A DNA stretch of 64,000 bases from Halalkalicoccus tibetensis (GTDB lineage Archaea > Halobacteriota > Halobacteria > Halobacteriales > Halalkalicoccaceae). The DNA is taken from assembly GCF_037996645.1 (NCBI RefSeq), contig NZ_JBBMXV010000001.1:852268-916267 (forward strand), read 5' to 3'. Below are positions 1-64,000 of the stretch, piece by piece; the stretch's first letter is position 1, and every line of letters starts with the position of its first letter. Under the pieces are notes generated by a model that was not told the DNA's origin, ran no database searches, and was given only the letters and a program-made list of their open reading frames with translations. The position numbers were made by a program, and so were the translations under genes.

Positions 1-1
1 G

Positions 2-493
2 CAGGCAGAAGATACAGGCATCGAGAGTACGGAACAGGTCTCCGACAACATCAACGTCCTGAGCGAAGTCGGGACCGTTGGCGCCAGCGGTGATGACATC
101 AGCGATGTCAATCTAATGGTCCAGAAATCGCCCGGTGCGGGTGATATCGACCTTGAGGCACTGAGTGTGCAGTTCTTAGGACCGGACGGTGCTGAGGACT
201 TCGAATTCAGTGAGGATGGCACTGATGGATATAGCCTCGCAGAGGTCCAGATTAGCGAGGAGCTGGCAGAGGATGAAGACCCTTCCAACGTCCTGATCGA
301 GCGCAGTGACCGGTATCAGATCCAGCTGGATCTCGATGGGCTGAGCGGTGCAGATGTCGATATCGGAACTCTCGCAGAGGGTGAAAACGCGGAAGTGACG
401 ATCACGACCGCATCGGGCTCCCAGCAGACGGTGACCCTCCAGGCTCCTGACTCGCTCGCTAGCTCCGGTGACGGCGAGTCCGTCCGCCTCTAA
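2..493 (+). CDS. Archaellin (flagellin), 5'-truncated by window edge
   Basis: This is the C-terminal part of an archaellin, the filament subunit of the archaellum. The frame is open from base 2, so the gene starts before the window. The visible protein begins with a stretch resembling the conserved archaellin segment after the N-terminal helix (Q-A-E-D-T-G-x-E-S-T, then Q-V-S-D, about residues 1-15). It then runs into the Asp/Glu-rich, beta-rich exposed domain and ends in T-I-T-T-A-S-G-S-Q-Q-T-V-T-L-Q-A-P, the usual C-terminal beta strand. The ATG at base 116 is internal, because matching archaellin sequence lies upstream of it. The gene precedes arlF and arlG on the same strand, as expected for an archaellum cluster. 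Family assignment is firm. Which paralogue it is cannot be told. Confidence 0.88.
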   Translation, partial: QAEDTGIESTEQVSDNINVLSEVGTVGASGDDISDVNLMVQKSPGAGDIDLEALSVQFLGPDGAEDFEFSEDGTDGYSLAEVQISEELAEDEDPSNVLIERSDRYQIQLDLDGLSGADVDIGTLAEGENAEVTITTASGSQQTVTLQAPDSLASSGDGESVRL

Positions 494-580
494 GAACCGC
501 CCGCTAACCACCTTCGGAACTGACCGGTAGGCGTTGCGACGCGACGTCGGATTTCAGTACATCAAACGGAAACACATCAA

Positions 581-1033
581 ATGGGCTTCAGCGTAAGCGG
601 ATCCACGGTGATCATCCTCATCGGCTGTCTCATAGCCTTCAGCGCGGCCTTCACGGTCACGGTGGACAGCTTCGACAGGGTGACGACCGCACAGGACGAG
701 CACGCTGATCGCCTCCTCGATCGACAGAACACGGAAATCGAGATCGGTGACGTACAGCGGGACGACGCGACCCTGACCGTCCACGTCACGAACACCGGTT
801 CGACCGCGCTCTCGATCGATCGCACGGACCTGCTGATCGACGGCGGGTACACCCACGCGGAGCACACCATAACCAATGGCGACACCACCACCGACGACAC
901 GGACCTCTGGCTGCCCGGCGACACCCTCGCGTTCGAGGCCGAATCGGGCGGGGACAGCGTGAAGGTCGTCACCCAGCACGGGGTCGCCGCGACGGCCGAC
1001 GTTCCCGACGCCGACACCACGGAGGCCACGTAG
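581..1033 (+). CDS. arlF: Archaellum stator protein ArlF (FlaF)
   Basis: This 150-residue protein has one N-terminal hydrophobic helix (about residues 8-28), then an acidic beta-rich domain with the L-T-V-H-V-T-N-T-G-S-T-A-L segment typical of ArlF/ArlG. Family knowledge: ArlF and ArlG form the extracellular stator that anchors the rotating archaellum to the S-layer. A weak TATA-like TTTCAGTA lies about 27 bases upstream of the ATG, so the gene may have its own leaderless transcript. arlG starts on the base after its stop codon, so the two are co-transcribed. The Asp/Thr-rich tail shows no further domain. It could be confused with ArlG, but gene order supports ArlF first. Confidence 0.82.
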   Translation: MGFSVSGSTVIILIGCLIAFSAAFTVTVDSFDRVTTAQDEHADRLLDRQNTEIEIGDVQRDDATLTVHVTNTGSTALSIDRTDLLIDGGYTHAEHTITNGDTTTDDTDLWLPGDTLAFEAESGGDSVKVVTQHGVAATADVPDADTTEAT

Positions 1034-1498
1034 ATGGGGTCGGTCTCGATCTCGCATCTGATCATCTTCATCGCGAGCCTGCTGGTCGCCGCGAGCGTCG
1101 CCGGCACGCTGATCGTCAGCGTCGAGGACGTCAGCAGCTCCGTCGACCAGCAGAGCGACTCGCTCACCCAGCAGATCGACACCGACATCGCGATCATCAG
1201 CGACCCATCGAGCCCCGCGGTCTACCAGGAGCCCGAGGAGGACGAGAACGGATCGCTCACCCTGCTCGTGAAGAACACCGGCGAGACGACCATCCCCACC
1301 GACGGCTCGAACCTCGACGTGCTGGTCGACGGGCAGTACCGGACCGGGATCGACATCGAGGTCGTCTCCGGTGGCGACCGCTGGTCGTCGGGTGCCGTCG
1401 CGGAGGTGACCGTCGATCTCGACGACGGACTCACGGACGACCACCGCGCGACGGTGATCGTCAACGGGAGCCAGGCGACGTTCAACTTCCGCGTCTGA
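1034..1498 (+). CDS. arlG: Archaellum stator protein ArlG (FlaG)
   Basis: This 154-residue protein has an N-terminal membrane helix (about residues 5-27, I-S-H-L-I-I-F-I-A-S-L-L-V-A-A-S-V-A) followed by an exposed beta domain with S-L-T-L-L-V-K-N-T-G-E-T-T-I-P, the hallmark strand of the FlaG family. It pairs with ArlF to build the stator of the archaellum motor. The ATG abuts the arlF stop codon. In many haloarchaea arlG is followed by arlH, arlI and arlJ (the regulator, ATPase and platform). Here it is followed by an acidic protein and cheY, so the motor genes must be elsewhere in the genome or absent. Confidence 0.85.
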   Translation: MGSVSISHLIIFIASLLVAASVAGTLIVSVEDVSSSVDQQSDSLTQQIDTDIAIISDPSSPAVYQEPEEDENGSLTLLVKNTGETTIPTDGSNLDVLVDGQYRTGIDIEVVSGGDRWSSGAVAEVTVDLDDGLTDDHRATVIVNGSQATFNFRV

Positions 1499-1503
1499 CC
1501 GGC

Positions 1504-1513
1504 AGATATTTAC
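1504..1513 (+). promoter_or_regulatory. TATA box for the 1536 gene
   Basis: The sequence AGATATTTAC lies 23-32 bases before the ATG at 1536, the spacing expected for a leaderless haloarchaeal transcript. It sits in the short gap after arlG and suggests that the next gene is not only read through from arlFG. Confidence 0.5.
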
Positions 1514-1535
1514 GGTTAGTTGACATCTATCGAGT

Positions 1536-2003
1536 ATGACCGACGAGCGACCGACCGACTCGGAGGAGGGAGTGCTCTCGCCGTCGGACCTCGACATCGC
1601 GGACGACGACCGGATCGCCGAGATCGAGGACGGCCGATACGTCGTCGCGACCGGCGACGGCCCACCCGACCCCTCCGGCCGGCGCGAGCCCGAGCCCGCC
1701 CCGACCGAATCCGGGGACGCCCGATACGGTATCGACCTCGAGGTCAGCGTCGACGGGGACGACTCGCGGTACCGCACCCGGTCGAACGACATCGTCGACC
1801 TCTTCTCCGAGCTGGTCCGCTGGTACGCCACGCAGATCGACGACGACCTCGACCCCGAGCGGGTGCTCGGGATCCTCGTCGCCGAATCGGAGCTCCCGAT
1901 CGGCCCGCGCCCGACCGTCGAGACGGCGATGGAACGCCACGACCTCACGACCGAGGACTCGATCGGGGAGCTCCTCGACGCGCTCTCGGAGACTCAGCGC
2001 TGA
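1536..2003 (+). CDS. Acidic haloarchaeal protein between arlG and cheY (possibly DUF7500-like)
   Basis: This 155-residue, strongly acidic soluble protein has no membrane segment. Residues 1-65 are low-complexity and rich in Asp, Glu and Pro. Residues 75-150 look folded, with alternating hydrophobic positions (D-I-V-D-L-F-S-E-L-V-R-W-Y-A and G-E-L-L-D-A-L-S). From memory it resembles a haloarchaeal family found beside archaellum and chemotaxis genes (DUF7500), but that name is a recollection and was not searched. It lies between the stator genes and cheY and has its own TATA box. A role linking chemotactic signalling to the archaellum is inference from position only. No catalytic motif is visible. 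Confidence 0.7.
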   Translation: MTDERPTDSEEGVLSPSDLDIADDDRIAEIEDGRYVVATGDGPPDPSGRREPEPAPTESGDARYGIDLEVSVDGDDSRYRTRSNDIVDLFSELVRWYATQIDDDLDPERVLGILVAESELPIGPRPTVETAMERHDLTTEDSIGELLDALSETQR

Positions 2004-2018
2004 TAATCGGTCAGTTCA

Positions 2019-2028
2019 ATTTATATAT
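2019..2028 (+). promoter_or_regulatory. TATA box for cheY
   Basis: AATTTATATA lies 27-36 bases upstream of the cheY ATG at 2055, as expected for a leaderless or near-leaderless transcript. A decoy ATG at 2042 is followed at once by a stop codon, which supports 2055 as the start. Confidence 0.65.
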
Positions 2029-2054
2029 CTATTCAAACATTATGCTGTAGAACA

Positions 2055-2417
2055 ATGCCACCTAGCGTTCTGATCGTCGACGATTCGGAGTTCATGCGGA
2101 GCCTGCTGCGGGAGATCCTGGCCGACGACTACGAGATCGTCGCCGAGGGAGAGAACGGCGTCGAGGCCCTCGAACTGTATCGCGAGCACGAGCCCGATCT
2201 GGTGATGATGGACATCGTCATGCCGATCCGGGACGGGATCGAGGCGACCACCGCCATCACCGACTCGGATCCCGACGCACGGGTCATCATGTGTACCAGC
2301 GTCGGCCAGGAGGAGAAGATGAAGATGGCGGTCAAAGCCGGCGCGAACGGCTACATCACCAAGCCCTTCCAGAAACCGAGCGTCCTCGAGGCCATCGAGG
2401 ACGTCGTGCCCGCATAG
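2055..2417 (+). CDS. cheY: Chemotaxis response regulator CheY
   Basis: This 120-residue single receiver domain has all key residues: acidic pocket Asp9-Asp10, phosphorylated Asp53 in M-M-D-I-V-M-P, Thr81/Ser82, and Lys103 in the T-K-P motif. Family role: phosphorylated by CheA, it binds adaptor proteins (CheF) at the archaellum motor to control switching. The length is normal for a stand-alone CheY. The stop codon at 2415-2417 is followed directly by an ATG at 2418 that opens a cheC-like reading frame, which would originally have been the next gene of the operon. The gene looks fully functional. Confidence 0.95.
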   Translation: MPPSVLIVDDSEFMRSLLREILADDYEIVAEGENGVEALELYREHEPDLVMMDIVMPIRDGIEATTAITDSDPDARVIMCTSVGQEEKMKMAVKAGANGYITKPFQKPSVLEAIEDVVPA

Positions 2418-2815
2418 ATGCGCGTCGATATCGACTCCCTCGACTTGGTTCGCCGGCTCGCCCACGACGGCGCTGAACAGGCCGCCGCGTCCCTCTCGGA
2501 GATGACCGGCGCCGAGACCCGGGTCGGCCCCGAACCGTCGCTGATCGTCCGGAGGACGTCGCGTATCCCGTTCCACACCGTCGGGTTCCGGAAGAACCCG
2601 GTGACGTTGATCGAAAGCGAGTCGAGCAGCGCCGCGCGTTCGTCGTCGTCCGACCGGAGGAGCTCGCCGTAGCCGTCGTACTCGTCGATCCCCACGCGAC
2701 GCATCCGCGCGTCGATCCGGCGACCGAGGTAGGCGTCGTTGTAGTACGACGAGGTGAACTCGAGGTCCTCCTCGAGCAGGACGAGCAGCCGATCGAACGC
2801 GGTGGTTTCGCTCAT
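2351..2815 (-). pseudogene. cheR: cheR 5' fragment: methyltransferase lacking its SAM-binding domain
   Basis: The first ~94 residues are typical CheR: the N-terminal helical domain (E-D-L-E-F, then Y-Y-N-D-A-Y-L-G-R-R-I-D-A-R-M-R-R), then S-I-N-V-T-G-F-F-R-N-P, the entry to the catalytic domain. CheR normally continues for another ~170 residues with the SAM-binding fold. Here, from about base 2526-2540, the frame instead reads antisense through the cheC remnant and the end of cheY, giving an unrelated 60-residue tail. The start overlaps the cheA stop codon by four bases, so the operon cheB-cheA-cheR is preserved at its head. Such a protein cannot methylate receptors. CheB upstream is intact. 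Confidence 0.75.
2418..2672 (+). pseudogene. cheC: cheC 5' fragment, truncated at a deletion junction
   Basis: Residues 1-36 of this frame (starting M-R-V-D-I-D-S-L-D, with A-H-D-G-A-E-Q-A-A-A-S-L-S-E-M-T-G) match the start of haloarchaeal CheC, the CheY phosphatase/adaptor. A full CheC is about 200 residues. After about base 2526-2540 the resemblance ends and the frame runs antisense through the start of cheR, giving a meaningless Ser/Arg-rich tail to residue 84. The start codon abuts the cheY stop codon, as in an intact operon. I read this as the remnant of cheC after a deletion that joined it head-on to cheR. The signature acidic and Asn catalytic residues of CheC are absent. A local assembly error is the alternative. 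Confidence 0.7.
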
Positions 2816-4716
2816 GATGGAAGGGTCCGCACGTCGAGGATCGGGACGATCTTGCCGTCGCCCAGCACTGCCGTCCCGCCGAGCCCGGCGGTGCCGCTCA
2901 GGACGCCCTCGAGCGGCTTGACGACGACCTCCTCCTGTCGACGGACGTCGTCACAGCGCAGCGCGATCGACCGCTCGGTGTTCCTGATCCGGACGAGCAT
3001 CCGCCCGTCGCCGTCGGCCCCCTCGACGTCGAGGACGTCGCCCAGATCGACGACCGGGTAGAGCTCGTCGTCGTGGTCCACGACGGGCTGACCGTTCAGC
3101 GTCCGGACCGGGTCGGTGCGGCCGATCTCGTCGACCGCCTTGATCGGAACGCCGAAACTCTCGGCGCCGACGCGGACGAACAGCACGTTGACGATCGCGA
3201 CCGACACCGGGAGCCTGAGCCGCACGAGGGTGCCCGCGCCGGGTTCGCTCTCGACGTCGATCCGACCGTCGAGGCGTTCGACGGTGCTGTGGACGACGTC
3301 CATGCCGACGCCCCGACCGCTGACGTCGGTGACCTCCTCGGCCGTCGAGAAGCCCGGATGGAAGATCAGCTCGTAGACCTCGCTCGCTTCGAGCGTCGCG
3401 AGCTCGCGTTCCGTGTGGATCCCGGTCTCGACCGCCTTGGCCTCGATCGCCTCGCGGTCCAACCCCCGGCCGTCGTCCTCGAGCTCGATGACGACGTTGT
3501 CGCGGTCGCGCGTCGCCCGGAGCTCGATCGTCCCCGTCTCGGGCTTGCCCGCCTCCGAGCGTTCCCCGGGCGGTTCGATGCCGTGATCGATCGAGTTCCG
3601 GAGGATATGCATCAACGGATCCGAGAGCTCGGAGAGGATCGTCCGGTCGAGCTCGACGTCCTCGCCGTCCATCGAGAAGTCGATCCGTTTGTCCTCCTCG
3701 CGCGCGAGATCGCGAACCAGCCGCGGGAGGTTGCTCACCACCTTCTCGAGGGGGATGAGCCGGACGTCCATGACGACGTTCTGGAGGTTCGTGGTGATCT
3801 TGTCGAGCTCGTCGATCGCGTCACCGGCACCCGTGGTCTCCCCCTCCTCGACCGCACGCCGGAGCTTGATCCGGCTGGTCACCAGCTGCTCGACCATGCC
3901 GTGGAGCTCGTCGAGCCGGTCGACGTCGACCCGAACCGACCGGATCTCCGGCTCCGACTTCCCGGGCGTCCCGTCGTTCGCCTCCGGTTCCGATTCCGTC
4001 GTTTCGACCGCCTCGACGGTCGCGCTCGCGACCCGTTCGATCCCCTCGAGGACCGCCAGGACCTCCTCCTCCGTCCGGGCGACGACCGAAACCGAGAACG
4101 GCCCGTCGACCTCGTCGATCCCCGGCTCGAAGGCGACGGGCTCGAACGCCTCGGCGATCGCCTCGGCCGCGAGCATCGCCTCGACGCCCGCCATCTCGCC
4201 CTCCCGGGGTTCGACCGCCGCACGGTAGACCGTCTCGTCCTCGCCGCAATCGTCCGACAGGGGATCGACGGCGGGCGGCTCGTCCGGGGCCGACCCGGAT
4301 TCGACGGCTCGGTCGCCGCCCGTGGCCCCGCCGTTCTCGATCGCCGCGCGCAGTGCCTCGACGGTCGGGTCGACGTCGACGGTCGCTCCCTCACCGCCCT
4401 CGCCGTCCTCGATCGCCCGGACGCTCGCTTCGATGCCGTCGACCCCGTCGAACGCGAGGTCCATCACGTCGGGGCTCGCCTCGAGGCGCCCGCCCCTGAG
4501 CTCGTCGAGCAGGTCCTCGAGCGCGTGGGCGAGGCGGCTCTCCGCCTCGAACCCCATCGCCCCGAAGTTCCCCTTCAGCGTGTGGGCGGTCCGGAAGATC
4601 TCGTCCATCGCCTCGCCGTCGTCGGGGTTGGCCTCGAAGGTCAACAGCGCGTTGTTCAGGTCCGTGATACGTTCGTCTGCCTCCCTGAGGAAGGCGTCTG
4701 TGTGGTCGTCTGTCAT
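2812..4716 (-). CDS. cheA: Chemotaxis histidine kinase CheA
   Basis: This 634-residue protein has the full CheA plan: P1 Hpt domain with the phosphorylated His45 in F-R-T-A-H-T-L-K-G-N, an acidic linker, a P2-like region (about 165-245), a P3 dimerisation helix pair (about 265-330, ending M-D-V-R-L-I-P-L), a P4 ATP-binding domain with N-box H-I-L-R-N-S-I-D-H-G-I-E and glycine boxes D-D-G-R-G-L and G-R-G-V-G-M-D, and a CheW-like P5 domain (about 500-634). It passes phosphate to CheY and CheB in response to transducers. The start overlaps the cheB stop codon (ATGA) and the end overlaps the cheR remnant, so all three form one leftward operon. Confidence 0.96.
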   Translation of the reverse strand: MTDDHTDAFLREADERITDLNNALLTFEANPDDGEAMDEIFRTAHTLKGNFGAMGFEAESRLAHALEDLLDELRGGRLEASPDVMDLAFDGVDGIEASVRAIEDGEGGEGATVDVDPTVEALRAAIENGGATGGDRAVESGSAPDEPPAVDPLSDDCGEDETVYRAAVEPREGEMAGVEAMLAAEAIAEAFEPVAFEPGIDEVDGPFSVSVVARTEEEVLAVLEGIERVASATVEAVETTESEPEANDGTPGKSEPEIRSVRVDVDRLDELHGMVEQLVTSRIKLRRAVEEGETTGAGDAIDELDKITTNLQNVVMDVRLIPLEKVVSNLPRLVRDLAREEDKRIDFSMDGEDVELDRTILSELSDPLMHILRNSIDHGIEPPGERSEAGKPETGTIELRATRDRDNVVIELEDDGRGLDREAIEAKAVETGIHTERELATLEASEVYELIFHPGFSTAEEVTDVSGRGVGMDVVHSTVERLDGRIDVESEPGAGTLVRLRLPVSVAIVNVLFVRVGAESFGVPIKAVDEIGRTDPVRTLNGQPVVDHDDELYPVVDLGDVLDVEGADGDGRMLVRIRNTERSIALRCDDVRRQEEVVVKPLEGVLSGTAGLGGTAVLGDGKIVPILDVRTLPS

Positions 4717-5771
4717 GGTATGTCCTCGCTGATCGTCCCGACGATCGCTTCGCTGAGCCCGTCGATCCCCGAGACGACGTCGACCGCGCCCGCCTCGGCC
4801 GCACGGCGGGGCATGCCGAACACCGCCGAGCTCTCCTCGTCCTGTGCGACGGTCCGTCCGCCCGCCTCCTTGATGCGCTGGAGGCCGGCCGTCCCATCGC
4901 GACCCATGCCCGTGAGGACGACCCCCGTGAGCGGGCTCGAGACGGTCGCCGCCGCGGTCCGCATCGTGACGTCGATCGCCGGGCGGACGTTGTGTTCCGG
5001 CGGGTCCCCGGTGAGCGCGACGCGCAGCCGTCCGCCCGCCTCGTTTCGGACCGTCAGGTGTCGCCCGCCCTTCGCGACGAGGACCTCGCCGCCGCCGATC
5101 CGTGCGCCATCGGTCGCTTCGCGCACCGCGTAGTCGGTACAGCCGTCGAGGCGTTCCGCGAAGCGGGCGGTGAAGGCGTCGGGCATGTGCTGGACGACCA
5201 GCACCCGCGCGTCGGCCGCGATCGGCAGCTCCGAGAGCACCCGCTCGACCACGCCCGGCCCGCCGGTCGAGGCCCCGATGATGACCGTCGGGTTCTCGAG
5301 ATACCGGGCCGGTTCGACCGCCGGATCGGCGGTCGGAGCGTCGGCATCGACCGAGAGGTCCGCGTTCGCGACCGATCGCACCGCCCGCCGGAGCTGGGTC
5401 TCGACGGCGGGCATCCCCGCGGTCACCTCGCCGCCGGGCTTGGTGAAGAAGTCGACCGCCCCCCGATCGAGCGCCTCGAAGGTCACGTCCGCGCGCTCGC
5501 CCGCGTGGGCGCTCAACATCAGGATCGGCGTCGGCGTCGTCGCCATGATCCGCTCGACGGCCTCGAGCCCGCTGACGCCGGGCATCTCGATGTCCATCGT
5601 CACGACGTCGGGTCGGTGTTCCGAGACCGCTTCGACGGCGGCCGCGCCGTCGTCGGCCTCCGCGACGACCTCGATGCCGTCCTCTCGGAGGATGTCACCG
5701 ATGACCGTCCGCATGAACGAGGAGTCGTCGACGACCACCGCGCGTGTCGGGGTCGCTGTGGAGGCACTCAT
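4713..5771 (-). CDS. cheB: Protein-glutamate methylesterase/deamidase CheB
   Basis: This 352-residue protein has a receiver domain (Asp pair in V-V-V-D-D-S-S-F-M-R, phosphorylated Asp60 in T-M-D-I-E-M-P-G) and a C-terminal methylesterase with the catalytic Ser in G-A-S-T-G-G-P, His in V-V-Q-H-M-P, and Asp in G-M-G-R-D-G-T. It removes methyl groups from (and deamidates) transducers. I chose the ATG at 5771 because the protein there begins M-S-A-S-T just before the receiver fold and a TATA box lies about 30-40 bases upstream; the open frame extends further but through non-coding AT-rich DNA. The partner methyltransferase gene next to it is broken, so CheB may act without local CheR. Confidence 0.95.
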   Translation of the reverse strand: MSASTATPTRAVVVDDSSFMRTVIGDILREDGIEVVAEADDGAAAVEAVSEHRPDVVTMDIEMPGVSGLEAVERIMATTPTPILMLSAHAGERADVTFEALDRGAVDFFTKPGGEVTAGMPAVETQLRRAVRSVANADLSVDADAPTADPAVEPARYLENPTVIIGASTGGPGVVERVLSELPIAADARVLVVQHMPDAFTARFAERLDGCTDYAVREATDGARIGGGEVLVAKGGRHLTVRNEAGGRLRVALTGDPPEHNVRPAIDVTMRTAAATVSSPLTGVVLTGMGRDGTAGLQRIKEAGGRTVAQDEESSAVFGMPRRAAEAGAVDVVSGIDGLSEAIVGTISEDIP

Positions 5772-5799
5772 ATTCGCAGTTACACCATGTACGAATAGG

Positions 5800-5812
5800 T
5801 GATATATAATAT
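5800..5812 (-). promoter_or_regulatory. TATA box for cheB-cheA operon
   Basis: Reading leftward, ATATTATATATC lies 29-41 bases before the cheB ATG. It sits in a 150-base AT-rich divergent region shared with cheW, so both sides of the chemotaxis cluster may be controlled from here. Confidence 0.55.
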
Positions 5813-5888
5813 ATTCTGATAAAAGATCAGGTCTGATAAGCGCCGACCCGCTAAACCGGGTGATTACCGTTCCTGATAATAACATAGC

Positions 5889-5900
5889 TATTTTTACATA
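5889..5900 (+). promoter_or_regulatory. TATA box for cheW
   Basis: TATTTTTACATA lies 22-33 bases before the ATG at 5922. This spacing favours that ATG (leaderless) over the upstream in-frame GTG at 5904. The GGGAGG just before the ATG is too close to act as a normal ribosome binding site. Confidence 0.55.
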
Positions 5901-5921
5901 TAGGTGGGCCGAACGGGAGGT

Positions 5922-6338
5922 ATGAACGACGAGGAAACCCAGATGCTCGAGTTCGACCTCGGGGCCGAGACCTACTGCGTCGATATCGGCTACGTGGCCG
6001 AGATCGTCGACACGGACGAACTGACGCGGATCCCCAACTCCCCGCCCCACGTCAAGGGCGTGATGGATCTCCGCGGGCGGACGACGTCGATCATCGACCC
6101 CAAGAGCGTCTTCGGGATCGATTCGACCGGGGACGAGAAACGGATCATCGTCTTCGACCCCGAGGAGACCGACACCCAGGGCGCGATCGGCTGGATCGTC
6201 GACGAAGTCGACCAGGTCGTGCCGGTCGACCCGGAGTCGGTCGACGACTCACCGCTGGACGACGAGGCGATCGAGGGGATCGTCAAGCGCGAGGACGCCT
6301 TCGTGATCTGGGTCTCGCCGCGATCAGTCGCGGCCTGA
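5922..6338 (+). CDS. cheW: Chemotaxis coupling protein CheW
   Basis: This 138-residue CheW is a twin SH3-like beta barrel that links transducers to CheA. Family-typical segments are visible: M-L-E-F-D-L-G-A-E-T-Y-C-V-D-I, I-P-N-S-P-P-H-V-K-G-V-M-D-L-R-G, and I-G-W-I-V-D-E-V-D-Q-V. The start at 5922 gives M-N-D-E-E-T and fits a TATA box at about 5890-5900. The gene is divergent from cheB-cheA. Its end abuts the stop of the convergent hypothetical gene at 6339. Length and key glycines look normal, so it should be functional. Confidence 0.94.
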   Translation: MNDEETQMLEFDLGAETYCVDIGYVAEIVDTDELTRIPNSPPHVKGVMDLRGRTTSIIDPKSVFGIDSTGDEKRIIVFDPEETDTQGAIGWIVDEVDQVVPVDPESVDDSPLDDEAIEGIVKREDAFVIWVSPRSVAA

Positions 6339-6740
6339 TCAGAGCGCCTCGTAGAGCTCCCGGAACGACTCCGGGTCGAGCGACGCCGGGACCGACACCG
6401 ACGGTCGATCGGCCTCCGGGACCGAACGCGAGATCGCGTCGAACCGGCCGTCGATCGCGCGCTCGAGGCGGCGCCCGTCGGCCGCGCGCTCGACCCGCCG
6501 GGCGGTCGCCTCGACATCGCCGTCCATCGGGATCGCCCGGTAGGACCAACCGCGATCCGCCCGATCGGCGGCGATCGTTCCCCGGTCGACGGTGGCGGGA
6601 TCGAACAGCACCACGTCGACGGACCCGTCGACGGCGTCCGGGTTCCATTCGGCCGCGTGGCGTCGCTCCACGTCGAGTGCGGCGGCGTACCGTTCGGAAC
6701 GCGCGCTCGCGGCCGCGACGATCCGAACCGTCGGGGTCAT
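6339..6740 (-). CDS. Uncharacterised soluble protein beside cheW
   Basis: This 133-residue protein shows no recognised domain, signal peptide or membrane helix. The sequence alternates strands and helices: V-R-I-V-A-A-A-S, V-D-V-V-L-F-D-P-A-T, then an Arg/Ala-rich helical part, ending F-R-E-L-Y-E-A-L. The first half resembles a small Rossmann-like or receiver-like fold (a strand ending in V-L-F-D-P at the position of a receiver Asp), but the other receiver residues are missing, so this is only a shape impression. It is convergent with cheW with no gap. A link to chemotaxis is inferred from position only. Confidence 0.55.
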   Translation of the reverse strand: MTPTVRIVAAASARSERYAAALDVERRHAAEWNPDAVDGSVDVVLFDPATVDRGTIAADRADRGWSYRAIPMDGDVEATARRVERAADGRRLERAIDGRFDAISRSVPEADRPSVSVPASLDPESFRELYEAL

Positions 6741-6868
6741 GACGACCCGCTCCCTACTCGTACCGTTCTTCTGCCGTCCGCCCGGCGCCGTTCGCTGAAC
6801 TGGTCGATATCAAACACGTTGTTTGAACTATACTATCGGATGATATAAAATACTATTGATAGGACCCC

Positions 6869-7591
6869 TCAGAGAACGTCCTCGTCGCCCATCAGCGAGA
6901 AGCCGCTCGCGCGATCGTGGACGTCGATCCCGCCGGAGCCGATCTCCATCGGGAAGATGTCGGTCTCGATCGGACGCTTTCGCATCTTCGCCACCCAGAC
7001 GTAGCGGTTGACTCCCGAGTCGGTCGGCGTCTGGATCAGATAGACGTTGCCGTCGGTGAGGAAGTTCTCGAGGCCGACCTCCGCGTCGGGGAACCGGGAG
7101 CCCTGCTCGCTGATGAAGAGGCTCGTCAGCCCGTTTCGCTTCAGGATGTCGGAGAACTTCAGCAGGTACGTCCGCTGTTCGCGCTCGGTGTCGAAGAACA
7201 ACGAGAGCATCGTCAGCGAGTCGACGACCAGCCTGTCGTGGTCGGTCCGTCCGAGCTCCGCGAGCAGTTCGTCGAGCGTCGACGAGAAGTCCTCCTCGCG
7301 TAGGAGGAGTTCCTTGCCGTAGACCGTGATGTCGCCGCTCTCGACGAGGTCGCCCCAGTCGTCGAACCCGATCGACTCGGCGGCCTCCCGGATGTCGCTC
7401 GCGTCCTCCTCGAAGGTGAGATACACCCCCGTCTCGTCGAACTCCGTCACTCCCCTGTAGAGATACTCGATCCCGAGGATCGTCTTCCCCGTCCCCGGGT
7501 TGCCGCTGATCAACACGGTCGATTCGGACACCAGCCCACCGTTGAGGATCGAATCGAGCCCCTCGATCCCCGTCTCCGTCAACTCTACCAT
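6869..7591 (-). CDS. KaiC-like RecA-superfamily ATPase
   Basis: This 240-residue single-domain KaiC-family ATPase has Walker A at residues 30-37 (G-N-P-G-T-G-K-T), the paired glutamates Glu61-Glu62 that serve as catalytic residues in KaiC, and a Walker B strand ending in Asp124 (L-V-V-D-S). It starts G-I-E-G-L-D-S-I-L-N-G-G-L, the canonical KaiC/RadA opening. It is distinct from ArlH: the P-loop and the length of the C-terminal half are more like generic archaeal KaiC homologues. It faces a related but degenerate P-loop protein across a divergent promoter, and both lie next to the che genes. Its substrate or partner is unknown. Confidence 0.85.
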   Translation of the reverse strand: MVELTETGIEGLDSILNGGLVSESTVLISGNPGTGKTILGIEYLYRGVTEFDETGVYLTFEEDASDIREAAESIGFDDWGDLVESGDITVYGKELLLREEDFSSTLDELLAELGRTDHDRLVVDSLTMLSLFFDTEREQRTYLLKFSDILKRNGLTSLFISEQGSRFPDAEVGLENFLTDGNVYLIQTPTDSGVNRYVWVAKMRKRPIETDIFPMEIGSGGIDVHDRASGFSLMGDEDVL

Positions 7592-7704
7592 GTCGGCTGA
7601 TATTGCTTCATTGTATTAGTCGTATTCGTTGAATGACTATCAGATAATGGAATTTTTCTGTAATTCTATAAAAGATATATGGCAGTGGTGGCTCTCCTTC
7701 CGAT

Positions 7705-8319
7705 ATGTGCTATCAGGTGGACGTCGGGGGGATGACCGACTCCGTCTCCGGGGGGACCGCGATCCTCGTCTCCGGCCCGCCGATGACCGGCAAGTACGAC
7801 CTGTTCGTCGAGCTGCTCGCGGCGGGCCCCGCCATCGCGATCGCCACGGACACCGACGCGGCGACGCTTCGCGAGGACTACGCGGGGTTCGCCCCCTCCG
7901 AGCGACTCTCGGTGGTCGACTGTGCCAGTCACACCCAGGGGGTCGAGACGACCGACGACGACGACACCAGATACGTCCCCGGCGCGGGGAACCTGACCCG
8001 TATCGGCACGGCCTTCACCGACTTCGTCGAGGAGCGCGTCGATGCCGGGGTCCGCGTCGGCCTCCACTCGCTGTCGCCGCTGCTGGTCTACTCCGAGCTG
8101 CGATCGGTCTATCGGTTCCTGCAGGTGTTCACCGGCCAGGTCCGGGGGGCGGACTGGCTCTGTCTCGCGACGTTCGACCCGACGATGCACGACGAACAGG
8201 TCGTGAGCACGGTCCTCGATCCGTTCGACGGCGTCGTCGAGACCCGCGAACACGAGGGGCGCCGCGAGGCACGGATCAAGGGAATCGACCCCCAGCCGAG
8301 CGACTGGACCGCCTTCTGA
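7705..8319 (+). CDS. P-loop-like haloarchaeal regulator with degenerate Walker A (DUF7504-like)
   Basis: This 204-residue protein has a KaiC-like layout with a decayed nucleotide site. The Walker A region reads G-P-P-M-T-G-K-Y, with Tyr where Ser/Thr should bind magnesium. A strand near residues 110-125 (V-G-L-H-S-L-S-P-L-L-V-Y) matches the Walker B position but has no Asp. It resembles haloarchaeal 'HTR-like' or DUF7504 proteins (from memory). A TATA box C-T-A-T-A-A-A-A-G at about 7666-7674 supports a start at 7705 or the in-frame ATG at 7732. It is divergent from the intact KaiC-like ATPase, so the two may interact. That is inference. Confidence 0.72.
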   Translation: MCYQVDVGGMTDSVSGGTAILVSGPPMTGKYDLFVELLAAGPAIAIATDTDAATLREDYAGFAPSERLSVVDCASHTQGVETTDDDDTRYVPGAGNLTRIGTAFTDFVEERVDAGVRVGLHSLSPLLVYSELRSVYRFLQVFTGQVRGADWLCLATFDPTMHDEQVVSTVLDPFDGVVETREHEGRREARIKGIDPQPSDWTAF

Positions 8320-8322
8320 GGC

Positions 8323-9207
8323 TCACGTCCCCAGTCGCTGTGCGCGTGCGGTGACGACGATCCCCGCGAGGACGACGGCTCCGCCGAGGACGGTCGCGCC
8401 ACCGGGGACCTCCGCGAGCAGGAGGAGCGCGAGCAGCGTCGCCCCGACGGGCTCGCCGAGCAGCGAGACGCTGACGACGCTCGAGTCGACGTGGGCGAGC
8501 GCCCAGTTCACTACAGTGTGACCGAACACGCCGGGGCCGATCGCCATCCCGAGGAAGAGCACCCACTCGCGGGCCGGATAGCCCGTGAGAGGGTCTCCGC
8601 CCGCGAGCGCGACGAGGAGCAGGGTACAGGTGCAGGCGCCGTACACGACGCTCACGTACGGCAACAGGGCGACCCGTTGGCGCAGCGATCGGCCCGCGAG
8701 CACGTAGCAGGCGGCCATGACGCCACCCAGCAGGGCCAGCGCGTTGCCGTAGAGGGCCGTTCCCGCGAAGGCCGTCCCGGCCAGGAGGTCGCTCACCGAC
8801 ATGACGGCCGCGCCCGCCATCGCGAGGACGATCCCGCCGACCGTGCGGACGGTGACCCGCTCGTCGAGCAGGAGATAGGCGCCGACGGCGACGAAGACGG
8901 GCTGGGTCTGGACCAGCGTGACGCTCGCGGCGACGCTCGTCCAGTTCAGGCTCTCGAACCACGCGGCGAAGTGGATCGCGAGTGCCACCCCCGTCACGGT
9001 CGCGACCGCGCCGTCGCGGGTCGAGAGCGAGCGGAACTCCGCCCGGTGGCGAACGAGCGCGAGCGGCGAGAGCAGGAGAAGGGTAAAGAGGACGCGATAG
9101 AACGCGACGACGACGCTCGGCGCCCCGCTCCAGCGCACGAGGATCGCGCTCGTGCTGAGCGCGAGGATCGACAGCGCGAGCGCGACCGGCGGCGAGATCC
9201 GAGCCAC
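8323..9207 (-). CDS. EamA/DMT-family transporter
   Basis: This 294-residue protein has about ten hydrophobic helices in two five-helix halves, the drug/metabolite transporter (EamA) layout. Typical marks are P-P-V-A-L-A-L-S-I-L-A-L-S-T-S-A-I-L-V-R-W near the start and P-V-F-V-A-V-G-A-Y-L-L-L-D-E-R-V, the repeated D/E-R-V motif at the end of helix 4. The second half repeats this with L-G-E-P-V-G-A. Members export amino acids or other small metabolites; the substrate cannot be read from sequence. It is convergent with the preceding gene (three bases between stop codons). A TATA-like CTTATAT lies about 21-27 bases upstream. Confidence 0.88.
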   Translation of the reverse strand: MARISPPVALALSILALSTSAILVRWSGAPSVVVAFYRVLFTLLLLSPLALVRHRAEFRSLSTRDGAVATVTGVALAIHFAAWFESLNWTSVAASVTLVQTQPVFVAVGAYLLLDERVTVRTVGGIVLAMAGAAVMSVSDLLAGTAFAGTALYGNALALLGGVMAACYVLAGRSLRQRVALLPYVSVVYGACTCTLLLVALAGGDPLTGYPAREWVLFLGMAIGPGVFGHTVVNWALAHVDSSVVSVSLLGEPVGATLLALLLLAEVPGGATVLGGAVVLAGIVVTARAQRLGT

Positions 9208-9362
9208 GGAGGACGGTCGCCCGGCGGGCGCTTATATCGTCCGTTGTGTGATCGGCAGGACTCAAACACCCTGTCCCGAAAGCCAGCTATTTCATTTATT
9301 ATATACTGTGGCGAGCGCTACAGTGGGGGAACTGATTAGATCCTCCCGCGCGACCCGCAACC

Positions 9363-9773
9363 GTGAACGGCCCCGCCCGCGTCCGCGATCACCTCCTCTC
9401 GAACCATTCCGAGACGCTCGATGCGACCATCGACTGTGCCGACGCCGTCGCCCAGTCGCGTTCCGGCCCGGCGACTGGGCGTGAGGAGGTCGTCTCCCCG
9501 CTGAAAGCGATCCTCGATCACGCGGGTGTTCTCGAAACCTATCCCGCCCTGCTCGCGAGTGCCGTCGACGCCCTCGGCGAGTCGCTTTCCGCAGCGCCGG
9601 TCGCCGCCCCGCCGTACGTGACGATCACCGGAACCGGGCCGGTACTGCGGGCATCGCTTCCCTCCGGACGGATCGTGATTCGACTGGCCGTCTTTGCCCT
9701 CGAACGCGACCCGAAGCGCTACGTCAGAACCGGGAACTCTCCCGAAGAGATCCTCGTCGTCGAACGGCGCTAA
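9363..9773 (+). CDS. Uncharacterised haloarchaeal protein (GTG start)
   Basis: This 136-residue soluble protein has no membrane segment. The N-terminal half is helical (V-R-D-H-L-L-S-N-H-S-E-T-L-D-A-T-I-D-C-A-D-A-V). The second half has beta strands (P-P-Y-V-T-I-T-G-T-G-P-V-L-R-A, G-R-I-V-I-R-L-A-V-F-A-L-E). It has the feel of a conserved haloarchaeal family of unknown function but no motif I can name. GTG at 9363 is the only start that keeps the conserved-looking N-terminus, and an ATTAGA box lies about 27 bases upstream. Its end overlaps the convergent SRPBCC gene by four bases. Confidence 0.65.
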   Translation: MNGPARVRDHLLSNHSETLDATIDCADAVAQSRSGPATGREEVVSPLKAILDHAGVLETYPALLASAVDALGESLSAAPVAAPPYVTITGTGPVLRASLPSGRIVIRLAVFALERDPKRYVRTGNSPEEILVVERR

Positions 9774-10243
9774 CCCTCCAAAAGCTCCTTCGTTTTCCGG
9801 TGGCGATACCGGAACATCGGCTCGAAGCCGACGACCGCGAACGGGGAGGTGGCTCGCGCGGGGTCGGGCAGCTCGTAGTGGAGCGTGTCCCGGATCCTCG
9901 TGCCCTCGCCCTCGCGGCGGAACTGGTGGACGTGGACCCACCGGGCGAACGGGCCGCCGCGCATCTCGTCCTTGAACAGCCCGCGCTCGTCGCTGCTCGT
10001 CCGTTCGGTGATCACCGAAGTCCACGAGTTACCGGGGAGGTCGAGCGGTCCCAGCCGCATGTCGATCTCCGAGCCGGCCTCGAGGAGTTCGGGATCGGGC
10101 TCGCCGTCCGGGCCCCTGACCGCCAGGATCGAAAGCCCCATCCAGCCCGGGGTGAGTGCCTCGAGCCCGTCGATTCGCGAGTGAAACTCCCAGACGTCCT
10201 CGAGCGAGGCGTCCACGTACGTCTCCCGTTCGTAAGTCGCCAT
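9770..10243 (-). CDS. SRPBCC-family lipid/ligand-binding protein
   Basis: This 157-residue protein has the START-like helix-grip fold pattern: an opening strand and helix (Y-E-R-E-T-Y-V-D-A-S-L-E-D-V-W-E-F-H-S), a central G-S-E-I-D-M-R-L, the strand F-A-R-W-V-H-V-H-Q-F, and a C-terminal helix M-F-R-Y-R-H-R-K-T-K-E-L-L. Haloarchaeal relatives are annotated as polyketide cyclase/dehydrase-like or coenzyme-Q-binding-like proteins. The ligand is unknown. The spacing to lrpA1 (28 bases) suggests the two may share a transcript. Length is normal for the family. Confidence 0.85.
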   Translation of the reverse strand: MATYERETYVDASLEDVWEFHSRIDGLEALTPGWMGLSILAVRGPDGEPDPELLEAGSEIDMRLGPLDLPGNSWTSVITERTSSDERGLFKDEMRGGPFARWVHVHQFRREGEGTRIRDTLHYELPDPARATSPFAVVGFEPMFRYRHRKTKELLEG

Positions 10244-10271
10244 GCCGGTCGTTGGGGCCGAACCCGTAAAA

Positions 10272-10700
10272 CTACTTCAGGCGCTCCTGGAGGAAGGAGG
10301 GGTGGGCGGCCGTCACGCCGTCGACCGAGAGGATCTCATCACTGATGATCTCGCCGACCTCGTTGCCGTCGGTCGCGCGGATCTCGGCCATCAGCATGTG
10401 ATCGCCCGACGAGGAGTACAGCGCCTCGACCTCGTCGATTTCGCCGAGCGCGCGCGTCGCCTCGACGTAGCGCTCGCTCTCGACGTCGATCCCGACCATC
10501 GCGATCGAGCGCCCCGAGAGCTTCTTGGGGTCGACGTCGGCGGAGTAGCCGACGATGACGCCGTCCCCCTCCAGCTGGTCGATGTACTTCCGGACCGTGG
10601 GCTTCGAGACCCCCGCCCGGCGCGCGATCTCCGCGTACGACGCCTGGGCGTCCTCCTCGAGGACCGATAGGATCCGGTCCGCTGTCGAATTCGTCGCCAC
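10272..10700 (-). CDS. lrpA1: Lrp/AsnC-type transcriptional regulator (LrpA1-like)
   Basis: This 142-residue protein has an N-terminal winged HTH (R-I-L-S-V-L-E-E-D-A, recognition part A-G-V-S-K-P-T-V-R-K-Y-I-D-Q-L-E) and a C-terminal RAM/AsnC ligand domain (V-G-I-D-V-E-S-E, then S-S-G-D-H-M-L-M-A-E-I). Family members sense amino acids as octamers. The symbol is chosen because the length and sequence recall Halobacterium LrpA1 and that gene also lies next to porAB, as here (porB is 760 bases downstream of its start, separated by an inserted AT-rich patch). A regulatory effect on porAB is inference. Confidence 0.82.
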   Translation of the reverse strand: MATNSTADRILSVLEEDAQASYAEIARRAGVSKPTVRKYIDQLEGDGVIVGYSADVDPKKLSGRSIAMVGIDVESERYVEATRALGEIDEVEALYSSSGDHMLMAEIRATDGNEVGEIISDEILSVDGVTAAHPSFLQERLK

Positions 10701-10951
10701 ACACCCACTTTTGCGTCGGTGAAAAAATACCTTGCGAACCGGAAAGCCTGGATCTCTCCGGGAAAATGTCTGATGAGGCGAAAGAGTACTGGGGTTAAGT
10801 TGGACCCAGGATCGGAAGTGGACGATGTTATTTTAGAAGAAAGTATCGACAGTAGTCACGTGTATAGTGCTGAAAATCCGCCGGTATCTATCAAACCACT
10901 ATCCGAAGAGCGGAAAAGAGATAAGAAAAGAGATCATGAGCGGACAGGAAA
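10701..10951. other. AT-richer stretch, no convincing gene
   Basis: An 82-codon frame (10719-10967, +) exists here, but its product is lysine-rich and basic, unlike haloarchaeal proteins, and it overlaps the end of the lipoprotein gene. I see no motif. The base composition is lower in G+C than the flanks, suggesting inserted or non-coding DNA. Confidence 0.4.
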
Positions 10952-11407
10952 CTATACGCTGAACTGATCGATCCGTTCTGGCACACCGTTGTGCGGGTAA
11001 TGAGTCACCCTGAGGAGCGTTGGTTTCCGCTCGAACGCGATCTCGCTTTTATAGTGTGTCTCCACCCTGCAATCGTTCTCCGTCTCCTCCGTTGTGAAGG
11101 TTTGTATCTCGGCGATAGCAATTCCTTCGGCGTTCTCATTCAGCGACGTGTATATCAAGAGACTCAGCGCGTCGTTCATACTCCCTGTTTCGATCATCCC
11201 TCTCAGCACGACTGTCTCACCCTCAACGACTATCTCGACGGACTGTTGTCGGTCGGACGAGCAGGCTCTACTGGTCGCTTCGATCGTACTGGATTCGACC
11301 TCCACGGATCGGTCGTTGTTCTCTCCTAAGCATCCCGATACGAACACGGCTGCGACACCAGCCGACGTCAGAAACGACCGTCTTGAAATAACACGGTCTC
11401 CTATCAC
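10952..11407 (-). CDS. Tat-exported lipoprotein of unknown function
   Basis: This 151-residue protein has a twin-arginine signal (I-S-R-R-S-F-L-T-S-A-G-V-A-A) and a lipobox V-S-G-C, putting the lipidated Cys at residue 26, so it should be anchored outside the membrane. The mature part holds a short beta-rich domain with V-E-I-V-V-E-G-E-T-V-V-L-R-G-M-I-E-T-G and three further cysteines or so. No family recognised. Codon use and G+C are lower than neighbours, and it sits between lrpA1 and porB, which are adjacent in related genomes from memory. A recent insertion is therefore likely. No partner gene is visible. Confidence 0.75.
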   Translation of the reverse strand: MIGDRVISRRSFLTSAGVAAVFVSGCLGENNDRSVEVESSTIEATSRACSSDRQQSVEIVVEGETVVLRGMIETGSMNDALSLLIYTSLNENAEGIAIAEIQTFTTEETENDCRVETHYKSEIAFERKPTLLRVTHYPHNGVPERIDQFSV

Positions 11408-11447
11408 CTGTAAATATCCAGAACGAAGAGAAATAAGTACTATGGGG

Positions 11448-11457
11448 CTAAAAAAGC
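11448..11457 (-). terminator. T-tract terminator after porB
   Basis: On the minus strand a run of six T (bases 11455-11450) lies 10-15 bases after the porB stop codon, a typical archaeal termination signal for the porA-porB transcript. Confidence 0.5.
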
Positions 11458-11464
11458 GTGCCCG

Positions 11465-12400
11465 CTACCTGTGCCGGTCGAGCAGGTCGTAGCTACGCTC
11501 CCACTCGTAGTCGTCGTCGAAGTACCGCTCGGCGAGCGGTTCCTCCGGCATCTCGCCGATCTCCTGTTTCTCCTGCTGGTAGGAGGGGCGGTCCTCGTCG
11601 ACGTAGAACCGGCCCGTCAGCACCGTCCCCTCCTTGAGGACGTTCTCGGCCTCGTACATCATGTCCTGGGCCTCGTCGCGCTCGTTGACGTCGAAGTCGT
11701 AGTCGTCGGACTCCTGAACGTCGACGTACGGGACGTACTGCTTCGCGTCCTTGTTCCAGGTCGGACACTGGGTGAGGAAGTCGATGTGCGCGAAGCCGTC
11801 GTGCTCCATCGCCTCCTTCAGGATCTCCTTGGCCTGGTTGGGGTTCACGGCGGCGGTCCGGGCGACGTAGCTCGCACCCGACGTGAGCGACAGTGACAGC
11901 GGGCGGATGGGATCCTTCGCCGAGCCGGAGGGCTGGGTCTTGGACTTGTGGCCCTTCGGGCTGGTGGGCGAGGTCTGGCCCTTCGTCAGGCCGAAGATCT
12001 CGTTGTTGAACACGATGTAGGTCATGTCGTGGTTCTCCCGGGCGGTGTGCATGAAGTGGTTCCCGCCGATCCCGTAGCCGTCGCCGTCGCCGCCGGCGGC
12101 GATCACTTCGAGGCCGGGGTTCGCGAGCTTCGCGGCCCGCGCCACCGGCAGCGAGCGCCCGTGGATCGTGTGAAAGCCGTAGGAGTCGAGGTAGCTGTTG
12201 AGCTTGCCCGAACAGCCGATCCCCGTACAGAGCAGCGTCTCCTCGGGGGTCCGGCCCACTTCGGGCAGGGCTTGTTTCAGCGCCTTGAGCACGCCGAAGT
12301 CACCACAGCCAGGACACCACGTCGGCTGGGGCTCGATGCCGGGCGTGAACTCCTCGCGGTCGATATCTCGTTCCTCTCCGATTGCGTTGAATGCACTCAT
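11465..12400 (-). CDS. porB: Pyruvate:ferredoxin oxidoreductase beta subunit
   Basis: This 311-residue protein binds thiamine diphosphate. It shows Q-P-T-W-C-P-G-C-G-D-F-G-V and C-T-G-I-G-C-S-G-K (cluster-proximal cysteines of the beta subunit), the G-D-G-D-G-Y-G-I-G-G-N-H TPP/Mg motif, and N-N-E-I-F-G-L-T-K-G-Q. Family role: with PorA it oxidatively decarboxylates pyruvate to acetyl-CoA using ferredoxin, replacing pyruvate dehydrogenase in haloarchaea. The length matches halobacterial PorB (about 312), longer than KorB (about 285), hence pyruvate rather than 2-oxoglutarate. The ATG lies four bases after the porA stop codon, so the two are one operon. Confidence 0.9.
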   Translation of the reverse strand: MSAFNAIGEERDIDREEFTPGIEPQPTWCPGCGDFGVLKALKQALPEVGRTPEETLLCTGIGCSGKLNSYLDSYGFHTIHGRSLPVARAAKLANPGLEVIAAGGDGDGYGIGGNHFMHTARENHDMTYIVFNNEIFGLTKGQTSPTSPKGHKSKTQPSGSAKDPIRPLSLSLTSGASYVARTAAVNPNQAKEILKEAMEHDGFAHIDFLTQCPTWNKDAKQYVPYVDVQESDDYDFDVNERDEAQDMMYEAENVLKEGTVLTGRFYVDEDRPSYQQEKQEIGEMPEEPLAERYFDDDYEWERSYDLLDRHR

Positions 12401-12404
12401 TGTT

Positions 12405-14309
12405 TTAGTCGCTTACCGCTGGTTCGAGTCTGGTGTTCGCGCTCGGTGCCTCGGTCCCACCCGCTATTTGGATCTCGAACCCTTCAACGATTTCGGCGGG
12501 TTCGAACGGGTTGCCGTCGTATTTCAGCAGGCTGGTCAGCTTCTCGCCGAACTGGCCGAGCTCGCGCTGGGTGAGCCCGCGGAACTGGGCCGTGGCGTTC
12601 ATCTCGACGACCAGCGCCTCGTCGACGCTCTCGAGGAACTCGGTGACCTCCTTCTCGGCGAACGGCATCAGGTCGCTGACGCCGATCGCCTTCACCGAGT
12701 GACCCTCGTCGTTGAGCCGCTCGACGGCCTCCTTGACCGCGCCCTGGCTCGATCCCCAGGTGACGATGCCGTAGTCGGCCTCGTCGGGCCCGAAGTAGGT
12801 CTGATGGGACGTCTCGGGGTCGTGGTCGAGGCGCTCCCGGATGGACTCGAGCTTCTTCATCCGCAGGTCCATCTGCGTGACGCGGTTGTCGGGGTCCTCC
12901 TCGATGTGGCCCGACTCGTTGTGCTCGTTGCCGGTCACGAGGAAGCGCCCCCCCTTCTGGCCGGGCAGCGAGCGCGGCCGGACGCCGTCGTCGTTGGGGT
13001 CGTCGTGGCTGAAGCGCTGGAACTTGCCCGTCGGGTCGTGCGGGGCGTCCTCGAGTTCGGCCTCGGTGAGCGTCGGACCCAGCGACGGGTTGGGCTCCTG
13101 ATCGAAGGCGCTCTCGGGGACGTTCTGGTTCTCGCCCGAGAGCTTCTGATCGATGACGACGATGGCCGGGATCTGGTAGTCGTAGGCCATCTCGAACGCC
13201 GCCCGGGTCTGCTCGTAGGCCTCCTGGGGCGTTCCGGGCGCGAAGACGACGCGGTTGGAGTCGCCCTGGCTCGTATAGAGGACGTGTTCGAGGTCGCCCT
13301 GTTCGGGCTTGGTGGGAAGCCCCGTCGAGGGGCCCGCACGCATCGCCTCGACCAGCACGATCGGCGTCTCGCTCATCTCCGCGAGGCCGAGCGGTTCGCT
13401 CATCAGGGCGAACCCGCCGCCCGAGGAGCCGGACATCGCCTTGACGCCGGCGTGGCTCGCGCCGAGCGCCAGCGCCGCGGCGGCGATCTCGTCCTCGACC
13501 TGCTCGGAGATCCCCCCGAACTTCGGCAGGTGCTGGGACATGATCGTGAAGACGTCGGTCCAAGGGGTCATCGGGTAGCCCGCGATGAACCGACAGCCCT
13601 CGTCGAGCGCGCCGTAGGCGACGCCGTTCGACCCGGAAACGAGCACCTGCTCCTCGTCGTGCTCGCCCGTCGGGACCCGGAGGTCGTGCTCGAACTCGTA
13701 GTCCTCGACCATCATGTCGTAGGCCTCATGCAGGATGGTGAGGTTGGGCTCGAGGATCTTCTCCGGCATCGCGCTCTCCATCAGGTTCTCGATCTCGTCG
13801 AGATCCATCTCGAGCAGCGCCGCGGTGGCGCCGACGCCGGCCGTGTTGCGCATGACCTCGCGGCCGTGTTCGCGGGCCATGCTCCGGAGGTCGAGGTCGA
13901 AGACGTGCCAGTCGTTCTCCTCGGCGCGCTCCTCGAAGTCGGGGACGTCCTCGACGTCGATCAGCCCCGAATCGTAGATGATGATGCCACCCTCGCGGAG
14001 GTCGTCGAGGTTCTCGCTGAGGGGTTTGACCTCCTCCTCGCCGTAGTAGGCGTGGTCCTGTGGGTTGCGAGCGAACGAGTCGCCGAGCGCCAGCAGGAAG
14101 TTATAGCCGTCCCCCCGCGAGCTGACCGGCTCGTCGCTCGCGCGGATCTCGACGTAGGTGTGCCCGCCCCGGATCCGCGATGGGTAGTGTCGGTGCGTGA
14201 ATACGTTGAGCCCCGATCGCATCAGGGCCTTCGCGAAGTTCTGGCTCGTCGAATCGATCCCGTCCCCGGAACCACCAGCGATTCGCCAGATGAGTTCGTT
14301 ATCAGCCAT
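12405..14309 (-). CDS. porA: Pyruvate:ferredoxin oxidoreductase alpha subunit
   Basis: This 634-residue protein is a fusion of the gamma and alpha parts of 2-oxoacid:ferredoxin oxidoreductases. The N-terminus W-R-I-A-G-G-S-G-D-G-I-D-S-T-S-Q and R-G-G-H-T-Y-V are the gamma domain. Around residue 230 V-S-G-S-N-G-V-A-Y-G-A-L opens the pyrimidine-binding alpha domain with Y-P-M-T-P-W-T. The last third carries transketolase-C-like sequence (Y-G-I-V-T-W-G-S-S-Q-G). I chose the ATG at 14309; the longer frame runs into promoter DNA and a basic, unconserved N-terminus. A GCTTTAC box about 40 bases upstream may be its TATA element. Confidence 0.9.
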   Translation of the reverse strand: MADNELIWRIAGGSGDGIDSTSQNFAKALMRSGLNVFTHRHYPSRIRGGHTYVEIRASDEPVSSRGDGYNFLLALGDSFARNPQDHAYYGEEEVKPLSENLDDLREGGIIIYDSGLIDVEDVPDFEERAEENDWHVFDLDLRSMAREHGREVMRNTAGVGATAALLEMDLDEIENLMESAMPEKILEPNLTILHEAYDMMVEDYEFEHDLRVPTGEHDEEQVLVSGSNGVAYGALDEGCRFIAGYPMTPWTDVFTIMSQHLPKFGGISEQVEDEIAAAALALGASHAGVKAMSGSSGGGFALMSEPLGLAEMSETPIVLVEAMRAGPSTGLPTKPEQGDLEHVLYTSQGDSNRVVFAPGTPQEAYEQTRAAFEMAYDYQIPAIVVIDQKLSGENQNVPESAFDQEPNPSLGPTLTEAELEDAPHDPTGKFQRFSHDDPNDDGVRPRSLPGQKGGRFLVTGNEHNESGHIEEDPDNRVTQMDLRMKKLESIRERLDHDPETSHQTYFGPDEADYGIVTWGSSQGAVKEAVERLNDEGHSVKAIGVSDLMPFAEKEVTEFLESVDEALVVEMNATAQFRGLTQRELGQFGEKLTSLLKYDGNPFEPAEIVEGFEIQIAGGTEAPSANTRLEPAVSD

Positions 14310-14432
14310 ATGTGAAGTCCCGGCCCGTGTGGGCCATTGACGCCACTTCGCCGTGAGTGAAGTAAAGCCTTTGCCATCCATTAGCAAGGATCGATAATGA
14401 AGGATGCGCGACGCCATCGGCCGGTTTCGGGG

Positions 14433-15149
14433 TCAGCCGGTGTCAGGGCGGGCGTACGTCGAGGAGAGGTGATCGATCACGTAATCGACCGTGTCGGGAT
14501 CGTAGGTCCAGAAACCGTAGAACGCCCGCGGTGATCGCTCCTCGGCGAGCAGGGCACACTTCTTCCGGTCGGTCCCGCCGCCGTCGAACGCGACACACCA
14601 GACGGACGCGACCTCGTCGCTCTCGTCGAGATGAACGGAGAAATCGGCCCCCTGAGGGGCCTCCACGTCCGGTATCGCGTAGGTGTGGATCGCCAGCCCG
14701 TCGCGCCGTGCGAGTGCGTTGTAGACGTCGAGCTGGGTCCGGAGCGTCGAGAGCCGCTGGAAGCCCGCGTGGAGCTCGCCCCGGCCGACCCGCCAGGCCC
14801 GGTCCTCGATCTCGCGGGAGGCCGCGAGCATCTCCCGGTGGCCGTAGGAGGTGAACAGCGTCTCGTCGAGATGATCGAGGATCGGCCGGTAGGGATCGCC
14901 GCCGAAGCCCGCCCGTTCCGATCCGGACCGTGCGAGCAGCTCGTCGATCCCGACGGCCGTGAGGAACTCCCCCTCGTGGCCGAGGACGACGAACCGGTCC
15001 GGCCCCGTCTCGACCGTCCCCGATTCGACGACGAGGTTCCTGTCCGCGAACCGTTCGCGTAACTCCCCGACCGTGTCCCCGTCGGTGTTGTAGACGGTCA
15101 GGGTCTTCTCGTGGGCCTCGACCCCCGAGATGAGTTCGGTGAGTGACAT
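14433..15149 (-). CDS. DICT sensory-domain protein
   Basis: This 238-residue soluble protein is recognised as a haloarchaeal DICT-domain protein (a sensory domain found with diguanylate cyclases and two-component systems). Marks are M-S-L-T-E-L-I-S-G-V-E-A-H-E-K-T-L-T-V-Y-N at the start, R-F-V-V-L-G-H-E-G-E-F-L-T-A-V-G in the middle, and L-H-A-G-F-Q-R-L-S-T-L-R-T-Q-L-D-V-Y-N. The ligand is unknown, though light or aromatic ligands have been proposed for the family. The ATG at 15149 starts exactly at this conserved N-terminus; the longer frame has a Gly/Arg-rich, non-native extension. It carries no output domain, so it probably acts through a partner. Confidence 0.82.
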   Translation of the reverse strand: MSLTELISGVEAHEKTLTVYNTDGDTVGELRERFADRNLVVESGTVETGPDRFVVLGHEGEFLTAVGIDELLARSGSERAGFGGDPYRPILDHLDETLFTSYGHREMLAASREIEDRAWRVGRGELHAGFQRLSTLRTQLDVYNALARRDGLAIHTYAIPDVEAPQGADFSVHLDESDEVASVWCVAFDGGGTDRKKCALLAEERSPRAFYGFWTYDPDTVDYVIDHLSSTYARPDTG

Positions 15150-15341
15150 TCCGTACCGGCCCAAACGGCGGCGGCGACTTAGCGGTTGTCCCCTCCGCTC
15201 GGGTCTCACGGATCCGTCCCCCCGATCTCCCCGACCGACGCCGCCACCCTGCCGCAAGTATTAATAATTACGGGCATGGAGTTATTATCGCCGTAGCGCA
15301 TCGACGCGCGATCGCGAAGCGACCACCGCCGACTCAGCCAC

Positions 15342-15551
15342 GTGAGCGAAACAGAACCCATCATCGACGGCCACCGTATCGACCCGGACGACCACTACCC
15401 GCCGATCGAATGTCGATCGATCGTCGAGACGTGTGAGGGGCGTCCAGACGAGTGTACGATCTTCCCGCTGGTCGCGGAGGAGCCGCTGGGAACGACCGAG
15501 TGGATCACCGCACGGGAGGGCTCGTACGTCGCGATGGAGGAGATGCTGTGA
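15342..15551 (+). CDS. Small conserved haloarchaeal protein (DUF7511-like)
   Basis: This 69-residue acidic protein begins at GTG. It has three cysteines (E-C-R-S-I-V-E-T-C and D-E-C-T-I-F-P) and a conserved-looking tail W-I-T-A-R-E-G-S-Y-V-A-M. The pattern matches a short haloarchaeal family I recall as DUF7511, function unknown. An AT-rich element (GTATTAATAATTA, 15258-15270) lies 70-85 bases upstream. There is no ATG alternative in frame before the conserved part. Confidence 0.65.
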   Translation: MSETEPIIDGHRIDPDDHYPPIECRSIVETCEGRPDECTIFPLVAEEPLGTTEWITAREGSYVAMEEML

Positions 15552-15832
15552 GACGACCACCGATGCGTGACCGACGGCGTCGAGGCGTATCGAGCGAACG
15601 GACAGGGGAGACGGACGCGTTCGGGAAACCACGACTCAACCCATGAGCACCAACGGGACGTTTCAACGGGCGGGGAAGAAGGACGTGAGCAGGGCGCGAC
15701 GAACTGGCGGGACTCGCCGACGACACCGCCATCGAGCCGCCGCTGCGCGATCGGGCGTCGGAGCTCGCCTGACTCGAGGACGCTCCCGCTCGGCGCGTCG
15801 CGCGACGAACGTCGAAAAAGGCCCTCGTCCCC
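15552..15832. other. Gene-poor stretch with possible coding relic
   Basis: No intact gene is convincing. On the plus strand an ATG at 15643 opens a basic frame without features. In another frame, bases ~15690-15771 encode a plausible acidic-neutral tail with D-E-L-A-G-L-A-D-D-T-A-I-E and R-D-R-A-S-E-L-A before a stop, reminiscent of a helix in TFB-family factors, but with a stop codon just upstream. It may be a decayed gene fragment. Confidence 0.3.
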
Positions 15833-15985
15833 TCAGTGCGATCCGTGGATGTGCTCCCGGAGCCCGTCCACGTCGTCGAACTGCTCGTCACACTCCGCAC
15901 AGGTGTTGTGGTGCAGGCCGACGTGCTGGCTGATCGCCGCTGCCGATCCGAACTCCGCGTCACAGCTGGAACAGGTGTATCCCAT
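15833..15985 (-). CDS. Two-zinc-finger microprotein (C2H2-like)
   Basis: This 50-residue protein consists almost wholly of two C2H2-like fingers: C-S-S-C (residues 5-8) with H21 and H25/H26, and C-A-E-C (residues 29-32) with H45, H47 and H50. It begins M-G-Y-T-C and ends H-I-H-G-S-H. A TATA-like TTTTTAT lies 27-33 bases upstream of the ATG on the minus strand (16012-16018), consistent with a leaderless transcript, and a T5 run follows the stop. Small zinc-finger proteins are common and sometimes regulatory in haloarchaea. The target of this one is unknown. Spacing of the paired Cys and His is regular, so I consider it a real gene despite its size. Confidence 0.8.
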   Translation of the reverse strand: MGYTCSSCDAEFGSAAAISQHVGLHHNTCAECDEQFDDVDGLREHIHGSH

Positions 15986-16010
15986 TTCGTTATTAACTCA
16001 GGACCGAGAG

Positions 16011-16018
16011 CATAAAAA
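16011..16018 (-). promoter_or_regulatory. TATA box for zinc-finger microprotein
   Basis: Read leftward, TCTTTTTATG sits 27-33 bases before the ATG at 15985, the normal haloarchaeal leaderless spacing. Confidence 0.5.
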
Positions 16019-16131
16019 GACTTGTTAAGAGGTGCGCGAGTCGAGATACTAATTAATAGTTACAGCACCGGTAGCAGTTGTTAACTGCCGGCTGAACGTC
16101 CCGCCCGGAGCGGGGACGGGGCGCCGATCCG

Positions 16132-17337
16132 CTACTCGTTGTCGGGGCTGCGCGGGTGGTAGCCGGTGTCGTACTCACCGGCTTGCCCGTCCAGTCGGTC
16201 GGGGTTGATCCTCCCCCCGAGGAGCATGAAGTCGATGATCGTCAGCGCGCACATCGCCTCGACGACCGGGACGCCGCGGGGCGGCAGGACGGGGTCGTGG
16301 CGGCCGATCACCTGCACCTGTTTCTCCTCGCCCGTCTCCCAGTCGACCGTGGTCTGCTCTTTGGGGATCGAGGTCGGGGCATGCAGCGTCACCTCGCCGG
16401 TGATCGGCTGGCCAGTAGAGATCCCGCCCTGGATTCCGCCGTGGTCGTTGCCGACGGGGACGGGGTCACCCCGCGCTCGCGGGTCGCTTCGCTCCCCGCT
16501 CGTCCCCTCCGAGGCGGTGGCCTCGCTGTCGTCGAACTCCCAGTCCTCGTTTCGCTCCGAGCCCGAGTACTCGCTGGCCTCCTTTCCGAGCCCGAACTCG
16601 AAAGCGGTCGTCGCCGGCACGCTCATCATCGCCTGCCCGAGCCGAGCGGGAAGCGAGTCGAAGCGGGGCGCGCCGAGTCCTCTGGGAGCGCCGCGGATCT
16701 CGAACTCGATCGATCCGCCGATCGAGTCGCCCGCCCCCTGGTACTCCTCGATCAGCTCCTGCATCTCCCGAGCTATCTCGGGATCGCCACACCGGACGTC
16801 GTTCTCCTCGCTGTGCTCGAGCATCTCCTCGAAGCTCACGCCCTCGGCCTCGACGCTTCCGATCCGGTTGACGTGGGCCTTGATCTCGACGCCCTGGGCC
16901 GCGAGGATCTTCTTCGCGATCGCGCCCGCCGCGACCCAGTTGACGGTCTCGCGCGCGGAGGAACGCCCGCCGCCGCCCCAGTTGCGCGTGCCGAACTTCG
17001 CCGAGTAGGTGAAGTCGCCGTGGGAGGGTCGGGGCGCGGTGATAAAGGGCTCGTACTTGCCGGACTGGGCGTCCTTGTTCTCGATGACCATCCCGATGGG
17101 GGTCCCGGTGGTGTAGCCGTCCTGTATGCCGCTCTTGATCGAGACGGCATCGGCCTCGCCCCGGCTCGTGGTGATCATCGACTGGCCGGGCTTTCGCCGG
17201 TCGAGGTCGCCCTGAATGTCCTCCTCAGAGAGTTCGAGGCCCGCGGGACAGCCGGAGACGGTGCAGCCCATCGCCTCGCCGTGGCTCTCGCCGAAGGTCG
17301 TCACCTGGAACAGCCTGCCGAACGAGTTCCCGTTCAT
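16132..17337 (-). CDS. aroC: Chorismate synthase
   Basis: This 401-residue protein converts 5-enolpyruvylshikimate-3-phosphate to chorismate using reduced flavin. Signature segments are visible: G-E-S-H-G near residue 17, R-R-K-P-G-Q-S near 47, R-P-S-H-G-D near 103, [10 protein letters not shown] near 122-131, and [11 protein letters not shown] at 296-306. Residues ~272-291 form an unusual Ser/Glu/Arg-rich insert (including [11 protein letters not shown]) just before the G-N-D-H-G motif, probably a surface loop expansion. The start overlaps the aroA stop codon by four bases (ATGA), so aroA-aroC is an operon for the last two steps to chorismate. Confidence 0.95.
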
Positions 17338-18653
17338 TGTTCCTCGATGGCGGCCCCGAGGTCATAAAGCACGTCGAAGAAGTCCGGGAACGAGACGTCG
17401 ACGTGTTCGGCGCCCCGAACCGTCGTCTCGCCCTCGGCGACCAGCCCCGCGAGCGAGAGCGCCATGATTATCCGGTGGTCGTCGTGGCCCTCGACGGTTG
17501 CCCCCGACAGCTCCGACTCGTCGCCGTGGATCACGAGCTCGTCCTCGTGCTCGGTGACGCTCGCACCCATCTTCCCCAGCTCGTCGGCCATCGCGCTCAC
17601 GCGGTCGGTCTCCTTGTAGCGGACGTGCTCGCAGTCGGTGATCCGCGTCTCGCCGTTCGCCACAGCCCCCAGCGTCGCGATCGTCGGCAGGAGGTCGGGC
17701 GTGTCGCCGACGTCTACCTCCACGCCCGATAGATCGCTTTTCGAGGCTTCGATCGTCCCCTCCTCGCGGTCCCATTCCACGTCCCCGCCCATGCGCTCGA
17801 CGATCTCGACGATCGCGGTGTCGCCCTGCGCGCTCGGCTTGGCACCGCGGACCGTCAACCCCTCCTCGGCGGCCAGCACGCCCGCCGCCAGCAGGTAGGA
17901 GATCGACGAGAAGTCGCCGGGGACGCGGTACTCGCCGCCCTCGGGCTCGTAGGACTGGTTTCCGGGGACCCGAAAGCCCGACGCGCCCGCCGAGCGGACC
18001 TCGCCGCCGTCGGCACCCACGGGTTCGGCCTCGACCCCGAACTCCGCGAGGAGTTCGAGCGTGATGTCGACGTAGGGCGCGGATTTGAGTTCGGTCTCGA
18101 GCTCGATCTCGATCCCCTCCTCGGCCACTGCGCCGGCCATCAGCAGCGCGGTGATGTACTGTGAGGAGACGTCACCGGGGATCGAGACCTCGCCACCCGG
18201 GATCGGCCCGCCGATCACCAGCGGTGCCTGCCCGTTGTGGCGGGTGCTCTCGGCCCGGCCGCCCAACCCCCCGATGGCGTCGAGAAGCGGGCCCTGCGGG
18301 CGCGAGCGGAGCGAGTCGTCGCCGGTGAGGACGGTGAGGCCGTCGGCGAGCGCGGCAGTCCCCGTAACCAGTCGCATCGTCGTGCCGCTGTTCGCGCAGT
18401 CGATGACGTCGTCGGGCACGTCGGGCCTACCTGCAAAGCCCTCGACCGCGAGACCGTCGTCCGATTCGCTCACGTCGCCGCCGAAGGCCTCGACCGCGCG
18501 GGCGGTCGCGTGCGGGTCGGCGCTGTCGAGCGGTTCCCTGACCAGCGCGCCGTCGGCGTAGCCCGCCGCCAGGATCGCTCTGTGAGTGTAGCTCTTCGAG
18601 GGCGGGGCCCGCGCGGACCCGCGGAGCGAGGAAGGCGTGATCGTGACGTCCAT
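17334..18653 (-). CDS. aroA: 3-phosphoshikimate 1-carboxyvinyltransferase (EPSP synthase)
   Basis: This 439-residue protein joins phosphoenolpyruvate to shikimate-3-phosphate. It shows [10 protein letters not shown] near residue 17, the [10 protein letters not shown] motif (the family N-x-G-T-x-x-R), G-D-x-S-L-R-S-R-P, [10 protein letters not shown], and the late K-E-T-D-R and H-D-D-H-R-I motifs. The ATG at 18653 (M-D-V-T-I-T) is preferred to the far upstream frame, which passes through the opposite-strand gene at 18732. It is the first gene of the aroA-aroC operon. Length is normal. Confidence 0.95.
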
Positions 18654-18731
18654 GCGCGGGGCGAGGTCCCCCCGTCGTATCACAGTACCGATGGCGACAA
18701 CGCCAAGGCCGTCGGCGCGTAGATCGGACCA

Positions 18732-19157
18732 ATGGCGTCGGACCCCCGGACGATCCGCTCGATCGCCGTCACCGCCGAGGACGCCGTCTCGGCCTACGAG
18801 GCGAGCGAGCGAAGCGCCACGCGCCCCGTCCTGCGGATCACCCCGCCGTTCAACGGGCGGATGCGCGCCCGACTCCACCTGCCCGGCGACGCGAACGAGG
18901 GATCGGAGGCGATCCACCTCCGGCCGGCCGACCTCTTCGACCCCGAACGGCTCCCGCCCTACCCCGAGCCCGCCGACACCGAATCCGAGATCCGCGACGA
19001 TCCCGATCTCGATTACTCGACGGAGCTCCACCACGATCGCCACGTCGAACGGGTCGAGGAGTGGCGCGAGCGCGCGAGGGGGGCGTTCGTCGAGACGGTC
19101 GAACTCGATACCTCGGAGGGCCCCCATCGGATCGAGGTGAAGGTACTCGGCCGGTGA
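18732..19157 (+). CDS. Conserved haloarchaeal protein of unknown function
   Basis: This 141-residue acidic soluble protein has no membrane or signal segment. It opens [20 protein letters not shown] and contains [19 protein letters not shown], which looks like a conserved core, then [10 protein letters not shown] near residue 95. I recall similar proteins in other haloarchaea as a DUF beside aroA, but cannot name a function. It is divergent from aroA with a 78-base gap, and precedes the ABC transporter genes by 43 bases. Confidence 0.7.
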
Positions 19158-19200
19158 ATCGCCGGAACGGCTATTCGTCGGGCGCGATATCCTTCACGGC

Positions 19201-20142
19201 ATGCCGACGATCGAATGCGAGGGGCTGACGAAGCGTTACGGGGACGTGGTCGGCGTCGACTCGCTCTCCTTTGCGGTCGAGGAGGGCGAGGTCTTCGGCT
19301 TCCTCGGCCCCAATGGTGCGGGAAAGACGACGACCATCCGCACCCTGCTGGGGCTGCTCTCGCCGACCGAGGGCACCGCGCGGGTGCTCGGGGCCGAGGT
19401 CACCGACGAGGGCGCGCTGATCGAGGCCAAACGGCGGATCGGCTACCTGCCCGCCCATCTGGGCTTCGACGAGGGTCTCACCGGAGAGCGAGTGCTCGAT
19501 CACCACGCCGCGATCAAAGGCGACGAGCGCCGCGGGGAGCTGCTCGAGCTGTTCGACCCGCCCCTGGAGCGGGCGATCCGCGAGTACTCGACGGGCAACG
19601 AGCGGATGCTCGGGATCGTCCAGGCGTTCATGCACGACCCCGACCTGGTGATCATGGACGAACCGACCTCGGGGCTCGACCCGCTCAAACAGGAGCGCTT
19701 CCACGAGTTCATCCGGGCCGAGCGCGAGCGGGGGACGACGGTCTTCTTCTCCTCGCACGTCCTGAGCGAGGTCCGCCAGGTCTGTGACCGGGTCGGGATC
19801 CTTCGGGAGGGCCGGCTCGTCGCGCTCGAGGACGTCGACGACCTGCTGAGCCGCGGCGGCAAGCGGGTGCGGGTCCGGCTGGCCGATCCCGTTTCCCGGG
19901 CCGCCTTTACGATCGAGGGGATGGTCGGCGTCGAGCCCATCGCCGACGGCTTTCGCTTCACCTACACCGGCGAGTACAACGCGCTGCTTCGCCACCTCGC
20001 CGAGCACGACGTGATCGACGTCGAGATCGGCGAGCCGCCCCTGGAGGACGTGTTCATGCATTACTACGGGGAGGTCGACGCGGAAACGGCGGAGGAGGGA
20101 GCCGCCGGATCCGTTACTGAACTGGAGGGCGCGGATGCTTGA
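19201..20142 (+). CDS. ABC transporter ATP-binding protein (ABC-2 type)
   Basis: This 313-residue ATPase has Walker A G-P-N-G-A-G-K-T-T at about residues 37-45, Q-loop position near Y-L-P-A-H-L, signature Y-S-T-G-N-E-R-M (a relaxed form of L-S-G-G-Q), Walker B L-V-I-M-D-E-P-T-S-G-L-D, and the switch His in F-F-S-S-H-V-L-S-E-V. It energises the permease encoded next, whose start overlaps its end by eight bases. This family exports drugs, peptides or copper-related factors. The substrate is not evident. The variant signature (N-E instead of G-Q) is common in haloarchaeal members. Confidence 0.93.
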   Translation: MPTIECEGLTKRYGDVVGVDSLSFAVEEGEVFGFLGPNGAGKTTTIRTLLGLLSPTEGTARVLGAEVTDEGALIEAKRRIGYLPAHLGFDEGLTGERVLDHHAAIKGDERRGELLELFDPPLERAIREYSTGNERMLGIVQAFMHDPDLVIMDEPTSGLDPLKQERFHEFIRAERERGTTVFFSSHVLSEVRQVCDRVGILREGRLVALEDVDDLLSRGGKRVRVRLADPVSRAAFTIEGMVGVEPIADGFRFTYTGEYNALLRHLAEHDVIDVEIGEPPLEDVFMHYYGEVDAETAEEGAAGSVTELEGADA

Positions 20143-20932
20143 GATCGCCCGCTACGAGGCCGGCAAGCGGGCCAAGGGGACGGCCGCGCTGACCGCGGGG
20201 ATCGCCGTCCTCGCGCTCGTGTTCGTGGCGTTCTTCCCGTCACTGGCGGGCGCCGACGTCGACATCGACGCCATGCTCGAGGCCTACCCGCCGGCGGTCC
20301 AGGAGGCGTTCGGGATCGCCACCCTCAGCACGATCGAGGGATTCCTCGCCGTCGAGATCTACCAGTTCGTCTGGCTGCTCCTGCTCGGCCTCTACTTCGC
20401 CTACAGCGCCGGCGGGCTGATCGCGGAGGACGTCGAGCGCGACCGGATGGACCTCACCCTCTCGCTGCCGGTCTCGCGCTCGCGCGTGCTCGTCGAGAAG
20501 TTTCTGTCCCTCCTGGTCCCGATCCTCGCGCTCAACCTCGTCGTCCCGGTGGTCGTCTTCGCCGGCGTGCTGGCGATCGGCGAGTCGATCGACCCCGTCG
20601 ACCTGGCGATGGTCCACGCGCTGTCGATCCCGTATCTACTGGCCTGCGCGGCGATCGGCCTCCTGCTGTCGGTGCTCGCGAGCCGCGCGGACGTCGCGCG
20701 CCGGATCGCCATCGCCGCCGTCTTCGTTCTCTTCCTGATCGAGTCGGTCGCCGCGAGCACCGACGGCTTCGAGGCGGCCGGCTACCTCAGCCCGACCCAC
20801 TACTACGACCCGACGGCGGTCCTCGTCGAGGGCAGCTACGACCTCGCGGGCGCGGCCGTGCTGCTCGTCGTGACCGTCCTCCTCGTATTCCTCGCCCGGT
20901 TCCGGTTCGCGCGGGCGGACATTGGCGCGTAG
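20135..20932 (+). CDS. ABC-2 type transporter permease
   Basis: This 265-residue membrane protein has six hydrophobic helices (about residues 20-40, 70-95, 110-155, 160-185, 195-215 and 235-258) and the start L-E-I-A-R-Y-E-A-G-K-R typical of haloarchaeal ABC-2 permeases. The amphipathic segment D-R-M-D-L-T-L-S-L-P-V-S-R-S-R-V-L-V-E-K-F is the coupling region expected to contact the ATPase. Overlap with the preceding ATP-binding gene shows co-translation. Substrate unknown. Confidence 0.9.
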   Translation: MLEIARYEAGKRAKGTAALTAGIAVLALVFVAFFPSLAGADVDIDAMLEAYPPAVQEAFGIATLSTIEGFLAVEIYQFVWLLLLGLYFAYSAGGLIAEDVERDRMDLTLSLPVSRSRVLVEKFLSLLVPILALNLVVPVVVFAGVLAIGESIDPVDLAMVHALSIPYLLACAAIGLLLSVLASRADVARRIAIAAVFVLFLIESVAASTDGFEAAGYLSPTHYYDPTAVLVEGSYDLAGAAVLLVVTVLLVFLARFRFARADIGA

Positions 20933-20977
20933 CCCGCGAGATCGACCGTTTATTGTCCTCCGTGACCCAGCGGAGGT

Positions 20978-22132
20978 ATGGACCCGGACCTCTCGGAACT
21001 CGATTCGTTTCTCGATAGCGACGGCTACCTGATCGACGACGACTCCGCGGACTCCGACCAGCGATACCTCTCGGGGTTCGACGCCCACGACCCGTTCTTC
21101 ACCCTCTATGACGGCGAAAACGGCGAGACGCACCTGCTCGTCTCCGGACTCGAGTACGGTCGCGCACGGAAGGAGAGCCGCGCCGACTCGGTCTCGCGCT
21201 ATTCGGACTACGACTACCAGTACGGCTCGACGGAGGAACGCCACCGGATGCTCGCCGATTTCCTCGCGGACCACGACGTCTCCTCGCTGGCCGTCCCCGC
21301 GCGGTTCCCGCTCGCGACCGCCGACGGCCTCCGCGAGCGCGATATCGAGGTCGCGGCCGAGACCGACGACGTGCTCACGACCATCCGCGCAGTGAAAACC
21401 GACGCGGAGGTCGACCACATCAGGGAGGCCCAGCGCGCCAACGAGCGGGCGATGGAGCGCGCCGAGACCCTCCTGCGGGAGGCGACCGTCGAGGACGGCC
21501 TGCTGGTCCACGACGGCCGCGAGCTGACCAGCGAGCGGGTCCGGAGGGAGATCGAGATCGAGCTGCTGGAACGGGACCACGCGCTCGACGAGACGATCGT
21601 CGCCTGTGGACCGGACGCCGCCGACCCCCACGATCGAGGCAGCGGCCCGCTTCGCCCGAACGAAACGATCGTGATCGATATCTTCCCGAAGAGCAAGGAG
21701 TCGAACTACCACGCCGACATGACCCGGACGTTCTCGGTCGGCGAGCCCGCCGAGACGGCCCGCGAGTGGTACGAGCTCACCGCCGAAGCGAAGGGCGCCG
21801 CCCTCGACGCGATCGAGCCCGGCGCAACGGGAGAGGACGTCCACGACGCGGTCTGTGACGTCTACGAGGAGGCGGGCCTGCCCACCCTCAGGGACGACCC
21901 CTCGACGGAGACGGGGTTCATCCACTCGACGGGCCACGGGATCGGGCTCGACGTCCACGAGCTCCCCCGCCTCGCGCCCGGCGGCGAGGAGCTGGAGCCC
22001 GGCCACGTCATCACCGTCGAACCCGGCCTCTACGACCCCGAGGTCGGTGGCGTTCGAATAGAGGACCTCGTGGTCGTCACCGAATCGGGGTACGAAAACC
22101 TCACCGACTATCCCGAGGAGTTCGTGCTCTGA
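20978..22132 (+). CDS. M24-family metallopeptidase (Xaa-Pro peptidase-like)
   Basis: This 384-residue protein has an N-terminal creatinase-like domain (about 1-150) and a pita-bread catalytic domain. Likely metal ligands are Asp in V-I-D-I-F-P, Asp in Y-H-A-D-M-T-R-T-F, His in H-S-T-G-H-G-I-G, and Glu in T-V-E-P-G-L-Y and R-I-E-D. It probably cleaves N-terminal residues next to proline in peptides in the cytoplasm. A TATA-like GTTTATTG lies 25-31 bases upstream of the ATG, fitting a leaderless message. It is followed by a tiny zinc-ribbon gene. Confidence 0.92.
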   Translation: MDPDLSELDSFLDSDGYLIDDDSADSDQRYLSGFDAHDPFFTLYDGENGETHLLVSGLEYGRARKESRADSVSRYSDYDYQYGSTEERHRMLADFLADHDVSSLAVPARFPLATADGLRERDIEVAAETDDVLTTIRAVKTDAEVDHIREAQRANERAMERAETLLREATVEDGLLVHDGRELTSERVRREIEIELLERDHALDETIVACGPDAADPHDRGSGPLRPNETIVIDIFPKSKESNYHADMTRTFSVGEPAETAREWYELTAEAKGAALDAIEPGATGEDVHDAVCDVYEEAGLPTLRDDPSTETGFIHSTGHGIGLDVHELPRLAPGGEELEPGHVITVEPGLYDPEVGGVRIEDLVVVTESGYENLTDYPEEFVL

Positions 22133-22187
22133 GGGATTCGTCGATCGTCGTACCCATCTTTATGGACTGTCGAACCGAGGATTCGGT

Positions 22188-22295
22188 ATGAACTGTCCGG
22201 AGTGCGAGGTCCGGCTGGCGAACGTCCAGGGCTATCGGACCTGTCCCGTGTGCGGCTACGTCAGACCCCGCGGGCAGTCGCCGCCGAGCGCGTAA
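22188..22295 (+). CDS. 35-residue CPxC zinc-ribbon microprotein
   Basis: This frame encodes 35 residues, starting M-N-C-P-E-C-E-V and containing a second knuckle C-P-V-C-G-Y, giving the four-cysteine zinc-ribbon pattern seen in many haloarchaeal small proteins. The tail is short and basic (V-R-P-R-G-Q-S-P-P-S-A). A TATA box (TCTTTATGG, about 22157-22165) lies 25-30 bases before the ATG, so the message would be leaderless. It sits between the peptidase and tyrA. The function is unknown. The regular Cys spacing and promoter make it likely to be real. Confidence 0.75.
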   Translation: MNCPECEVRLANVQGYRTCPVCGYVRPRGQSPPSA

Positions 22296-22375
22296 CGATC
22301 GGTTCTCCGGCGCTCGCGACGGGAGAGCGGCGCGTATGCCAACGCCTTTTTCCCCGGGCGGAGAAGGGGGCTCCG

Positions 22376-23113
22376 ATGGACGTACTGATCGTCGGCGCGG
22401 GGACGATGGGGCGCTGGTTCGGCGGGGTAGTCGGGGGCCCCGACACGGATGTGGCGTTCGTCGACCGCGAACAAGGGGCCGCCCGCGAGGCCGCCGCGAC
22501 GGTCGGCGGGCGGGCGGTCGATTACGAGACGGCCGAGCGCTTCGACCTGATCTGTCTGGCGGTCCCGATCCCGGCCGTCGAGCGTGCGATCGCCCTGCAT
22601 GCCCCGCTCGCGGACCGGGCGATCGCCGACGTCAGCGGCGTCATGCGCGCGCCGGTCGCCGCGATGGAGGCCCACGCCCCCGAGCGCGAGCACGTCAGCC
22701 TCCACCCGCTGTTCTCGCCCGGGAACGCCCCCGGGAACGTCCCGATCGTCGCCGACGAGGGGCCCGTCGCCGACTGGCTCCGCGAGCGCCTCGAGACGGC
22801 CGGCAACGGCCTCGTCGAGACCACCCCCGAGGAGCACGACGCGGCCATGGAGACGATCCAGACGAAGGCCCACGCGGCGGTGCTGGCCTACGCGCTCGCC
22901 GCCGACGAGGTGCCCGAGGGGTTCGAGACGCCCGTCTCGCGCGGGCTCGACGGGCTCGTCGAAGCGGTGACCGGCGGCAACCCGACCGTCTACGCCGACA
23001 TCCAGTCGACGTTCCCCGGCGCCGACGACGTCGCCGACGCCGCGACCGACGTCGCCGAGGCCGATCGAGAGGGGTTCGAGGCGCTCTATCGCGAGGCCGG
23101 GGCGGGAGAATGA
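22376..23113 (+). CDS. tyrA: Prephenate dehydrogenase (TyrA)
   Basis: This 245-residue NAD(P)-dependent enzyme starts with the Rossmann motif V-L-I-V-G-A-G-T-M-G-R-W-F. It has C-L-A-V-P-I-P-A-V in the second beta unit, A-D-V-S-G-V-M as the active-site strand, and H-V-S-L-H-P-L-F-S-P-G with the catalytic His region. It converts prephenate to 4-hydroxyphenylpyruvate for tyrosine. The ATG at 22376 starts right at the Rossmann strand; the longer frame upstream passes through the microprotein gene. Its stop overlaps the next gene's ATG (ATGA). It is shorter than bacterial TyrA, as is usual in haloarchaea. Confidence 0.88.
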   Translation: MDVLIVGAGTMGRWFGGVVGGPDTDVAFVDREQGAAREAAATVGGRAVDYETAERFDLICLAVPIPAVERAIALHAPLADRAIADVSGVMRAPVAAMEAHAPEREHVSLHPLFSPGNAPGNVPIVADEGPVADWLRERLETAGNGLVETTPEEHDAAMETIQTKAHAAVLAYALAADEVPEGFETPVSRGLDGLVEAVTGGNPTVYADIQSTFPGADDVADAATDVAEADREGFEALYREAGAGE

Positions 23114-24528
23114 GCCGGCAGGCGATCCTCGACGTCGCGAAGTACCTCCGGAACGTCCGCCCGATCGACCCCGAGGAGCTGGTCGAGTACGTCGAGGGCG
23201 GCGCCCATCCCGCGGTCGCCCGCCAGACACTCCGCGAGGAGGCCCTCGATCTCGGGCTGTACGAACGTGAGGACGGCACGTTCGTCCCCGCGGACGACGA
23301 CCCCATCGAGCCGGACTTCGACGGGGTGAGCGCCATCCCCGACCGCTACCTCGACCGGCTCGAGGAGCTGCTGGTCGAGCGCTTCGGCCCCGAGTGGGCC
23401 GACGGCGAGAGCAGCGCCACCCTCCGGACCGAGATCCGCCGGCTCAAGGAGCGCTACTACCGCCAGCACCCCGTCGAGTACGACGAGACCGCGGCGCTCG
23501 GCTACGCGATCTACCACCTCCCCGACTACTACGCGGCCACCCAGTACGCGCTCGACGAGCTGGGTTCGCGGGGGCTGCTCCCCTCGACGCTCCGGGTGCT
23601 CGACGTGGGTGCGGGCGTCGGCGGCCCGGCGCTCGGCCTCGCCGACTACGCGGAGGGCGCGCTCGTCGAGTACCACGCCGTCGAGCCGAGCGCGGGCGCC
23701 GACGTATTGGAGACCCTGCTCGCGGAGAGCCCGCGGAACTTCCACCCGACGATCCACCGCGAGACCGCGGAGGCGTTCGAGCCACCTGGCCAGTTCGACC
23801 TCGTGCTGTTCGCGAACGTGCTGGTCGAGCTCTCGGAGCCCGCGGCGGTGCTGAAACGGTATCTCACACACCTTGTTTCCGATGGATCGCTGCTCGCGCT
23901 CTCGCCGGCCGACAGGAACACCGCGACCGGTCTGCGGGAGGTCGAACACGAGGTCGCCGACGGCTCGGAGTACACGGTCTTCGCGCCGACGCTGCGGCTG
24001 TGGCCCGGCCGCGAGCCGACCGACCACGGCTGGTCGTTCGATCGCAAGCCCGACCTCCGGGTACCCGAGTTCCAGCGCCGCCTCGACGAGGGCGAGCGCG
24101 CCGCGGTCGAGCACGGCGAGCGTGACTCGGCGACCGGCGAGTTCACCAACGTCGACGTGCAGTACGCCTACTCGATCCTCCGGCGCGACGGACGACGGCG
24201 CCTCGACGCGACCGCCGACTCCGATCGCTTCGCGCCGTTCGAGGGGAGCGAGGTCCGCGTCACCGACCGGGTCGACTGCATCGCGGTCAAGCTCAGCGGC
24301 TCGCTCTCGGAGCCGGGTGCCAACCCGCTGTTCCTGCTGGGCGACGGCAGCCAGTCCGAAAGCCACTACGCCGTCCTCACCCGTGAGACGTCGCTCAACC
24401 GCCCGCTGCTGGAGGCGGGCTACGGCGATGTCCTGATCTTCGAATCGGTCCTCGTGCTCTGGAACGACGACGAGGGGGCCTACAACCTCGTGGTCGACGA
24501 GGAGACGGTCGTCGACCGGGTCGGATAA
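23110..24528 (+). CDS. Rsm22-like ribosomal small-subunit methyltransferase
   Basis: This 472-residue protein has an N-terminal helical region (about 1-150) with R-R-L-K-E-R-Y-Y-R-Q-H-P and Y-A-I-Y-H-L-P-D-Y-Y-A-A, then a SAM-binding fold beginning L-R-V-L-D-V-G-A-G-V-G-G-P-A-L and including F-D-L-V-L-F-A-N-V-L-V-E-L. These are hallmarks of the archaeal/mitochondrial Rsm22 family, thought to modify small-subunit rRNA. The C-terminal ~200 residues contain a beta-rich extension. I do not see the four-cysteine cluster often found at the C-terminus of mitochondrial members. It overlaps tyrA by four bases. Confidence 0.75.
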   Translation: MSRQAILDVAKYLRNVRPIDPEELVEYVEGGAHPAVARQTLREEALDLGLYEREDGTFVPADDDPIEPDFDGVSAIPDRYLDRLEELLVERFGPEWADGESSATLRTEIRRLKERYYRQHPVEYDETAALGYAIYHLPDYYAATQYALDELGSRGLLPSTLRVLDVGAGVGGPALGLADYAEGALVEYHAVEPSAGADVLETLLAESPRNFHPTIHRETAEAFEPPGQFDLVLFANVLVELSEPAAVLKRYLTHLVSDGSLLALSPADRNTATGLREVEHEVADGSEYTVFAPTLRLWPGREPTDHGWSFDRKPDLRVPEFQRRLDEGERAAVEHGERDSATGEFTNVDVQYAYSILRRDGRRRLDATADSDRFAPFEGSEVRVTDRVDCIAVKLSGSLSEPGANPLFLLGDGSQSESHYAVLTRETSLNRPLLEAGYGDVLIFESVLVLWNDDEGAYNLVVDEETVVDRVG

Positions 24529-24563
24529 CGGCACTTTTCGTCCCCGGCGTCCGAGTCGGGGGT

Positions 24564-25334
24564 ATGGACACCGACCTCGAGATCCTGCTGACCAACGACG
24601 ACGGGATCGACAGCCCCGGCTTCCGCGCGCTCCACGACGCGCTCTCGGAGGTGGCGAACGTCGTCGCCGTCGCGCCGGCGGACGACCAGAGCGCGGTCGG
24701 CCGGACCATGTCGAACGAGGTGAGCGTCGAGGACCACGAGCTCGGCTTCGCGATCGGGGGCACGCCGGTCGACTGTATCGTCGCGGGCCTCGAGGCGCTG
24801 GGCCCCGCGCCGGACCTCGTGGTCTCGGGCTGTAACACCGGCGCGAACCTCGGGGCCTACGTGCTGGGGCGCTCGGGCACCGTCAGCGCCGCCGTCGAGG
24901 CGGCCTTCTGTGGGGTGCCCGCGATCGCCGTCTCGCTCCACATCCCGGAAGAGGAGTGGCCCCGCGAGCCCGCCGTCGAGGAGTACGCGGAGGCCTGCCG
25001 GGCAACCAGACACCTCGTCGAGCTGGCGCCCGTCCGCGGCGTCTTCGAGCACGCCGACTACCTGAACGTCAACGCGCCGATCGCGGGCGAGGAGCCCGCG
25101 CCGATGCGGGTGACCCGCCCCTCGACGGTCTACGAGATGGCCGCGACACAGGACGGCGACTCGATCACGCTGCGCGACCTCACCTGGGAGACGCTCGGCG
25201 CGGGCGAGGTCGACGACCCCGAGGGGACCGACCGACGGGCGATCGCCGACGGCGAGGTCAGCGTCTCGCCGCTGACCGCCCCCCACACGACCGAGCACCA
25301 CGAGGCGCTCGACCGGCTCGCAGACGAGTACTAG
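24564..25334 (+). CDS. surE: 5'/3'-nucleotidase SurE
   Basis: This 256-residue metal-dependent nucleoside-monophosphate phosphatase shows I-L-L-T-N-D-D-G-I-D-S-P-G near residue 8 (metal Asp pair), A-P-A-D-D-Q-S-A-V-G-R (the conserved Ser), G-T-P-V-D-C, and V-S-G-C-N-T-G-A-N-L-G with the metal Asn. Family length is about 250. It probably salvages nucleotides or protects against odd nucleotides. It is convergent with the J-domain gene; their stop codons overlap by four bases. The TATA-like ACTTTTCG lies about 26-31 bases upstream. Confidence 0.94.
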   Translation: MDTDLEILLTNDDGIDSPGFRALHDALSEVANVVAVAPADDQSAVGRTMSNEVSVEDHELGFAIGGTPVDCIVAGLEALGPAPDLVVSGCNTGANLGAYVLGRSGTVSAAVEAAFCGVPAIAVSLHIPEEEWPREPAVEEYAEACRATRHLVELAPVRGVFEHADYLNVNAPIAGEEPAPMRVTRPSTVYEMAATQDGDSITLRDLTWETLGAGEVDDPEGTDRRAIADGEVSVSPLTAPHTTEHHEALDRLADEY

Positions 25335-25834
25335 AGCGACAGCGCCGAGAGGACGATCGCCAGACAGAACAGCGCGAGGAGGACGAGCCCGGCCCGCACG
25401 AGCACCCGCCGGTAGGTCCCCAGGGCGACGGCGGCGTCGACGGGGCCGCTCGACCGATCCTGCCGCCCTCGGCGTCGGTTTCGGTCCCGCCGGCCCCGGC
25501 TTCGTCCCCGAGCACCCCGGCCGGTTCGGCGGCGCGATCCGGACCCGGATCGCCGGCGCGCATTCGACCGACGCCGGGCGTTTCGGGGGGTGTCGACCGG
25601 CCACTCCTCGCCGTCGAGGTGGCGAAGCGCGTACCGGCGGTGGCCGAGCGCGTCGTAGCGCCTTCGGCTCTCCCTATCGAGCAGCACGTCCCGGGCGGTG
25701 GTGAGCCGGCGGAACTCCCCGGCGTCGCCGCCGGCGTCGGGGTGGTGACGCTTGACCCGCTCGCGGTAGGCACGACGGATCGCCTCGGGGTCGGCGTCCG
25801 GGTCGACGCCGAGAACGTCGTACAGCGTCTCCAT
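25331..25834 (-). CDS. J-domain protein with C-terminal membrane anchor
   Basis: This 167-residue protein has an N-terminal J domain (about 1-65) with the H-P-D motif at residues 31-33 (R-H-H-P-D-A-G-G). The middle is very basic and Arg-rich (about 80-130), and a single hydrophobic helix lies at the C-terminus (V-L-V-R-A-G-L-V-L-L-A-L-F-C-L-A). It would present a DnaK/Hsp70-stimulating domain at the membrane surface. There is no Gly/Phe or zinc region, so it is a class C J protein. The basic stretch may bind RNA or lipids. Convergent with surE; 42 bases from the BCCT gene. Confidence 0.85.
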   Translation of the reverse strand: METLYDVLGVDPDADPEAIRRAYRERVKRHHPDAGGDAGEFRRLTTARDVLLDRESRRRYDALGHRRYALRHLDGEEWPVDTPRNARRRSNARRRSGSGSRRRTGRGARGRSRGRRDRNRRRGRQDRSSGPVDAAVALGTYRRVLVRAGLVLLALFCLAIVLSALSL

Positions 25835-25876
25835 CCGCCGGCCACTACGGAGCGGGGCATCAAAGCCGCTCGGATG

Positions 25877-27460
25877 CTATCCCCCCTCCTCGTCGTCCTT
25901 GCTCGGCCGGCTGATCGCCAGGAACGGCCGCTCGCCCGGTTCCCTGTACTCCTCGCGGTAGTGGCGGCGGGCGGTGACGTAGCTCGTGTAGATCAGCACG
26001 ACGAAGAAGAGCGTGAAGGGAAGCGCCATTACGGGGGAGAACGCCTCCATCGCGCTGAAGGCGGGCAGGTTGAGCGTCATGATCCCCAGCACGGTGAGCA
26101 GGGCCCCCCACCACGCCCGATTCCTGGCGTTGGGGTCCTCCTCGCCGAGGGTGATCGCGCTCAGCATGTAGACCGCCGAATCGAGCGTCGTCAGCACGTA
26201 GCCCGCCATGATCAGTACGATCATCACCCCGAGGAGGTTCCCGAAGGGCGTCAGCGTGATCGCGGTCGCGACCGCCGCGGGGATGTCCTCCTCGACGAAG
26301 GCCTCGCTCACGGGCCCGATGTACTCCGGCGCGAGCACCCAGCCGCCGATGATTCCGTGTTGCATCCAGGTCAGCAGCGTCGGCGCGGCGACCAGCGCGA
26401 GGAACGTCTCACGGATCGTCCGGCCCTTCGAGACGCGGGCGACGAAGCTCCCGACGAACAACCCCCAGGCGGCCCACCAGGCCCACCAGAAGCTCGTCCA
26501 GCTCTGGGGCCACTGTGCGCCCTCCGTGGGAGCGGTGTACAGCGCGAGCCGCGGGAGGTTGTTGAGCCAGATCCCCGTCGCGTCCAGCGTGAGGTTGAGG
26601 ATGAACAGCGTCGGCCCCAGCACGAGCAGCAGGCCCGAGGTGAGCAGCATGAGCACGAAGGTGAACCGCGCGGCGTTGCGGATCCCCGCGTGGAGCCCGA
26701 GCCAGACGTCCGCGAGGAAGACCAGCCCAATGAGCGCGAACAGCCCGTAGGTGATGAGGTTCGTCTCGGCGCCGAAGACGTCGCTCAGGATCGTCGCGAG
26801 CTGCTGGGCGGTGAAGCCGAGCGTGGTCGCGAGCCCGCCGACGATGGCGATCAGCGCGGCCAGGTCGACGAGCCAGAACAGCCAGCCGTACCGTTCCCGG
26901 TCGAGGAGGACCGACATGATCGAGCTGATGCGGTAGTCGTCCCCGTCCGTGTAGGCCATCAGCCCGAAGCCGATCGCGAAGGGGAGATACCACATCGCCA
27001 TCCCCGGGAACGACTCGTGGAGGAACATGAACGCGAGCGCGAGCGACTCGATCGACGCGCCCGGCACCGGCGAGGACGGCGGCGGCTCGGTGACGATCGA
27101 GATGGGCTCGCCGACCCCCCAGACGATGATCGAGCTCCCGAACCCGACGGTGAACACCATCGCGATCCAGGAGAACGTGTCGAACTCCGGTTCGACGTCC
27201 TCGCCGCCGATCCGGATCCGGCCGTATCTGGAGAACGCCATGAAGAACGTGAAAACCACCAGCACGGCGCCCAGGAGCATGAACCACCAGCCGAAGTTGA
27301 ACAGCACCCAGTCGAAGGCGGTGTTGAGCGTGGTCTCAAGGAGTGAGGGGTAGAGAAGCCCCACGACGATGAGCGCCGCGAGCGCGGTGATCGTCCCGAA
27401 GAAAAAGCCCTTCGTCTCCCGGTCGGTCCCCTCGAGCCCGAACGGCTCCCATCGATCCAT
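25877..27460 (-). CDS. BCCT-family transporter (betaine/choline/carnitine type)
   Basis: This 527-residue protein has about twelve hydrophobic helices. The conserved tryptophan-rich box is clear: W-T-S-F-W-W-A-W-W-A-A-W, followed by G-L-F-V-G-S-F-V-A-R-V-S-K-G-R-T-I-R-E. The glycine stretch before V-W-G-V-G-E-P reads V-G-F-G-S-S-I-I rather than the betaine-transporter form G-M-G-I-G, so ion coupling may differ. It most likely takes up a compatible solute such as glycine betaine. The last residues are charged. No regulatory partner is adjacent. Confidence 0.92.
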   Translation of the reverse strand: MDRWEPFGLEGTDRETKGFFFGTITALAALIVVGLLYPSLLETTLNTAFDWVLFNFGWWFMLLGAVLVVFTFFMAFSRYGRIRIGGEDVEPEFDTFSWIAMVFTVGFGSSIIVWGVGEPISIVTEPPPSSPVPGASIESLALAFMFLHESFPGMAMWYLPFAIGFGLMAYTDGDDYRISSIMSVLLDRERYGWLFWLVDLAALIAIVGGLATTLGFTAQQLATILSDVFGAETNLITYGLFALIGLVFLADVWLGLHAGIRNAARFTFVLMLLTSGLLLVLGPTLFILNLTLDATGIWLNNLPRLALYTAPTEGAQWPQSWTSFWWAWWAAWGLFVGSFVARVSKGRTIRETFLALVAAPTLLTWMQHGIIGGWVLAPEYIGPVSEAFVEEDIPAAVATAITLTPFGNLLGVMIVLIMAGYVLTTLDSAVYMLSAITLGEEDPNARNRAWWGALLTVLGIMTLNLPAFSAMEAFSPVMALPFTLFFVVLIYTSYVTARRHYREEYREPGERPFLAISRPSKDDEEGG

Positions 27461-27700
27461 CTCAGGCGTCCCCGATGCCTACCCGCGTTCGATCGCTCCC
27501 CCCGCCCCAGAACCGGCGGCAGGTCCTCGCCCACTGTCTGATCGTAGCGTCCGCTCGTCGTGCGTTGAATCCCATATGAACCACTGTACTCCCAAATTCC
27601 GGTTCGGCCGTTTGAACGTGTCGGTCCCGGCCGATAGGCATTCGACGAGCGCCGGACGTCGAACGTCCGGATCCGTTATTGACCGGGATCCCGCCGGCCG

Positions 27701-28978
27701 CTACGTCCAGAACTCCGGCACCGTCGCGTCGATCTGGTGGGCTCCCTGGTTGCTGTCGGAGACCAGCGTTCGCCGGTCGCCGTCCATCGAGAGCGGCCCC
27801 ATGACGTTCGTGAGCAGGATCTCCCTCGTCTGCGTTCGGTGGAGCTCGTACCACTCGTCGCCGTCGACGCTCGCCAGGAGAACCGAGTCCTCGGCGGTGT
27901 CGTGCATCGTGGAGTAGCCGAAGGGCATCAGACAGAGCTCCCGGCCGTCGTCCTCGCGGACGTGCCACCGACGGCGTGCGTACAGCTCCATCACGTCGTC
28001 GTCGGGGTCGGTATCGATCTGGACGTGGACGCGAACGAAGTCGTCCGCCCCCTCGGGTTCGTCGTCCGGGCCGTCGCGCTCCCAGCGCATGATCCCTTCG
28101 GGGACGCCGTCGGTACCGAGGACGACGCAGTCCTCGAAGGCGGCGACCTGCGTGACCATCGTGATGGCGCCCCGGTCGTCGATCTCGCTCCAGGAGTCGC
28201 CCAGATCGTCGCTCCAGTAGAGCTGGGAGTTGCCGTGATCGCCCACCGCGACCCAGATCCGCTCGGCATGCGGATCGTACTCAACGTCGTGGATGTGGTG
28301 GTTCGCCGCGTCAGTGGTGACCAGTTCGGGTTCGAGGATCAGGTCGAAGGACTCGCCGCCGTCGGTCGAGAGGATCACCTCGTTCGCGTGTCTGTTCGCC
28401 TCGTAATCCGACATCCCGTAGCACGAGATGACGACGACGTCCTCGTGGACGGCGTGGCCGAACTCGTTCGACATGCGTCCGTAGTCGAACTGATAGAGCG
28501 TCTCGGAGCCCTCGAGATCCTCGTCGAGGAGGTGGACCGTCCCGCCGGTCTCACCCCGCCCGCCGGTCGACGCGATGATCCGCCCGCTGTCCGGGACGAC
28601 CACCATCTGGACGTACTCCTCGGTCGTCCCCTCCTCCTCGAAGGAGTACAGCGTCTCGGTCGTCTCCCACCAGTCGTCGCTGACCACCACGCGGGGACCG
28701 CTGCGCCCGTAGACGCGCCCGTCCTTGTCGATCCAGACGGGCCGTCCCACCGAGCGCTCGTCGTGGACGTCCAGATCGTAATGGGTGTACGGGCGGCCGT
28801 CGCCGCCTTCCGGCTCCGGCCCCTCCTCGGGAACTTCGCTCGCCGACTCCTCGGCGGCGGGCTCGTCGTCCCCGGTGTCCGTCCTCTCTTCGGCCTCGTC
28901 GTCGGCCGTACAGCCCGCGAGCGCGACGCCCGTTCCCGCCGTCGCCGCCGCCAGTCCGATGAACTTCCGTCTATCCAT
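27701..28978 (-). CDS. Tat lipoprotein with sialidase-like propeller
   Basis: This 425-residue protein begins M-D-R-R-K-F-I-G-L-A-A-A-T-A with lipobox L-A-G-C (Cys23), so it is Tat-exported and lipid-anchored. An acidic linker (about 25-65) follows. The rest is beta-rich with Asp-box-like repeats: S-D-D-W-W-E-T-T-E-T-L-Y, S-T-D-G-G-E-S-F-D, S-D-D-L-G-D-S-W-S, V-D-G-D-E-W. Such repeats mark BNR/sialidase-fold propellers and sugar- or photosystem-assembly-type proteins. No catalytic residues for a glycosidase are evident. A TATA element is visible in the AT-rich leader around 28993-29005. Function unknown. Confidence 0.8.
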   Translation of the reverse strand: MDRRKFIGLAAATAGTGVALAGCTADDEAEERTDTGDDEPAAEESASEVPEEGPEPEGGDGRPYTHYDLDVHDERSVGRPVWIDKDGRVYGRSGPRVVVSDDWWETTETLYSFEEEGTTEEYVQMVVVPDSGRIIASTGGRGETGGTVHLLDEDLEGSETLYQFDYGRMSNEFGHAVHEDVVVISCYGMSDYEANRHANEVILSTDGGESFDLILEPELVTTDAANHHIHDVEYDPHAERIWVAVGDHGNSQLYWSDDLGDSWSEIDDRGAITMVTQVAAFEDCVVLGTDGVPEGIMRWERDGPDDEPEGADDFVRVHVQIDTDPDDDVMELYARRRWHVREDDGRELCLMPFGYSTMHDTAEDSVLLASVDGDEWYELHRTQTREILLTNVMGPLSMDGDRRTLVSDSNQGAHQIDATVPEFWT

Positions 28979-29052
28979 AAACTATATTATGTATTTATTA
29001 ACTGATAACTCTACTGACCGTTCGGTCGAACGAAGGTGGCTCGGCCGGGGGT

Positions 29053-29358
29053 TCAGCGCCGCTCGCGCTGCTCTACTTTGTTCAGCTCGATCAGCAGCCG
29101 GAAGATCGCCTTCACGAGGTTCGAGTCCACCTCGAACTGTTCGGCGTTCTCGCCCGCGCGGTCCATCACGCGCTGCTCCTGGCCCTCGTCGGTCGTCGGC
29201 AGGTCCCGCTCCGATTTCACCTCGGCGATGGTGTCGGCGACGTAGGTGCGTCGCGCGATCAGTTCGACGAGGTCGCGGTCGATCTCCTCGATCTCCTCGC
29301 GCAGTTCGTCCAGGTTCATTCCGTCCGCGCTCCCTCGGTCCGGGTCGTTGTCAGCCAT
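29053..29358 (-). CDS. Chorismate mutase
   Basis: This ~101-residue AroQ-class chorismate mutase matches the three-helix family: L-R-E-E-I-E-E-I-D-R-D-L-V-E-L-I-A-R-R, the Lys/Arg region A-E-V-K-S-E-R-D-L-P, and F-R-L-L-I-E-L-N-K. It converts chorismate to prephenate. Two starts are possible: 29358 (M-A-D-N-D, overlapping the shikimate kinase by 43 bases) or 29319 (M-N-L-D-E-L, giving an ATGA overlap). I list the longer form because haloarchaeal homologues carry a short acidic N-terminal tail. It is co-transcribed with the upstream kinase. Confidence 0.9.
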   Translation of the reverse strand: MADNDPDRGSADGMNLDELREEIEEIDRDLVELIARRTYVADTIAEVKSERDLPTTDEGQEQRVMDRAGENAEQFEVDSNLVKAIFRLLIELNKVEQRERR

Positions 29359-30176
29359 GTGGTTCCATCCCGTGTCTCCCACTCATCCCGGAGGTCCGCT
29401 AAAACGTGTCGGTCCCCGACCGCGACGTAGCTCGGGCCGGTGCCCGACAGCGAGACGCCCGCGACGTCGGGGAGTGCCTCCAGCATCGGCTCGGTCGGGA
29501 AGCCGAGCGCCCCGCAGAACGCGAAGCCGTTGATCGACATCGCCCGCCCGTATCGCCCCTCCAGCGCGAGCTCGCAGACGACGTCGGCGATCGGGGCGAT
29601 CCTCCGACAGCTCTCGACGTCGGCGTCGGCGCTGAACGCCTGCTCGGGGGGCGTCCATACCAGCGCGTCCCACTCGACGGCCTCGTTCGCGAGCAGCTCG
29701 TCCCCCGAGTTGTCCGTCACGGTGACGCCCCCGAGCATCGAGGCGGAGGCGTCGTCGAACGCTCCTGTTACTGTGACGCCGACCTCGCGGGCCGCCCGCA
29801 CCCCGAGCCGACAGGCCTCGAGCGGGTCGGGCTCGATCCCGAGCGCGTCGCAGGTCGCGAGCACCGTCGCGTTCGCGGCGGCGCTCGAGCTCTTCAGCCC
29901 CGCCGCGAGCGGCACCTCGCTCTCGGTTCGCACCGTGCCGCCGGCCTCAGCCACTCCAGCCTCGTCGCCGTACTCCTCGCGGGCGAGCTCGACGCAGCGC
30001 TCGATCAGCGCGGTGTCGGCGTCGGGCGCCCCGTCGATCTCGCCGCGCACCTCGTTCGTGTCGTCGAGCTCGACGCTCGCGGTGGTCTCGAGGTCGATCG
30101 CGAACGCGGCGCCCCGCTCGTTCGCCAGCGCGTTGAGGATCGTTCCCGCCGCGGGGGCGTGTGCCCGGCCGTTCAT
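29316..30176 (-). CDS. aroK: Archaeal shikimate kinase (GHMP type)
   Basis: This 286-residue GHMP-superfamily kinase has the ATP-binding motif P-L-A-A-G-L-K-S-S-S-A-A-A-N-A near residues 88-102, G-A-F-D-D-A-S-A-S near 138, and the C-terminal L-S-G-T-G-P-S-Y-V-A motif. This is the archaeal replacement for bacterial AroK and phosphorylates shikimate. It starts M-N-G-R-A-H-A-P-A-A-G-T-I-L. With the downstream chorismate mutase it forms a two-gene aromatic operon, separate from aroA-aroC at 16-18 kb and tyrA at 22 kb. Confidence 0.93.
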   Translation of the reverse strand: MNGRAHAPAAGTILNALANERGAAFAIDLETTASVELDDTNEVRGEIDGAPDADTALIERCVELAREEYGDEAGVAEAGGTVRTESEVPLAAGLKSSSAAANATVLATCDALGIEPDPLEACRLGVRAAREVGVTVTGAFDDASASMLGGVTVTDNSGDELLANEAVEWDALVWTPPEQAFSADADVESCRRIAPIADVVCELALEGRYGRAMSINGFAFCGALGFPTEPMLEALPDVAGVSLSGTGPSYVAVGDRHVLADLRDEWETRDGTTWLTTTRTEGARTE

Positions 30177-30249
30177 ACCCGGTCCACTCGGGGTCCGTAC
30201 TTACGGGCTTCGAACGCGGCGCTTTTCCGCCGGGGCACGTAGTACGGAT

Positions 30250-30678
30250 ATGAGCCAGCGAAGCAACGTCTCGCCCTCGACGCTGGGGATCGAGCTCGCC
30301 GAAAGCGGCATCGCCGTCGAGTATCTCGACGGCCGGGAGGTGTTCTACCACGGCGTTCCGGAGGCGGTCTCGGGCACCCTCAGAACCCCGCCCGGAAAGG
30401 AGGTCCACGTCCTCGTCACCGACCCGACCGAGACCGAGGGCGTGATGCTGTACGTCAACGACCGCAAGACCCACGACGAGGTGCTCGAGTCGACCGGCGT
30501 CGGGCGCGTGTTCGTCGACCCCGACGAGGAGGAGGAGGTCTTCCCCGGCGTCGAGGTCCGCACGGAGGGCCATCGGGTGCTCGTCGACGCCGACCCCGAG
30601 GTCGCCCGCGGGCGGGTGTTCGTCTTCGCCGAGGACGACATGAGCGAGCACTCCTACGAGATGGTCAACGAGGAGTGA
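30250..30678 (+). CDS. Conserved haloarchaeal protein (DUF5796-like)
   Basis: This 142-residue acidic protein starts M-S-Q-R-S-N-V-S-P-S-T-L-G-I-E-L and contains I-A-V-E-Y-L-D-G-R-E-V-F-Y-H-G-V-P, V-H-V-L-V-T-D-P-T-E and R-G-R-V-F-V-F-A-E-D-D. From memory this is the haloarchaeal DUF5796 family. The beta-rich pattern suggests a small barrel. No function is known. The ATG at 30250 is preferred to the long open frame upstream, which is antisense to aroK. It ends five bases before the convergent zinc-finger gene. Confidence 0.8.
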   Translation: MSQRSNVSPSTLGIELAESGIAVEYLDGREVFYHGVPEAVSGTLRTPPGKEVHVLVTDPTETEGVMLYVNDRKTHDEVLESTGVGRVFVDPDEEEEVFPGVEVRTEGHRVLVDADPEVARGRVFVFAEDDMSEHSYEMVNEE

Positions 30679-30682
30679 CGCG

Positions 30683-30817
30683 TCACTGGATATACGAGGG
30701 GTCCTCGGCGTCGCAGTTGGTCTCGTGCTGGCGGGCGTCCTCCTGCTCGTCGAACATGAGTCCACAGCCCTCGCACTCGTACCACGTCCCGTCGTCACGT
30801 TCGGTCCGTACTACCAT
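30683..30817 (-). CDS. 44-residue zinc-finger protein (DUF7128-like)
   Basis: This frame encodes 44 residues beginning M-V-V-R-T-E-R-D and carrying one C2HC-type finger: C16-x-x-C19, then His31 and Cys35 (C-E-G-C-G-L-M-F, later R-Q-H-E-T-N-C). The tail is D-A-E-D-P-S-Y-I-Q. The sequence strongly recalls a widespread haloarchaeal microprotein family (DUF7128). It lies directly convergent with the DUF5796-like gene. Function unknown, probably nucleic-acid or protein binding. Confidence 0.85.
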   Translation of the reverse strand: MVVRTERDDGTWYECEGCGLMFDEQEDARQHETNCDAEDPSYIQ

Positions 30818-30956
30818 AGTACACAGTGCGACGGCGCCGACCAAATGCGTTGCGTCGGATCGGGGCTATTGCCGACCATAACTGTTAGTTCACGCCCCTC
30901 AAGAACTCTCCGGGACAGTACTATGGGCCTCGGCGTGGTCCCCCGATCGAGGAACC

Positions 30957-32342
30957 ATGACCGACACGGAACTCGCGAGCCACGAGTGGTGGGAGTCGTA
31001 CCGGGAGGTCGTCAACGGCGATCCCGAGCTGGGGGTCAGGGGACACGACGCCTTCGACGAGAACTTCTACGTCGAGATCGGCGACGAGCGGACGCTGATC
31101 CGGATGAACGAGGGGGAGATCGAGGACGTCGTCCCGAACCCGACGCTGAACCACCGGTGGTCGTTCGGCGTCGAGGGCTCCCGAGAGGCCTGGGAGGAGT
31201 TCGTCAGCGAGAAGCCGCCGGCGTTCAACCACGAGATCATCGCCTCCCACTACCGCAGCGCGGTCGCCGGCGACGAGGGCCACCTCCAGCTCACCGGCGA
31301 CAACAAGAAGGTCTTCCAGAACCTGCGGGCCTTCCAGCGCACGCTCGAGCTGATGCGGGTCGCCCACAACGGGGGCAGCGTCTCCACGAGGGGCGCGTTC
31401 GAGGCCGGCGACGGGATCGAGCCGATCGCCGGCAACTACGTCCACATCGATGTCGACGGCACCGACCACCGGGTCTACTACGAGGAGAACGGCCCCGAGG
31501 ACGGGATCCCGCTGCTCTGTCAGCACACCGCCGGCTGTAACAACGGGGAGTGGCGCCACCTGCTCTCAGACGAGTCGATCACCGACGACTTTCGCGTGAT
31601 CGCCTACGACCTGCCCTACCACGGGAAGTCCGTCCCGCCGACCTCCGAGCCGTGGTGGGAGGAGGACTACACCCTGACGGCCGAGGAGTTCGCCGAGACC
31701 ATCGTCGCCATCGCGGACGCCCTGGAGATCGAGGACCCGATCTACATGGGATCGAGCATGGGCGGGAACGTCACCCTCGAGCTCGCCGACTGGTATCCCG
31801 AGCGGTTCCGCGCGCTGATCGGCCTCGAATGCGGGGCACACAGCCCGGGATTCTACATCGACTGGCTCGATCACCCGCATATCAACACGACGGAGGTCAA
31901 CGCCTACGCCTGCTGGGGGCTGATGGCCCCCCAGAGCCCCGAGCAGGCTCGCAGGGAAACGATGTACCACTACGAGCAGGGCGCGACGGGCGTGTTCAAG
32001 GGCGACCTCTACTACTACTCGGTCGACCACGACTACCGCGGGAAGCTCGACCGGGTGAACGCCGAGGAGTGTCCCCTCTATATCGTCAACGGCGAGTACG
32101 ACTACCTCACGACGCCCGAGGACGGCCGCGAGACCGCCGAGGGGATCGGCGAGGGGGCGACCGCCGTCGAGATGGGGAAGATCGGCCACTTCCCGATGAG
32201 CGAGCACCCAGAGCTGTTCAACGCCTATCTCGGGGAGCTCCTCGCGGACGTCACCGGCGAGCGCGAGGGGGAGTTGCCGGACGTGCTCTCGCCCGCGGAC
32301 GTCGGGGTCGAGCTCGGCCCGTCGGCCCCGGACGCGAGCTAG
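30957..32342 (+). CDS. Alpha/beta hydrolase with SCP2-like N-terminal domain
   Basis: This 461-residue two-domain protein has residues ~25-140 resembling an SCP2/sterol-carrier-like ligand-binding fold ([14 protein letters not shown], then [15 protein letters not shown]). Residues ~160-440 are an alpha/beta hydrolase with nucleophile Ser267 in G-S-S-M-G-G, a likely acid Asp in V-N-G-E-Y-D-Y-L, and His in [11 protein letters not shown]. The H-T-A-G-C-N oxyanion region is seen near residue 190. The pairing suggests hydrolysis of a hydrophobic ester or amide delivered by the carrier domain. The substrate is unknown. No operon partner. Confidence 0.85.
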
Positions 32343-32398
32343 ACCGCCCGAGTGCGGGAGCCCGAACGGTAAAGGCGGCCCGACCCCCACGGGACGAC

Positions 32399-34504
32399 AT
32401 GAGCGACTCAGACGTGACCCTCTCGGTCCGCGGCGCCGAAAAGCGCGACGCGGGCCGCGGGGTCGCGCGCCTGCCCGAAGCTGCCCGCCAGGCCCTCTCC
32501 GTGTTGAGCGGCGACACCGTCCTCATCGAGGGCGAACGGACCACCGTCGCGAAGGTCTGGCCCGCCGGCCCGAGCGCCGAGAGCGGCACCGTCCAGGTCG
32601 ACGCCGACACCCGCGCGAACGCCGGCGTGAGCATCGGCGACACCGTCAGGGTGCGAAAACAGACCGTCGAGGACGCCCGGTCGGTGACGATCACCCCGCC
32701 GGTATCGATCTCCGCGGAGGACGCAGAAAGCGTCGAGCGCGCGGTGAAACGCGACCTGCGCGATCGGCCCGTCCGGGCCGGCGAGCGGGTGCGGATCGAG
32801 CGCCTCGGCGTGGGGCCGTTCTCGATCACCGACACCGACCCCGACGGGACCGTGCGGATCACCGACTCGACGCGGGTGACGGTGCCGGCGGACGTCGAGT
32901 CCGCCGAGGCCGCCGAGGGCGGGGGCGACGGCCGGATCAGCTACGAGGACATCGGCGGGCTCGACGACGAGCTCGACATGGTCCGGGAGATGATCGAGCT
33001 GCCCCTCTCAGAGCCCGAACTCTTCCGACAGGTGGGTATCGACGCACCGAAGGGAGTCCTCCTCTACGGGCCGCCCGGCACGGGCAAGACGCTGATCGCC
33101 CGCGCGGTCGCGAACGAGGTCGACGCGAGCTTTCACAACATCTCCGGCCCGGAGATCATGTCGAAGTACAAGGGCGAGAGCGAGGAACAACTGCGGGAGG
33201 TCTTCGAGAAGGCCCGCGAGGACTCGCCGGCGATCGTCTTCTTCGACGAGATCGATTCGGTAGCGGGCAAGCGCGACGACTCGGGCGACGTCGAGAACCG
33301 CGTGGTCGCCCAGCTCCTCAGTCTGATGGACGGGCTCGACGCCCGCGGGGACGTGGTCGTCATCGGCGCGACCAACCGGGTGGACTCGCTCGATCCCGCG
33401 CTACGCCGGGGCGGACGCTTCGACCGGGAGATCGAGATCGGCGTCCCCGACGCGATTGGGCGCCGGGAGATCTTCGAGGTCCACACCCGGGGGATGCCGC
33501 TTTCCGACGACGTCTCCCTCGAGCGGCTCGCCGAACACACCTACGGCTTCGTCGGCGCGGACGTCCACGCGCTCGCGACCGAGGCCGGCATGAACGCGCT
33601 CCGGCGCTTTCGCGACGACGGCGGCAGCCTCGCCGATCTGACCGTTACCCGCGCGGACTTCGACGCCGCCCGTGCCGCCGTCGACCCCTCGGCGATGCGC
33701 GAGTTCGTCGCGGAAACCCCCCAGACGAGTTTTGACGACGTCGGCGGGCTCGACGAGGCCAAACGGACCCTTCAGGAGGCCGTCGAGTGGCCCCTCTCGT
33801 ACACCGAGCTGTTCGAGAAGACGGCGACCGAACCCCCCTCGGGCGTGTTGCTGTACGGCCCGCCAGGGACCGGCAAGACGCTGCTCGCCCGCGCGATCGC
33901 CAGCGAGAGCGGGGTCAACTTCATCCACGTCGCGGGGCCCGAGCTGCTCGATCAGTACGTCGGCGAGAGCGAGAAGGCCGTCAGGAAGGTCTTCGAACGC
34001 GCCCGACAAGCGGCCCCCTCGATCGTCTTCTTCGACGAGATCGACGCCTTGGCCGCCGAGCGGGGGCAGGGCCACGAGGTGACCGAGCGGGTCGTCAGCC
34101 AGCTCCTGACGGAGCTCGACGGTCTCGCGGACAACCCCAACCTCGTGGTGCTGGCCGCGACCAACCGGAAGGACGCGCTCGACCGGGCGTTGATCCGCCC
34201 CGGCCGCCTCGAGACCCACATCGAGGTGCCCGCGCCCGACGAGGCGGCGCGAAAGGTCATCCTCGAGATCCACACGCGCGAGAAGCCGCTGGCCGACGAC
34301 GTCGACGTCGACGCGCTCGCAGCGGAGCTCGAGGGCTACACCGGCGCGGACCTCGCGGCGCTCTCGCGGGCGGCCTCGATGCGCGCGATCCGCGAGATCG
34401 CGAGCGAGTACGGCCCCGAGGAGGCGACCGCGCGGGCCGACGAGGTCCGGGTCAGAAAGGAGCACTTCGACGCGGCCCGCGAGGGGATGGAGCCCTCCGG
34501 TTAG
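32399..34504 (+). CDS. AAA-type ATPase, Cdc48/VCP subfamily
   Basis: This 701-residue protein has an N-terminal Cdc48-N-like double-psi barrel (about 1-180) and two AAA modules. Each has Walker A G-P-P-G-T-G-K-T, Walker B I-V-F-F-D-E-I-D and a sensor/arginine-finger region ([18 protein letters not shown] and [18 protein letters not shown]). It unfolds or extracts proteins, probably feeding the proteasome. The ATG at 32399 starts the conserved N domain; the open frame upstream is a shadow of the hydrolase. It lacks the aromatic/hydrophobic C-terminal tail seen in some Cdc48 proteins. Its stop overlaps the convergent decarboxylase gene. Confidence 0.95.
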
Positions 34505-35121
34505 CCGCCCCACTCCCAGTCGGCGTTCGCGTCCCCGTTGCTCGCGACCTTCGTCTCGCCCGCCGTCACCTTCTCGCCGCGCTCGACCTCCAGGTCGGGA
34601 TAGCCGATCTCCGGGGGCAGCAACACGTCGACCCGGCTGCCGAAGGCGATGTGGCCGATCCGCTCGGCGCGCCCGAGCTCGTCGCCCTCCTCGACGTAGG
34701 GCGTGATCCGGCGAGCGAACGAGCCGGCGATCAACGTTACCTCGCTGTCCTCGAAGCCGACGTGGACCTTCTCGTTTCGTTCGGACTCCTTGGTGAACGC
34801 CGGGCGATAGCCGCCCGACTCGTGTTCGACGCGCTCGACGATAGCGTCGTCGGGGGCGCGCACCACGTGGACGTCGTGGACGTTCATGAACACGCAGACG
34901 CGGATCCGGTCGCCCTCGGTGCGGATCTCAGAGACCGTGCCGTCGGCCGGCGAGACGATCCCCGCGAACGGCGGGGTTCGTTCGGGGTCACGGAAGAAGA
35001 AGAGCGTGAACGCGGCGGCGACGACGAACAATCCCCCCAGGGTCGGGCTGACGACGAACGCCGGGAAGGCGAGCAACAACAGCGGGACGACGTACCACCA
35101 GACTCCCGAGGCGAACTTCAT
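34501..35121 (-). CDS. asd: Archaetidylserine decarboxylase (PSD family)
   Basis: This 206-residue protein has two N-terminal hydrophobic helices (about 5-45) and a PSD catalytic domain: [11 protein letters not shown], the metal/active-site [10 protein letters not shown], and the self-cleavage site F-G-S-R-V-D near residue 162, where Ser becomes the pyruvoyl group. In haloarchaea this enzyme converts archaetidylserine to archaetidylethanolamine and works with PssA in the archaeosortase-linked lipid attachment of surface proteins. Its partner pssA is not in this window. Length matches the short archaeal form. Confidence 0.88.
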
Positions 35122-35166
35122 GGCTCGCGATTCAACCCCCTGTCATACGGGTCTTTCGCTTGCTTT

Positions 35167-38010
35167 TCAATCCCAGAACGCCTGGGTGCGGGCGTACTCG
35201 CGCTCCTTCTCGAGGATGTCCCGGTAGAAGTCGTCCTCGCTCTCGCGGTGGTTGTTGATGACGTAGGCGGCGTTCCGGGGGCCGACCCCGCGGGCCGCGA
35301 GCGCGATCACCGCCTGCTTGCCGTGGCCCTGAACGAGGCTCGCCGCCTTGTACGCCCGCCGGGTGGCCTTCTCCTCCCCGGAGTCCTTGTCCGCCTTCCG
35401 CACGGCCTCGACGACCTCCTCGGCCCACGGGTTGAGCGCGGCGACCATCGTCGAGCCACACTTCGGACACTCGGGCTTCTCCGCCACCCGCTCGACCGTC
35501 TGGGTGCGGTCCCACTCCTTGCAGTGTAAGCAGGCCAGCAGCACGCGGTCCTCCCTGATCCGCTCTCGCACCGTCTCGATCACGCTCGCGTCGGCGTTCT
35601 CCGGCGAGAGGAGTTCGGTGCTCGACGACCGGCCCCCGATCCCCAGCGGCGTGCGCTCGCCGACGCGATCGACCGAGAGCTCGCCCGACTGGACCCGTTC
35701 GAGCACGCGGGCCGCCCCGGGCACGTCGAGGTCCTCGTGGAAGACCTCCCTGATCGCTTCCTCGTACATCGGGGTGTCCTTGAGCGCGCCCAACAGACGA
35801 TCCATCGAGATCGATCCCCGCGAGCCCTGCCACGATTTGAGCGCGCCGAACTTCGCGGCGACCTGCGCGAGGCGGAACTTCAGGGCGTCCGAGTTCTTCA
35901 GACTGAGCTCGATCAGCGCCTCGACGTGTTCCGGGTCCGTCTCCTCGAGTACCTCGACGACGTCGCGGGCGGCGAGCCCCGAGGGCACCGTCAGTTCGAT
36001 CCGGTAGGGATCGGTCTCGAGCCCTACCGACGAGCCGGTGCGCTGGCCCAGGAGTGCCGAGAGCAGCCTGCCGAGGGTCTCGTTGACCTTGTGGCCGAAA
36101 CAGGCGTTGATCACGACGGTTCCCCCCGAGAACTCGATCAGCAAGTGGTCCTCGTCAGGAATCGGGTGGCCGGCCTCGACGTGGCGCTCGATCGGCGAGA
36201 GCGCCTCGCTCGCGGTGTGGAGGTCCGTCGGGTAGCGCGAGACGAACTCGCGGGCGACCGACTCGCGGGAGGCACCGCCCGAAAACTGCGGGGCCGCGAC
36301 CCGGCGGAGCTCGCCGACGTTCTCGGCGACCGCTTGGGGAACCGGGATCTCCTGGCCGACCCACGAGGGGATCTCGCCGGTCGGGTTCTCGACGGGGCTC
36401 ACCCTGACTTTCTCCTCCTCCTCCTCGATCTCGACGATCCGCCACATCTCCCCGCGCTGGATGAACGTCGCGCCCGGCTCGGCGAACGTGGTGACGAAGC
36501 GCTCGTCGAGGGTGCCGACACCCCGGCCGCTCGCGACGTCGCGGACCTCGAAGGTCGCCTCGTCGGGGATCATCGAGAGGTTCGCGTAGACGTACTGCCA
36601 CGTCCCGCCCGACTTCTCCAGGCTGTCCGCTTCCTCGTCGAGCCAGAGGATCCTGTTGCTGCTTAGCTCCCGCACCACCTCCCGGAAGGTCTCCTCTGGC
36701 AGGTCGGCGAAGGGCGCCGCGCGGGTGACGATCCCGTAGGCTTTTCTAGCTCGGATCTCGCCGTGGCCCATCACCAGCCCCGCGATCTGGTTCGCGAGCG
36801 TGTCCAGGCTGCCGGTGTGGATCGCCGCCCGCTCGACGTCGCCGTTCCGGGCGCGATCGACGATCGCGAGCGCCTCCAGCGCGTCGTCGGGGCTGGTGGC
36901 GATCACGGTGCCCTGCGAGACCTGGTCGCTGCGGTGGCCCGCCCGCCCCACGCGCTGGAGCAGCCGCGAGACCTCCCGGGGGCTGGCGTACTGAACGACG
37001 TGGTCGACCTGGCCGACGTCGATCCCCAACTCCATCGAGGACGTACACAGCAGCCCGTCGAGCTCGCCGGCCTTGAACGCGTCCTCGACCTCGATTCGCG
37101 CGTCCTTCGAGAGCGAGCCGTGATGCACCCCGATGTTCGCATCCAGCACGTTGAACCGCGATCCCAGCGCCTCGGCCGTCTGGCGCGTGTTGACGAAGAT
37201 CAGCGTCGACTCGTTCTCCTCGACGATCTCCCGGATCGCCCGCACGTGGCTCGCCATCTCGGGTTCGGTGACGAGCTCGCTGGCGAGCTGTTCGTCGCCC
37301 GGCTCGATCTCCGGGGTCAGCACCCGCAGATCGAGGCGGCTGCCCGCGTCGACCTCGCGGATCGCACAGGGTCGGTTCCCGGTGAGGAACGATCCCACCT
37401 CCTCGGGGTCGCCGACGGTCGCCGAGAGGCCGATCCGCTGGAAGTCGCCCGCGAGCTCGACGAGGCGTTCGAGCCCGATCGACATCTGCGCGCCGCGCTT
37501 CGAGGCCGCGAGCTCGTGGACCTCGTCGATCACGACGTGTTCGAGGTCCGAGAGCCCCTCCCTGAGCTTCGAGCCGGTCAGCATCGCCTGCACCGTTTCG
37601 GGGGTCGTCACGAGCACGTCCGGCGGGTCGTTGGCCTGCTTCTGGCGCTGGTAGTCGCTCGTGTCGCCGTGGCGCACCGCAACCTCGATTCCCAACCGAT
37701 CGCCCCACCAGTCGAGGCGCTCGCGCATATCCCGATTGAGGGCCCGAAGCGGCGTGATGTAGAGCGCGGAGATTCCAAAGGGGGCCTCCGCTTGCGAGAT
37801 CGAGTCGAAGACCGGCAACATCGCCGTCTCGGTCTTGCCGGTGCCGGTGGGCGCGATCACCAGGGCGTTCTCTCCGGCGGCGAGCGGCGGAATCGCCTCC
37901 CGTTGGGGGGCGGTCGGCGTCGAGAACCCCCGTTCTGAGAGCGCCGCCCGGACCTCGCTTCCGAGATGTGTGAAGGCCGCAGAACCCGACGAAGCCCGCT
38001 GTTCGCTCAT
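35167..38010 (-). CDS. lhr: Lhr-type ATP-dependent helicase
   Basis: This 947-residue superfamily 2 helicase has motif I A-P-T-G-T-G-K-T-E, motif II V-I-D-E-V-H-E-L (DEVH), motif III S-A-T, a second RecA domain with V-G-R-A-G-H-R motif VI, then the winged-helix and beta-sheet bundle of the Lhr core (about 480-880). A C-terminal zinc-like C-x-x-C pair (C-L-H-C-K-E-W, C-P-K-C-G-S) lies near residues 860-885. Lhr enzymes unwind DNA forks in repair and recombination. The ATG at 38010 (M-S-E-Q) is chosen over 38034 because the extra eight residues are not conserved-looking. It lies 46 bases from psd and 48 from the HTH gene. Confidence 0.93.
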   Translation of the reverse strand: MSEQRASSGSAAFTHLGSEVRAALSERGFSTPTAPQREAIPPLAAGENALVIAPTGTGKTETAMLPVFDSISQAEAPFGISALYITPLRALNRDMRERLDWWGDRLGIEVAVRHGDTSDYQRQKQANDPPDVLVTTPETVQAMLTGSKLREGLSDLEHVVIDEVHELAASKRGAQMSIGLERLVELAGDFQRIGLSATVGDPEEVGSFLTGNRPCAIREVDAGSRLDLRVLTPEIEPGDEQLASELVTEPEMASHVRAIREIVEENESTLIFVNTRQTAEALGSRFNVLDANIGVHHGSLSKDARIEVEDAFKAGELDGLLCTSSMELGIDVGQVDHVVQYASPREVSRLLQRVGRAGHRSDQVSQGTVIATSPDDALEALAIVDRARNGDVERAAIHTGSLDTLANQIAGLVMGHGEIRARKAYGIVTRAAPFADLPEETFREVVRELSSNRILWLDEEADSLEKSGGTWQYVYANLSMIPDEATFEVRDVASGRGVGTLDERFVTTFAEPGATFIQRGEMWRIVEIEEEEEKVRVSPVENPTGEIPSWVGQEIPVPQAVAENVGELRRVAAPQFSGGASRESVAREFVSRYPTDLHTASEALSPIERHVEAGHPIPDEDHLLIEFSGGTVVINACFGHKVNETLGRLLSALLGQRTGSSVGLETDPYRIELTVPSGLAARDVVEVLEETDPEHVEALIELSLKNSDALKFRLAQVAAKFGALKSWQGSRGSISMDRLLGALKDTPMYEEAIREVFHEDLDVPGAARVLERVQSGELSVDRVGERTPLGIGGRSSSTELLSPENADASVIETVRERIREDRVLLACLHCKEWDRTQTVERVAEKPECPKCGSTMVAALNPWAEEVVEAVRKADKDSGEEKATRRAYKAASLVQGHGKQAVIALAARGVGPRNAAYVINNHRESEDDFYRDILEKEREYARTQAFWD

Positions 38011-38058
38011 CGGGCTCAGTAGGGATTCGAGCAACCTAAGGGCACTGCCTGTCGGAAT

Positions 38059-38844
38059 CTATGCGCTGAGCGGGCGGGCGGTATTCCGGTACGTTCGGTA
38101 GATCCCGCCAGTCCACTCGGCTGCTGGTTCGGACTCGGTGTACACGACGCCGCTCAGTCTGCCGACGCCGTCGTAAACGCGGATTCCGACCCATCCCTGT
38201 TCGGCACAGAACAGCAGATCGAATTCAACAGAACGAGCCGTCTCCCATAGCGTGAGGCTGTCCCTGCCAAGCGACCGGGCGAACACGGTGGGAAATTCGG
38301 TTTCAAGCTCGTCGATACAGGCGGGCGTGAAAACGATTTCAGCACGGAGGGAGCCTTCGGCTAGCCGTTCGGCCGAGTAGGTGATATGTTCAGGAATGAC
38401 CGTAGAGACCACTCCTCTGAGGTTCGTCGTTTCCGCGAGTTTCTCTCGGATTCGCTCTAGCGGTTCGTGTGGTTTGTTTCGGGTCGGATAGATGATTTCG
38501 GCGTCTTTGAGAAGCCAGTGGGGAATCGAGACGCCGCCCCCGAGATCGGAGAAGAGACGCTCACCGGCGTAGATTCGCTCGGAAACGTCTTGTGCGTCGG
38601 AGATCATTCGAGCGTGCAGTTCGCCGATCGGTGTGAGCCGATAGCCTTTTGAAGATTTCTCGACCAGTCTGTACTCCCGAAGCTGTCGCGTCCTCCGGTA
38701 GATAGTCTGAGTCGAAACGCCGAGAGCTTCAGCGAGATCGCGTTTTCGCTCGGTACCACGATGAATCGCCTCAACGAGTTCGGCGTTGTCCACAAGACAC
38801 CGAAGAGCGTCGGCGATCTCGGGCCGGTCCATCTGTAGAGACAT
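38059..38844 (-). CDS. Winged-HTH transcriptional regulator with FilR1-like C-terminal domain
   Basis: This 261-residue protein has an N-terminal winged helix (L-A-E-A-L-G-V-S-T-Q-T-I-Y-R-R-T-R-Q-L, residues ~38-65 of the listed form) and a ~170-residue C-terminal domain with G-V-V-S-T-V-I-P-E-H-I-T-Y and L-L-F-C-A-E-Q-G-W-V-G-I-R-V-Y-D, like the DUF1724/FilR1 ligand domain of archaeal regulators. The ATG at 38844 is preferred over 38862: a TTATTTCA box (minus strand, about 38866-38873) is 22-29 bases before it. It borders the AT-rich acquired patch and faces away from it. It may regulate the neighbouring genes. Confidence 0.82.
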   Translation of the reverse strand: MSLQMDRPEIADALRCLVDNAELVEAIHRGTERKRDLAEALGVSTQTIYRRTRQLREYRLVEKSSKGYRLTPIGELHARMISDAQDVSERIYAGERLFSDLGGGVSIPHWLLKDAEIIYPTRNKPHEPLERIREKLAETTNLRGVVSTVIPEHITYSAERLAEGSLRAEIVFTPACIDELETEFPTVFARSLGRDSLTLWETARSVEFDLLFCAEQGWVGIRVYDGVGRLSGVVYTESEPAAEWTGGIYRTYRNTARPLSA

Positions 38845-39018
38845 ACTAACAGTATATATCAATTTGAAATAAGTCTACCGATGGTAAGTATTTTGTACTG
38901 GTTTACAAGATCTGAAATGGAAACCGGATTGTGGAGCCCGGGGTCAAATTTCTGAATTCTATACAGTAATTAAATAGATAATTAGCCACCTTATACACAC
39001 TATTGGTGATACAGACTA

Positions 39019-40008
39019 ATGGAACGGTCTGAAATAAACAACAGACTCACTGAGCGTCAATTACTCAACTTGCTTGGTTCAGCAGGAGTTAGTGGTGCAC
39101 TGCTCTCACAACCGATTTCTGCTACCGAAACCAACGGTGAAAATGAGGAGATAGTCTCTACCGATACAGAGAACAGAACGAACGATAAAACGATTGAAGA
39201 TATAGCGGTTGAAACAGCCAAACATCCGACACAGTCACTCGTGGCGTTCACTACACCTGTTTTCAAAGATGATCCTCAAATATACGTTGCTACCGGGGTC
39301 AATACTGCTGATAACGTCCATTTGCCAAATGTTGAGGATCCCGAGGATATTACTGATACAGCGTCAGTAGAGAAACTGACCAGGGTAGCTGATGTTGAAC
39401 TGGGCTTTCCGTTTGACCTTCGATGGGATGATGAGAAGACATTGCAGTACTGGGATTCTGGCGAGATTTTATCCCAGCGGATCACGCCCAGCGGTGAGGT
39501 TACGGATGCCAAAGTGGTAGGAACACGACAGATACCACGAATCTTCGATGATTCAGACGCTTCTTTCGGAACTCAACAAGTCGGCTTTGAAGAGTGCTTC
39601 GACGTTCCACTGTACGGTGAAGCTTGCTTTAGCACCGGAGATTTTCTCGATGATCGAACGTACAGTTGTGTAGGTGGCTCTACACCGCCACTACTCGCGG
39701 CTGATGCAACCTTCATAGACGCTAGTTTGGGTGGAATTTCGGTCAATCTCGACTTCTGGATCGGTTTTCAACTTCGCCGATTCGATACCTGCGTTTGGCT
39801 GGGAAGCGAAGCAGGACAGATCTGCGTTACCAACTGTTATACTGAGATTCCGACGATTGCTGCTCTGGAAGAACAAGCGACCGAGTTCCTAAACGACTTC
39901 GACCTCGGTCCGCTCAGATTTGTGACCGGAGTTCTTGCCACCGCTCTTGCAGCGTTATTACTCGCGATCATAACTGGGTTATCGATAGCGTTCGGAACCG
40001 CGGGATAA
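39019..40008 (+). CDS. Unrecognised exported/membrane protein in AT-rich patch
   Basis: This 329-residue protein is encoded by DNA clearly richer in A+T than its surroundings. The N-terminus has a hydrophobic stretch (L-L-N-L-L-G-S-A-G-V-S-G-A-L-L-S, residues ~14-30) reminiscent of a Tat-type signal but without twin Arg. The middle third is acidic. Residues ~195-275 contain seven cysteines (E-C-F, E-A-C-F, Y-S-C-V, D-T-C-V, I-C-V-T-N-C-Y). A long hydrophobic helix (V-L-A-T-A-L-A-A-L-L-L-A-I-I-T-G-L) closes the protein. I do not recognise a family. The layout (leader, long middle, Cys-containing region) loosely resembles halocin precursors, but this is a guess from architecture. Confidence 0.65.
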   Translation: MERSEINNRLTERQLLNLLGSAGVSGALLSQPISATETNGENEEIVSTDTENRTNDKTIEDIAVETAKHPTQSLVAFTTPVFKDDPQIYVATGVNTADNVHLPNVEDPEDITDTASVEKLTRVADVELGFPFDLRWDDEKTLQYWDSGEILSQRITPSGEVTDAKVVGTRQIPRIFDDSDASFGTQQVGFEECFDVPLYGEACFSTGDFLDDRTYSCVGGSTPPLLAADATFIDASLGGISVNLDFWIGFQLRRFDTCVWLGSEAGQICVTNCYTEIPTIAALEEQATEFLNDFDLGPLRFVTGVLATALAALLLAIITGLSIAFGTAG

Positions 40009-40022
40009 CAACGTCGAATAGA

Positions 40023-40391
40023 ATGGTGCAAACACACACATATAGACCATCAACTATGGTAGATCATCAATCACGTGGTCGCTGTACCTACGAGGACGTT
40101 CTCGAATTCGTATTCATTGTTTCTCATTTCGTCCTCGCAGTCACAATGCTGGCTAGCAGTTTCATGTGGCTCACTGATATTCTCACCGGATGGCAACTGC
40201 CAGTCAGATTCCTTGGAGTAATCGTTGCGCCAGTTCTGATCGGCAGACTGTTTCTCCGCATCTATCGAACTGACGAACGATTTACCACACCGTTGACCCT
40301 CGTTACCGCTGGTTGCTACCTCCTTTCGCCGGTGGTTGTGGCGTTCATCGCATCTCTGAGCGATCTCGATACGGGTTTCACGATCGCATAG
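40023..40391 (+). CDS. Small multi-helix membrane protein of the AT-rich patch
   Basis: This 122-residue protein has four probable membrane helices (about 29-50, 58-77, 84-97 by weaker signal, and 92-112). It starts 14 bases after the preceding gene, so the pair is co-transcribed. An in-frame ATG at 40056 (M-V-D-H-Q) could be the true start, giving 111 residues. No family recognised. By position it could help export, anchor or give immunity against the product of the preceding gene. That is inference only. Base composition matches the patch, not the chromosome. Confidence 0.6.
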   Translation: MVQTHTYRPSTMVDHQSRGRCTYEDVLEFVFIVSHFVLAVTMLASSFMWLTDILTGWQLPVRFLGVIVAPVLIGRLFLRIYRTDERFTTPLTLVTAGCYLLSPVVVAFIASLSDLDTGFTIA

Positions 40392-40462
40392 TTACTCGTC
40401 GTCGTCGGGCTGATCGTAGAACTGATCGTCGTATTTCGTATCAAATATTCGTAACTAGCTGT

Positions 40463-41233
40463 TCAGATCTCATGATAGAGGCCGAGACGCGTCCCGTCGA
40501 GCAGATAGGCCTCCCCCCCGTCGAGCCCTTCAGGCAGGAACGGACAGAGGAACTCCCCGCGGACGTTGACCCACGTCCCGCCCATCAGCTCGTTGAACGC
40601 CGGAAAGACGACGAGATCGGTGTCGCTCCATGCCTCGATCCGGTCGGCGAAGGGCTCACGGGAGAGCGCACCCCGCAGCCAGACCCGTTCGGTGCGCGTG
40701 CCGCCCACCTCGTCGGTCAGCCTGACCTGCGGGTGTTCGTGGCCCACGCAGACCATCCGAGCGCCGAGCACCTCTGGCGCCGGCCAGCTATGGCCGTGGC
40801 AAAAGCCCACGTCGCCGAGCCGACATCCCGATCCGGGCGTCACCGTCACCTCGGGGATCTCCCCCGGGGTTCGGGGCGAGCGCGCGTCCCCGACGATCGA
40901 TTCGATGTCGCCGTCGTGGTTGCCCTTCACCACCGTCACCGGCACCGACAGCCCCTCGAGCAGCACCTCGATCTCGCCGCGCTCGGCCCCGCCGGGCCCG
41001 CCGATCGAGTGCATGAAGTCGCCGAGGACCACGAGCCGGTCGGCGTCCGTCTCGCCGAGCAGCCGCTCGACGTGCTCGCGGCGTTGCTCGGCGCGGCTCG
41101 CGACCTCGACGCCGTTCTCGTAGCGAAGCGCCTGCTCGATCCCCGCGTGGAAGTCCGCGAGCACGAGCGCGCGCTCCGGGCCGAGCTCCGCCGACGCGGC
41201 CGGTTCGCCCGGGATCGGCTCGACGAGCGCCAT
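40463..41233 (-). CDS. rpe: RPA-associated phosphoesterase
   Basis: This 256-residue calcineurin-like phosphoesterase shows the metal motifs L-V-L-A-D-F-H-A-G, V-V-L-G-D-F-M-H, V-K-G-N-H-D-G-D, C-H-G-H-S-W and V-G-H-E-H-P. It is the third gene of the rpa1-rpap1-rpe operon known from Haloferax, where it accompanies the single-stranded-DNA-binding complex; its substrate is not settled. The ATG at 41233 overlaps the rpap1 stop codon by one base (TGATG). The longer open frame is a shadow of rpap1. Confidence 0.93.
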   Translation of the reverse strand: MALVEPIPGEPAASAELGPERALVLADFHAGIEQALRYENGVEVASRAEQRREHVERLLGETDADRLVVLGDFMHSIGGPGGAERGEIEVLLEGLSVPVTVVKGNHDGDIESIVGDARSPRTPGEIPEVTVTPGSGCRLGDVGFCHGHSWPAPEVLGARMVCVGHEHPQVRLTDEVGGTRTERVWLRGALSREPFADRIEAWSDTDLVVFPAFNELMGGTWVNVRGEFLCPFLPEGLDGGEAYLLDGTRLGLYHEI

Positions 41234-42912
41234 CAGATCGGCTTCAACACGTCGTCCTGGGGCTCGTAACACCGCCCGCTCAACAACGCGCTCTCGATGG
41301 CGTCGTCGACCTCCTCGGGGGCGACGCCGGCCTCGCTCGCGACGCGCTCGATCACTTCCTCGCGATCGGCGCCGTCACCGTCTGCGAGTTCGGCCATCAC
41401 GGCCATCGCCCGGTCCTCGACGTCGACGTCCTCCTCGGCGTCCGCCTCGCCAGCGGAATCCGGTTCGGACTCCGCGTCAGGCTCGAGCTCGGACTCGGGT
41501 TCGTTCGCCACGGGGTCGGCCGCCTCGTCCTCGCTCCCGCTCCCCGCTTCGGCTTCCGCGGCCTCGGAGGCCGCCGTATCGACCTCCTCCGACGCCGCCT
41601 CCGACTCGTCGGGTTCCGGTACGTCGATGTCGGCCTCGCCGGCGTCGTCGACCTCGTTGCCCGAGGAGAAGTCCATGTCGAACTCGGCCTCGATCTCGGC
41701 GCGCTCCTCGGGGTCGAACTCGTACATCTCCCCCTTGCCGGAGGCGACGGCGTCCGCCGTCGCCTCCCCCTCCGGCTCGGGTTCGCTCGGCTCTGACCCG
41801 CCGGCGTCGAAGTCCCCGAGGTCGTCCGAACCCGACTCCGGTTCGGATTCGGGTTCCGCCGTCGTCGTATCGACCGCCTCCGTCGTGTCGATCGTTCCGG
41901 AGGCCTCGTCGGGTTCCGATCCGCTCGATTCCGGCGATGTCTGCTCTCCTCGGGGTTGATCCTCGGCCTCTGCCTCCGCCGTTCCGGAGTCACCCGTCTC
42001 CGCCGACGGCTCGGCGGCGCTCTCCGCTTCAGTCTCCGCCCCCGCTTCCGCTCCCACGTCGGGCTCGGCGGACGACGGCTCCGCCGACGGGGTCGACTCG
42101 GACGAACCGCTCGTGTCGGCCATGTCGACCGTTTCGTCAGCATCAATCGTAGCGTCCGCGTCGGCCTCCTCGCCCGCGATCGGTTCGGGGGTCTCGGCGT
42201 CCCGCTCCCGCAGGTCCGTGAGATCGACCGCCCGGCCGTCGTCCTCGCCGGGGGCGATCCCCGGCGAGCTGACCTCCTCGACCTCGCCGGCGACGAGCCG
42301 CGCCGCGTCGAGCGCGGTGTCGCGAAGCGCCGACAGATAGGCGGGCGTCGTCCCGTACTCCTCGCGCGCCAACGCGATCCCGCTCGCCGGATCGCTTTCG
42401 TCCCCTTCGAGCGCGGCGGCGAACTCGCTCACCCGCCGGAGGGTGTGTTCGGCCGCCTGGACGGTCCAGCGGTCCCGGGTCTCGGCGTCGACCTCCGCGA
42501 CGCTCTCCGGTCGGACCGAGGTGTAGACCCGATCGGAGTCCTCGGGCCGGAAGGTGTTGGCCTTGCCCGTCACCGCGACGAACATCGGCGGGTCGGCCCG
42601 CTCGAGGAAGGCCAGCGCGTCGGTCTGGTACTGGCCCGCGTAGACGACGAACGCTCCCGTGGGGTCGACAACGCGGGCGCGGACGACCTCGTCGTTGACC
42701 CGCTCGACCTCCGTGAGGACGCCGACGACGAACAGACGGTTGACCCGCGCGCCCGTCGGCGTGATCACGTACTTCGGGGCGCGCTCCTCGTCGCTGTCGG
42801 CGTACTCCAGCGAGGCGGCGTCGAACTCGGTCGCGAACAGCCGGTGGGCGACCTCGCGCCGGCCCGGCCCGGAGTCGCCGCCGGAGCCGTTCTCGCCGTC
42901 GTTCGAGCTCAT
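41233..42912 (-). CDS. rpap1: RPA-associated protein Rpap1
   Basis: This 559-residue protein has an N-terminal OB-fold region (about 25-215: V-A-H-R-L-F-A-T-E-F, K-Y-V-I-T-P-T-G-A-R-V-N-R, V-V-D-P-T-G-A-F-V-V-Y-A-G-Q-Y) of the COG3390 type. A very long acidic low-complexity linker of Glu/Ser/Ala/Pro (about 245-470) follows. The C-terminal helical domain (M-A-V-M-A-E-L-A-D-G-D-G-A-D-R-E-E-V-I-E, then E-V-D-D-A-I-E-S-A-L) ends in G-R-C-Y-E-P. It partners Rpa1 in binding single-stranded DNA during repair. The linker is unusually long but in frame. The start overlaps the rpa1 stop codon. Confidence 0.9.
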   Translation of the reverse strand: MSSNDGENGSGGDSGPGRREVAHRLFATEFDAASLEYADSDEERAPKYVITPTGARVNRLFVVGVLTEVERVNDEVVRARVVDPTGAFVVYAGQYQTDALAFLERADPPMFVAVTGKANTFRPEDSDRVYTSVRPESVAEVDAETRDRWTVQAAEHTLRRVSEFAAALEGDESDPASGIALAREEYGTTPAYLSALRDTALDAARLVAGEVEEVSSPGIAPGEDDGRAVDLTDLRERDAETPEPIAGEEADADATIDADETVDMADTSGSSESTPSAEPSSAEPDVGAEAGAETEAESAAEPSAETGDSGTAEAEAEDQPRGEQTSPESSGSEPDEASGTIDTTEAVDTTTAEPESEPESGSDDLGDFDAGGSEPSEPEPEGEATADAVASGKGEMYEFDPEERAEIEAEFDMDFSSGNEVDDAGEADIDVPEPDESEAASEEVDTAASEAAEAEAGSGSEDEAADPVANEPESELEPDAESEPDSAGEADAEEDVDVEDRAMAVMAELADGDGADREEVIERVASEAGVAPEEVDDAIESALLSGRCYEPQDDVLKPI

Positions 42913-44177
42913 TCGGCCACCTCCGCGAGCAGCGCCCGCGCACGCTCTGTGGGCGGCTCGTCGACCTCCGCGAACTCGCTCGCGTTCAGGTTCGCGCCGT
43001 ACTCGTCGACGCTGAGCGAGCCTCTCACGGCGTATTCGCGGCCGACGAGCCGCTCGCGGATCGTGTCCGCGACGACCTTCTGGTCCATCGCCTCGCGGGC
43101 CTGCTCGCGGGCCTCCTCGAGACCCCCGCCGTAGACCTCGCGGGTGAGGTCGGTGCCCAGAATGGCAGTAACGGTCCCGGTCCCGTCGTCGAGGATCGCC
43201 TTCACCCGGAGGTCGTCCTCGCCGTCGACCTGGCCGTGGCTGCGACACTGCCCCTTCTGGACGACGCGACCGCACTCGGGACAGCGCTGGATCAGCCCCG
43301 ACCCATCGCGGACCGCGACGATCGTTCCCACCAGCTCGACGTCGAACGCCCCGCCGCTCTCGACCGCCTCGCCGACCAGTCTCCGGGGAGCGCCGTCGCT
43401 CACCTCGATCGAGCGATCCAGCGTCGAGACGGTGGTGAACTCCGAGCAGTTCACGGAGGGGGCGCCCCTGAACTCCCGGATGTAGACGTTCTCGAAGCGC
43501 AGATCCGCACCCTCCTCGATCTCGCCTCTCGGCTCCCAGTCGGTGAAGGGAAGCCGCGCGCTCTCGTCGGCGAGGACGCCCGACAGGATCTCGGTCTCGC
43601 CGTCGCGTCCGTCGATCGTGCGGGTCTCGACCTCGAGGACGCGGGCCTCGACGGTCAGCCCCCGGTCGCCCGGCGTCACGCTCGCGAGGTCCGTCTCGCC
43701 GCCGACCTCGTGGGGGACCTCGAGGGTCTCGTCCTCGAAGACCAGCGACGTCGACTCGCCCAGATTGAGCTCGGGATGGCCGTCCCACTCGCGGACCCCG
43801 GCGTTGCCCGCGGTGACGGTGTCGCCCGGCGAGAGGCCGAACTCCTCCCAGGCGGTGTAGTCGATCGTCCCGGTCGAGTCGGCGAGCACGCCCTCGGTGA
43901 TGACCTGCTCGTTGCCCTGATACCGGATCGAGCGCTTGCCGGCGGTCAGCACCCGGGCGGTGACGGTGACGCTGCCGTCGTCGGTGGTGATCTCGCCGAT
44001 GGCCTTCGACTCGGGTTCGGCCCCCGAGGAGCCGCCGCCGTACTTGCGGCGCAGGCTCTGGACGGCCTCGTCCATCGGGACGCTGTAGGACACCAGGTTC
44101 TCGAGGTCCTCTCTGACCTCCTCTTTGTCGATACCGAGGTCGGAGGCGAGCTCCTCGGCACGGTCTTCTACGCTCAT
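42909..44177 (-). CDS. rpa1: Replication protein A, Rpa1 (single-stranded DNA binding)
   Basis: This 422-residue protein has three OB folds (about 65-165, 170-275, 280-400) and a zinc finger C-P-E-C-G-R-V-V-Q-K-G-Q-C-R-S-H-G inside the last (CxxC...CxxH). The N-terminal helix D-R-A-E-E-L-A-S-D-L-G-I-D-K-E-E-V is the usual Rpa start. It coats single-stranded DNA in replication and repair. The ATG at 44177 is chosen because the longer frame upstream is antisense to the reductase gene. First gene of rpa1-rpap1-rpe. Confidence 0.94.
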   Translation of the reverse strand: MSVEDRAEELASDLGIDKEEVREDLENLVSYSVPMDEAVQSLRRKYGGGSSGAEPESKAIGEITTDDGSVTVTARVLTAGKRSIRYQGNEQVITEGVLADSTGTIDYTAWEEFGLSPGDTVTAGNAGVREWDGHPELNLGESTSLVFEDETLEVPHEVGGETDLASVTPGDRGLTVEARVLEVETRTIDGRDGETEILSGVLADESARLPFTDWEPRGEIEEGADLRFENVYIREFRGAPSVNCSEFTTVSTLDRSIEVSDGAPRRLVGEAVESGGAFDVELVGTIVAVRDGSGLIQRCPECGRVVQKGQCRSHGQVDGEDDLRVKAILDDGTGTVTAILGTDLTREVYGGGLEEAREQAREAMDQKVVADTIRERLVGREYAVRGSLSVDEYGANLNASEFAEVDEPPTERARALLAEVAE

Positions 44178-44259
44178 CACCTCCTTTTGAGCGCGCCCGG
44201 GTATAAACGGTCGCCCAGCGGATCGGAACTGGTTTTCACCGCCCCCGACAGGAGCGGGT

Positions 44260-44919
44260 ATGCACGTCGTCGTCAACGCCGCGACCAGCGCCGACGGGAA
44301 GCTCTCGAGCCGGCGGCGCGAACAGATCGCCATCAGCGGCCCCGAGGACTTCGAGCGGGTCGACGCCCTCCGGGCCGACTGCGACGCCGTCATGGTCGGG
44401 GTCGGGACCGTCTTCGCGGACGACCCTCATCTCACGCTCGACGACCCCGACCGGGTCGCCGACCGTGAGAACGGGGGTGAACCGCCCCACCCCGCGCGGG
44501 TCGTCGCCGACTCGCGGGCGCGAACGCCGCCCGACGCGCGGGTCCTCGACGACGCCGCGACGACCTACCTGCTCGTGGGCGAGGCGGCGCCCCGAGAGCG
44601 GGTCGGGGCGCTCAAGGACGCGGGCGCACGGGTCGTCGTCGCCGGAGCCGAGCGGACGGACCTCGAAGGCGCGCTCGCGGAGCTCGAATCACGCGATATC
44701 GAGCGCCTGATGGTCGAGGGCGGCGGCGAGCTGATCTTCTCGCTGCTCGAGGCCGGGCTGGTCGACGAGCTGTCGGTCTTCGTCGGCCCGAAAGTCATCG
44801 GCGGCCGGGAGGCCCCGACGCTCGCCGACGGCGAGGGGTTCGTCGAGGGATTCCCGGAGCTATCGCTCGAGGGTGTCGAGCGATTGGACGAAGGGGTGTT
44901 GTTGCGCTGGCGGGTCTGA
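44260..44919 (+). CDS. arfC: 2,5-diamino-6-(ribosylamino)pyrimidinone 5'-phosphate reductase
   Basis: This 219-residue RibD-C/DHFR-like reductase acts in archaeal riboflavin and F420 precursor synthesis, reducing the ribosyl group to ribityl. It opens H-V-V-V-N-A-A-T-S-A-D-G-K-L-S-S-R-R-R-E, contains V-G-V-G-T-V-F-A-D-D-P-H-L-T (substrate loop) and V-E-G-G-G-E-L-I-F-S-L, and ends with V-G-P-K-V-I-G-G-R-E-A-P-T, all typical. A GGTTTTC element lies about 25-30 bases upstream. It is divergent from rpa1. Confidence 0.9.
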   Translation: MHVVVNAATSADGKLSSRRREQIAISGPEDFERVDALRADCDAVMVGVGTVFADDPHLTLDDPDRVADRENGGEPPHPARVVADSRARTPPDARVLDDAATTYLLVGEAAPRERVGALKDAGARVVVAGAERTDLEGALAELESRDIERLMVEGGGELIFSLLEAGLVDELSVFVGPKVIGGREAPTLADGEGFVEGFPELSLEGVERLDEGVLLRWRV

Positions 44920-44948
44920 AACGACGTCTCGAACGGTACGAAAAGGGG

Positions 44949-45188
44949 CTATCCGGTCAGGTAGCGGTACTCGACCAGCGCCTTGTCCCGAAGCACGAAG
45001 TACGCGAAGACCAGGACGACGAGCCCGATCGCCGCCATCCAGCCGGCCAGCAGCATCTCTCCGGTCGTCAGCGCCGCGTAGCTCCGGTACTCGACGAGCG
45101 CGCTCGCCGCCGCGAGCCCCACCGTGAGCAGGCTGTAGAGCGCCAGCAGCGCCGAGTGAATCACCACTTCGAGTAGCTCCTCGTGCAT
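44949..45188 (-). CDS. Small two-helix membrane protein
   Basis: This 79-residue protein starts M-H-E-E-L-L-E-V-V-I-H with two hydrophobic helices (about 10-30 and 43-65) and a charged C-terminal tail R-D-K-A-L-V-E-Y-R-Y-L. The ATG at 45188 is chosen because the extra 27 residues upstream are basic and unlike a membrane leader. Similar short membrane proteins occur across haloarchaea. No function is known. It is convergent with the reductase gene (29-base gap). Confidence 0.65.
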   Translation of the reverse strand: MHEELLEVVIHSALLALYSLLTVGLAAASALVEYRSYAALTTGEMLLAGWMAAIGLVVLVFAYFVLRDKALVEYRYLTG

Positions 45189-45389
45189 ACACTGGGTCCG
45201 GCGGCGGTCGGTAATAGCCCTTCTGATCGAGGAACTGATCGGGTGACCCGTCGGCCACGGGGTCGACAATAGAAGAAGGGGCGAGCCCGATCGCCCCCAT
45301 CCACCTTCGTATTCGCTGGCTCACGCCAGCGTCACGACATCATCGGTCTAACATGATAAATAATTCGATGACGACCGACCGGGTCAACC

Positions 45390-45397
45390 TATTTAAT
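45390..45397 (+). promoter_or_regulatory. TATA box inside apparent reading frame, defining start 45419
   Basis: TATTTAAT lies 22-29 bases before the ATG at 45419. Because it falls inside the longer open frame from 45353, it argues that the in-frame ATGs at 45353 and 45368 are not used. Confidence 0.55.
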
Positions 45398-45418
45398 CGG
45401 GCCGTGCGGACCGACCGT

Positions 45419-46816
45419 ATGCGCGACGATCGGCTGATCGAACGGGCGATCGACGAGGCCCCGATCGGCGTCACGATCGCCGACCCCTCCCGGGAGGATC
45501 TGCCGTTGATCTACATCAACGACGCGTTCGAGCGCCTCACCGGCTATCCGAAGGAGGAGGCCCTCGGCACCAACTGCCGGTTCCTTCAGGGGGAGGGGAC
45601 CGACCCCGAGCCGGTCGAGGCGATGCGCGAGGCCATCGACGAGGAGGAGCCAGTCTCGGTCGAGCTGCGCAACTATCGCAAGGACGGGACCGAGTTCTGG
45701 AACGGGGTCGACATCGCGCCGATCCACGACGGGGACGACGAGGTCACCCACTTCGTCGGGTTCCAGACCGACATCACGGCCCGCAAGCGGGCCGAACACG
45801 AGGTCGAACGCCGGGTGCGCGAGGTCGAGCGCGAGCGCCGAACGCTCGAACGGGTCCTCGCGCGGATCGAGGGGCTGCTCGAGGACGTCACCCGGGTGCT
45901 CGTCGGGGCGACGACCCGCGAGGGGATCGAGCGGGAGGTCTGTGATCGGCTGACCGCCGAGGACGCGTACCAGGCCGCCTGGATCGGCGATCGCGACCCC
46001 GGGTCCGACGCGGTCGTCCCCGAGACCTGGGCGGGCGACGTCGACGCGGACGGGGCGAGCCTGTCGATGGGGCACGGGGAGGACCCGGTCGTCGACGCGC
46101 TCACGACCGGGCGCGCCCGGTTCGGCCCGGTCGGCGACCCCTCCTGGCACGGGTCGGTCGGGCGCGAGGGGGCGGGGACGATGGCGGCGATCCCGCTCGT
46201 CTCCGGCGGGACGACCTACGGGGTGCTGGTCGTCTACGCCGACCGGCCCGGCGCGTTCGACGACCACGAGCGGGTGGTGCTGGAGTCGGTCGGTCGGGCC
46301 ATCGCGAACGCCTACAACACCCTCGAGAGCCGGCGGATCCTCACCGCCGACGGCGTCACCGAGCTCGAGTTCGATCTCCAGAGGGGGGACCTGTTCGCGG
46401 TCTCGCTGTCGGTCCGCGCCGACTGCCGGTTCACCTACGAGGGCTCGGCCCACGACGCCGACCCGCTCCTCTTCTTCACGGTCGAGGGCGCCGATCCCGC
46501 GAGGATCACCGAACTGGCGACCGAGAGTCCGGCGGTCGCGGAGGCGACGGTGCTGGCGACGAACGACGACAGGGGGCTCATCGAGTTCCGGCTGGCGGAG
46601 ACCTCGCTGGTCTCGCGGCTCGCCAACCGGGGCGTCCGGATCGGGTTGATCCGGGCCGAGGACGGCTCGGGACGGCTCCGGGTCGTCGTCCCGGGCGGCG
46701 TGAACTCCCGGTCGGTCGTCGAACAGATCACCGACGTCTGTCCCGGCGCGTCGCTCGCGGCCTCCCGCGAGCACGACCGGCCGCCCCGGCCGACGAGGAG
46801 TTCGACATCGTCCTGA
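45419..46816 (+). CDS. LOV/PAS-GAF-Bat-like regulator lacking its HTH
   Basis: This 465-residue protein has an N-terminal PAS domain of LOV type with the flavin-adduct motif G-T-N-C-R-F-L-Q-G (Cys53), a coiled-coil (about 125-165), a GAF domain (about 165-320) and a Bat-type regulatory domain (about 325-455: D-G-V-T-E-L-E-F-D-L, later R-L-A-N-R-G-V-R-I-G). Relatives end with an HTH_10 DNA-binding domain of ~55 residues. Here the frame stops after a short Pro/Arg tail. In the +1 frame the DNA continues with D-E-E-F-D-I-V-L-T-V-D-S-D before a stop at 46833. It may be a truncated or frameshifted blue-light regulator. See findings. Confidence 0.85.
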   Translation: MRDDRLIERAIDEAPIGVTIADPSREDLPLIYINDAFERLTGYPKEEALGTNCRFLQGEGTDPEPVEAMREAIDEEEPVSVELRNYRKDGTEFWNGVDIAPIHDGDDEVTHFVGFQTDITARKRAEHEVERRVREVERERRTLERVLARIEGLLEDVTRVLVGATTREGIEREVCDRLTAEDAYQAAWIGDRDPGSDAVVPETWAGDVDADGASLSMGHGEDPVVDALTTGRARFGPVGDPSWHGSVGREGAGTMAAIPLVSGGTTYGVLVVYADRPGAFDDHERVVLESVGRAIANAYNTLESRRILTADGVTELEFDLQRGDLFAVSLSVRADCRFTYEGSAHDADPLLFFTVEGADPARITELATESPAVAEATVLATNDDRGLIEFRLAETSLVSRLANRGVRIGLIRAEDGSGRLRVVVPGGVNSRSVVEQITDVCPGASLAASREHDRPPRPTRSSTSS

Positions 46817-46907
46817 CCGTCGACTCCGACTGAGACGACGCGGGACGGAACCGTCTCGACCGGCCGCGCACCGCCACGTTAACTATTCTCACTGCCGATG
46901 GCCCCGT

Positions 46908-48071
46908 ATGAAGGAGCTCGAGTACGCTATCGAGGCCGCCGACGAGGGGACCTTCGAGAACCTGGCCGCGGCGTTCATCCGCTCGCGGGGCTACCGGACC
47001 AAGGAGTTCCGCGCCGGCACCGGCGAGTGGAGCGCGCGGATCTGGATGCGCGACCGCCCCGGCGTCGCCTGCGCGAGCGTCGCGACCGACTGGCGCGAGG
47101 CGATGCGCGCCTCGGCGCGGAAGGTCAAGCGCCTCGAGCGTGAACGGGGCGACGAGTACGGCCTGTTCGTCTTCGTCACCAACCGGGACGTGACCGGTCT
47201 CCAGGAGTTCGACGCGGAGGACGAGATCGCCCGCGAGTACGGCTGGCGCCTCCGGCTCTACCACCGCCAGGACCTCATCGGCGAGCTCTACAACACCGCT
47301 CCGGGGCTGGCGAAACACCACCTCGACATCAACCTCGGCTTCGACACCCACCACCTCGCGACCCTCGAGGAGCTTCGCGACGAGCGCCTCGACGCCATCG
47401 AGGCCCGCACCGACGAGGCGACCGAGCTCGAGGCGGGTCCGGCGGTGGCCGTCCACGTCGTCCCCAACGGCATCTTCTCGACCGAACGCCGGCGGGCCTC
47501 CTCGGGGATCGCGGACCCTGCCGTCCTCGGGGCGACCGACGCGCCCGCCGTCGACGCCCGCGAGACCCTGCGGATCGCCTACGACCGGGGCGGGGAGGGC
47601 GAGTACTGCGGCTACGCGCTGATCAGGACAGACGGGCTCTACGAGTCGGCGACGACGCGGCTGTTCGAGGCCGGCGACGAGCCCCTGCTCCGTGCCTCGG
47701 CGGGTGCCGACACGGCGGGGCTCGACGCCGCGATCACCGTCGCCGTCCGCGGGGCGCTTTCGGCCCTCTCGGGGATGGGATTCGCGGCGACGGCCTCGGT
47801 CTGGATCTCGGTGCTCGGCGCCACCGACGCGCGCCTCGCATACGACGAGGACGGGCTCGAGCCGGCCCCCTCCTTCGGGTTCGACCGCTACTCCACGCGG
47901 GTGACGACGGCCTCGATCGCCCCGCGCGAACACGCCGACGTCCTCGGGGACCTCGAGCCCGCGCTCTCGGAGCTGTGGCGGGCCTTCGGCCATCCCGACG
48001 GCACGCCCAACGTCGAGGACGGCGAGTGGCGCGCCGACCCCGTCTCGGTCGGCGGCGTCGCATTCCCCTGA
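46908..48071 (+). CDS. Uncharacterised protein with weak Mrr-like N-terminus
   Basis: This 387-residue soluble protein has a first ~130 residues resembling Mrr/restriction-endonuclease-like folds: F-E-N-L-A-A-A-F-I-R-S-R-G-Y (the opening helix), then strands and Y-G-L-F-V-F-V-T-N-R-D-V-T. The nuclease residues (D, then E/Q-x-K) are not clear: the second strand reads V-A-C-A-S-V-A-T-D, so catalysis is doubtful. Residues ~175-385 contain H-V-V-P-N-G-I-F-S, Y-C-G-Y-A-L-I-R-T-D-G-L-Y-E and are beta-rich, recalling a haloarchaeal DUF. No modification methylase or other defence gene is adjacent. Confidence 0.6.
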   Translation: MKELEYAIEAADEGTFENLAAAFIRSRGYRTKEFRAGTGEWSARIWMRDRPGVACASVATDWREAMRASARKVKRLERERGDEYGLFVFVTNRDVTGLQEFDAEDEIAREYGWRLRLYHRQDLIGELYNTAPGLAKHHLDINLGFDTHHLATLEELRDERLDAIEARTDEATELEAGPAVAVHVVPNGIFSTERRRASSGIADPAVLGATDAPAVDARETLRIAYDRGGEGEYCGYALIRTDGLYESATTRLFEAGDEPLLRASAGADTAGLDAAITVAVRGALSALSGMGFAATASVWISVLGATDARLAYDEDGLEPAPSFGFDRYSTRVTTASIAPREHADVLGDLEPALSELWRAFGHPDGTPNVEDGEWRADPVSVGGVAFP

Positions 48072-48179
48072 CCCGCCACCCCTCGCCGCGGGATCGAACC
48101 GGCACACGAAACACAGTTTGTTTTATATAAAATCGGAATATTTTTACCGAGAATAATGTAATACCACAAATAAGCGACG

Positions 48180-48902
48180 ATGATATCCCTCCACGAAGCC
48201 ACCCCTCCCGCCGAGCCGCCCCTCCGCCCCGACGACGCGACGGCCGCCGCCCGAACGCTGCTCGAGGCCTACCACCTCCAGGACGAACGGGAACGAGCCC
48301 TCCTACGGGGCGACGCAGGGCGGGCCGAGGCCGTGGGCCGACGTGCCATCGACCGGATGGCGATCGCCTACGGCGCCGAGTTCCCCGAGATCGAGCGAAC
48401 CCGGGCGCGGGCCGCCGGCGAGTCGTTCATGCGCGCCCTGTTCGTCCAGGACGAGATCGAGAACTGGGACCGGCTGCGGCGGCTCCCCGAACGGCGTCTT
48501 CAGGGCGCCCTCGAGACCGATCCGGGCGGGGCGTACGGCTCGGATCCCGTTCACGACGAGCGCTGGGACCGGGTCAGGGGGCTTCTGGCGGGGACCTGTC
48601 GATCCGCGGGGATCGACGGGCGCTACGCGACCGAACAGACGCGGTTCTGGGTGTATCACGGCCAGCGCGACCCGCGCTGGGAGCGGTCCGCCCACGGGGC
48701 CCACGGGATCAAGCTCCGGGCCATGGTCGAGGAGCCGTCGGCGGACGCGACCGACCGGATGGGGCGGCGGTTCGTCGAGGGGGTACGGGGACACGACGAC
48801 TGGGGCCACGCCGATCGGACGGCGGACCTCGCGGCGGTGATCGACCCGGTCGTCGACTACTACACGGAGCTGTTCGCGATGCGCTCCGAGGGCGATAGGT
48901 GA
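48180..48902 (+). CDS. Uncharacterised soluble helical protein
   Basis: This 240-residue mainly helical protein is rich in Arg and Glu. No family recognised. Segments that look conserved are L-L-E-A-Y-H-L-Q-D-E-R-E-R-A-L, S-F-M-R-A-L-F-V-Q-D-E-I-E-N-W and R-F-W-V-Y-H-G-Q-R-D-P-R-W. There is no signal or membrane helix. AT-rich DNA with TATA-like boxes lies at 48122-48131 and 48138-48147; the second is 33-42 bases before the ATG. The next gene, a histidine kinase, begins one base after its stop codon, so the two are probably co-expressed and may work together. Confidence 0.6.
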   Translation: MISLHEATPPAEPPLRPDDATAAARTLLEAYHLQDERERALLRGDAGRAEAVGRRAIDRMAIAYGAEFPEIERTRARAAGESFMRALFVQDEIENWDRLRRLPERRLQGALETDPGGAYGSDPVHDERWDRVRGLLAGTCRSAGIDGRYATEQTRFWVYHGQRDPRWERSAHGAHGIKLRAMVEEPSADATDRMGRRFVEGVRGHDDWGHADRTADLAAVIDPVVDYYTELFAMRSEGDR

Positions 48903-48903
48903 C

Positions 48904-49920
48904 ATGAGCGGTCCCGACCTCGAACTGTACGAGAGCGCCTTCCGGGAGATCGACGCCCCGGCGCTCATCGTCGACACCGACCTCGTCGTCCGGGACGTCA
49001 ACGAGGCGGGACTGGCGTTCACCGGCTACGACTACGACGAGCTCGTCGGCCAGCCCGCCACGGTCATCTCGGGCGACCTGGAGACCTACGCCGAGATCGT
49101 CGAGACGATCGCCGAGGAGGCCTGGAGCGGCGACTACGAGCTGCGGACGAAGGAGGGTGCGATCGTCTACGGGAGCGGGTCGGTGGCCCCGCTGATCGTC
49201 GACGGCTGGCGGCGGGGCTACGTGGCGATATTCATCGACACGACCAAACAGCGCCGCTACGAGAACGCCGCGGAGGTACTGAACCGGATCCTCCGCCACG
49301 ACCTGCGAAACGACCTGAACGTCGCCACGGGCAGCCTCGAGAGCGCGCGGGCCCGGATCGACGACGAGGAAACCCTCGACCTCCTCGAAACGGCGGAGGC
49401 GGCGCTGGGTCGCGTCAGCGCCGAGAGCGACCGGGCTCACGATCTCGTCGACCATCTCGAGGGGAGCTCCGAGGCCGAGAACCGGCCCGTCCGGCTCGAC
49501 TACGCGCTCGACGAGGCACTGATCGACGCGACCCGCAGCTTCGAGGGCGTGCGGTTCGCCTCGTCGGCCGTCCCGTCGCTGCGGGTCGTGGCCGACCACC
49601 TGCTCGCGCCGGTCTTCACCGCGGTCCTCGAGAACACGGTCGAGCAGAGCGACCGGGAGCGTCCCGCCGTCGAGGTGAGCGTCGAGGAGCGCGAGGCGAG
49701 CGTTCTCGTGACCGTCGCCGACGTCGGGCCGGAGGGCACGATGGATCGCGGCGATCGGGTTCTCGACCACGAGGGGGCCGAGCTCCACCAGGGCAGCGGG
49801 ATCGGCCTCTTCTTCGCCGACAGCGTGATCGAGAGCTACGGCGGCGAGATCCGGGTCGGCACCGGTCCGGACGGGGCGGCGATCGTCGAGGTCCGGCTCC
49901 GAACGGCCGAGGGCCCATAA
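48904..49920 (+). CDS. PAS-domain sensor histidine kinase (short, soluble)
   Basis: This 338-residue kinase has an N-terminal PAS domain (about 8-120: F-R-E-I-D-A-P-A-L-I-V-D-T-D, N-E-A-G-L-A-F-T-G-Y), an H-box I-L-R-H-D-L-R-N-D-L near residue 134, an N-box L-E-N-T-V-E-Q, a partly degenerate D-box (A-D-V-G-P-E-G in place of D-x-G-x-G) and a G-box G-S-G-I-G-L-F-F-A-D. No transmembrane helix, so it senses an internal signal. No response regulator is adjacent. It starts one base after the preceding gene and lies 14 bases from the convergent monooxygenase. Confidence 0.88.
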   Translation: MSGPDLELYESAFREIDAPALIVDTDLVVRDVNEAGLAFTGYDYDELVGQPATVISGDLETYAEIVETIAEEAWSGDYELRTKEGAIVYGSGSVAPLIVDGWRRGYVAIFIDTTKQRRYENAAEVLNRILRHDLRNDLNVATGSLESARARIDDEETLDLLETAEAALGRVSAESDRAHDLVDHLEGSSEAENRPVRLDYALDEALIDATRSFEGVRFASSAVPSLRVVADHLLAPVFTAVLENTVEQSDRERPAVEVSVEEREASVLVTVADVGPEGTMDRGDRVLDHEGAELHQGSGIGLFFADSVIESYGGEIRVGTGPDGAAIVEVRLRTAEGP

Positions 49921-49933
49921 CGCCCATCGCCCA

Positions 49934-50971
49934 TCACCGGGGCGTCAGGTCGACCGCCTCGGCGAGCAGTTCGTGCGATCGCAGCACGTCCTCGGGGTCG
50001 GCGATCTGGTTCTGGACGACGACTTCGTCGACGCCCGCCTGCTCGGTCATTCGTTCTAGGAGTTCCCGGACGGTCGAGGGACTGCCCGAGATCCGCCGGG
50101 GCCACTCGCCGGGCTCGATATCCGTCGGGGTCGGCTCGGGCACGGAGCCGAGCTCCTCGATGGCCTCCTCGGCGGAGTGGATCGGCGGGCGGTCGGTCTG
50201 GCCGCGCTGGAGGCGTCGGTGGGCCGCCACGCTCGGCGCGCGCAGCCGCGCGGCCTCCTCGTCGGTCTCGGCGCAGGTCACGTTGAGCGCGATCGAGCCC
50301 CGGGGCTCGTCGGGCCCGGCGCCGAAGGGCGAGGGCTCGAAGTTCTCACGGTAGGCCTCGAGAGCTCTGACGGCCGGCTCGGGCCTGATGAACGCAGCGA
50401 AGCAGTAGGGAAGCCCCAGCTCGCCGGCGATCTCGGCGCTCGAGGGGCTCGAGCCGAGCACCCAGGTCTCGGGAACGGAGTCGCGCGAGCGCGCGACGTC
50501 GAGCTGGCTGAAGGGATGGTCGTCGTCGAACCCGTTGTGGAGGTGTTTGGCGGTCTCCTCGATCCTCTCGGCGTGGTCGTCGGTCCGCCGGCGCTGCTCG
50601 TCCCGATCGGCCTGCAGCGCGTAGTCACTCACCGGGTTTCCGGTGGCCCGGCCGAGCCCGAGGTCGATCCGGCCCGGGGCCATCGCGTCGAGGACGCCGA
50701 ACGTCTCTGCGACCTTGTAGGGACTGTAGTGGTTGAGCAACACCGTCCCGGAGCCGACCCTGATGGCGTCGGTCTCGGCGGCGATGCGGGCGATCAACAC
50801 CTCGGGGGTGGTGCTCGCGAGCCGGTCGACGAAGTCGTGGTGTTCGGCGACCCAGAACCGCGAATAGCCGAGCTCCTCGGCGTGCTGTGCCCGCTCTACG
50901 GTGTTCTCGAAGGCCTCCGTTGCCGTCCCCCCTTCGGGGATCGGCGCGAGGTCGACGATCGATAGGTCCAC
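49934..50971 (-). CDS. LLM-class flavin-dependent oxidoreductase (luciferase-like)
   Basis: This 345-residue bacterial-luciferase-like monooxygenase shows the typical opening L-S-I-V-D-L-A-P-I-P-E-G and A-E-E-L-G-Y-S-R-F-W-V-A-E-H-H, then V-G-S-G-T-V-L-L-N-H-Y-S-P-Y-K-V-A-E-T-F and R-I-D-L-G-L-G-R-A-T-G. A late W-V-L-G-S-S-P-S-S-A matches the flavin-binding strand. It uses FMN or F420; the substrate is unknown. Length is standard. The gene is not part of an evident operon. Confidence 0.92.
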   Translation of the reverse strand: MDLSIVDLAPIPEGGTATEAFENTVERAQHAEELGYSRFWVAEHHDFVDRLASTTPEVLIARIAAETDAIRVGSGTVLLNHYSPYKVAETFGVLDAMAPGRIDLGLGRATGNPVSDYALQADRDEQRRRTDDHAERIEETAKHLHNGFDDDHPFSQLDVARSRDSVPETWVLGSSPSSAEIAGELGLPYCFAAFIRPEPAVRALEAYRENFEPSPFGAGPDEPRGSIALNVTCAETDEEAARLRAPSVAAHRRLQRGQTDRPPIHSAEEAIEELGSVPEPTPTDIEPGEWPRRISGSPSTVRELLERMTEQAGVDEVVVQNQIADPEDVLRSHELLAEAVDLTPR

Positions 50972-51092
50972 ACCTCGCCTCGGAGAAGCGGCGGGTTAAG
51001 GGTGGGGCTCCCGGCAGGCGGTTCGGAGAACGGCCGACCGACCTCCAGTCCCCGTCCAAACGGTTATCCTGGCGGCCCCTGAACGGGGCCGT

Positions 51093-51761
51093 GTGAGCGA
51101 GCGCGAACGCGGCGAGGGGAGCCCGATCCACTCGACGGGCGACCGGCGGACGGGCGAGGCGGCCCACGACCACCGGTCGTTCTACGACTTCTTCGTCGAC
51201 CTCATCCGGGGCGGGCTGGGCCAGACCGCGCTGTTCAGCCTGCCCGCCCTCTGGATCCTCGCCTCGACGCCGGTCTACACGGTCGAGGTGGCGACCGGCG
51301 CGGTCGTCTCGATCGTCACGCTCTCGTTGTTACTCGCGCTGTTTCGCGGCGGTCATCTCGAAATCGGACGCCCGTGGCCCGTCCTGTCGGGCCGAACGCT
51401 CTCGACGAGCGCCGGCTGGCGGGCGGTCCTCACCCGCGCGGTCTACCTCTCGAGCACGCTCAGCCTCGCGGCCTACGGCGGCGTGCTCGTCGAGACCGCT
51501 TCCGGCCTCCCGTTGTTGAACGCGCTGGTCGCGCTGGCGCTGAGCGCCCTGGGACTCGCGCTGCTGCCCTCGCTGTCGGCCGACTCGCTGCGGGCGCGGC
51601 GCCGCCGGTTCGGCTACTGCCTGCTGGGCCTGCTGCCGATGGCGGCCGTTCTGGCGCTCGCGGCCCCGGCGGGGATCGACCCCTCGATCGGGCTCGCGGT
51701 CCTTCTCTTGGTGGGGTCGCTCCGGGTCGACACCCGGCCGCTCGGCGGGCAGCACCGATAG
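51093..51761 (+). CDS. Multi-helix membrane protein (GTG start)
   Basis: This 222-residue protein starts at GTG with a charged 30-residue N-terminus, then four to six hydrophobic helices (about 40-62, 65-87, 110-135, 140-160, 170-210). The N-terminal F-Y-D-F-F-V-D-L-I-R-G-G-L-G-Q segment looks amphipathic. I do not recognise a family. It is convergent with the following membrane-protein gene (two-base gap between stop codons). The AGC-GAG codons after GTG give M-S-E-R-E-R, a common halophile start. Confidence 0.65.
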   Translation: MSERERGEGSPIHSTGDRRTGEAAHDHRSFYDFFVDLIRGGLGQTALFSLPALWILASTPVYTVEVATGAVVSIVTLSLLLALFRGGHLEIGRPWPVLSGRTLSTSAGWRAVLTRAVYLSSTLSLAAYGGVLVETASGLPLLNALVALALSALGLALLPSLSADSLRARRRRFGYCLLGLLPMAAVLALAAPAGIDPSIGLAVLLLVGSLRVDTRPLGGQHR

Positions 51762-51763
51762 CG

Positions 51764-52789
51764 TTACTGCTCCCAGTCGATGGCGGTCGTTCGCTCCGAC
51801 CGGCGGAGGATGAAGGGGCCGAGCGCGCCGGTCCGTTTGGAGATGGTCGCGATCCGGACCACGTAGACGGCGAGCAGGAAGAAGGGCACCAGCGAGAGCG
51901 TCGCGCTGGCGCTCACGACCCACACCATGTTGTCGACGCCGAGCGTCCCGCCGGGGAGCGCCTCCGGGGTCAGATAGAGCACCGTCGCGATCGATCCGAT
52001 CAACGCCGGGATCGCCGCGTAGAGGATCGATCGGGTGAGGCCGACGAGCTCCCACTGGAAGTACAGCGACTTGAAATGTTCGAGCGCCGGGCCGAACAGC
52101 GTCAGGATAGCGACCAGCTCGTCGAACGCCTCGAGGTCCTCCTCCGCGAGGCTGTCGCCGTGTTCGTCCCGGAGCCGGCGCACCGCGTAGATCTTCCAGG
52201 AGTAGTTGTAGTTCAGCCCCGAGCGCAAGACGTCGAACTCCCCGAACTCCGCCGTCTCCAGCTGTGCGTAGATCTCCTCGGAGTTCTTGACGACGTTCTC
52301 GACGAGCTGATCCGTCCGGTCGCACAGCTCCTGGTCGTCGTTGTCGCTGACCGCCTCCCGGAGCGCCTCGGCCCGCTCGGCGCTGGTCTCGACGAGCGCC
52401 TGGAGGAACTGCGCCGGATCGGGCGGGCCGATCGTCCCGAACAGCACCTCGACCTCGCGTCGGAACTCCATGGCCTCGTCCATCCACTGGTGGTGATCGC
52501 CCAGCTGGCCGATCTCCTGGGAGAGCACCAGCTGGTTGATCGAGACGACGAGCGTGACGCCGGTGATGAGTGCGGCGATGAGCGCCTGGAAGGCGGTTTC
52601 GACCGGTGCCGTGCTCGCCATCGCCTCCCGGAGCGGCGGCGCCGCCGCCCCGAGGGCGACCAACGCCACGAAGGAGACCGCCGAGAGCAGCCCCGCGATC
52701 AGCCACCGGTTCGCGTCGAGAAAGAGCCAGTGGGCGATCCGGCTCTCGCCGCTCCGTCCCCGCAGCGTGTCGTCCGACGCCCCGTCCAT
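51764..52789 (-). CDS. Four-helix membrane protein with coiled cytoplasmic region
   Basis: This 341-residue protein has two N-terminal helices (about 27-47 and 60-85), a long charged helical region (about 100-235, with E-F-R-R-E-V-E-V-L-F, S-E-E-I-Y-A-Q-L-E) and two C-terminal helices (about 250-275 and 285-310). It resembles haloarchaeal uncharacterised membrane proteins. No catalytic motif is evident. The ATG at 52789 (M-D-G-A-S-D-D) is preferred: the longer frame crosses an intergenic region with a Cys/His/Arg-rich nonsense N-terminus. Confidence 0.7.
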   Translation of the reverse strand: MDGASDDTLRGRSGESRIAHWLFLDANRWLIAGLLSAVSFVALVALGAAAPPLREAMASTAPVETAFQALIAALITGVTLVVSINQLVLSQEIGQLGDHHQWMDEAMEFRREVEVLFGTIGPPDPAQFLQALVETSAERAEALREAVSDNDDQELCDRTDQLVENVVKNSEEIYAQLETAEFGEFDVLRSGLNYNYSWKIYAVRRLRDEHGDSLAEEDLEAFDELVAILTLFGPALEHFKSLYFQWELVGLTRSILYAAIPALIGSIATVLYLTPEALPGGTLGVDNMVWVVSASATLSLVPFFLLAVYVVRIATISKRTGALGPFILRRSERTTAIDWEQ

Positions 52790-53061
52790 GGCCGACCTAC
52801 AGGGCCCGTGCTGAAATGGGTTGAGATGGCGCCCACGGGCGGCGAACGAGCGGGCCCGAACGATCACTGGGCCCGTAGTGGCTCGTCCGTACTCTATGGC
52901 ATATATTACCACTCTAGAGGTCGGCGAGATCCCGGAATCCGGGCGGGAGTCGGCCATGCCGATCAGTTCACTAGAGTATGAAGGAATATGGTTCAATAAC
53001 AAAATATTTCTCAGTTTATCGTGCATTCAATATATAACGGTGGATGATATAACTCGGATAG
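52790..53061. other. AT-rich intergenic stretch
   Basis: No gene is supported here. The right half (about 52900-53050) is markedly AT-rich, with several TATA-like elements (e.g. AAAATATTTC, TATATAAC), and leads into a microprotein candidate at 53062. Confidence 0.4.
53030..53037 (+). promoter_or_regulatory. TATA box for microprotein at 53062
   Basis: ATATATAA lies 25-32 bases before the ATG at 53062, the spacing typical of leaderless haloarchaeal transcripts. Confidence 0.45.
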
Positions 53062-53172
53062 ATGAAGCCGTATCAGTTCCAGGATCGGATCATAGGCAGC
53101 GAACACGGGGAAACCGACGGCCCGGAAACGCCGGATGGTGGCCCGCTGATCATGACCGTCAGCGGCCCGTAG
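53062..53172 (+). CDS. Candidate 36-residue leaderless microprotein
   Basis: ATG at 53062 opens a 36-codon frame for an acidic peptide: M-K-P-Y-Q-F-Q-D-R-I-I-G-S-E-H, then T-P-D-G-G-P-L-I-M-T-V-S-G-P at the end. Support comes from the TATA box at correct distance and from the acidic, halophile-like composition, in contrast with the basic antisense frame at 53073-53267. No family recognised. It lies upstream of the Bat-type regulator at 53317. It could be a chance frame. Confidence 0.4.
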   Translation: MKPYQFQDRIIGSEHGETDGPETPDGGPLIMTVSGP

Positions 53173-53316
53173 CGGACCCGTAACTGTTCGACCTCGACAC
53201 CACCAGCCCGAGCTGCTGGGCGGAAGCCGAAACGGTATGAAACAGCAGAACCTGTAAACTGCAACACTATAACTGACTGACCAAGGAGGTTTTACTCGGT
53301 CTCACCTACGTGATGT

Positions 53317-53961
53317 ATGGCGATCGAAGCCACGTTCACCGATAGTCAGTTTCCGTTGGCTGCCGTTTTCTCCGCCCTCCCTGACGTACGAATCGAGCTC
53401 GACCGCGTCATCCCGACGGATGCAGCGATCGTACCATACTTCTGGGTACAGGGCGCTGATGCAGCCAGTATCGATACGAGCGACATCGACCATCCTGGTA
53501 TTCGTGATACGCGGGTGATTGATACCGTCGACAACAACGCGCTCGTCCGTGTCGAGTGGAACCTCGAACACGAGAGCGTCTTGACTGCGATTCTCGAAAC
53601 GGACGTGGTCCTCGTGTCGGCCATCGGGAAGCAGGACGAGTGGACGTTCGATGTCCGCGGGAACGATCAGCAGACCCTCTCTGACTTCCGATCGTACTGC
53701 CAAGAACACGACATTCCGGTGGAGCTGACCCACCTTCATGCACTCTCACCGTTACATTCGGATCTGGAATCCGATCTCACCGACGCCCAACGGGAGGCGT
53801 TGACGCTCGCGTATGCTCGTGGCTACTACGATTCCCCACGGCAAGTACCGCAACAAGCGATCGCTGACGAACTGAGGATCACGAGACAAGCCGTGGCCTC
53901 GCGGCTGCAACGGGGTACCAGACGGCTCGTTGCGAGTACGTTGATTACGTCCGACGAATAG
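53317..53961 (+). CDS. Bat-type HTH transcriptional regulator
   Basis: This 214-residue protein has an N-terminal Bat-like sensing domain (about 1-145) and a C-terminal HTH_10 domain (about 155-207): L-T-D-A-Q-R-E-A-L-T-L-A-Y, G-Y-Y-D-S-P-R-Q, A-D-E-L-R-I-T-R-Q-A-V-A-S-R-L-Q-R-G. These match the bacterio-opsin-activator DNA-binding domain. No PAS or GAF domain, so the signal likely comes through a partner. An element AGGTTTTACT lies about 24-34 bases upstream. The gene is less G+C rich than the core neighbours. Confidence 0.9.
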   Translation: MAIEATFTDSQFPLAAVFSALPDVRIELDRVIPTDAAIVPYFWVQGADAASIDTSDIDHPGIRDTRVIDTVDNNALVRVEWNLEHESVLTAILETDVVLVSAIGKQDEWTFDVRGNDQQTLSDFRSYCQEHDIPVELTHLHALSPLHSDLESDLTDAQREALTLAYARGYYDSPRQVPQQAIADELRITRQAVASRLQRGTRRLVASTLITSDE

Positions 53962-54025
53962 ACGGATAAACCTGTTACCCAAGCAAAGGCCAGGCTCAAC
54001 CGCGAAACGGCCCTAGTAGACAGCA

Positions 54026-54421
54026 GTGACAGCAACTGGGCCCCACAGTGGTAGAACGAACGACACCCTCCGAGAGGCGGTCGTTGAAGACGGTGGCTAT
54101 CCGGATCTAACGATCGAGTCATACCTCCTCCGATCGGCGGAGGGGATCAGCTATCACGAAGACGAGATGGTCTATCGGTTGGAGTACGATCCGTCGATCG
54201 ACAAACCGAGTCGGGCCGTGGTCGCTGCAGTCGCGACGATGACCCACACGGATCCGCTGGATCTCGATCCCCTCTACCGGGAGATCGATACGGACGCGTT
54301 CAACGACCTGTTCGCGCCGGCCCTGACCGACACTGGACGACGGGGACAGGTCCGCTTTCAGTACAGCGGCTTCGAGGTCAGGGCGACCAGCCACGGCGTG
54401 ATAGAGGTCGATCCGAGATGA
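54026..54421 (+). CDS. HalOD1 output-domain protein (GTG start)
   Basis: This 131-residue protein has a C-terminal half matching the haloarchaeal HalOD1 output domain: V-A-A-V-A-T-M-T-H-T-D-P-L-D-L-D-P-L-Y, D-A-F-N-D-L-F, and Q-V-R-F-Q-Y-S-G-F-E-V-R-A-T-S-H-G-V-I-E-V. HalOD1 domains are often found alone or fused to response regulators; their function is unknown. The GTG start at 54026 gives a 35-residue N-terminal extension of doubtful value; an internal start is possible. Its end overlaps the next gene's ATG (ATGA). Confidence 0.85.
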   Translation: MTATGPHSGRTNDTLREAVVEDGGYPDLTIESYLLRSAEGISYHEDEMVYRLEYDPSIDKPSRAVVAAVATMTHTDPLDLDPLYREIDTDAFNDLFAPALTDTGRRGQVRFQYSGFEVRATSHGVIEVDPR

Positions 54422-54639
54422 CGTCCGTCGAATTCGTCGATACTGACGGTGCCACGGGGACGATCTTTGCGGATCTGGCGATCGACTACGAGGGACGGTT
54501 TGCTGAGACGATCGACGCCGTCGTCTCGTCGGTGGACTGTGACGGAACCGCGACTGATGACGATCTCCAAGACGTCTCGGTGGAGCTCTATCTAGAAGGC
54601 CATTTCGCGAAACTCGATCTCGTTCGTGGCGAGTCGTGA
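54418..54639 (+). CDS. Small acidic protein co-transcribed with HalOD1 gene
   Basis: This 73-residue acidic protein is linked by an ATGA overlap with the HalOD1 gene, which makes translational coupling likely. Sequence: F-V-D-T-D-G-A-T-G-T-I-F-A-D-L-A-I-D-Y-E-G, then D-V-S-V-E-L-Y-L-E-G-H-F-A-K-L-D-L. No motif known. It may be a partner of the HalOD1 protein. The following 170 bases hold no convincing gene up to tRNA-Trp. Confidence 0.6.
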   Translation: MTSVEFVDTDGATGTIFADLAIDYEGRFAETIDAVVSSVDCDGTATDDDLQDVSVELYLEGHFAKLDLVRGES

Positions 54640-54809
54640 CCGCAATGGAGCGTTTTGCCGGGCTGCGATTTCTCACTCGGAGGTGGCGTGTTCAGAGAAC
54701 GTACAATCAGGGGCGTTTGCGATCGCATTCGACGTTCACGACGAGGGGCTTCAGCGCCACCCCGTACCGAGAGCGTACCTGATCCGATCTTCTGATGACG
54801 GCAGAAGTA

Positions 54810-54988
54810 TGGGGTCGGAGGGATTTGAACCCCCGATCGACTGATATCTCCGGCCGCGTCTCGGTACTCCAGAGGGTCGTCAACGCGAACCGATGATCAG
54901 TCGGCCGCTCTGTATATCAGTCTGGAGTCTCGTCACCGAACGCGGTGCCTCTGGAGTCAGTCGCCATTCCGGGCTTGGCCACGACCCC
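54810..54988 (-). tRNA. tRNA-Trp (CCA) with ~105-base intron
   Basis: Reading leftward from 54988, the acceptor strand GGGGTCG pairs with CGACCCC at the 3' end (54817-54811, then discriminator A at 54810). The D-arm GCCA...TGGC, the anticodon stem ACTGA/TCAGT and the T-loop GGTTCAAATCC are clear. The anticodon CCA is in CTCCAG. After this the gene is interrupted by ~105 bases (about 54950-54846) that end just before ATCAGTC of the 3' half. The intron contains CTGA and TGACGA-like boxes, fitting the known haloarchaeal pre-tRNA-Trp intron that acts as a box C/D methylation guide. A CTTTAGG box about 25-32 bases upstream is its promoter. Confidence 0.93.
54846..54950 (-). ncRNA. Intron of tRNA-Trp, probable box C/D guide RNA
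   Basis: This ~105-base intron lies between G37 and the 3' half of the anticodon stem. In other haloarchaea this intron guides 2'-O-methylation of the tRNA itself. Here GGTGACGAG and CTGA motifs are in positions that could be boxes C/C' and D/D'. The exact splice sites (bulge-helix-bulge) were placed by pairing and may be off by one or two bases. Confidence 0.7.
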
Positions 54989-55028
54989 GCATCCCACGAT
55001 ATGACCAAACGGCCTAAAGGGGTTTCGA

Positions 55029-55256
55029 TTACTCCCGATCGGTCTCGCTCCACCCACAGTCCTGGCACTTATAGCCGGTGACGAACTCGCTGACGCTCGG
55101 CATGTAGCCCACTTCGAGGACGTCCCCGCCACACTCGGGACACTCCCTGTCGGCGTCCTCGATCTCCGTGGCCTCCATCACGTCGGCGTCCTCGATCAGC
55201 TCGGCGAGTCCCGACGGGTTCACCATCCGGCCCTCGACGACGCGGTTCTGGTCCAT
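55029..55256 (-). CDS. Zinc-ribbon protein (DUF5795-like)
   Basis: This 75-residue protein starts M-D-Q-N-R-V-V-E-G-R-M-V and has a two-knuckle zinc ribbon: C-P-E-C-G-G near residue 39 and C-Q-D-C-G-W near 65, with the intervening V-G-Y-M-P-S-V-S-E-F-V-T-G-Y-K. From memory this is the haloarchaeal DUF5795 family, commonly next to DUF5794 as here. Function unknown, perhaps transcription or RNA-linked. The upstream in-frame ATG at 55280 adds eight unconserved residues. Confidence 0.82.
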   Translation of the reverse strand: MDQNRVVEGRMVNPSGLAELIEDADVMEATEIEDADRECPECGGDVLEVGYMPSVSEFVTGYKCQDCGWSETDRE

Positions 55257-55292
55257 GGGTCGACCAGGCCCGCCGGCCACAAAAACGCCGCG

Positions 55293-56162
55293 CTACAGCC
55301 AGGGTTCGCGCTCGCTGTCGGCCGCGTAGCCCGCCGGCCGCCCCTCGCCGTCGTCCTCCTCGGACCACGACCCGGAGTCGCCGTTGTCGTCGTTCGCCCC
55401 GGTCAGGCGGTCGCTGACCCCGCTCCCGGGATCGAACGCGAGCACGCCCGCGACGATCAGCACCACCAGCGGCGCCTGCTCGAACGCCACCCCGAGAAGC
55501 GACAGCGGGAGCACACCGAGCGCGATCGCGCTGCCGAAGCGAAAGGAGTCGATGTCGAGGTTCCGGCGCAGCCAGGGGCCGAACAGCGCGACCCCCAGCG
55601 CGAAGGCGACGCCGACGCCCGCGGCGGCGACCGCCCGCAGGATCAGCCCCGGATCGGGCACCAACACGAGTTCGGCACCGGCGGGGTCGACGCTCGCGAT
55701 GAACCCCAGCCCGACGATCACGCCGGGCGAGGGGAGGTACTCGCCGATCCGTGCGCTCGCGGTCTTGGCGGCGATCGCGGCGATCACCAGCGCGGCGAAC
55801 CGTTCGAAGATCGCGAGGTCGAGCACGCTGGCGATCGTCGGCGCGAGGGCGGCCTCCAGCGCGGCGAGCGGCAACAGGCCGGCCCCGATCAGCAGGACGA
55901 TCTTCGCCTGCTCCCTGGGCGTGCCGTCCATCTCCGCGAGGATGACCGCGAGGACGGCGCTCCCGCCGAAGACGAGCAGGCCCACCTGGACGATGCCCGC
56001 GATCGAGTCGATCCCGCCCGCGAGGATCAGCGCGGGGAAGATCCCGTCGATCAGCGGGAGGACCATCACGATCGCGAGCAGCTTCGTCGGGCCCGAGACG
56101 GCCTCCCGGAGCCCGAGCGCCCGCTCCAGCCTGAGCGCGACAGGGTGCTGGGAGCTACTCAT
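55293..56162 (-). CDS. Multi-helix membrane protein (DUF5794-like)
   Basis: This 289-residue protein has about seven hydrophobic helices between residues 25 and 245 and an acidic C-terminal tail (about 250-289). It opens M-S-S-S-Q-H-P-V-A-L-R-L-E-R-A-L-G-L-R-E-A-V-S-G-P-T-K-L-L. It matches my recollection of haloarchaeal DUF5794, usually paired with DUF5795. Small helices with Gly-Pro turns suggest a transporter-like fold, but no motif supports one. It is 36 bases upstream of the zinc-ribbon gene on the same strand. Confidence 0.8.
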   Translation of the reverse strand: MSSSQHPVALRLERALGLREAVSGPTKLLAIVMVLPLIDGIFPALILAGGIDSIAGIVQVGLLVFGGSAVLAVILAEMDGTPREQAKIVLLIGAGLLPLAALEAALAPTIASVLDLAIFERFAALVIAAIAAKTASARIGEYLPSPGVIVGLGFIASVDPAGAELVLVPDPGLILRAVAAAGVGVAFALGVALFGPWLRRNLDIDSFRFGSAIALGVLPLSLLGVAFEQAPLVVLIVAGVLAFDPGSGVSDRLTGANDDNGDSGSWSEEDDGEGRPAGYAADSEREPWL

Positions 56163-56538
56163 GGCGGTACCGCAACGGGACGCGTGGTCTGGAGCTCGCT
56201 TCCGACCGCCGCACGCGAGTCCAGGTGGACCCTATCAGAGTCGCGAATTTGGTGAACGTGCTGTCGAATCTGGTATCCGATCGACCGACACACCACACGT
56301 TCGCGCTGATAGCGTCCATACCTGAAACAACGATTATGAACATCTATAAGCGTTGTGTGGGTGATGTAGCCACTCCGCAGTACGCACGTCCGACCACGAG
56401 TGTACACTCCCGTCCGTTCGTCCACCGATCCGGGCGTGGAGTGGCGTAACACACTCTTCGAGAACCGACCACGTGAGGGACGACCCCACACGGGTGGCGT
56501 CTCGCAACCCTTTTGGATCGGGGTGGCAGACGATTTAT
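56163..56538. other. Intergenic region between DUF5794-like gene and guaB
   Basis: I see no convincing gene in these 376 bases. A TATA-like TCTATAAG at 56342-56349 is not followed by a supported frame: a short frame from 56336 gives a basic peptide. A weak CCTTTTGGA box at about 56509-56517 lies 22-30 bases before the guaB ATG and is the better guaB promoter candidate. Confidence 0.45.
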
Positions 56539-58020
56539 ATGGCGAGTAACGCTTTCCTCGACAAGCTCGACATCCCCGAAGCGCTGACGTTCGACGACGT
56601 ACTGCTTCGGCCGAAGGAGAGCCGAGTCGAACCCGACGACGCCGATCTCTCGACGCGCGTCTCGACGAACGTGGAGCTCAACGTCCCCGTCCTCTCGGCG
56701 GCGATGGACACCGTCACCGAGAGCGAGCTCGCGATCGAGATGGCCCGCCAGGGCGGGCTGGGCGTGCTCCACCGGAACATGGACGACGATCGGATGATCG
56801 AGGAGGTCGAGCGCGTCAAGCGCGCCGACGAGCTGATCATCCGCGACGTCGTCACTGCTGATCCCGAGCAGACGATCCAGGAGGTCGACCACATGATGGA
56901 GCGCGAGGGGGTAAGCGGCGCGCCCGTCATCGACGCGAACGACGAGGTCCTCGGGATCATCTCGGGCACCGACATCCGTCCCTACCTCGAGGTCGGCGAG
57001 CGCGACGCCGTTCGCGAGGCGATGACCGACGAGGTGATCACCGCTCCCGAGGACGTCTCCGCGCGCGAGGCGCTCGAGCTGATGTACGACCACAAGATCG
57101 AGCGCGTCCCGATCGTCGACGACGACAACCGCCTGCAGGGGCTGGTCACCATGCAGGGGATCCTCCAGCGCCGGGAGTACGACGACGCGGTCCACGACGA
57201 CGACGACCGGCTGCGGGTCGGCGTCGCGGTCGGCCCCTTCGAGGAGGAGCGGGCGGTCGCCGCCGACGAGGCCGGCGCGGACGTGCTGTTCATCGACTGT
57301 GCGCACGCCCACAACATGAACGTCATCGACAGCGCCCGCGTCATCACCGAGAACGTCGGCGCGGACGTCGTCGTCGGCAACGTCGGCACCCGCGAGGCCG
57401 CCGAGGCCGTCGTCGACTTCGCCGACGGGATCAAGGTCGGGATCGGCCCCGGCTCGATCTGTACCACCCGCGTCGTCTCGGGGGCGGGGATGCCCCAGAT
57501 CACCGCCGTCGCGCAGGTCGCCGACGTCGCGAGCGAGCACGACGTCCCCGTGATCGCCGACGGCGGGATCCGCTACTCGGGCGACGCGATCAAGGCGATC
57601 GCCGCCGGCGCCGACGCCGTGATGCTCGGGTCGTACTTCGCCGGCACCGAGGAGGCGCCGGGGCGCGTCGTGACGATGAACGGCAAACGCTACAAGCAGT
57701 ATCGTGGGATGGGTTCGGTGGGGGCGATGCGCTCGGGCGGCGGCGACCGCTACCTGAAGGACGAACCCGACGACGAGGACGAGTACGTCCCCGAGGGCGT
57801 GGAGGCGGCCACGCCCTTCAAGGGCAGCCTCGAGAGCGAGCTCCACCAACTGACGGGGGGGATGAAAAGCGGGATGGGCTACGTCGGCGCCGACACCGTC
57901 CCCGGGTTCAAGGAGCGCGCGGAGTTCGTGCGCGTCTCCTCGGCGGGCCAGGCCGAGGGCCACGCACACGACGTCGTCATCACCGACGAGGCACCCAACT
58001 ACAGCCCGACCGAGGAGTAG
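56539..58020 (+). CDS. guaB: Inosine-5'-monophosphate dehydrogenase
   Basis: This 493-residue protein oxidises IMP to XMP, the committed step to GTP. It has L-T-F-D-D-V-L-L-R-P near the start, two CBS repeats (about 90-205, e.g. G-V-S-G-A-P-V-I-D and R-V-P-I-V-D-D-D), the catalytic loop G-P-G-S-I-C-T-T-R with Cys, I-A-D-G-G-I-R, and the flap G-M-G-S-V-G-A-M. The start at 56539 gives M-A-S-N-A-F-L-D-K-L, a short leader like that of homologues; the upstream frame to 56473 is unlikely. CBS repeats provide nucleotide regulation. Confidence 0.95.
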   Translation: MASNAFLDKLDIPEALTFDDVLLRPKESRVEPDDADLSTRVSTNVELNVPVLSAAMDTVTESELAIEMARQGGLGVLHRNMDDDRMIEEVERVKRADELIIRDVVTADPEQTIQEVDHMMEREGVSGAPVIDANDEVLGIISGTDIRPYLEVGERDAVREAMTDEVITAPEDVSAREALELMYDHKIERVPIVDDDNRLQGLVTMQGILQRREYDDAVHDDDDRLRVGVAVGPFEEERAVAADEAGADVLFIDCAHAHNMNVIDSARVITENVGADVVVGNVGTREAAEAVVDFADGIKVGIGPGSICTTRVVSGAGMPQITAVAQVADVASEHDVPVIADGGIRYSGDAIKAIAAGADAVMLGSYFAGTEEAPGRVVTMNGKRYKQYRGMGSVGAMRSGGGDRYLKDEPDDEDEYVPEGVEAATPFKGSLESELHQLTGGMKSGMGYVGADTVPGFKERAEFVRVSSAGQAEGHAHDVVITDEAPNYSPTEE

Positions 58021-58060
58021 GAAGGGGGCAACTCATTAGCCTGAGTCGGCTAGGGGCGAT

Positions 58061-58717
58061 ATGGACTCCCCGTTCGACGTCCTCGGGATCGATCCCAGCG
58101 CTGACGACGAGGAGGTAGAGCGGGCGTATCGCCGGCGGGCGAAGGAAACCCACCCGGATCTGGGGGGGTCCGCGGAGGAGTTCAAGCTCGTCACCGCGGC
58201 CTACGAGGCGATCGAGGCCGGGGAGTACGACGCCGACCTGGAGCTCGATCCCGGGGGCGAGGGGAGCACGGCCGACACCGACGACGAACGTCTGGAGACC
58301 CGCGTCGAGTACCTCAACTACGACGTCCTCGTGGACCACGGCTGGGAGCTCGACGACGAGGATCTCTTCGAGAAGGCCGCCGACGCCGGGCTGGATACGG
58401 AGGATCACGGTCGGCTGCTGGTCCAGCCCGGCGAGTCGCTGCTCGAGGCCGCCGAGAACCGCGGGTTCGCCTGGCCCTACGCCTGCCGGGGCGGGGCGTG
58501 TGCGAACTGTGCGGTGACGGTCTGTGAGGGCGAGCTCTCGATGCCGACCAACCACATCCTCCCTCCCGAGATGACCGACCGGGGCCACCGTCTCTCCTGT
58601 AACGGGGTACCGATAACCGAGGAGATGAAGGTCGTCTTCAACGTCAAACACCTGCCCGGCCTCGACGAGCTGCGTCTGCCGCCCCGGCCCTTCGAGAAGG
58701 CCCAGTCCGACGACTGA
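58061..58717 (+). CDS. J-domain / 2Fe-2S ferredoxin fusion protein
   Basis: This 218-residue protein has a J domain (about 1-55) with H-P-D at 31-33, an acidic linker, then the halophilic ferredoxin fold (V-E-Y-L-N-Y-D-V-L at ~82) with cluster ligands Cys142, Cys147, Cys150 and Cys180. Cys155 is an extra cysteine. The fusion is known in haloarchaea and would pair an Hsp70-stimulating module with an electron carrier, possibly for iron-sulfur or redox-linked folding. That role is unproven. It is 40 bases from guaB and convergent with the protease gene. Confidence 0.9.
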   Translation: MDSPFDVLGIDPSADDEEVERAYRRRAKETHPDLGGSAEEFKLVTAAYEAIEAGEYDADLELDPGGEGSTADTDDERLETRVEYLNYDVLVDHGWELDDEDLFEKAADAGLDTEDHGRLLVQPGESLLEAAENRGFAWPYACRGGACANCAVTVCEGELSMPTNHILPPEMTDRGHRLSCNGVPITEEMKVVFNVKHLPGLDELRLPPRPFEKAQSDD

Positions 58718-58719
58718 GC

Positions 58720-59841
58720 TCAGAACGTGTAGCCGTACTCCTCCTGAAGCGCGTACGCGCCGGTGCCCCAGATGTAGTCCTCGCCGGGCCACCAGGTCCG
58801 TGCGTTGTTCAGTCCACAGACCAGCACCTGCTCGTCGGGGTGCTCGGGGTCGGGCGCGTAGGAGACCGAGCCGCTGTCGCCGTCGGTGAACTCGGTCTCG
58901 CTGCCCCACTTGAGCTGGCCGCGCTTGCAGGGATCGCCGTAGACACACGAGATCCCGTCGATCGCCTGGATCCGCCCGGTCGTGTGGCCGCTCATCGCGC
59001 CGACCTTGTGGATGTCGACGCCGCGGGCCTTGAGGTCGGCGAGCCCGAGCCGGGTGAACTGGCCGGCGACCCGTCGCGTCGTGTCGCCGTCGAGCGCGTG
59101 GTCGGGCGTGAACTCGCGCGTCGGGGCGATCAGCGCCAGGTCCTCGCTGTGATACCGCCTGACGACCGACCCGATCTCGATCCGCCCCTCGCTGGTGACG
59201 AGCGTGAGCTCGTCGATGTCGGCGTCCTCGTAGAGGTGTTCCGCCGTCGCGAAGTACCGCTCGCCGCTCCCGGGGTCGTAGATCGCGGGCGCGAGCGTCG
59301 CGAGCCCCTCCGCCTCCCCGCAGGCGACCCCGCCGGGGACCGCGACGCCGCCGTCGGGGTCGAACCGCCGTGCGGGTTCGAGCGTCTCGAACTCGTCGCC
59401 CGTGGACGACTCGAGGATCGAGCCCTCGACGGGCGTGCCGTCGAGGAGGTCGCCGATCCGCTCGACGGCCCCCTCGTGGAGGGCGCCGACCGAGATCGAC
59501 GAGCGGCCGCCGTCCTCGCCCGGGACCACCGAGGCGTTGCGCACGCCCTCGATCGACGACCAGTCGAACGCCTCGTAGCTCGCCAGCGCCGCCTGCAGGT
59601 CGTCGTACCAGTCGGCGCTAACGGTCCTGGTCCGCGGGGTGAGCGAGGTCGGGTCCTCGGGGTCCTCACGGGCGTGGGCGTAGACGATTCGGACGGCCTC
59701 CCCCTTCGAGCCCTCAAACCCCTCGGTAGCGAGATGGCTGGCGCTCGCGGCGCCGATCCCGCCGGCGCCCAACGCCTTGACGAACCGCCGCCGGCTCACG
59801 CGGGGGCGGTCGTACTCACCCCCCGAGCTGCTCCCCTCCAT
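58720..59841 (-). CDS. Tat-exported S1-like serine protease
   Basis: This 373-residue protein has a twin-arginine signal (V-S-R-R-R-F-V-K-A-L-G-A-G-G) without lipobox, so it should be secreted or membrane-tethered by the signal. The mature part has the chymotrypsin-fold triad pattern His202 (A-T-A-E-H-L-Y), Asp234 (H-S-E-D-L-A-L-I) and Ser323 (D-G-D-S-G-S-V), plus the S-G-H-T-T-G-R motif seen in alpha-lytic/streptogrisin proteases, and two Cys near 299 and 305. Activity is likely but untested. Residues ~45-165 may be a propeptide. Confidence 0.78.
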   Translation of the reverse strand: MEGSSSGGEYDRPRVSRRRFVKALGAGGIGAASASHLATEGFEGSKGEAVRIVYAHAREDPEDPTSLTPRTRTVSADWYDDLQAALASYEAFDWSSIEGVRNASVVPGEDGGRSSISVGALHEGAVERIGDLLDGTPVEGSILESSTGDEFETLEPARRFDPDGGVAVPGGVACGEAEGLATLAPAIYDPGSGERYFATAEHLYEDADIDELTLVTSEGRIEIGSVVRRYHSEDLALIAPTREFTPDHALDGDTTRRVAGQFTRLGLADLKARGVDIHKVGAMSGHTTGRIQAIDGISCVYGDPCKRGQLKWGSETEFTDGDSGSVSYAPDPEHPDEQVLVCGLNNARTWWPGEDYIWGTGAYALQEEYGYTF

Positions 59842-60208
59842 TCCTCCCTTCCTGTGGCCCCATACGTTCTTCTCGTACTTCAGTCAATCTCAGTGCGTGA
59901 TAGTATCTCACAGTAACTATTGTGCTCGAGGCCCTGCTACGGAGAATGGGCCCGGGGGTCTCGCGGCGGACCAACGCGAACTACCGCGGCGAGGACGAGG
60001 CGGGCGACATCTCGAGCGGGGTGCTGATCGAGATCGAGGTCGGGTCGGCGACGGCACAGCGTTACTGATCGGGCACACCACCGTCTACGCCCGGTTCCCG
60101 GTACGGAGGAAAAGGCCAGCGGAGGGTCGGCCCCGTTTCGTTCAGCCCGGAACGTTGTTTCGAATACGGTTATACAGTTAAGCGGGCGCGCGGAGTGAGG
60201 TTCATCCG
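59842..60208. other. Intergenic region with a short possible relic
   Basis: A GTG at 59922 opens a 48-codon frame to 60068 (L-E-A-L-L-R-R-M-G-P-G-V, later D-I-S-S-G-V-L-I-E-I-E-V-G-S). It has halophile-like composition but no promoter or match, so it may be a gene remnant. Otherwise I see nothing except a TTATACA element at about 60170-60176 upstream of the next gene. Confidence 0.35.
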
Positions 60209-60466
60209 ATGCAGAACCGACTCCTCCGGGAGCGTTTGGCCGAGACCAGCACCCTCTGTACGTTCCTCGGTCTCCTCGTGATGACCGTCAAGCGGGTTCT
60301 CGCGGGGCTCGAGATCGTCGACCTCGCCCCCTGGGGGTTTTACGTGGGGCTGGCGTTTCTGGCGCTCGCCTCGCTCGCCCTGTTCGGGACGGTCTATCTC
60401 GACGAGCAGTACGCCGACGGTTCCTATCAGGACCGCCGGGAGACGGGCCGGGTCGGCGACCGGTAG
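60209..60466 (+). CDS. Small two-helix membrane protein
   Basis: This 85-residue protein has two hydrophobic segments (about 15-31 and 43-62) and a charged C-terminal tail D-E-Q-Y-A-D-G-S-Y-Q-D-R-R. A TATA-like TTATACA lies 33-39 bases upstream. Typical of conserved haloarchaeal small membrane proteins; function unknown. It is followed by the convergent Lrp-type regulator. Confidence 0.65.
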   Translation: MQNRLLRERLAETSTLCTFLGLLVMTVKRVLAGLEIVDLAPWGFYVGLAFLALASLALFGTVYLDEQYADGSYQDRRETGRVGDR

Positions 60467-60535
60467 CTCCTTCCGTCGTTTCGACCCGGCGCCGGTTCGT
60501 CGACCACCGTGCCGGCAGCCCGCTCCGGAGGCACC

Positions 60536-61063
60536 TCAGGAGTCGTCCAGAACGTCGTCGATCATCGTCTCGGACATGTTCGCGACCGTTCGGTCCCCCG
60601 TCTTGATCTCCTGCATCACGAACGTCGAGGAGGTCTCGTTGACCCCGTCGATCCCGACGATCTTGTCGATCAGTTCGTTCATCTGGGCCCGGTTCTGAAC
60701 GCGTGAATGGACGATGAAGTCCGTATCACCCAGCGTGTAGTACACCTGGTAGACGCCGTCGATCCCGGCGAGCGCTTCGCCGATGTCCTCGGCGTAGCCG
60801 GACTCGTGGGCGACGGACACCTCCGTGATGATCAGCAAGGAGAGGCCGAGCGCGAGCGGGTCCACGTCCGCCGACGTCGACGTGATGACGCCGGAGTTCT
60901 TGAGCTTCTTCAGCCGGTAGTGGATCGCGGATCTCGAGAGATCGAGCGTGTCCGACAGCTCCTCCAAGTTGACGTCGCTATCCCGTTCGACGCGTTCGAG
61001 AATCGCCAAATCGGTTTCGTCCAGATCGACCGCGTCCCGATCCTCGCTCTGCATGGTAGTCAT
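60536..61063 (-). CDS. Lrp/AsnC-family transcriptional regulator
   Basis: This 175-residue protein has an N-terminal HTH (D-L-A-I-L-E-R-V-E-R-D, recognition S-R-S-A-I-H-Y-R-L-K-K-L-K) and a RAM domain (S-L-L-I-I-T-E-V-S-V, Y-T-L-G-D-T-D-F-I-V). The start at 61063 (M-T-T-M-Q) is chosen; an in-frame ATG at 61054 is possible. It lies head-to-head with the lactate permease gene across a 280-base AT-rich region, so it is the obvious candidate regulator of lctP, though that is inference. The extra ~20 C-terminal residues beyond the RAM domain are acidic. Confidence 0.9.
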   Translation of the reverse strand: MTTMQSEDRDAVDLDETDLAILERVERDSDVNLEELSDTLDLSRSAIHYRLKKLKNSGVITSTSADVDPLALGLSLLIITEVSVAHESGYAEDIGEALAGIDGVYQVYYTLGDTDFIVHSRVQNRAQMNELIDKIVGIDGVNETSSTFVMQEIKTGDRTVANMSETMIDDVLDDS

Positions 61064-61244
61064 AGCGGCGGACGGGGTTGAATGTCTGTTGGTGGGCGGC
61101 GGTTCGCGTCGGCAGGGACGCCCGATCCCGTCGCGCTGGTCCGCGGACCGGATCCCCACCGGCGTTTCGGCCTCGAATCGGACTCGTTTCTATAATAATG
61201 GTTAATTAAGAACATTGTACACATACGATCGCGATCATTCCCTA

Positions 61245-61254
61245 ATATTTAACC
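61245..61254 (+). promoter_or_regulatory. TATA box upstream of lctP region
   Basis: AATATTTAAC lies 24-33 bases before an ATG at 61278, implying transcription starts at or near that ATG and not at the GTG at 61342. This bears on whether the annotated lctP start is correct. Confidence 0.6.
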
Positions 61255-61277
61255 ACTACGTTGCAATGGGAGGAACT

Positions 61278-61367
61278 ATGGTAACAACTGTCGGGAGTGG
61301 GTTCTCGATGACCGGAACGCGAACGGGGGGGACTACTGGGGGTGGTGGGTATCCCCACGATAGCTGA
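61278..61367 (+). other. Leader ORF or frameshifted 5' end of lctP
   Basis: A 29-codon frame starts at the ATG 24-33 bases after the TATA box, at the expected leaderless position, and overlaps the start of lctP in another frame. It contains a run of seven G (61325-61331). Removing one G would fuse it to lctP in frame, giving M-V-T-T-V-G-S-G-F-S-M-T-G-T-R-T-G-G then L-L-G-V-V-G-I-P-T. So it is either a true leader peptide or the 5' end of lctP displaced by one base. Confidence 0.45.
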
Positions 61368-63069
61368 GGTCGCCTTCGCCCTCCTGCCCCTGCTGATCGT
61401 CGGAGCCCTTCTGGTGGTGTTCCTCTGGCCGGCGACGCGGGCGACGCCGATCGCGTGGGGGAGCGCCGTCGTGATCGGCTACTTCGTCTGGGGCAACCCG
61501 GTCGAATACCTCGCCGGTGCGTCCATCGTGGGCGCGATGACCGCCTTCGAGATCCTGTGGATCATCTTCGGGGCGCTGGTCCTGCTGTACACGTTGATGG
61601 AGGCCGGCGCGTTCGACAGGATCAACGAGGGGTTCGTCACGGTGTCCGACGATCGGCGGGTGCAGATCGTCCTGCTCGGCTTCTTCCTGACCACGTTCAT
61701 CGAGGGCGCAGCGGGGTTCGGATCGGCGGCGGCGGTCGCGGCACCGCTGATGCTCGCGCTCGGGTTCCCGGCTCTCGCCGCCGTCGTGGCGGCGTTGATC
61801 GGTCACACGATCGCCGTCACCTACGGCGCCGTCGGAACGCCGATCAACATCGGCGTTCAGTCCCCCCTGGAGATCCATCAGGAAACGATCATGGAGGAGG
61901 GAGGGATGAGCCTGACCGAGTACGCGATCGAGGTCTCGGCGTGGGCGGCCACTTATCACGCCATCATCGGGTTCGTCATGCCCCTGTTGGCCGTCGGAAT
62001 GGTCGTTTACTTCTTCACTCCGGAGGAGGACCGATCGCTCGGGCCGATACTCGAGGTCGCACCGCTGTGTCTGTTCGCGGGGATCACCTTCGTGATCCCC
62101 TACTGGCTCTCGGCCTGGTTTCTCACCTACGAGTTCCCGGCGATAATCGGCTCGATGATCGGGGGTGCGGTGACCGTGGCGGTCCTCCGCGCGGGATACC
62201 TCCGACCGGACGACGACTGGGGGTTCCCGCCCCGCGAGGAGTGGCCCGACCACTGGGTCGGGAGCATCGAACCCGGGGCCGACACGAACGGGGAAAGCGA
62301 AGCGAGCACCGCCACCTCGATGTCCCTGCTGCGTGCGTGGGCACCGTACGTCCTCCTCGTGATCCTGCTCGTCCTCACGCGGATCATCGACCCCGTCGCG
62401 GACCTCCTGGTCGAGACGCCCGCCTTCGTCATCGACTGGACCGCGATCTTCGGATACGAGGCCCTGGAAGCCGAGATCGAGTGGGTCAACGCCCCCGGGT
62501 TCTGGTTGCTGGTCAGCGCCCTGATCGCGGTCCCGCTCTACGACATGGACGCTACCCAGGTCACCTCGGCCTGGGCCGAGGCCGCGCGGAAGATAACCGC
62601 CCCGGTGATCGCGCTCGTGTTCGTCATCGCGATGGTCGAGATCATGATCAGCTCCGGCGGCGCGCCGAACGCACCCGAGGTCGGCAGCATGATGGACGTC
62701 CTCGCGACCACGACCGCGGACGTAGCGGGGCCCGTCTATCCGGCGATCGTCGCGCTGATCGGCGCGCTCGGCGCCGGCATGGCGGGCTCCAACACGGTCT
62801 CGAACATCACCTTCGGCAGCTTCCACTTCACCGCCGCACAGGAGCTCGGGCTACCGACGCAGATCATCGTCGCGGCACAGACCGTCGGCGGCGCCATCGG
62901 AAACATCGTCGCGATCCACAACGTCGTCGCCGCGTTGGCGACCGTCGGCCTCGTGGGCCAGGAGGGTCACGTGATCAGGTTCAACCTGGTGCCGGTGCTC
63001 TACTACACGGTCTGTGCGGGGGTCCTGTCGCTCCTCTTCGCGTACGTCCTCTTCCCGAACGTGTTCTGA
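61342..63069 (+). CDS. lctP: L-lactate permease (LctP family)
   Basis: This 575-residue membrane protein has about 12-14 hydrophobic helices and clear LctP sequence: A-T-R-A-T-P-I-A-W near 32, F-I-E-G-A-A-G-F-G-S-A-A-A-V near 119, G-A-V-G-T-P-I-N-I-G, L-G-A-G-M-A-G-S-N-T-V-S-N-I-T-F near 480. It imports lactate or glycolate with protons or sodium. The only start in this frame is GTG at 61342, but promoter position suggests the real start is the ATG at 61278 with a frameshift between. A central acidic linker (about 310-325) precedes the second half. Confidence 0.93.
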   Translation: MVGIPTIAEVAFALLPLLIVGALLVVFLWPATRATPIAWGSAVVIGYFVWGNPVEYLAGASIVGAMTAFEILWIIFGALVLLYTLMEAGAFDRINEGFVTVSDDRRVQIVLLGFFLTTFIEGAAGFGSAAAVAAPLMLALGFPALAAVVAALIGHTIAVTYGAVGTPINIGVQSPLEIHQETIMEEGGMSLTEYAIEVSAWAATYHAIIGFVMPLLAVGMVVYFFTPEEDRSLGPILEVAPLCLFAGITFVIPYWLSAWFLTYEFPAIIGSMIGGAVTVAVLRAGYLRPDDDWGFPPREEWPDHWVGSIEPGADTNGESEASTATSMSLLRAWAPYVLLVILLVLTRIIDPVADLLVETPAFVIDWTAIFGYEALEAEIEWVNAPGFWLLVSALIAVPLYDMDATQVTSAWAEAARKITAPVIALVFVIAMVEIMISSGGAPNAPEVGSMMDVLATTTADVAGPVYPAIVALIGALGAGMAGSNTVSNITFGSFHFTAAQELGLPTQIIVAAQTVGGAIGNIVAIHNVVAALATVGLVGQEGHVIRFNLVPVLYYTVCAGVLSLLFAYVLFPNVF

Positions 63070-63131
63070 ACCGGATGCCGGTCGGAACCGGTTCCGAACT
63101 CGTGGCCGTACTATCGACTACAGGGAGTCGG

Positions 63132-64000
63132 CTAGGACCGGCGAGGGCTGTCCGGCGCGAGCGCGTCGTCGTACAGCTCGATATATAGCTCCCTGATCTC
63201 CTCCTCGGTCGGCTTGCGGGGGTTGTTCGCGGGCGAGCCGGAGTTGATGGCGTCCTCGGCCATCTCGTCGACGATCTCCAGGTACTCGTCGCGGGGCGGA
63301 ACGTCGCCGTGGTCCTCGAGATAGCCGGTCAGGTCGGCGTCCTCACAGAGCGCGAGAACGGCGTCGCTCGCCCGTTCGGCCGCCCCCCGATCCGGGGTGT
63401 CCTCGTCGACGTTCCCCATCAGGCGCCCGATCTCCGCGTACTTCTCCGGCGCGCCGATCACCGAGAACTCCATGACGTACGGGAGCAGGAGGGCGTTGGC
63501 CAGCCCGTGGGGGATATGTAGCTGCGCGCCGAGGGGTCGTGCCATCCCGTGGACGAGCGCCACCGAGGAGTTCGTGAACGCCTGGCCGGCCTGTAGCTGG
63601 CCGATCATCATCTCGGTTCGGGCCTCGATGTTCTCCCCGTTCGCCCAGGCCTTGGTGAACGAGTCCGAGATCCGCCGGATGGCGTTCCGGGCGAAATCGT
63701 CGGGGACGCTGTAGGACTTGATGGAGACGAACGCCTCGATGGCGTGGGTCAGGGCGTCGATACCCGTAAACGAGGTGTGGCTCCGCGGGAGGGAGACGGT
63801 CAGCTCGGGGTCCTCGATCGCGACCTCCGGAACGACGTTCTGCGAGAGGATGAGGAACTTGGTCGACGTCGACTCGTCGGTCACGACGACCGAGCGGGTC
63901 GCCTCGCTCCCGGTTCCCGCCGTCGTGTTCACCGCGATGAGCGGCGGGATCGGGTTGGGGACGCTCTCCTCGCCCGCCCTGTCGGTCCCGAACTCCCGGA
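63132..64000 (-). CDS. Iron-containing alcohol dehydrogenase, 5' end beyond window
   Basis: The C-terminal ~289 residues are visible; the frame is still open at base 64000, with I-P-P-L-I-A-V-N-T-T-A-G-T-G-S-E-A-T preserved, so the GTG at 63932 is internal. This is the class III (iron-dependent) alcohol dehydrogenase family. Metal ligands fit the D in G-I-D-A-L-T-H-A-I-E-A-F and His residues in L-V-H-G-M-A-R-P-L-G-A and I-P-H-G-L-A-N-A. It may oxidise lactaldehyde, glycerol or another alcohol. Its place beside lctP suggests a shared short-chain organic acid or alcohol pathway, which is inference. Confidence 0.9.
   Translation of the reverse strand, partial: REFGTDRAGEESVPNPIPPLIAVNTTAGTGSEATRSVVVTDESTSTKFLILSQNVVPEVAIEDPELTVSLPRSHTSFTGIDALTHAIEAFVSIKSYSVPDDFARNAIRRISDSFTKAWANGENIEARTEMMIGQLQAGQAFTNSSVALVHGMARPLGAQLHIPHGLANALLLPYVMEFSVIGAPEKYAEIGRLMGNVDEDTPDRGAAERASDAVLALCEDADLTGYLEDHGDVPPRDEYLEIVDEMAEDAINSGSPANNPRKPTEEEIRELYIELYDDALAPDSPRRS

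Follow-up and report, generated by a model that had tools for sequence, protein, structure and literature searches.

We propose that a stretch of the archaellum and chemotaxis cluster, running from within cheC to within cheR, has been deleted from this genome, and that the cheC and cheR fragments to the right of cheY mark the scar. We put the probability that this is a real deletion scar at roughly 92%. We favor this reading because the two fragments match their families only up to the junction, because the flanks are collinear with a relative, and because the genes that we searched for are absent. It seems most likely that the whole stretch was removed in a single event, although we are somewhat less sure of this than of the scar itself.

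The window (the whole 64,000-nucleotide stretch that was analysed, G000:C1:852268-916267) comes from a 3.6-Mb genome in 15 contigs, with a completeness of 97.31%. The features around the scar are:

581..1033, + strand: arlF-like (archaellin-family) gene, kept; Pfam Arch_flagellin 1.4e-9; tblastn matches in G001, G003, G004, and G006
1034..1498, + strand: arlG-like gene, kept; Pfam Arch_flagellin 2.5e-26; tblastn matches in congeners
1536..2003, + strand: DUF7500 gene, kept; Pfam DUF7500 8.5e-42
2055..2417, + strand: cheY, open and complete; Response_reg 2.4e-30; 88% identity to CheY of G005
2418..2525, + strand: cheC stub, codons 1-36; 27/36 residues identical to CheC of G005, no match beyond
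2516..2536, no strand: putative deletion junction, where two homologous stretches end; includes the palindrome GACCCGGGTC at 2516-2525
2516..2815, - strand: cheR stub, about codons 1-93 to 1-100; Pfam CheR_N 2.2e-8; matches haloarchaeal CheR
2812..4716, - strand: cheA, open and complete, 634 aa; Hpt, H-kinase_dim, HATPase_c, and CheW domains
4734..5771, - strand: cheB, open and complete, 346 aa; CheB_methylest 4.6e-57; Response_reg 1.7e-25
5922..6338, + strand: cheW, open and complete; CheW 3.9e-26

The names arlF (581..1033) and arlG (1034..1498) follow gene order and are putative. The window genome has eight archaellin-family matches, which include these two genes and pieces that are split at assembly joins. 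Single-N scaffold joins lie inside the archaellin array at G000:C1:852267 and G000:C1:851138 (1 and 1,130 bases left of the window), and the join at G000:C1:852267 has an 84-bp exact duplication of the edge. Because of that join, we view the archaellin that ends at window position 493 as broken by the assembly and not clearly by mutation. As these joins show, the assembly is imperfect close to the window.

The two stubs and their junction

The ATG of cheC at 2418 directly adjoins the stop of cheY at 2417, and the same arrangement is found in G005. Residues 1-36 of the cheC stub are 75% identical (27/36) to CheC from G005, with E = 3e-14 among 18 subject proteins (the reference is 384 aa and contains an internal run of N). 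Residues 37-84 of the same frame have no match among these 18 proteins (best E = 0.24), so the original prediction of about 36 cheC codons holds. It had also claimed that the stub keeps the part of cheC that is most like the family, and this was incorrect. The Pfam CheC signature is absent from the stub, and there is no CheC match in the window genome. In CheC from G005, the Pfam CheC family matches best at residues 276-312, far downstream of the part that the stub retains, which explains why Pfam does not see the stub.

On the other strand, residues 6-56 of the cheR stub match Pfam CheR_N (E = 2.2e-8, 34.1 bits versus a cut-off of 27), so the N-terminal all-alpha domain is present. We compared the stub to 17 haloarchaeal CheR sequences (17 of the 21 loci; L006, L011, L012, and L020 were dropped because the frame-finding motif was not met). 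The best five alignments have 53-61% identity and end at residues 92, 93, 93, 93, and 100, which agrees with the 94 or so cheR codons that were originally predicted. Residues 101-154 of this frame have no match among the 17 CheR sequences (best E = 1.1). Aligning both partial products to their families thus supported their identification as CheC (via G005) and CheR (via the haloarchaea), and also the expectation that each frame reads nonsense past the junction. The catalytic methyltransferase domain of CheR (PF01739) has no match anywhere in the window genome. Both the cheC and cheR remnants are pseudogenes.

We place the junction at about 2516-2536 because the cheC and cheR homologies end there. 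The predicted range of 2526-2540 overlaps with this, but the ends of the stubs put the junction slightly further to the left. Both frames are open up to the junction. The cheR breakpoint was set from the CheR of other families, as an intact cheR was found in none of the 10 genomes of this family.

Provided that the final codons of the cheR stub (TRV) are native, the two stubs would overlap on GACCCGGGTC (2516-2525), and this palindrome is a possible microhomology. The palindrome is absent from cheC in all three of the congeners G005, G006, and G004 (two or three bases differ). This, and the fact that the cheR side was judged from other families, weakens the idea. The joining would have occurred at a short microhomology, with a possible length between 0 and 10 bp. 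We also considered excision between long repeats, which we do not favor: the longest direct repeats (2301-2530 versus 2511-2820) are two of 10 bp, in a test that covers the surviving sequence and not the lost ends.

The missing stretch

G006 aligns to the window in pieces: window positions 120-2526, then 2779-4771 and 6320-8998, with gaps at cheB and cheW. The roughly 250 bp at 2526-2779 of the window correspond to about 8.3 kb in G006 (6724-15019). This region of G006 contains arlD/E, arlH, arlI, and arlJ, with cheF and a HEAT-repeat gene on the opposite strand; cheC, cheD, and cheR, all of them damaged remnants, lie toward the ends of the region. In G005, the gene order is cheY-cheC-cheD-arlD/E-arlH-arlI, with cheW-MCP-cheB-cheA on another contig. 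The G005 assembly has a completeness of 71%, with a contig that ends inside cheA; contig C197 of this genome is apparently JADFQH010000226.1. (A CheA scan of the genome contigs gave two loci, one of which is apparently the G005 contig.)

Five Pfam searches of the window assembly, for cheC, cheD, the CheR catalytic domain, arlD/E, and cheF, gave no match, and all five gave matches in Haloferax volcanii as a positive control. For arlI and arlJ, the best relatives in the window genome are 38% and 24% identical, respectively, and neither gene has an orthologue-level match. (The orthologues in G001, G003, and G006 are at 79-100%.) These distant relatives are presumably pilus genes. So the ArlI, ArlJ, and ArlD/E that an archaellum would require were not found beyond these distant relatives, and of the CheR/CheB adaptation pair, only CheB was found. 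The original prediction held that one deletion had taken the 3' parts of both genes and everything between, perhaps including cheD and arl genes. The comparison to close relatives bears this out, with G006 collinear on both sides and G005 giving the order on the left, as does the genome search, in which seven genes of the stretch have no orthologue-level match.

The clusters of Haloferax volcanii and Halobacterium salinarum contain the same kinds of che and arl genes as the cluster in the window, but the window lacks the part that begins inside cheC and ends inside cheR. In Hfx. volcanii, cheR, cheA, cheB, and cheW are HVO_1222-1225, and cheY and cheC are HVO_1207 and HVO_1206 (excerpts of PMC2841640). 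In the che region of haloarchaea, the HEAT_PBS gene always adjoins a cheF (DUF439) gene (excerpts of PMC2666748).

In our proposal, the left break would be near codon 36 of cheC and the right break near codons 93-100 of cheR. The rest of cheC, cheD, arlD/E, arlH, arlI, arlJ, cheF, the HEAT-repeat gene, and the catalytic part of cheR would have been lost. The size of the deletion was probably about 9.5 kb. This is a composite of distances in two genomes: in G005, 3,523 bases separate cheC codon 37 and arlI, and in G006, another 5,517 bases extend from arlI to where the HEAT gene starts. The remainder of cheR, for a protein with about 270 residues, would add some 520 bases.

Could the full cluster be present in the genome and have been skipped by the assembler? 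There are single-N scaffold joins just to the left of the window, one of them with a duplicated edge, and the completeness of 97.31% leaves some room for this. However, there is no N at the junction or anywhere in the window. Also, seven genes from the stretch lack an orthologue-level match in the assembly, and if the join were false, they would usually turn up on another contig. Finally, G004 carries a similar fusion at other coordinates. For these reasons, we rejected misassembly as the main account and consider it to be very unlikely.

A series of successive deletions, instead of just one, might also have produced the present junction. Separate smaller deletions have occurred in the cluster in G006, and the receptor gene that lies between cheB and cheW in G004 and G005 is absent from the window, so a further event must have occurred, unless the other two genomes gained the gene. 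But there is a single junction between collinear flanks, and both stubs are open up to it, so we view several deletions as unlikely. These rival accounts do not all exclude a deletion scar.

As for the receptor gene itself, the window has just 150 bp between cheB and cheW (5772-5921) at the place where G004 and G005 carry it (MCP). This points to a second loss in the window's lineage, or to a gain in G004 and G005.

Different lesions in the same cluster

In a set of 40 genomes, which comprises the window genome plus 39 relatives, we found CheR in 21 and CheB in 24. All 21 genomes with CheR are among the 24 with CheB, and 16 genomes have neither. The three genomes with CheB only are the window genome, G004 (a fragment that covers 41/174 positions), and G005, which is incomplete. 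The window genome is the only well-assembled one of the 40 with a complete CheB and no CheR. None of the 10 genomes of the family has a match to the CheR catalytic domain, with three of the ten being only 61-71% complete.

G004, which we take to be H. jeotgali B3, resembles the window in that the front of cheC is fused to an antisense che gene, and in that arlD/E, arlI, and arlJ were not found beyond distant relatives. But the breakpoints differ: in G004, cheC (to about residue 266 in G005 numbering) meets antisense cheB (to about residue 202 in the window's numbering). Also, cheA was not found in G004. More broadly, G004 has no match for cheA, the CheR domain, cheD, arlD/E, or cheF, and arlI and arlJ have distant relatives only. 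A KaiC-like gene beside the cluster (G004:C1:1507220-1507934) matches in two overlapping pieces, which suggests that it is frameshifted.

In G006, the locus is collinear with the window and the CheR catalytic domain was not found either. Unlike in the window, the motor genes and cheF are present, and cheC, cheD, cheR, and cheB are broken separately. By eye, G006 has a 47-residue cheR (L027:14915-15058) and a 69-residue cheB (L027:16926-17135), each of which consists of the gene's two ends kept in frame, so these appear to be in-frame internal deletions. Both cheC and cheD are broken. No cheW was matched at the locus, where a short remnant can be seen by eye, and no receptor was found in the genome.

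G001 and G003 have archaellum motor genes (L049:5788-12624 and L050:2708-9444) but no match for cheA, cheB, cheR, cheD, cheF, or receptors, and no match for cheY, cheC, or cheW in the 20 kb that we searched. In G003, arlJ and the arlG-like gene each match in two pieces, in different frames. These genes may be frameshifted, in which case the motor would be broken too. Lastly, G002 has no match for cheA, cheB, cheR, cheD, cheF, receptors, arlD/E, or archaellins. Judging from these comparisons of sequence, the scar in the window is one of several different lesions of the same cluster within the genus.

Literature searches on Halalkalicoccus motility, archaellum, or chemotaxis, and on the loss of haloarchaeal chemotaxis and archaeal che pseudogenes, turned up nothing on this locus among the matches listed. 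Excerpts of PMC3404096 make no mention of chemotaxis, motility, or flagella. We make no claim that loss across the genus is unpublished.

The genes that remain

Without ArlI, ArlJ, and ArlD/E, we expect that the cell would build no archaellum. Swimming has probably been lost, as the core of the motor and the coupling proteins are gone. The loss of the archaellum motor genes is the larger consequence of the deletion.

In Halobacterium salinarum, CheR methylates the receptors, and CheB demethylates and deamidates them (excerpts of PMC3579733). Once CheR was lost, the receptors would be without methyl esters, so CheB would have none to remove and could act at most as a deamidase. CheB and CheA were correctly predicted to be intact, as both are open and complete with the expected domains. 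However, the suggestion that local demethylation of receptors would survive does not follow, since no CheR was found.

The motifs that we take to mark CheY, CheA, and CheB are all present in the window's proteins. Elsewhere in the window genome, there are three open receptor genes; two of them encode PAS domains, and the third encodes a protoglobin domain. Most simply, cheY, cheA, cheB, cheW, these three receptors, and the archaellin-family genes would be stranded remnants.

We counted residues that are unique to each lineage in the proteins that were kept:

CheA (385 columns): window 30, G005 30, G006 60
CheB (193 columns): window 11, G005 11, G004 17
CheW (134 columns): window 7, G005 12, G004 9
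CheY (120 columns): window 4, G005 5, G006 8
DUF7500 (154 columns): window 23, G005 15, G006 20

Against outgroups, CheY from the window has more unique residues than CheY from G004 (6 to 2 and 6 to 1). The window's CheB is on a par with that of G005 (16 to 17 and 20 to 14), and its CheA has fewer unique residues than CheA from G005 (4 to 11 and 6 to 7) or G006 (20 to 32 and 23 to 33). These sequences give no consistent acceleration of the kept genes in the window's lineage. In the cheC stub, the window differs from G005, G006, and G004 at 9, 14, and 13 of the 36 codons, respectively, versus 10, 8, and 9 changed codons among those three genomes. This excess is a hint of relaxation in the window's lineage. 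The evidence on age is mixed, but the deletion is probably not old, because the kept genes are not consistently accelerated and both stub frames are open, though the cheC stub hints at relaxation.

Alternatively, CheA-CheW-CheY-CheB and the three receptors might still drive some output besides the archaellum, for example pili or gene control, where CheB would be a deamidase or regulator. On this reading, with the motor and CheR gone, the receptor-CheA-CheW-CheY array would be kept for non-swimming signalling, and CheB would be a deamidase only. In favor of this, the kept genes have open frames, and their proteins carry the domains and motifs that one would expect and lack consistent acceleration; the receptor genes are open as well, with PAS or protoglobin domains. 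Also, a distant relative of ArlI remains, which is presumably a pilus-type ATPase. However, a deletion that is not very old predicts the same pattern. Within the family, cheA was found in three of the 10 genomes and cheR in none. CheA from G006 has twice as many unique residues as the others, and nothing points to a second role that was kept across the genus. Overall, we consider continued use to be quite unlikely, and we prefer to view the kept genes as stranded.

On its own, the deletion in the window would be routine; beside its congeners, it is instructive as a case of repeated gene loss. The genus may be seen as a natural series: a motor without the che genes that we searched for (G001, and G003 with its possible frameshifts in arlJ and arlG); steering without a motor (the window genome and, in part, G004); nearly emptied steering with a motor (G006); and, in G002, neither of the two. 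One could use this series to ask whether chemotaxis or swimming is dismantled first, and what role the stranded CheA, CheB, and receptors may have.

Follow-up and report, generated by a model that had tools for sequence, protein, structure and literature searches.

A recently acquired AT-rich insert in Halalkalicoccus tibetensis, a candidate antagonism cassette of an exported two-module precursor and a membrane partner

The window, by which we mean the whole stretch of 64,000 nucleotides of Halalkalicoccus tibetensis DNA that was analysed, carries a small group of genes between an Lhr-type helicase gene and a metallophosphoesterase gene. It comprises a winged-HTH regulator gene and, divergent to it, two co-directional open reading frames, A (329 aa) and B (122 aa as written), which are separated by 14 bases as previously described (Table 1). 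The name rpe for the 3' neighbour follows a haloarchaeal rpa3-rpap3-rpe operon, to which we take this gene to belong.

Table 1. Features at the insert and its flanks, in window coordinates.
Feature	Coordinates	Strand	Basis
Left flank, Lhr-type DEAD helicase gene, outside the insert	35167..38034	-	domain matches
Acquired insert (HTH + A + B), ~2.4 kb	38061..40460		G004 junctions; lhr abuts rpe in G001, G003, G005; G+C
Winged-HTH regulator gene, HVO_A0261_N + FilR1_middle architecture, divergent to A	38059..38862	-	Pfam PF25213 3e-14, PF08350 5.6e-24
CTTATACACA, similar to a TATA box, some 25 bases upstream of A's ATG	38990..38999	+	sequence reading
Gene A, for a Cys-bearing exported protein of 329 aa, candidate antagonistic precursor	39019..40008	+	family profile matches, AF2 pLDDT 74.7
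Leader of A, Tat-like, TERQLLNLLGSAG, with E-R in place of the twin Arg	39019..39123	+	alignment to relatives, whose leaders carry RR/KR
N-module of A, beta structure weakly resembling propeller blades	39169..39525	+	AF2, Foldseek; encoded by an ORF of its own in several relatives
C-module of A, beta domain with six Cys and the motif DxWxG...CVWLGSE...C	39574..39840	+	alignment, AF2
C-terminal hydrophobic helix of A	39904..39990	+	hydropathy; helix 300-324 in AF2 model
Gene B, small membrane protein with 3 helices left, candidate immunity gene, TAG at 40389	40056..40391 (ORF opens 40023)	+	G006 homologue
Rest of the B frame beyond the TAG, with the fourth helix	40392..40454	+	G006 protein continues here as QLLVVVGLIVELIVVFRIKYS
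Right flank, Rpe-type metallophosphoesterase gene, outside the insert	40463..41272	-	domain matches

A and B are, as noted earlier, poorer in G+C than their flanks (48.5% and 49.6%), the HTH gene stands at 57.5%, and the insert as a whole has 50.6% G+C compared with 67.9% (s.d. 2.9, minimum 58.4%) in all other 2.4-kb segments of the window. Four of six sister species, all of the same genus (G001, G003, G004 and G005), have an empty site: HTH, A and B are all absent, and 24-75 bp separate the helicase gene from rpe. In another (G002) rpe has a different neighbour. The sequence of G004 equals that of the window up to about 38060, at the HTH stop codon, and is similar again from about 40460, the two matching parts lying a few tens of bp apart in G004, and these two junctions indicate that the insert consists of the HTH gene, A and B and nothing else. 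The preliminary description of this DNA had placed the start of an acquired patch at 38863; as the HTH gene belongs to the insert, this start has to be moved to near 38061. That the patch was acquired is strongly supported by the empty sites and by its AT-richness, and the pair, rather than being conserved at this locus with normal composition, is missing here in most sister species. HTH, A and B thus form one recently acquired insert, and the empty sites, taken with a gene layout that recurs in dozens of other genomes, place its arrangement beyond chance.

The divergent HVO_A0261/FilR1-type gene is the obvious candidate for a regulator of the cassette and probably controls it. Such control of the pair had been suggested before and is plausible here, since the regulator shares the insert and is divergent to A, and since similar regulators occur near one other A locus and near some halocin C8-type loci, where they lie divergent (L145) or upstream (L188-L191 and L193). 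It is not general in the family, however: among the A-family loci scanned, the window-type regulator was found besides the window only at DL31/G162, and a general link between family and regulator was dropped for that reason. The TATA-like element in front of A would fit a leaderless transcript.

Protein A has the hydrophobic leader, the acidic middle (21% D/E, 8% K/R) and the single C-terminal hydrophobic helix, from residue 296, that had been read from its sequence, and its cysteines number six (193, 203, 217, 258, 269 and 273) rather than the seven first counted. The leader reads TERQLLNLLG, with ER at the place where the Tat-type leaders of relatives carry RR or KR. AF2 modelled the C-module (residues 186-329) with a pLDDT of 84.6 and a pTM of 0.78. 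Foldseek returned only partial propeller blades for the whole model (TM about 0.2) and no PDB fold match for the C-module model, and the whole model had no match in a viral structure library. Since the sequence of A matched nothing in Pfam, NCBIfam, PHROG or PDB, a housekeeping origin was rejected; so was a virus origin, with no match to A in phages or viral contigs.

Homology and structure searches and a hunt for the pair elsewhere brought up a family with a recurring layout. No close relatives of A and no near copies of A or B were found in the genome contigs searched, and the distant relatives of A share 27-37% identity with it. Beyond the leader, the A-family profile matches 29 of 392 Halobacteriales genomes (matches of about 20 bits were discarded as leader-only) in a patchy spread that takes in 15 of 125 genomes of one family and 11 of 146 of a second, and relatives annotated as hypothetical also lie on plasmids of Haladaptatus and strain DL31. 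In all 27 of 27 loci the A gene is AT-rich compared with its neighbours (mean 49% versus 64% G+C, p 1.5e-8). PF22862 was not among the Pfam matches of 39 members, and the A family is unnamed and without a Pfam or NCBIfam model. Makarova et al. are said to have surveyed archaeal conflict genes in 2019, and the A family may be among the unnamed candidates of that survey.

Members share an RR/KR leader, an N-module, a C-module of the pattern C..C..C...DxWxG...CxWxGxE...C..C, and then an amphipathic and a hydrophobic helix. Two neighbouring genes encode the N-module and the C-module separately at seven loci (L125, L127, L130, L131, L132, L143 and L165), which suggests that the modules may work as separate chains, and the C-modules of these split genes have no signal of their own, so that they may travel with the N-module. 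C-modules occur with other leaders as well and after long repeat-bearing N-parts (L130, L131, L143); most members are short, and the known delivery domains of polymorphic toxins of the CDI/Rhs type were not found in the family. At L130 (6388-8298), L131 (6701-8518) and L143 (2757-5339) the N-module is fused to a long repeat-bearing N-terminal region of 600-860 aa, and the C-module gene lies 3-12 bp downstream.

Within 150 bp downstream of a C-module gene, on the same strand, lies a gene for a 45-300 aa protein with at least two TM helices in 16 of 30 cases; for control genes taken from these loci the figure is 16 of 299 (odds ratio 20, p 7e-11). This p value is too small, because the loci are partly related (L114/L115) and because the pairs counted at L125, L130 and L131 are an N-module gene followed by a C-module gene, yet the effect is large. 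The gene caller misses AT-rich genes, and manual reading adds true pairs. The membrane gene lies upstream instead at L119, L120 and L127, and no membrane partner was found at L117 and L124. The 32 partners compared fall into 21 clusters without detectable similarity, a diversity that immunity genes would be expected to show, and where A proteins are related to one another, so are their partners (groups G337/G352/G149, G226/G338/G380 and G016/G081/G149/G331). Adjacency and partner diversity together give the layout of bacteriocin or halocin immunity, in which a small variable gene lies beside a candidate toxin gene. Two partner families searched on their own were present in about a dozen genomes without an A neighbour. 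The proposal of a secreted precursor with an immunity or export partner is therefore well supported by comparison, and of the two roles immunity fits better than export, since the partners are unrelated between loci and partner-type genes occur alone, as B does in G006.

Several loci show further arrangements of these genes. L129 (7162-9730, in G017) holds a tandem array: downstream of a lone N-module gene lie two C-module genes, and after each of them comes a separate multi-TM protein of 270 aa, the two membrane proteins being related to each other. The array looks as if toxin-immunity units had been duplicated repeatedly. At L138 (5215-5675, in G332) the A-family gene is directly followed by a tandem pair of related 2-TM proteins, possibly a duplicated immunity gene. 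Partner-type membrane genes with no recognisable A-family neighbour within about 1.5 kb lie at L210-L221, L227 and L228 and are candidate orphan immunity genes; such partners could also have an unrelated role.

The diversity of the partners bears on two other readings of the pair. A might be a surface protein anchored in the membrane or envelope, such as an adhesin, a ligand binder or a self-recognition factor, whose small partner aids export, folding or anchoring. The Tat-type leader and C-terminal TM helix suit an anchored protein, Cys domains are common in surface proteins, and the N-module is weakly propeller-like; a partner in maturation or anchoring should, however, be conserved, whereas about 21 unrelated clusters were found, and the patchy, AT-rich and partly plasmid-borne distribution and the split of the N and C modules into separate genes also speak against this reading, which we consider unlikely. 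Very unlikely, in our judgement, is an anti-virus or superinfection-exclusion cassette, in which a mobile island would carry two membrane proteins that keep viruses from entering. It would share the island-like, patchy, AT-rich character and the variable membrane partners, but the family has no relatives in phage records or viral contigs and no PHROG family common to its members, and an exported Tat precursor with a separable C-module would be an unusual design for this purpose. The reading that we prefer, and regard as moderately probable, is that the insert is a recently acquired antagonism cassette, in which A would be an exported, membrane-acting two-module precursor and B its candidate immunity protein.

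To our knowledge, few halocins are known at sequence level. Precursors of the C8 type were collected with the HalC8 peptide, which is present at 100% identity in one genome (G016). A resembles halocin C8 and HalI in being a haloarchaeal precursor of about 280-330 aa with a leader, a separate N-module and a C-terminal Cys module; the leaders of C8 precursors and of A's relatives are of the Tat type, and the window protein has ER in place of the twin arginine. The A family and halocin C8 have in common a patchy and plasmid-borne occurrence (often for C8, partly for A) and an HVO_A0261/FilR1-type regulator near some loci. Precursor layout and regulator type would thus suit a true member of the halocin C8 family, an assignment that is nevertheless scarcely credible. 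In a profile comparison of the A family with C8 precursors (hhalign), the leader alone aligns and the C-modules reach a probability of 0.1%, which rules out membership on sequence, although A would work like a halocin precursor. A has no match to TIGR04449 at E 10, where real C8-like proteins match at 5e-12 to 2e-15, and none in Pfam to PF22862, the halocin C8 N-terminal domain; furthermore, halocin C8 is a 10-Cys peptide, whereas A has a six-Cys beta domain with another Cys pattern and a terminal hydrophobic helix. Immunity to halocin C8 is reported to reside within the precursor itself (PMC11509114), in contrast to the separate membrane gene that is the candidate in the A cassette. Downstream of the halocin C8-like genes at L197, L198 and L199, at a distance of 82-102 bp, lies a gene for a 125-aa protein with 4 TM helices, which suggests a separate immunity gene in a subgroup of C8.

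A sister species with a remnant of the insert (G006) informs on the state of the copy in the window. Its HTH gene is reduced to the final 41 codons and its gene A to the final 10, and B is complete; the missing DNA amounts to 1794 bp (window 38185-39978). The remnants are 98.8-100% identical to the window, compared with 85.8% for rpe and 91% for the helicase gene, and being far more alike than the flanks they suggest either that the insert moved between lineages after the split or that both lineages acquired it recently. The start of B is likely the ATG at 40056, because the upstream ATG at 40023 is ATA in G006. B had been described as a four-helix protein; as written it has three predicted helices, and the fourth lies past the in-frame TAG at 40389-40391, a codon that is CAG in G006, where B has 132 aa and four helices. 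All three differences between the two copies in the likely B frame are protein-changing (Pro/Ala 70, Arg/Gly 75 and TAG/CAG 123, window first, numbered from the ATG at 40023), and Pro 70 and Arg 75 of the window fall within predicted hydrophobic stretches. The TAG, be it a true truncation or a sequencing error, is decisive for whether B works here.

Judged by these features, B looks truncated and the system looks half-decayed in the window, with a premature TAG that strips B of its last helix and a leader of A without the twin arginine. Either change could be a harmless variant, and the two losses may be connected, as a non-exported toxin would need no immunity. In G006 the decay is opposite in order, the candidate toxin A being lost and B kept. 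The cassette may therefore be partly dead in this strain, and it is quite possible, if a little short of an even chance, that it is decaying and without present function here, A not being exported, B being truncated and the remnant being kept by chance. The stop codon in B, the Pro 70 and Arg 75 in place of Ala and Gly, the ER of the leader and the 1.8-kb deletion in G006 argue for this, whereas the reading frame of A is uninterrupted for 329 codons, none of the six family cysteines is missing, the TATA box is well placed, either allele of B may be the ancestral one, and the ER leader might still work. Loss of function here would be compatible with antagonism as the role of the family, a claim that is independent of the activity of the copy in the window. 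The empty sites and the two stages of decay, one with the putative toxin lost and immunity kept and the other with immunity truncated and the toxin kept, show such a cassette turning over within a short time.

If the antagonism reading is correct, the precursor A would be exported folded through Tat with disulphides in its six-Cys C-module, and the modules would separate by proteolysis, or join loosely. Once exported, the C-module by itself or together with the N-module would target the membranes of related haloarchaea, most likely through insertion of its terminal hydrophobic helix, which would disturb the membrane of a sensitive relative, and B would be the cognate membrane-embedded immunity protein that recognises the C-module and protects the producer. 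Against this, searches by sequence and structure gave no match to a known toxin or antimicrobial family or fold, and a strict immunity role for B is awkward with A intact and B truncated in the window, unless A is silent or not exported.

Pore-forming colicins are two-gene units of a toxin with a hydrophobic C-terminal segment and an immunity protein with 3-4 TM helices. A and B likewise form a two-gene unit with a multi-TM protein and a hydrophobic C-terminal segment, but fold, size and release differ and no sequence relation was found. The ionophore toxins of CDI systems have small, hydrophobic and highly polymorphic CdiI immunity proteins (PMC11630599), and a membrane-acting toxin module, presumed in the case of A, with a small, hydrophobic, variable partner would be common to both. 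Those toxins are bacterial, contact-dependent, CdiA-delivered five-helix bundles (PMC11630599), whereas A is a free precursor of the Tat type, in which a beta domain is accompanied by one or two hydrophobic helices. Another haloarchaeal secreted precursor, HFX_0892, is cleaved by a protease to an antagonistic fragment, with the activity in two N-terminal alpha-helical motifs (PMC12893001); compared by description, it resembles A as a secreted precursor and differs in that its active part is N-terminal and alpha-helical.

A widespread family that has no name yet, and whose membrane partners are separate and highly diversified, would supply testable pairs of haloarchaeal weapon and immunity, and with them a way to ask how haloarchaea distinguish kin from competitor. 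More tentatively, and with some doubt on our part, the family could be an undescribed superfamily of haloarchaeal secreted membrane-acting proteins that combine a new six-Cys beta fold with an insertion helix, include split-gene versions in which the C-module needs joint export with a Tat-carried N-module, and have many unrelated cognate membrane immunity proteins. This would constitute a second, larger class of halocins and, if true, would extend the diversification of toxin and immunity to free halocins. Elsewhere in the window, two milder AT-rich patches (10955-11407 and 53317-54636, about 54-61% G+C) hold a Tat/lipoprotein-like 151-aa protein and small uncharacterised genes.
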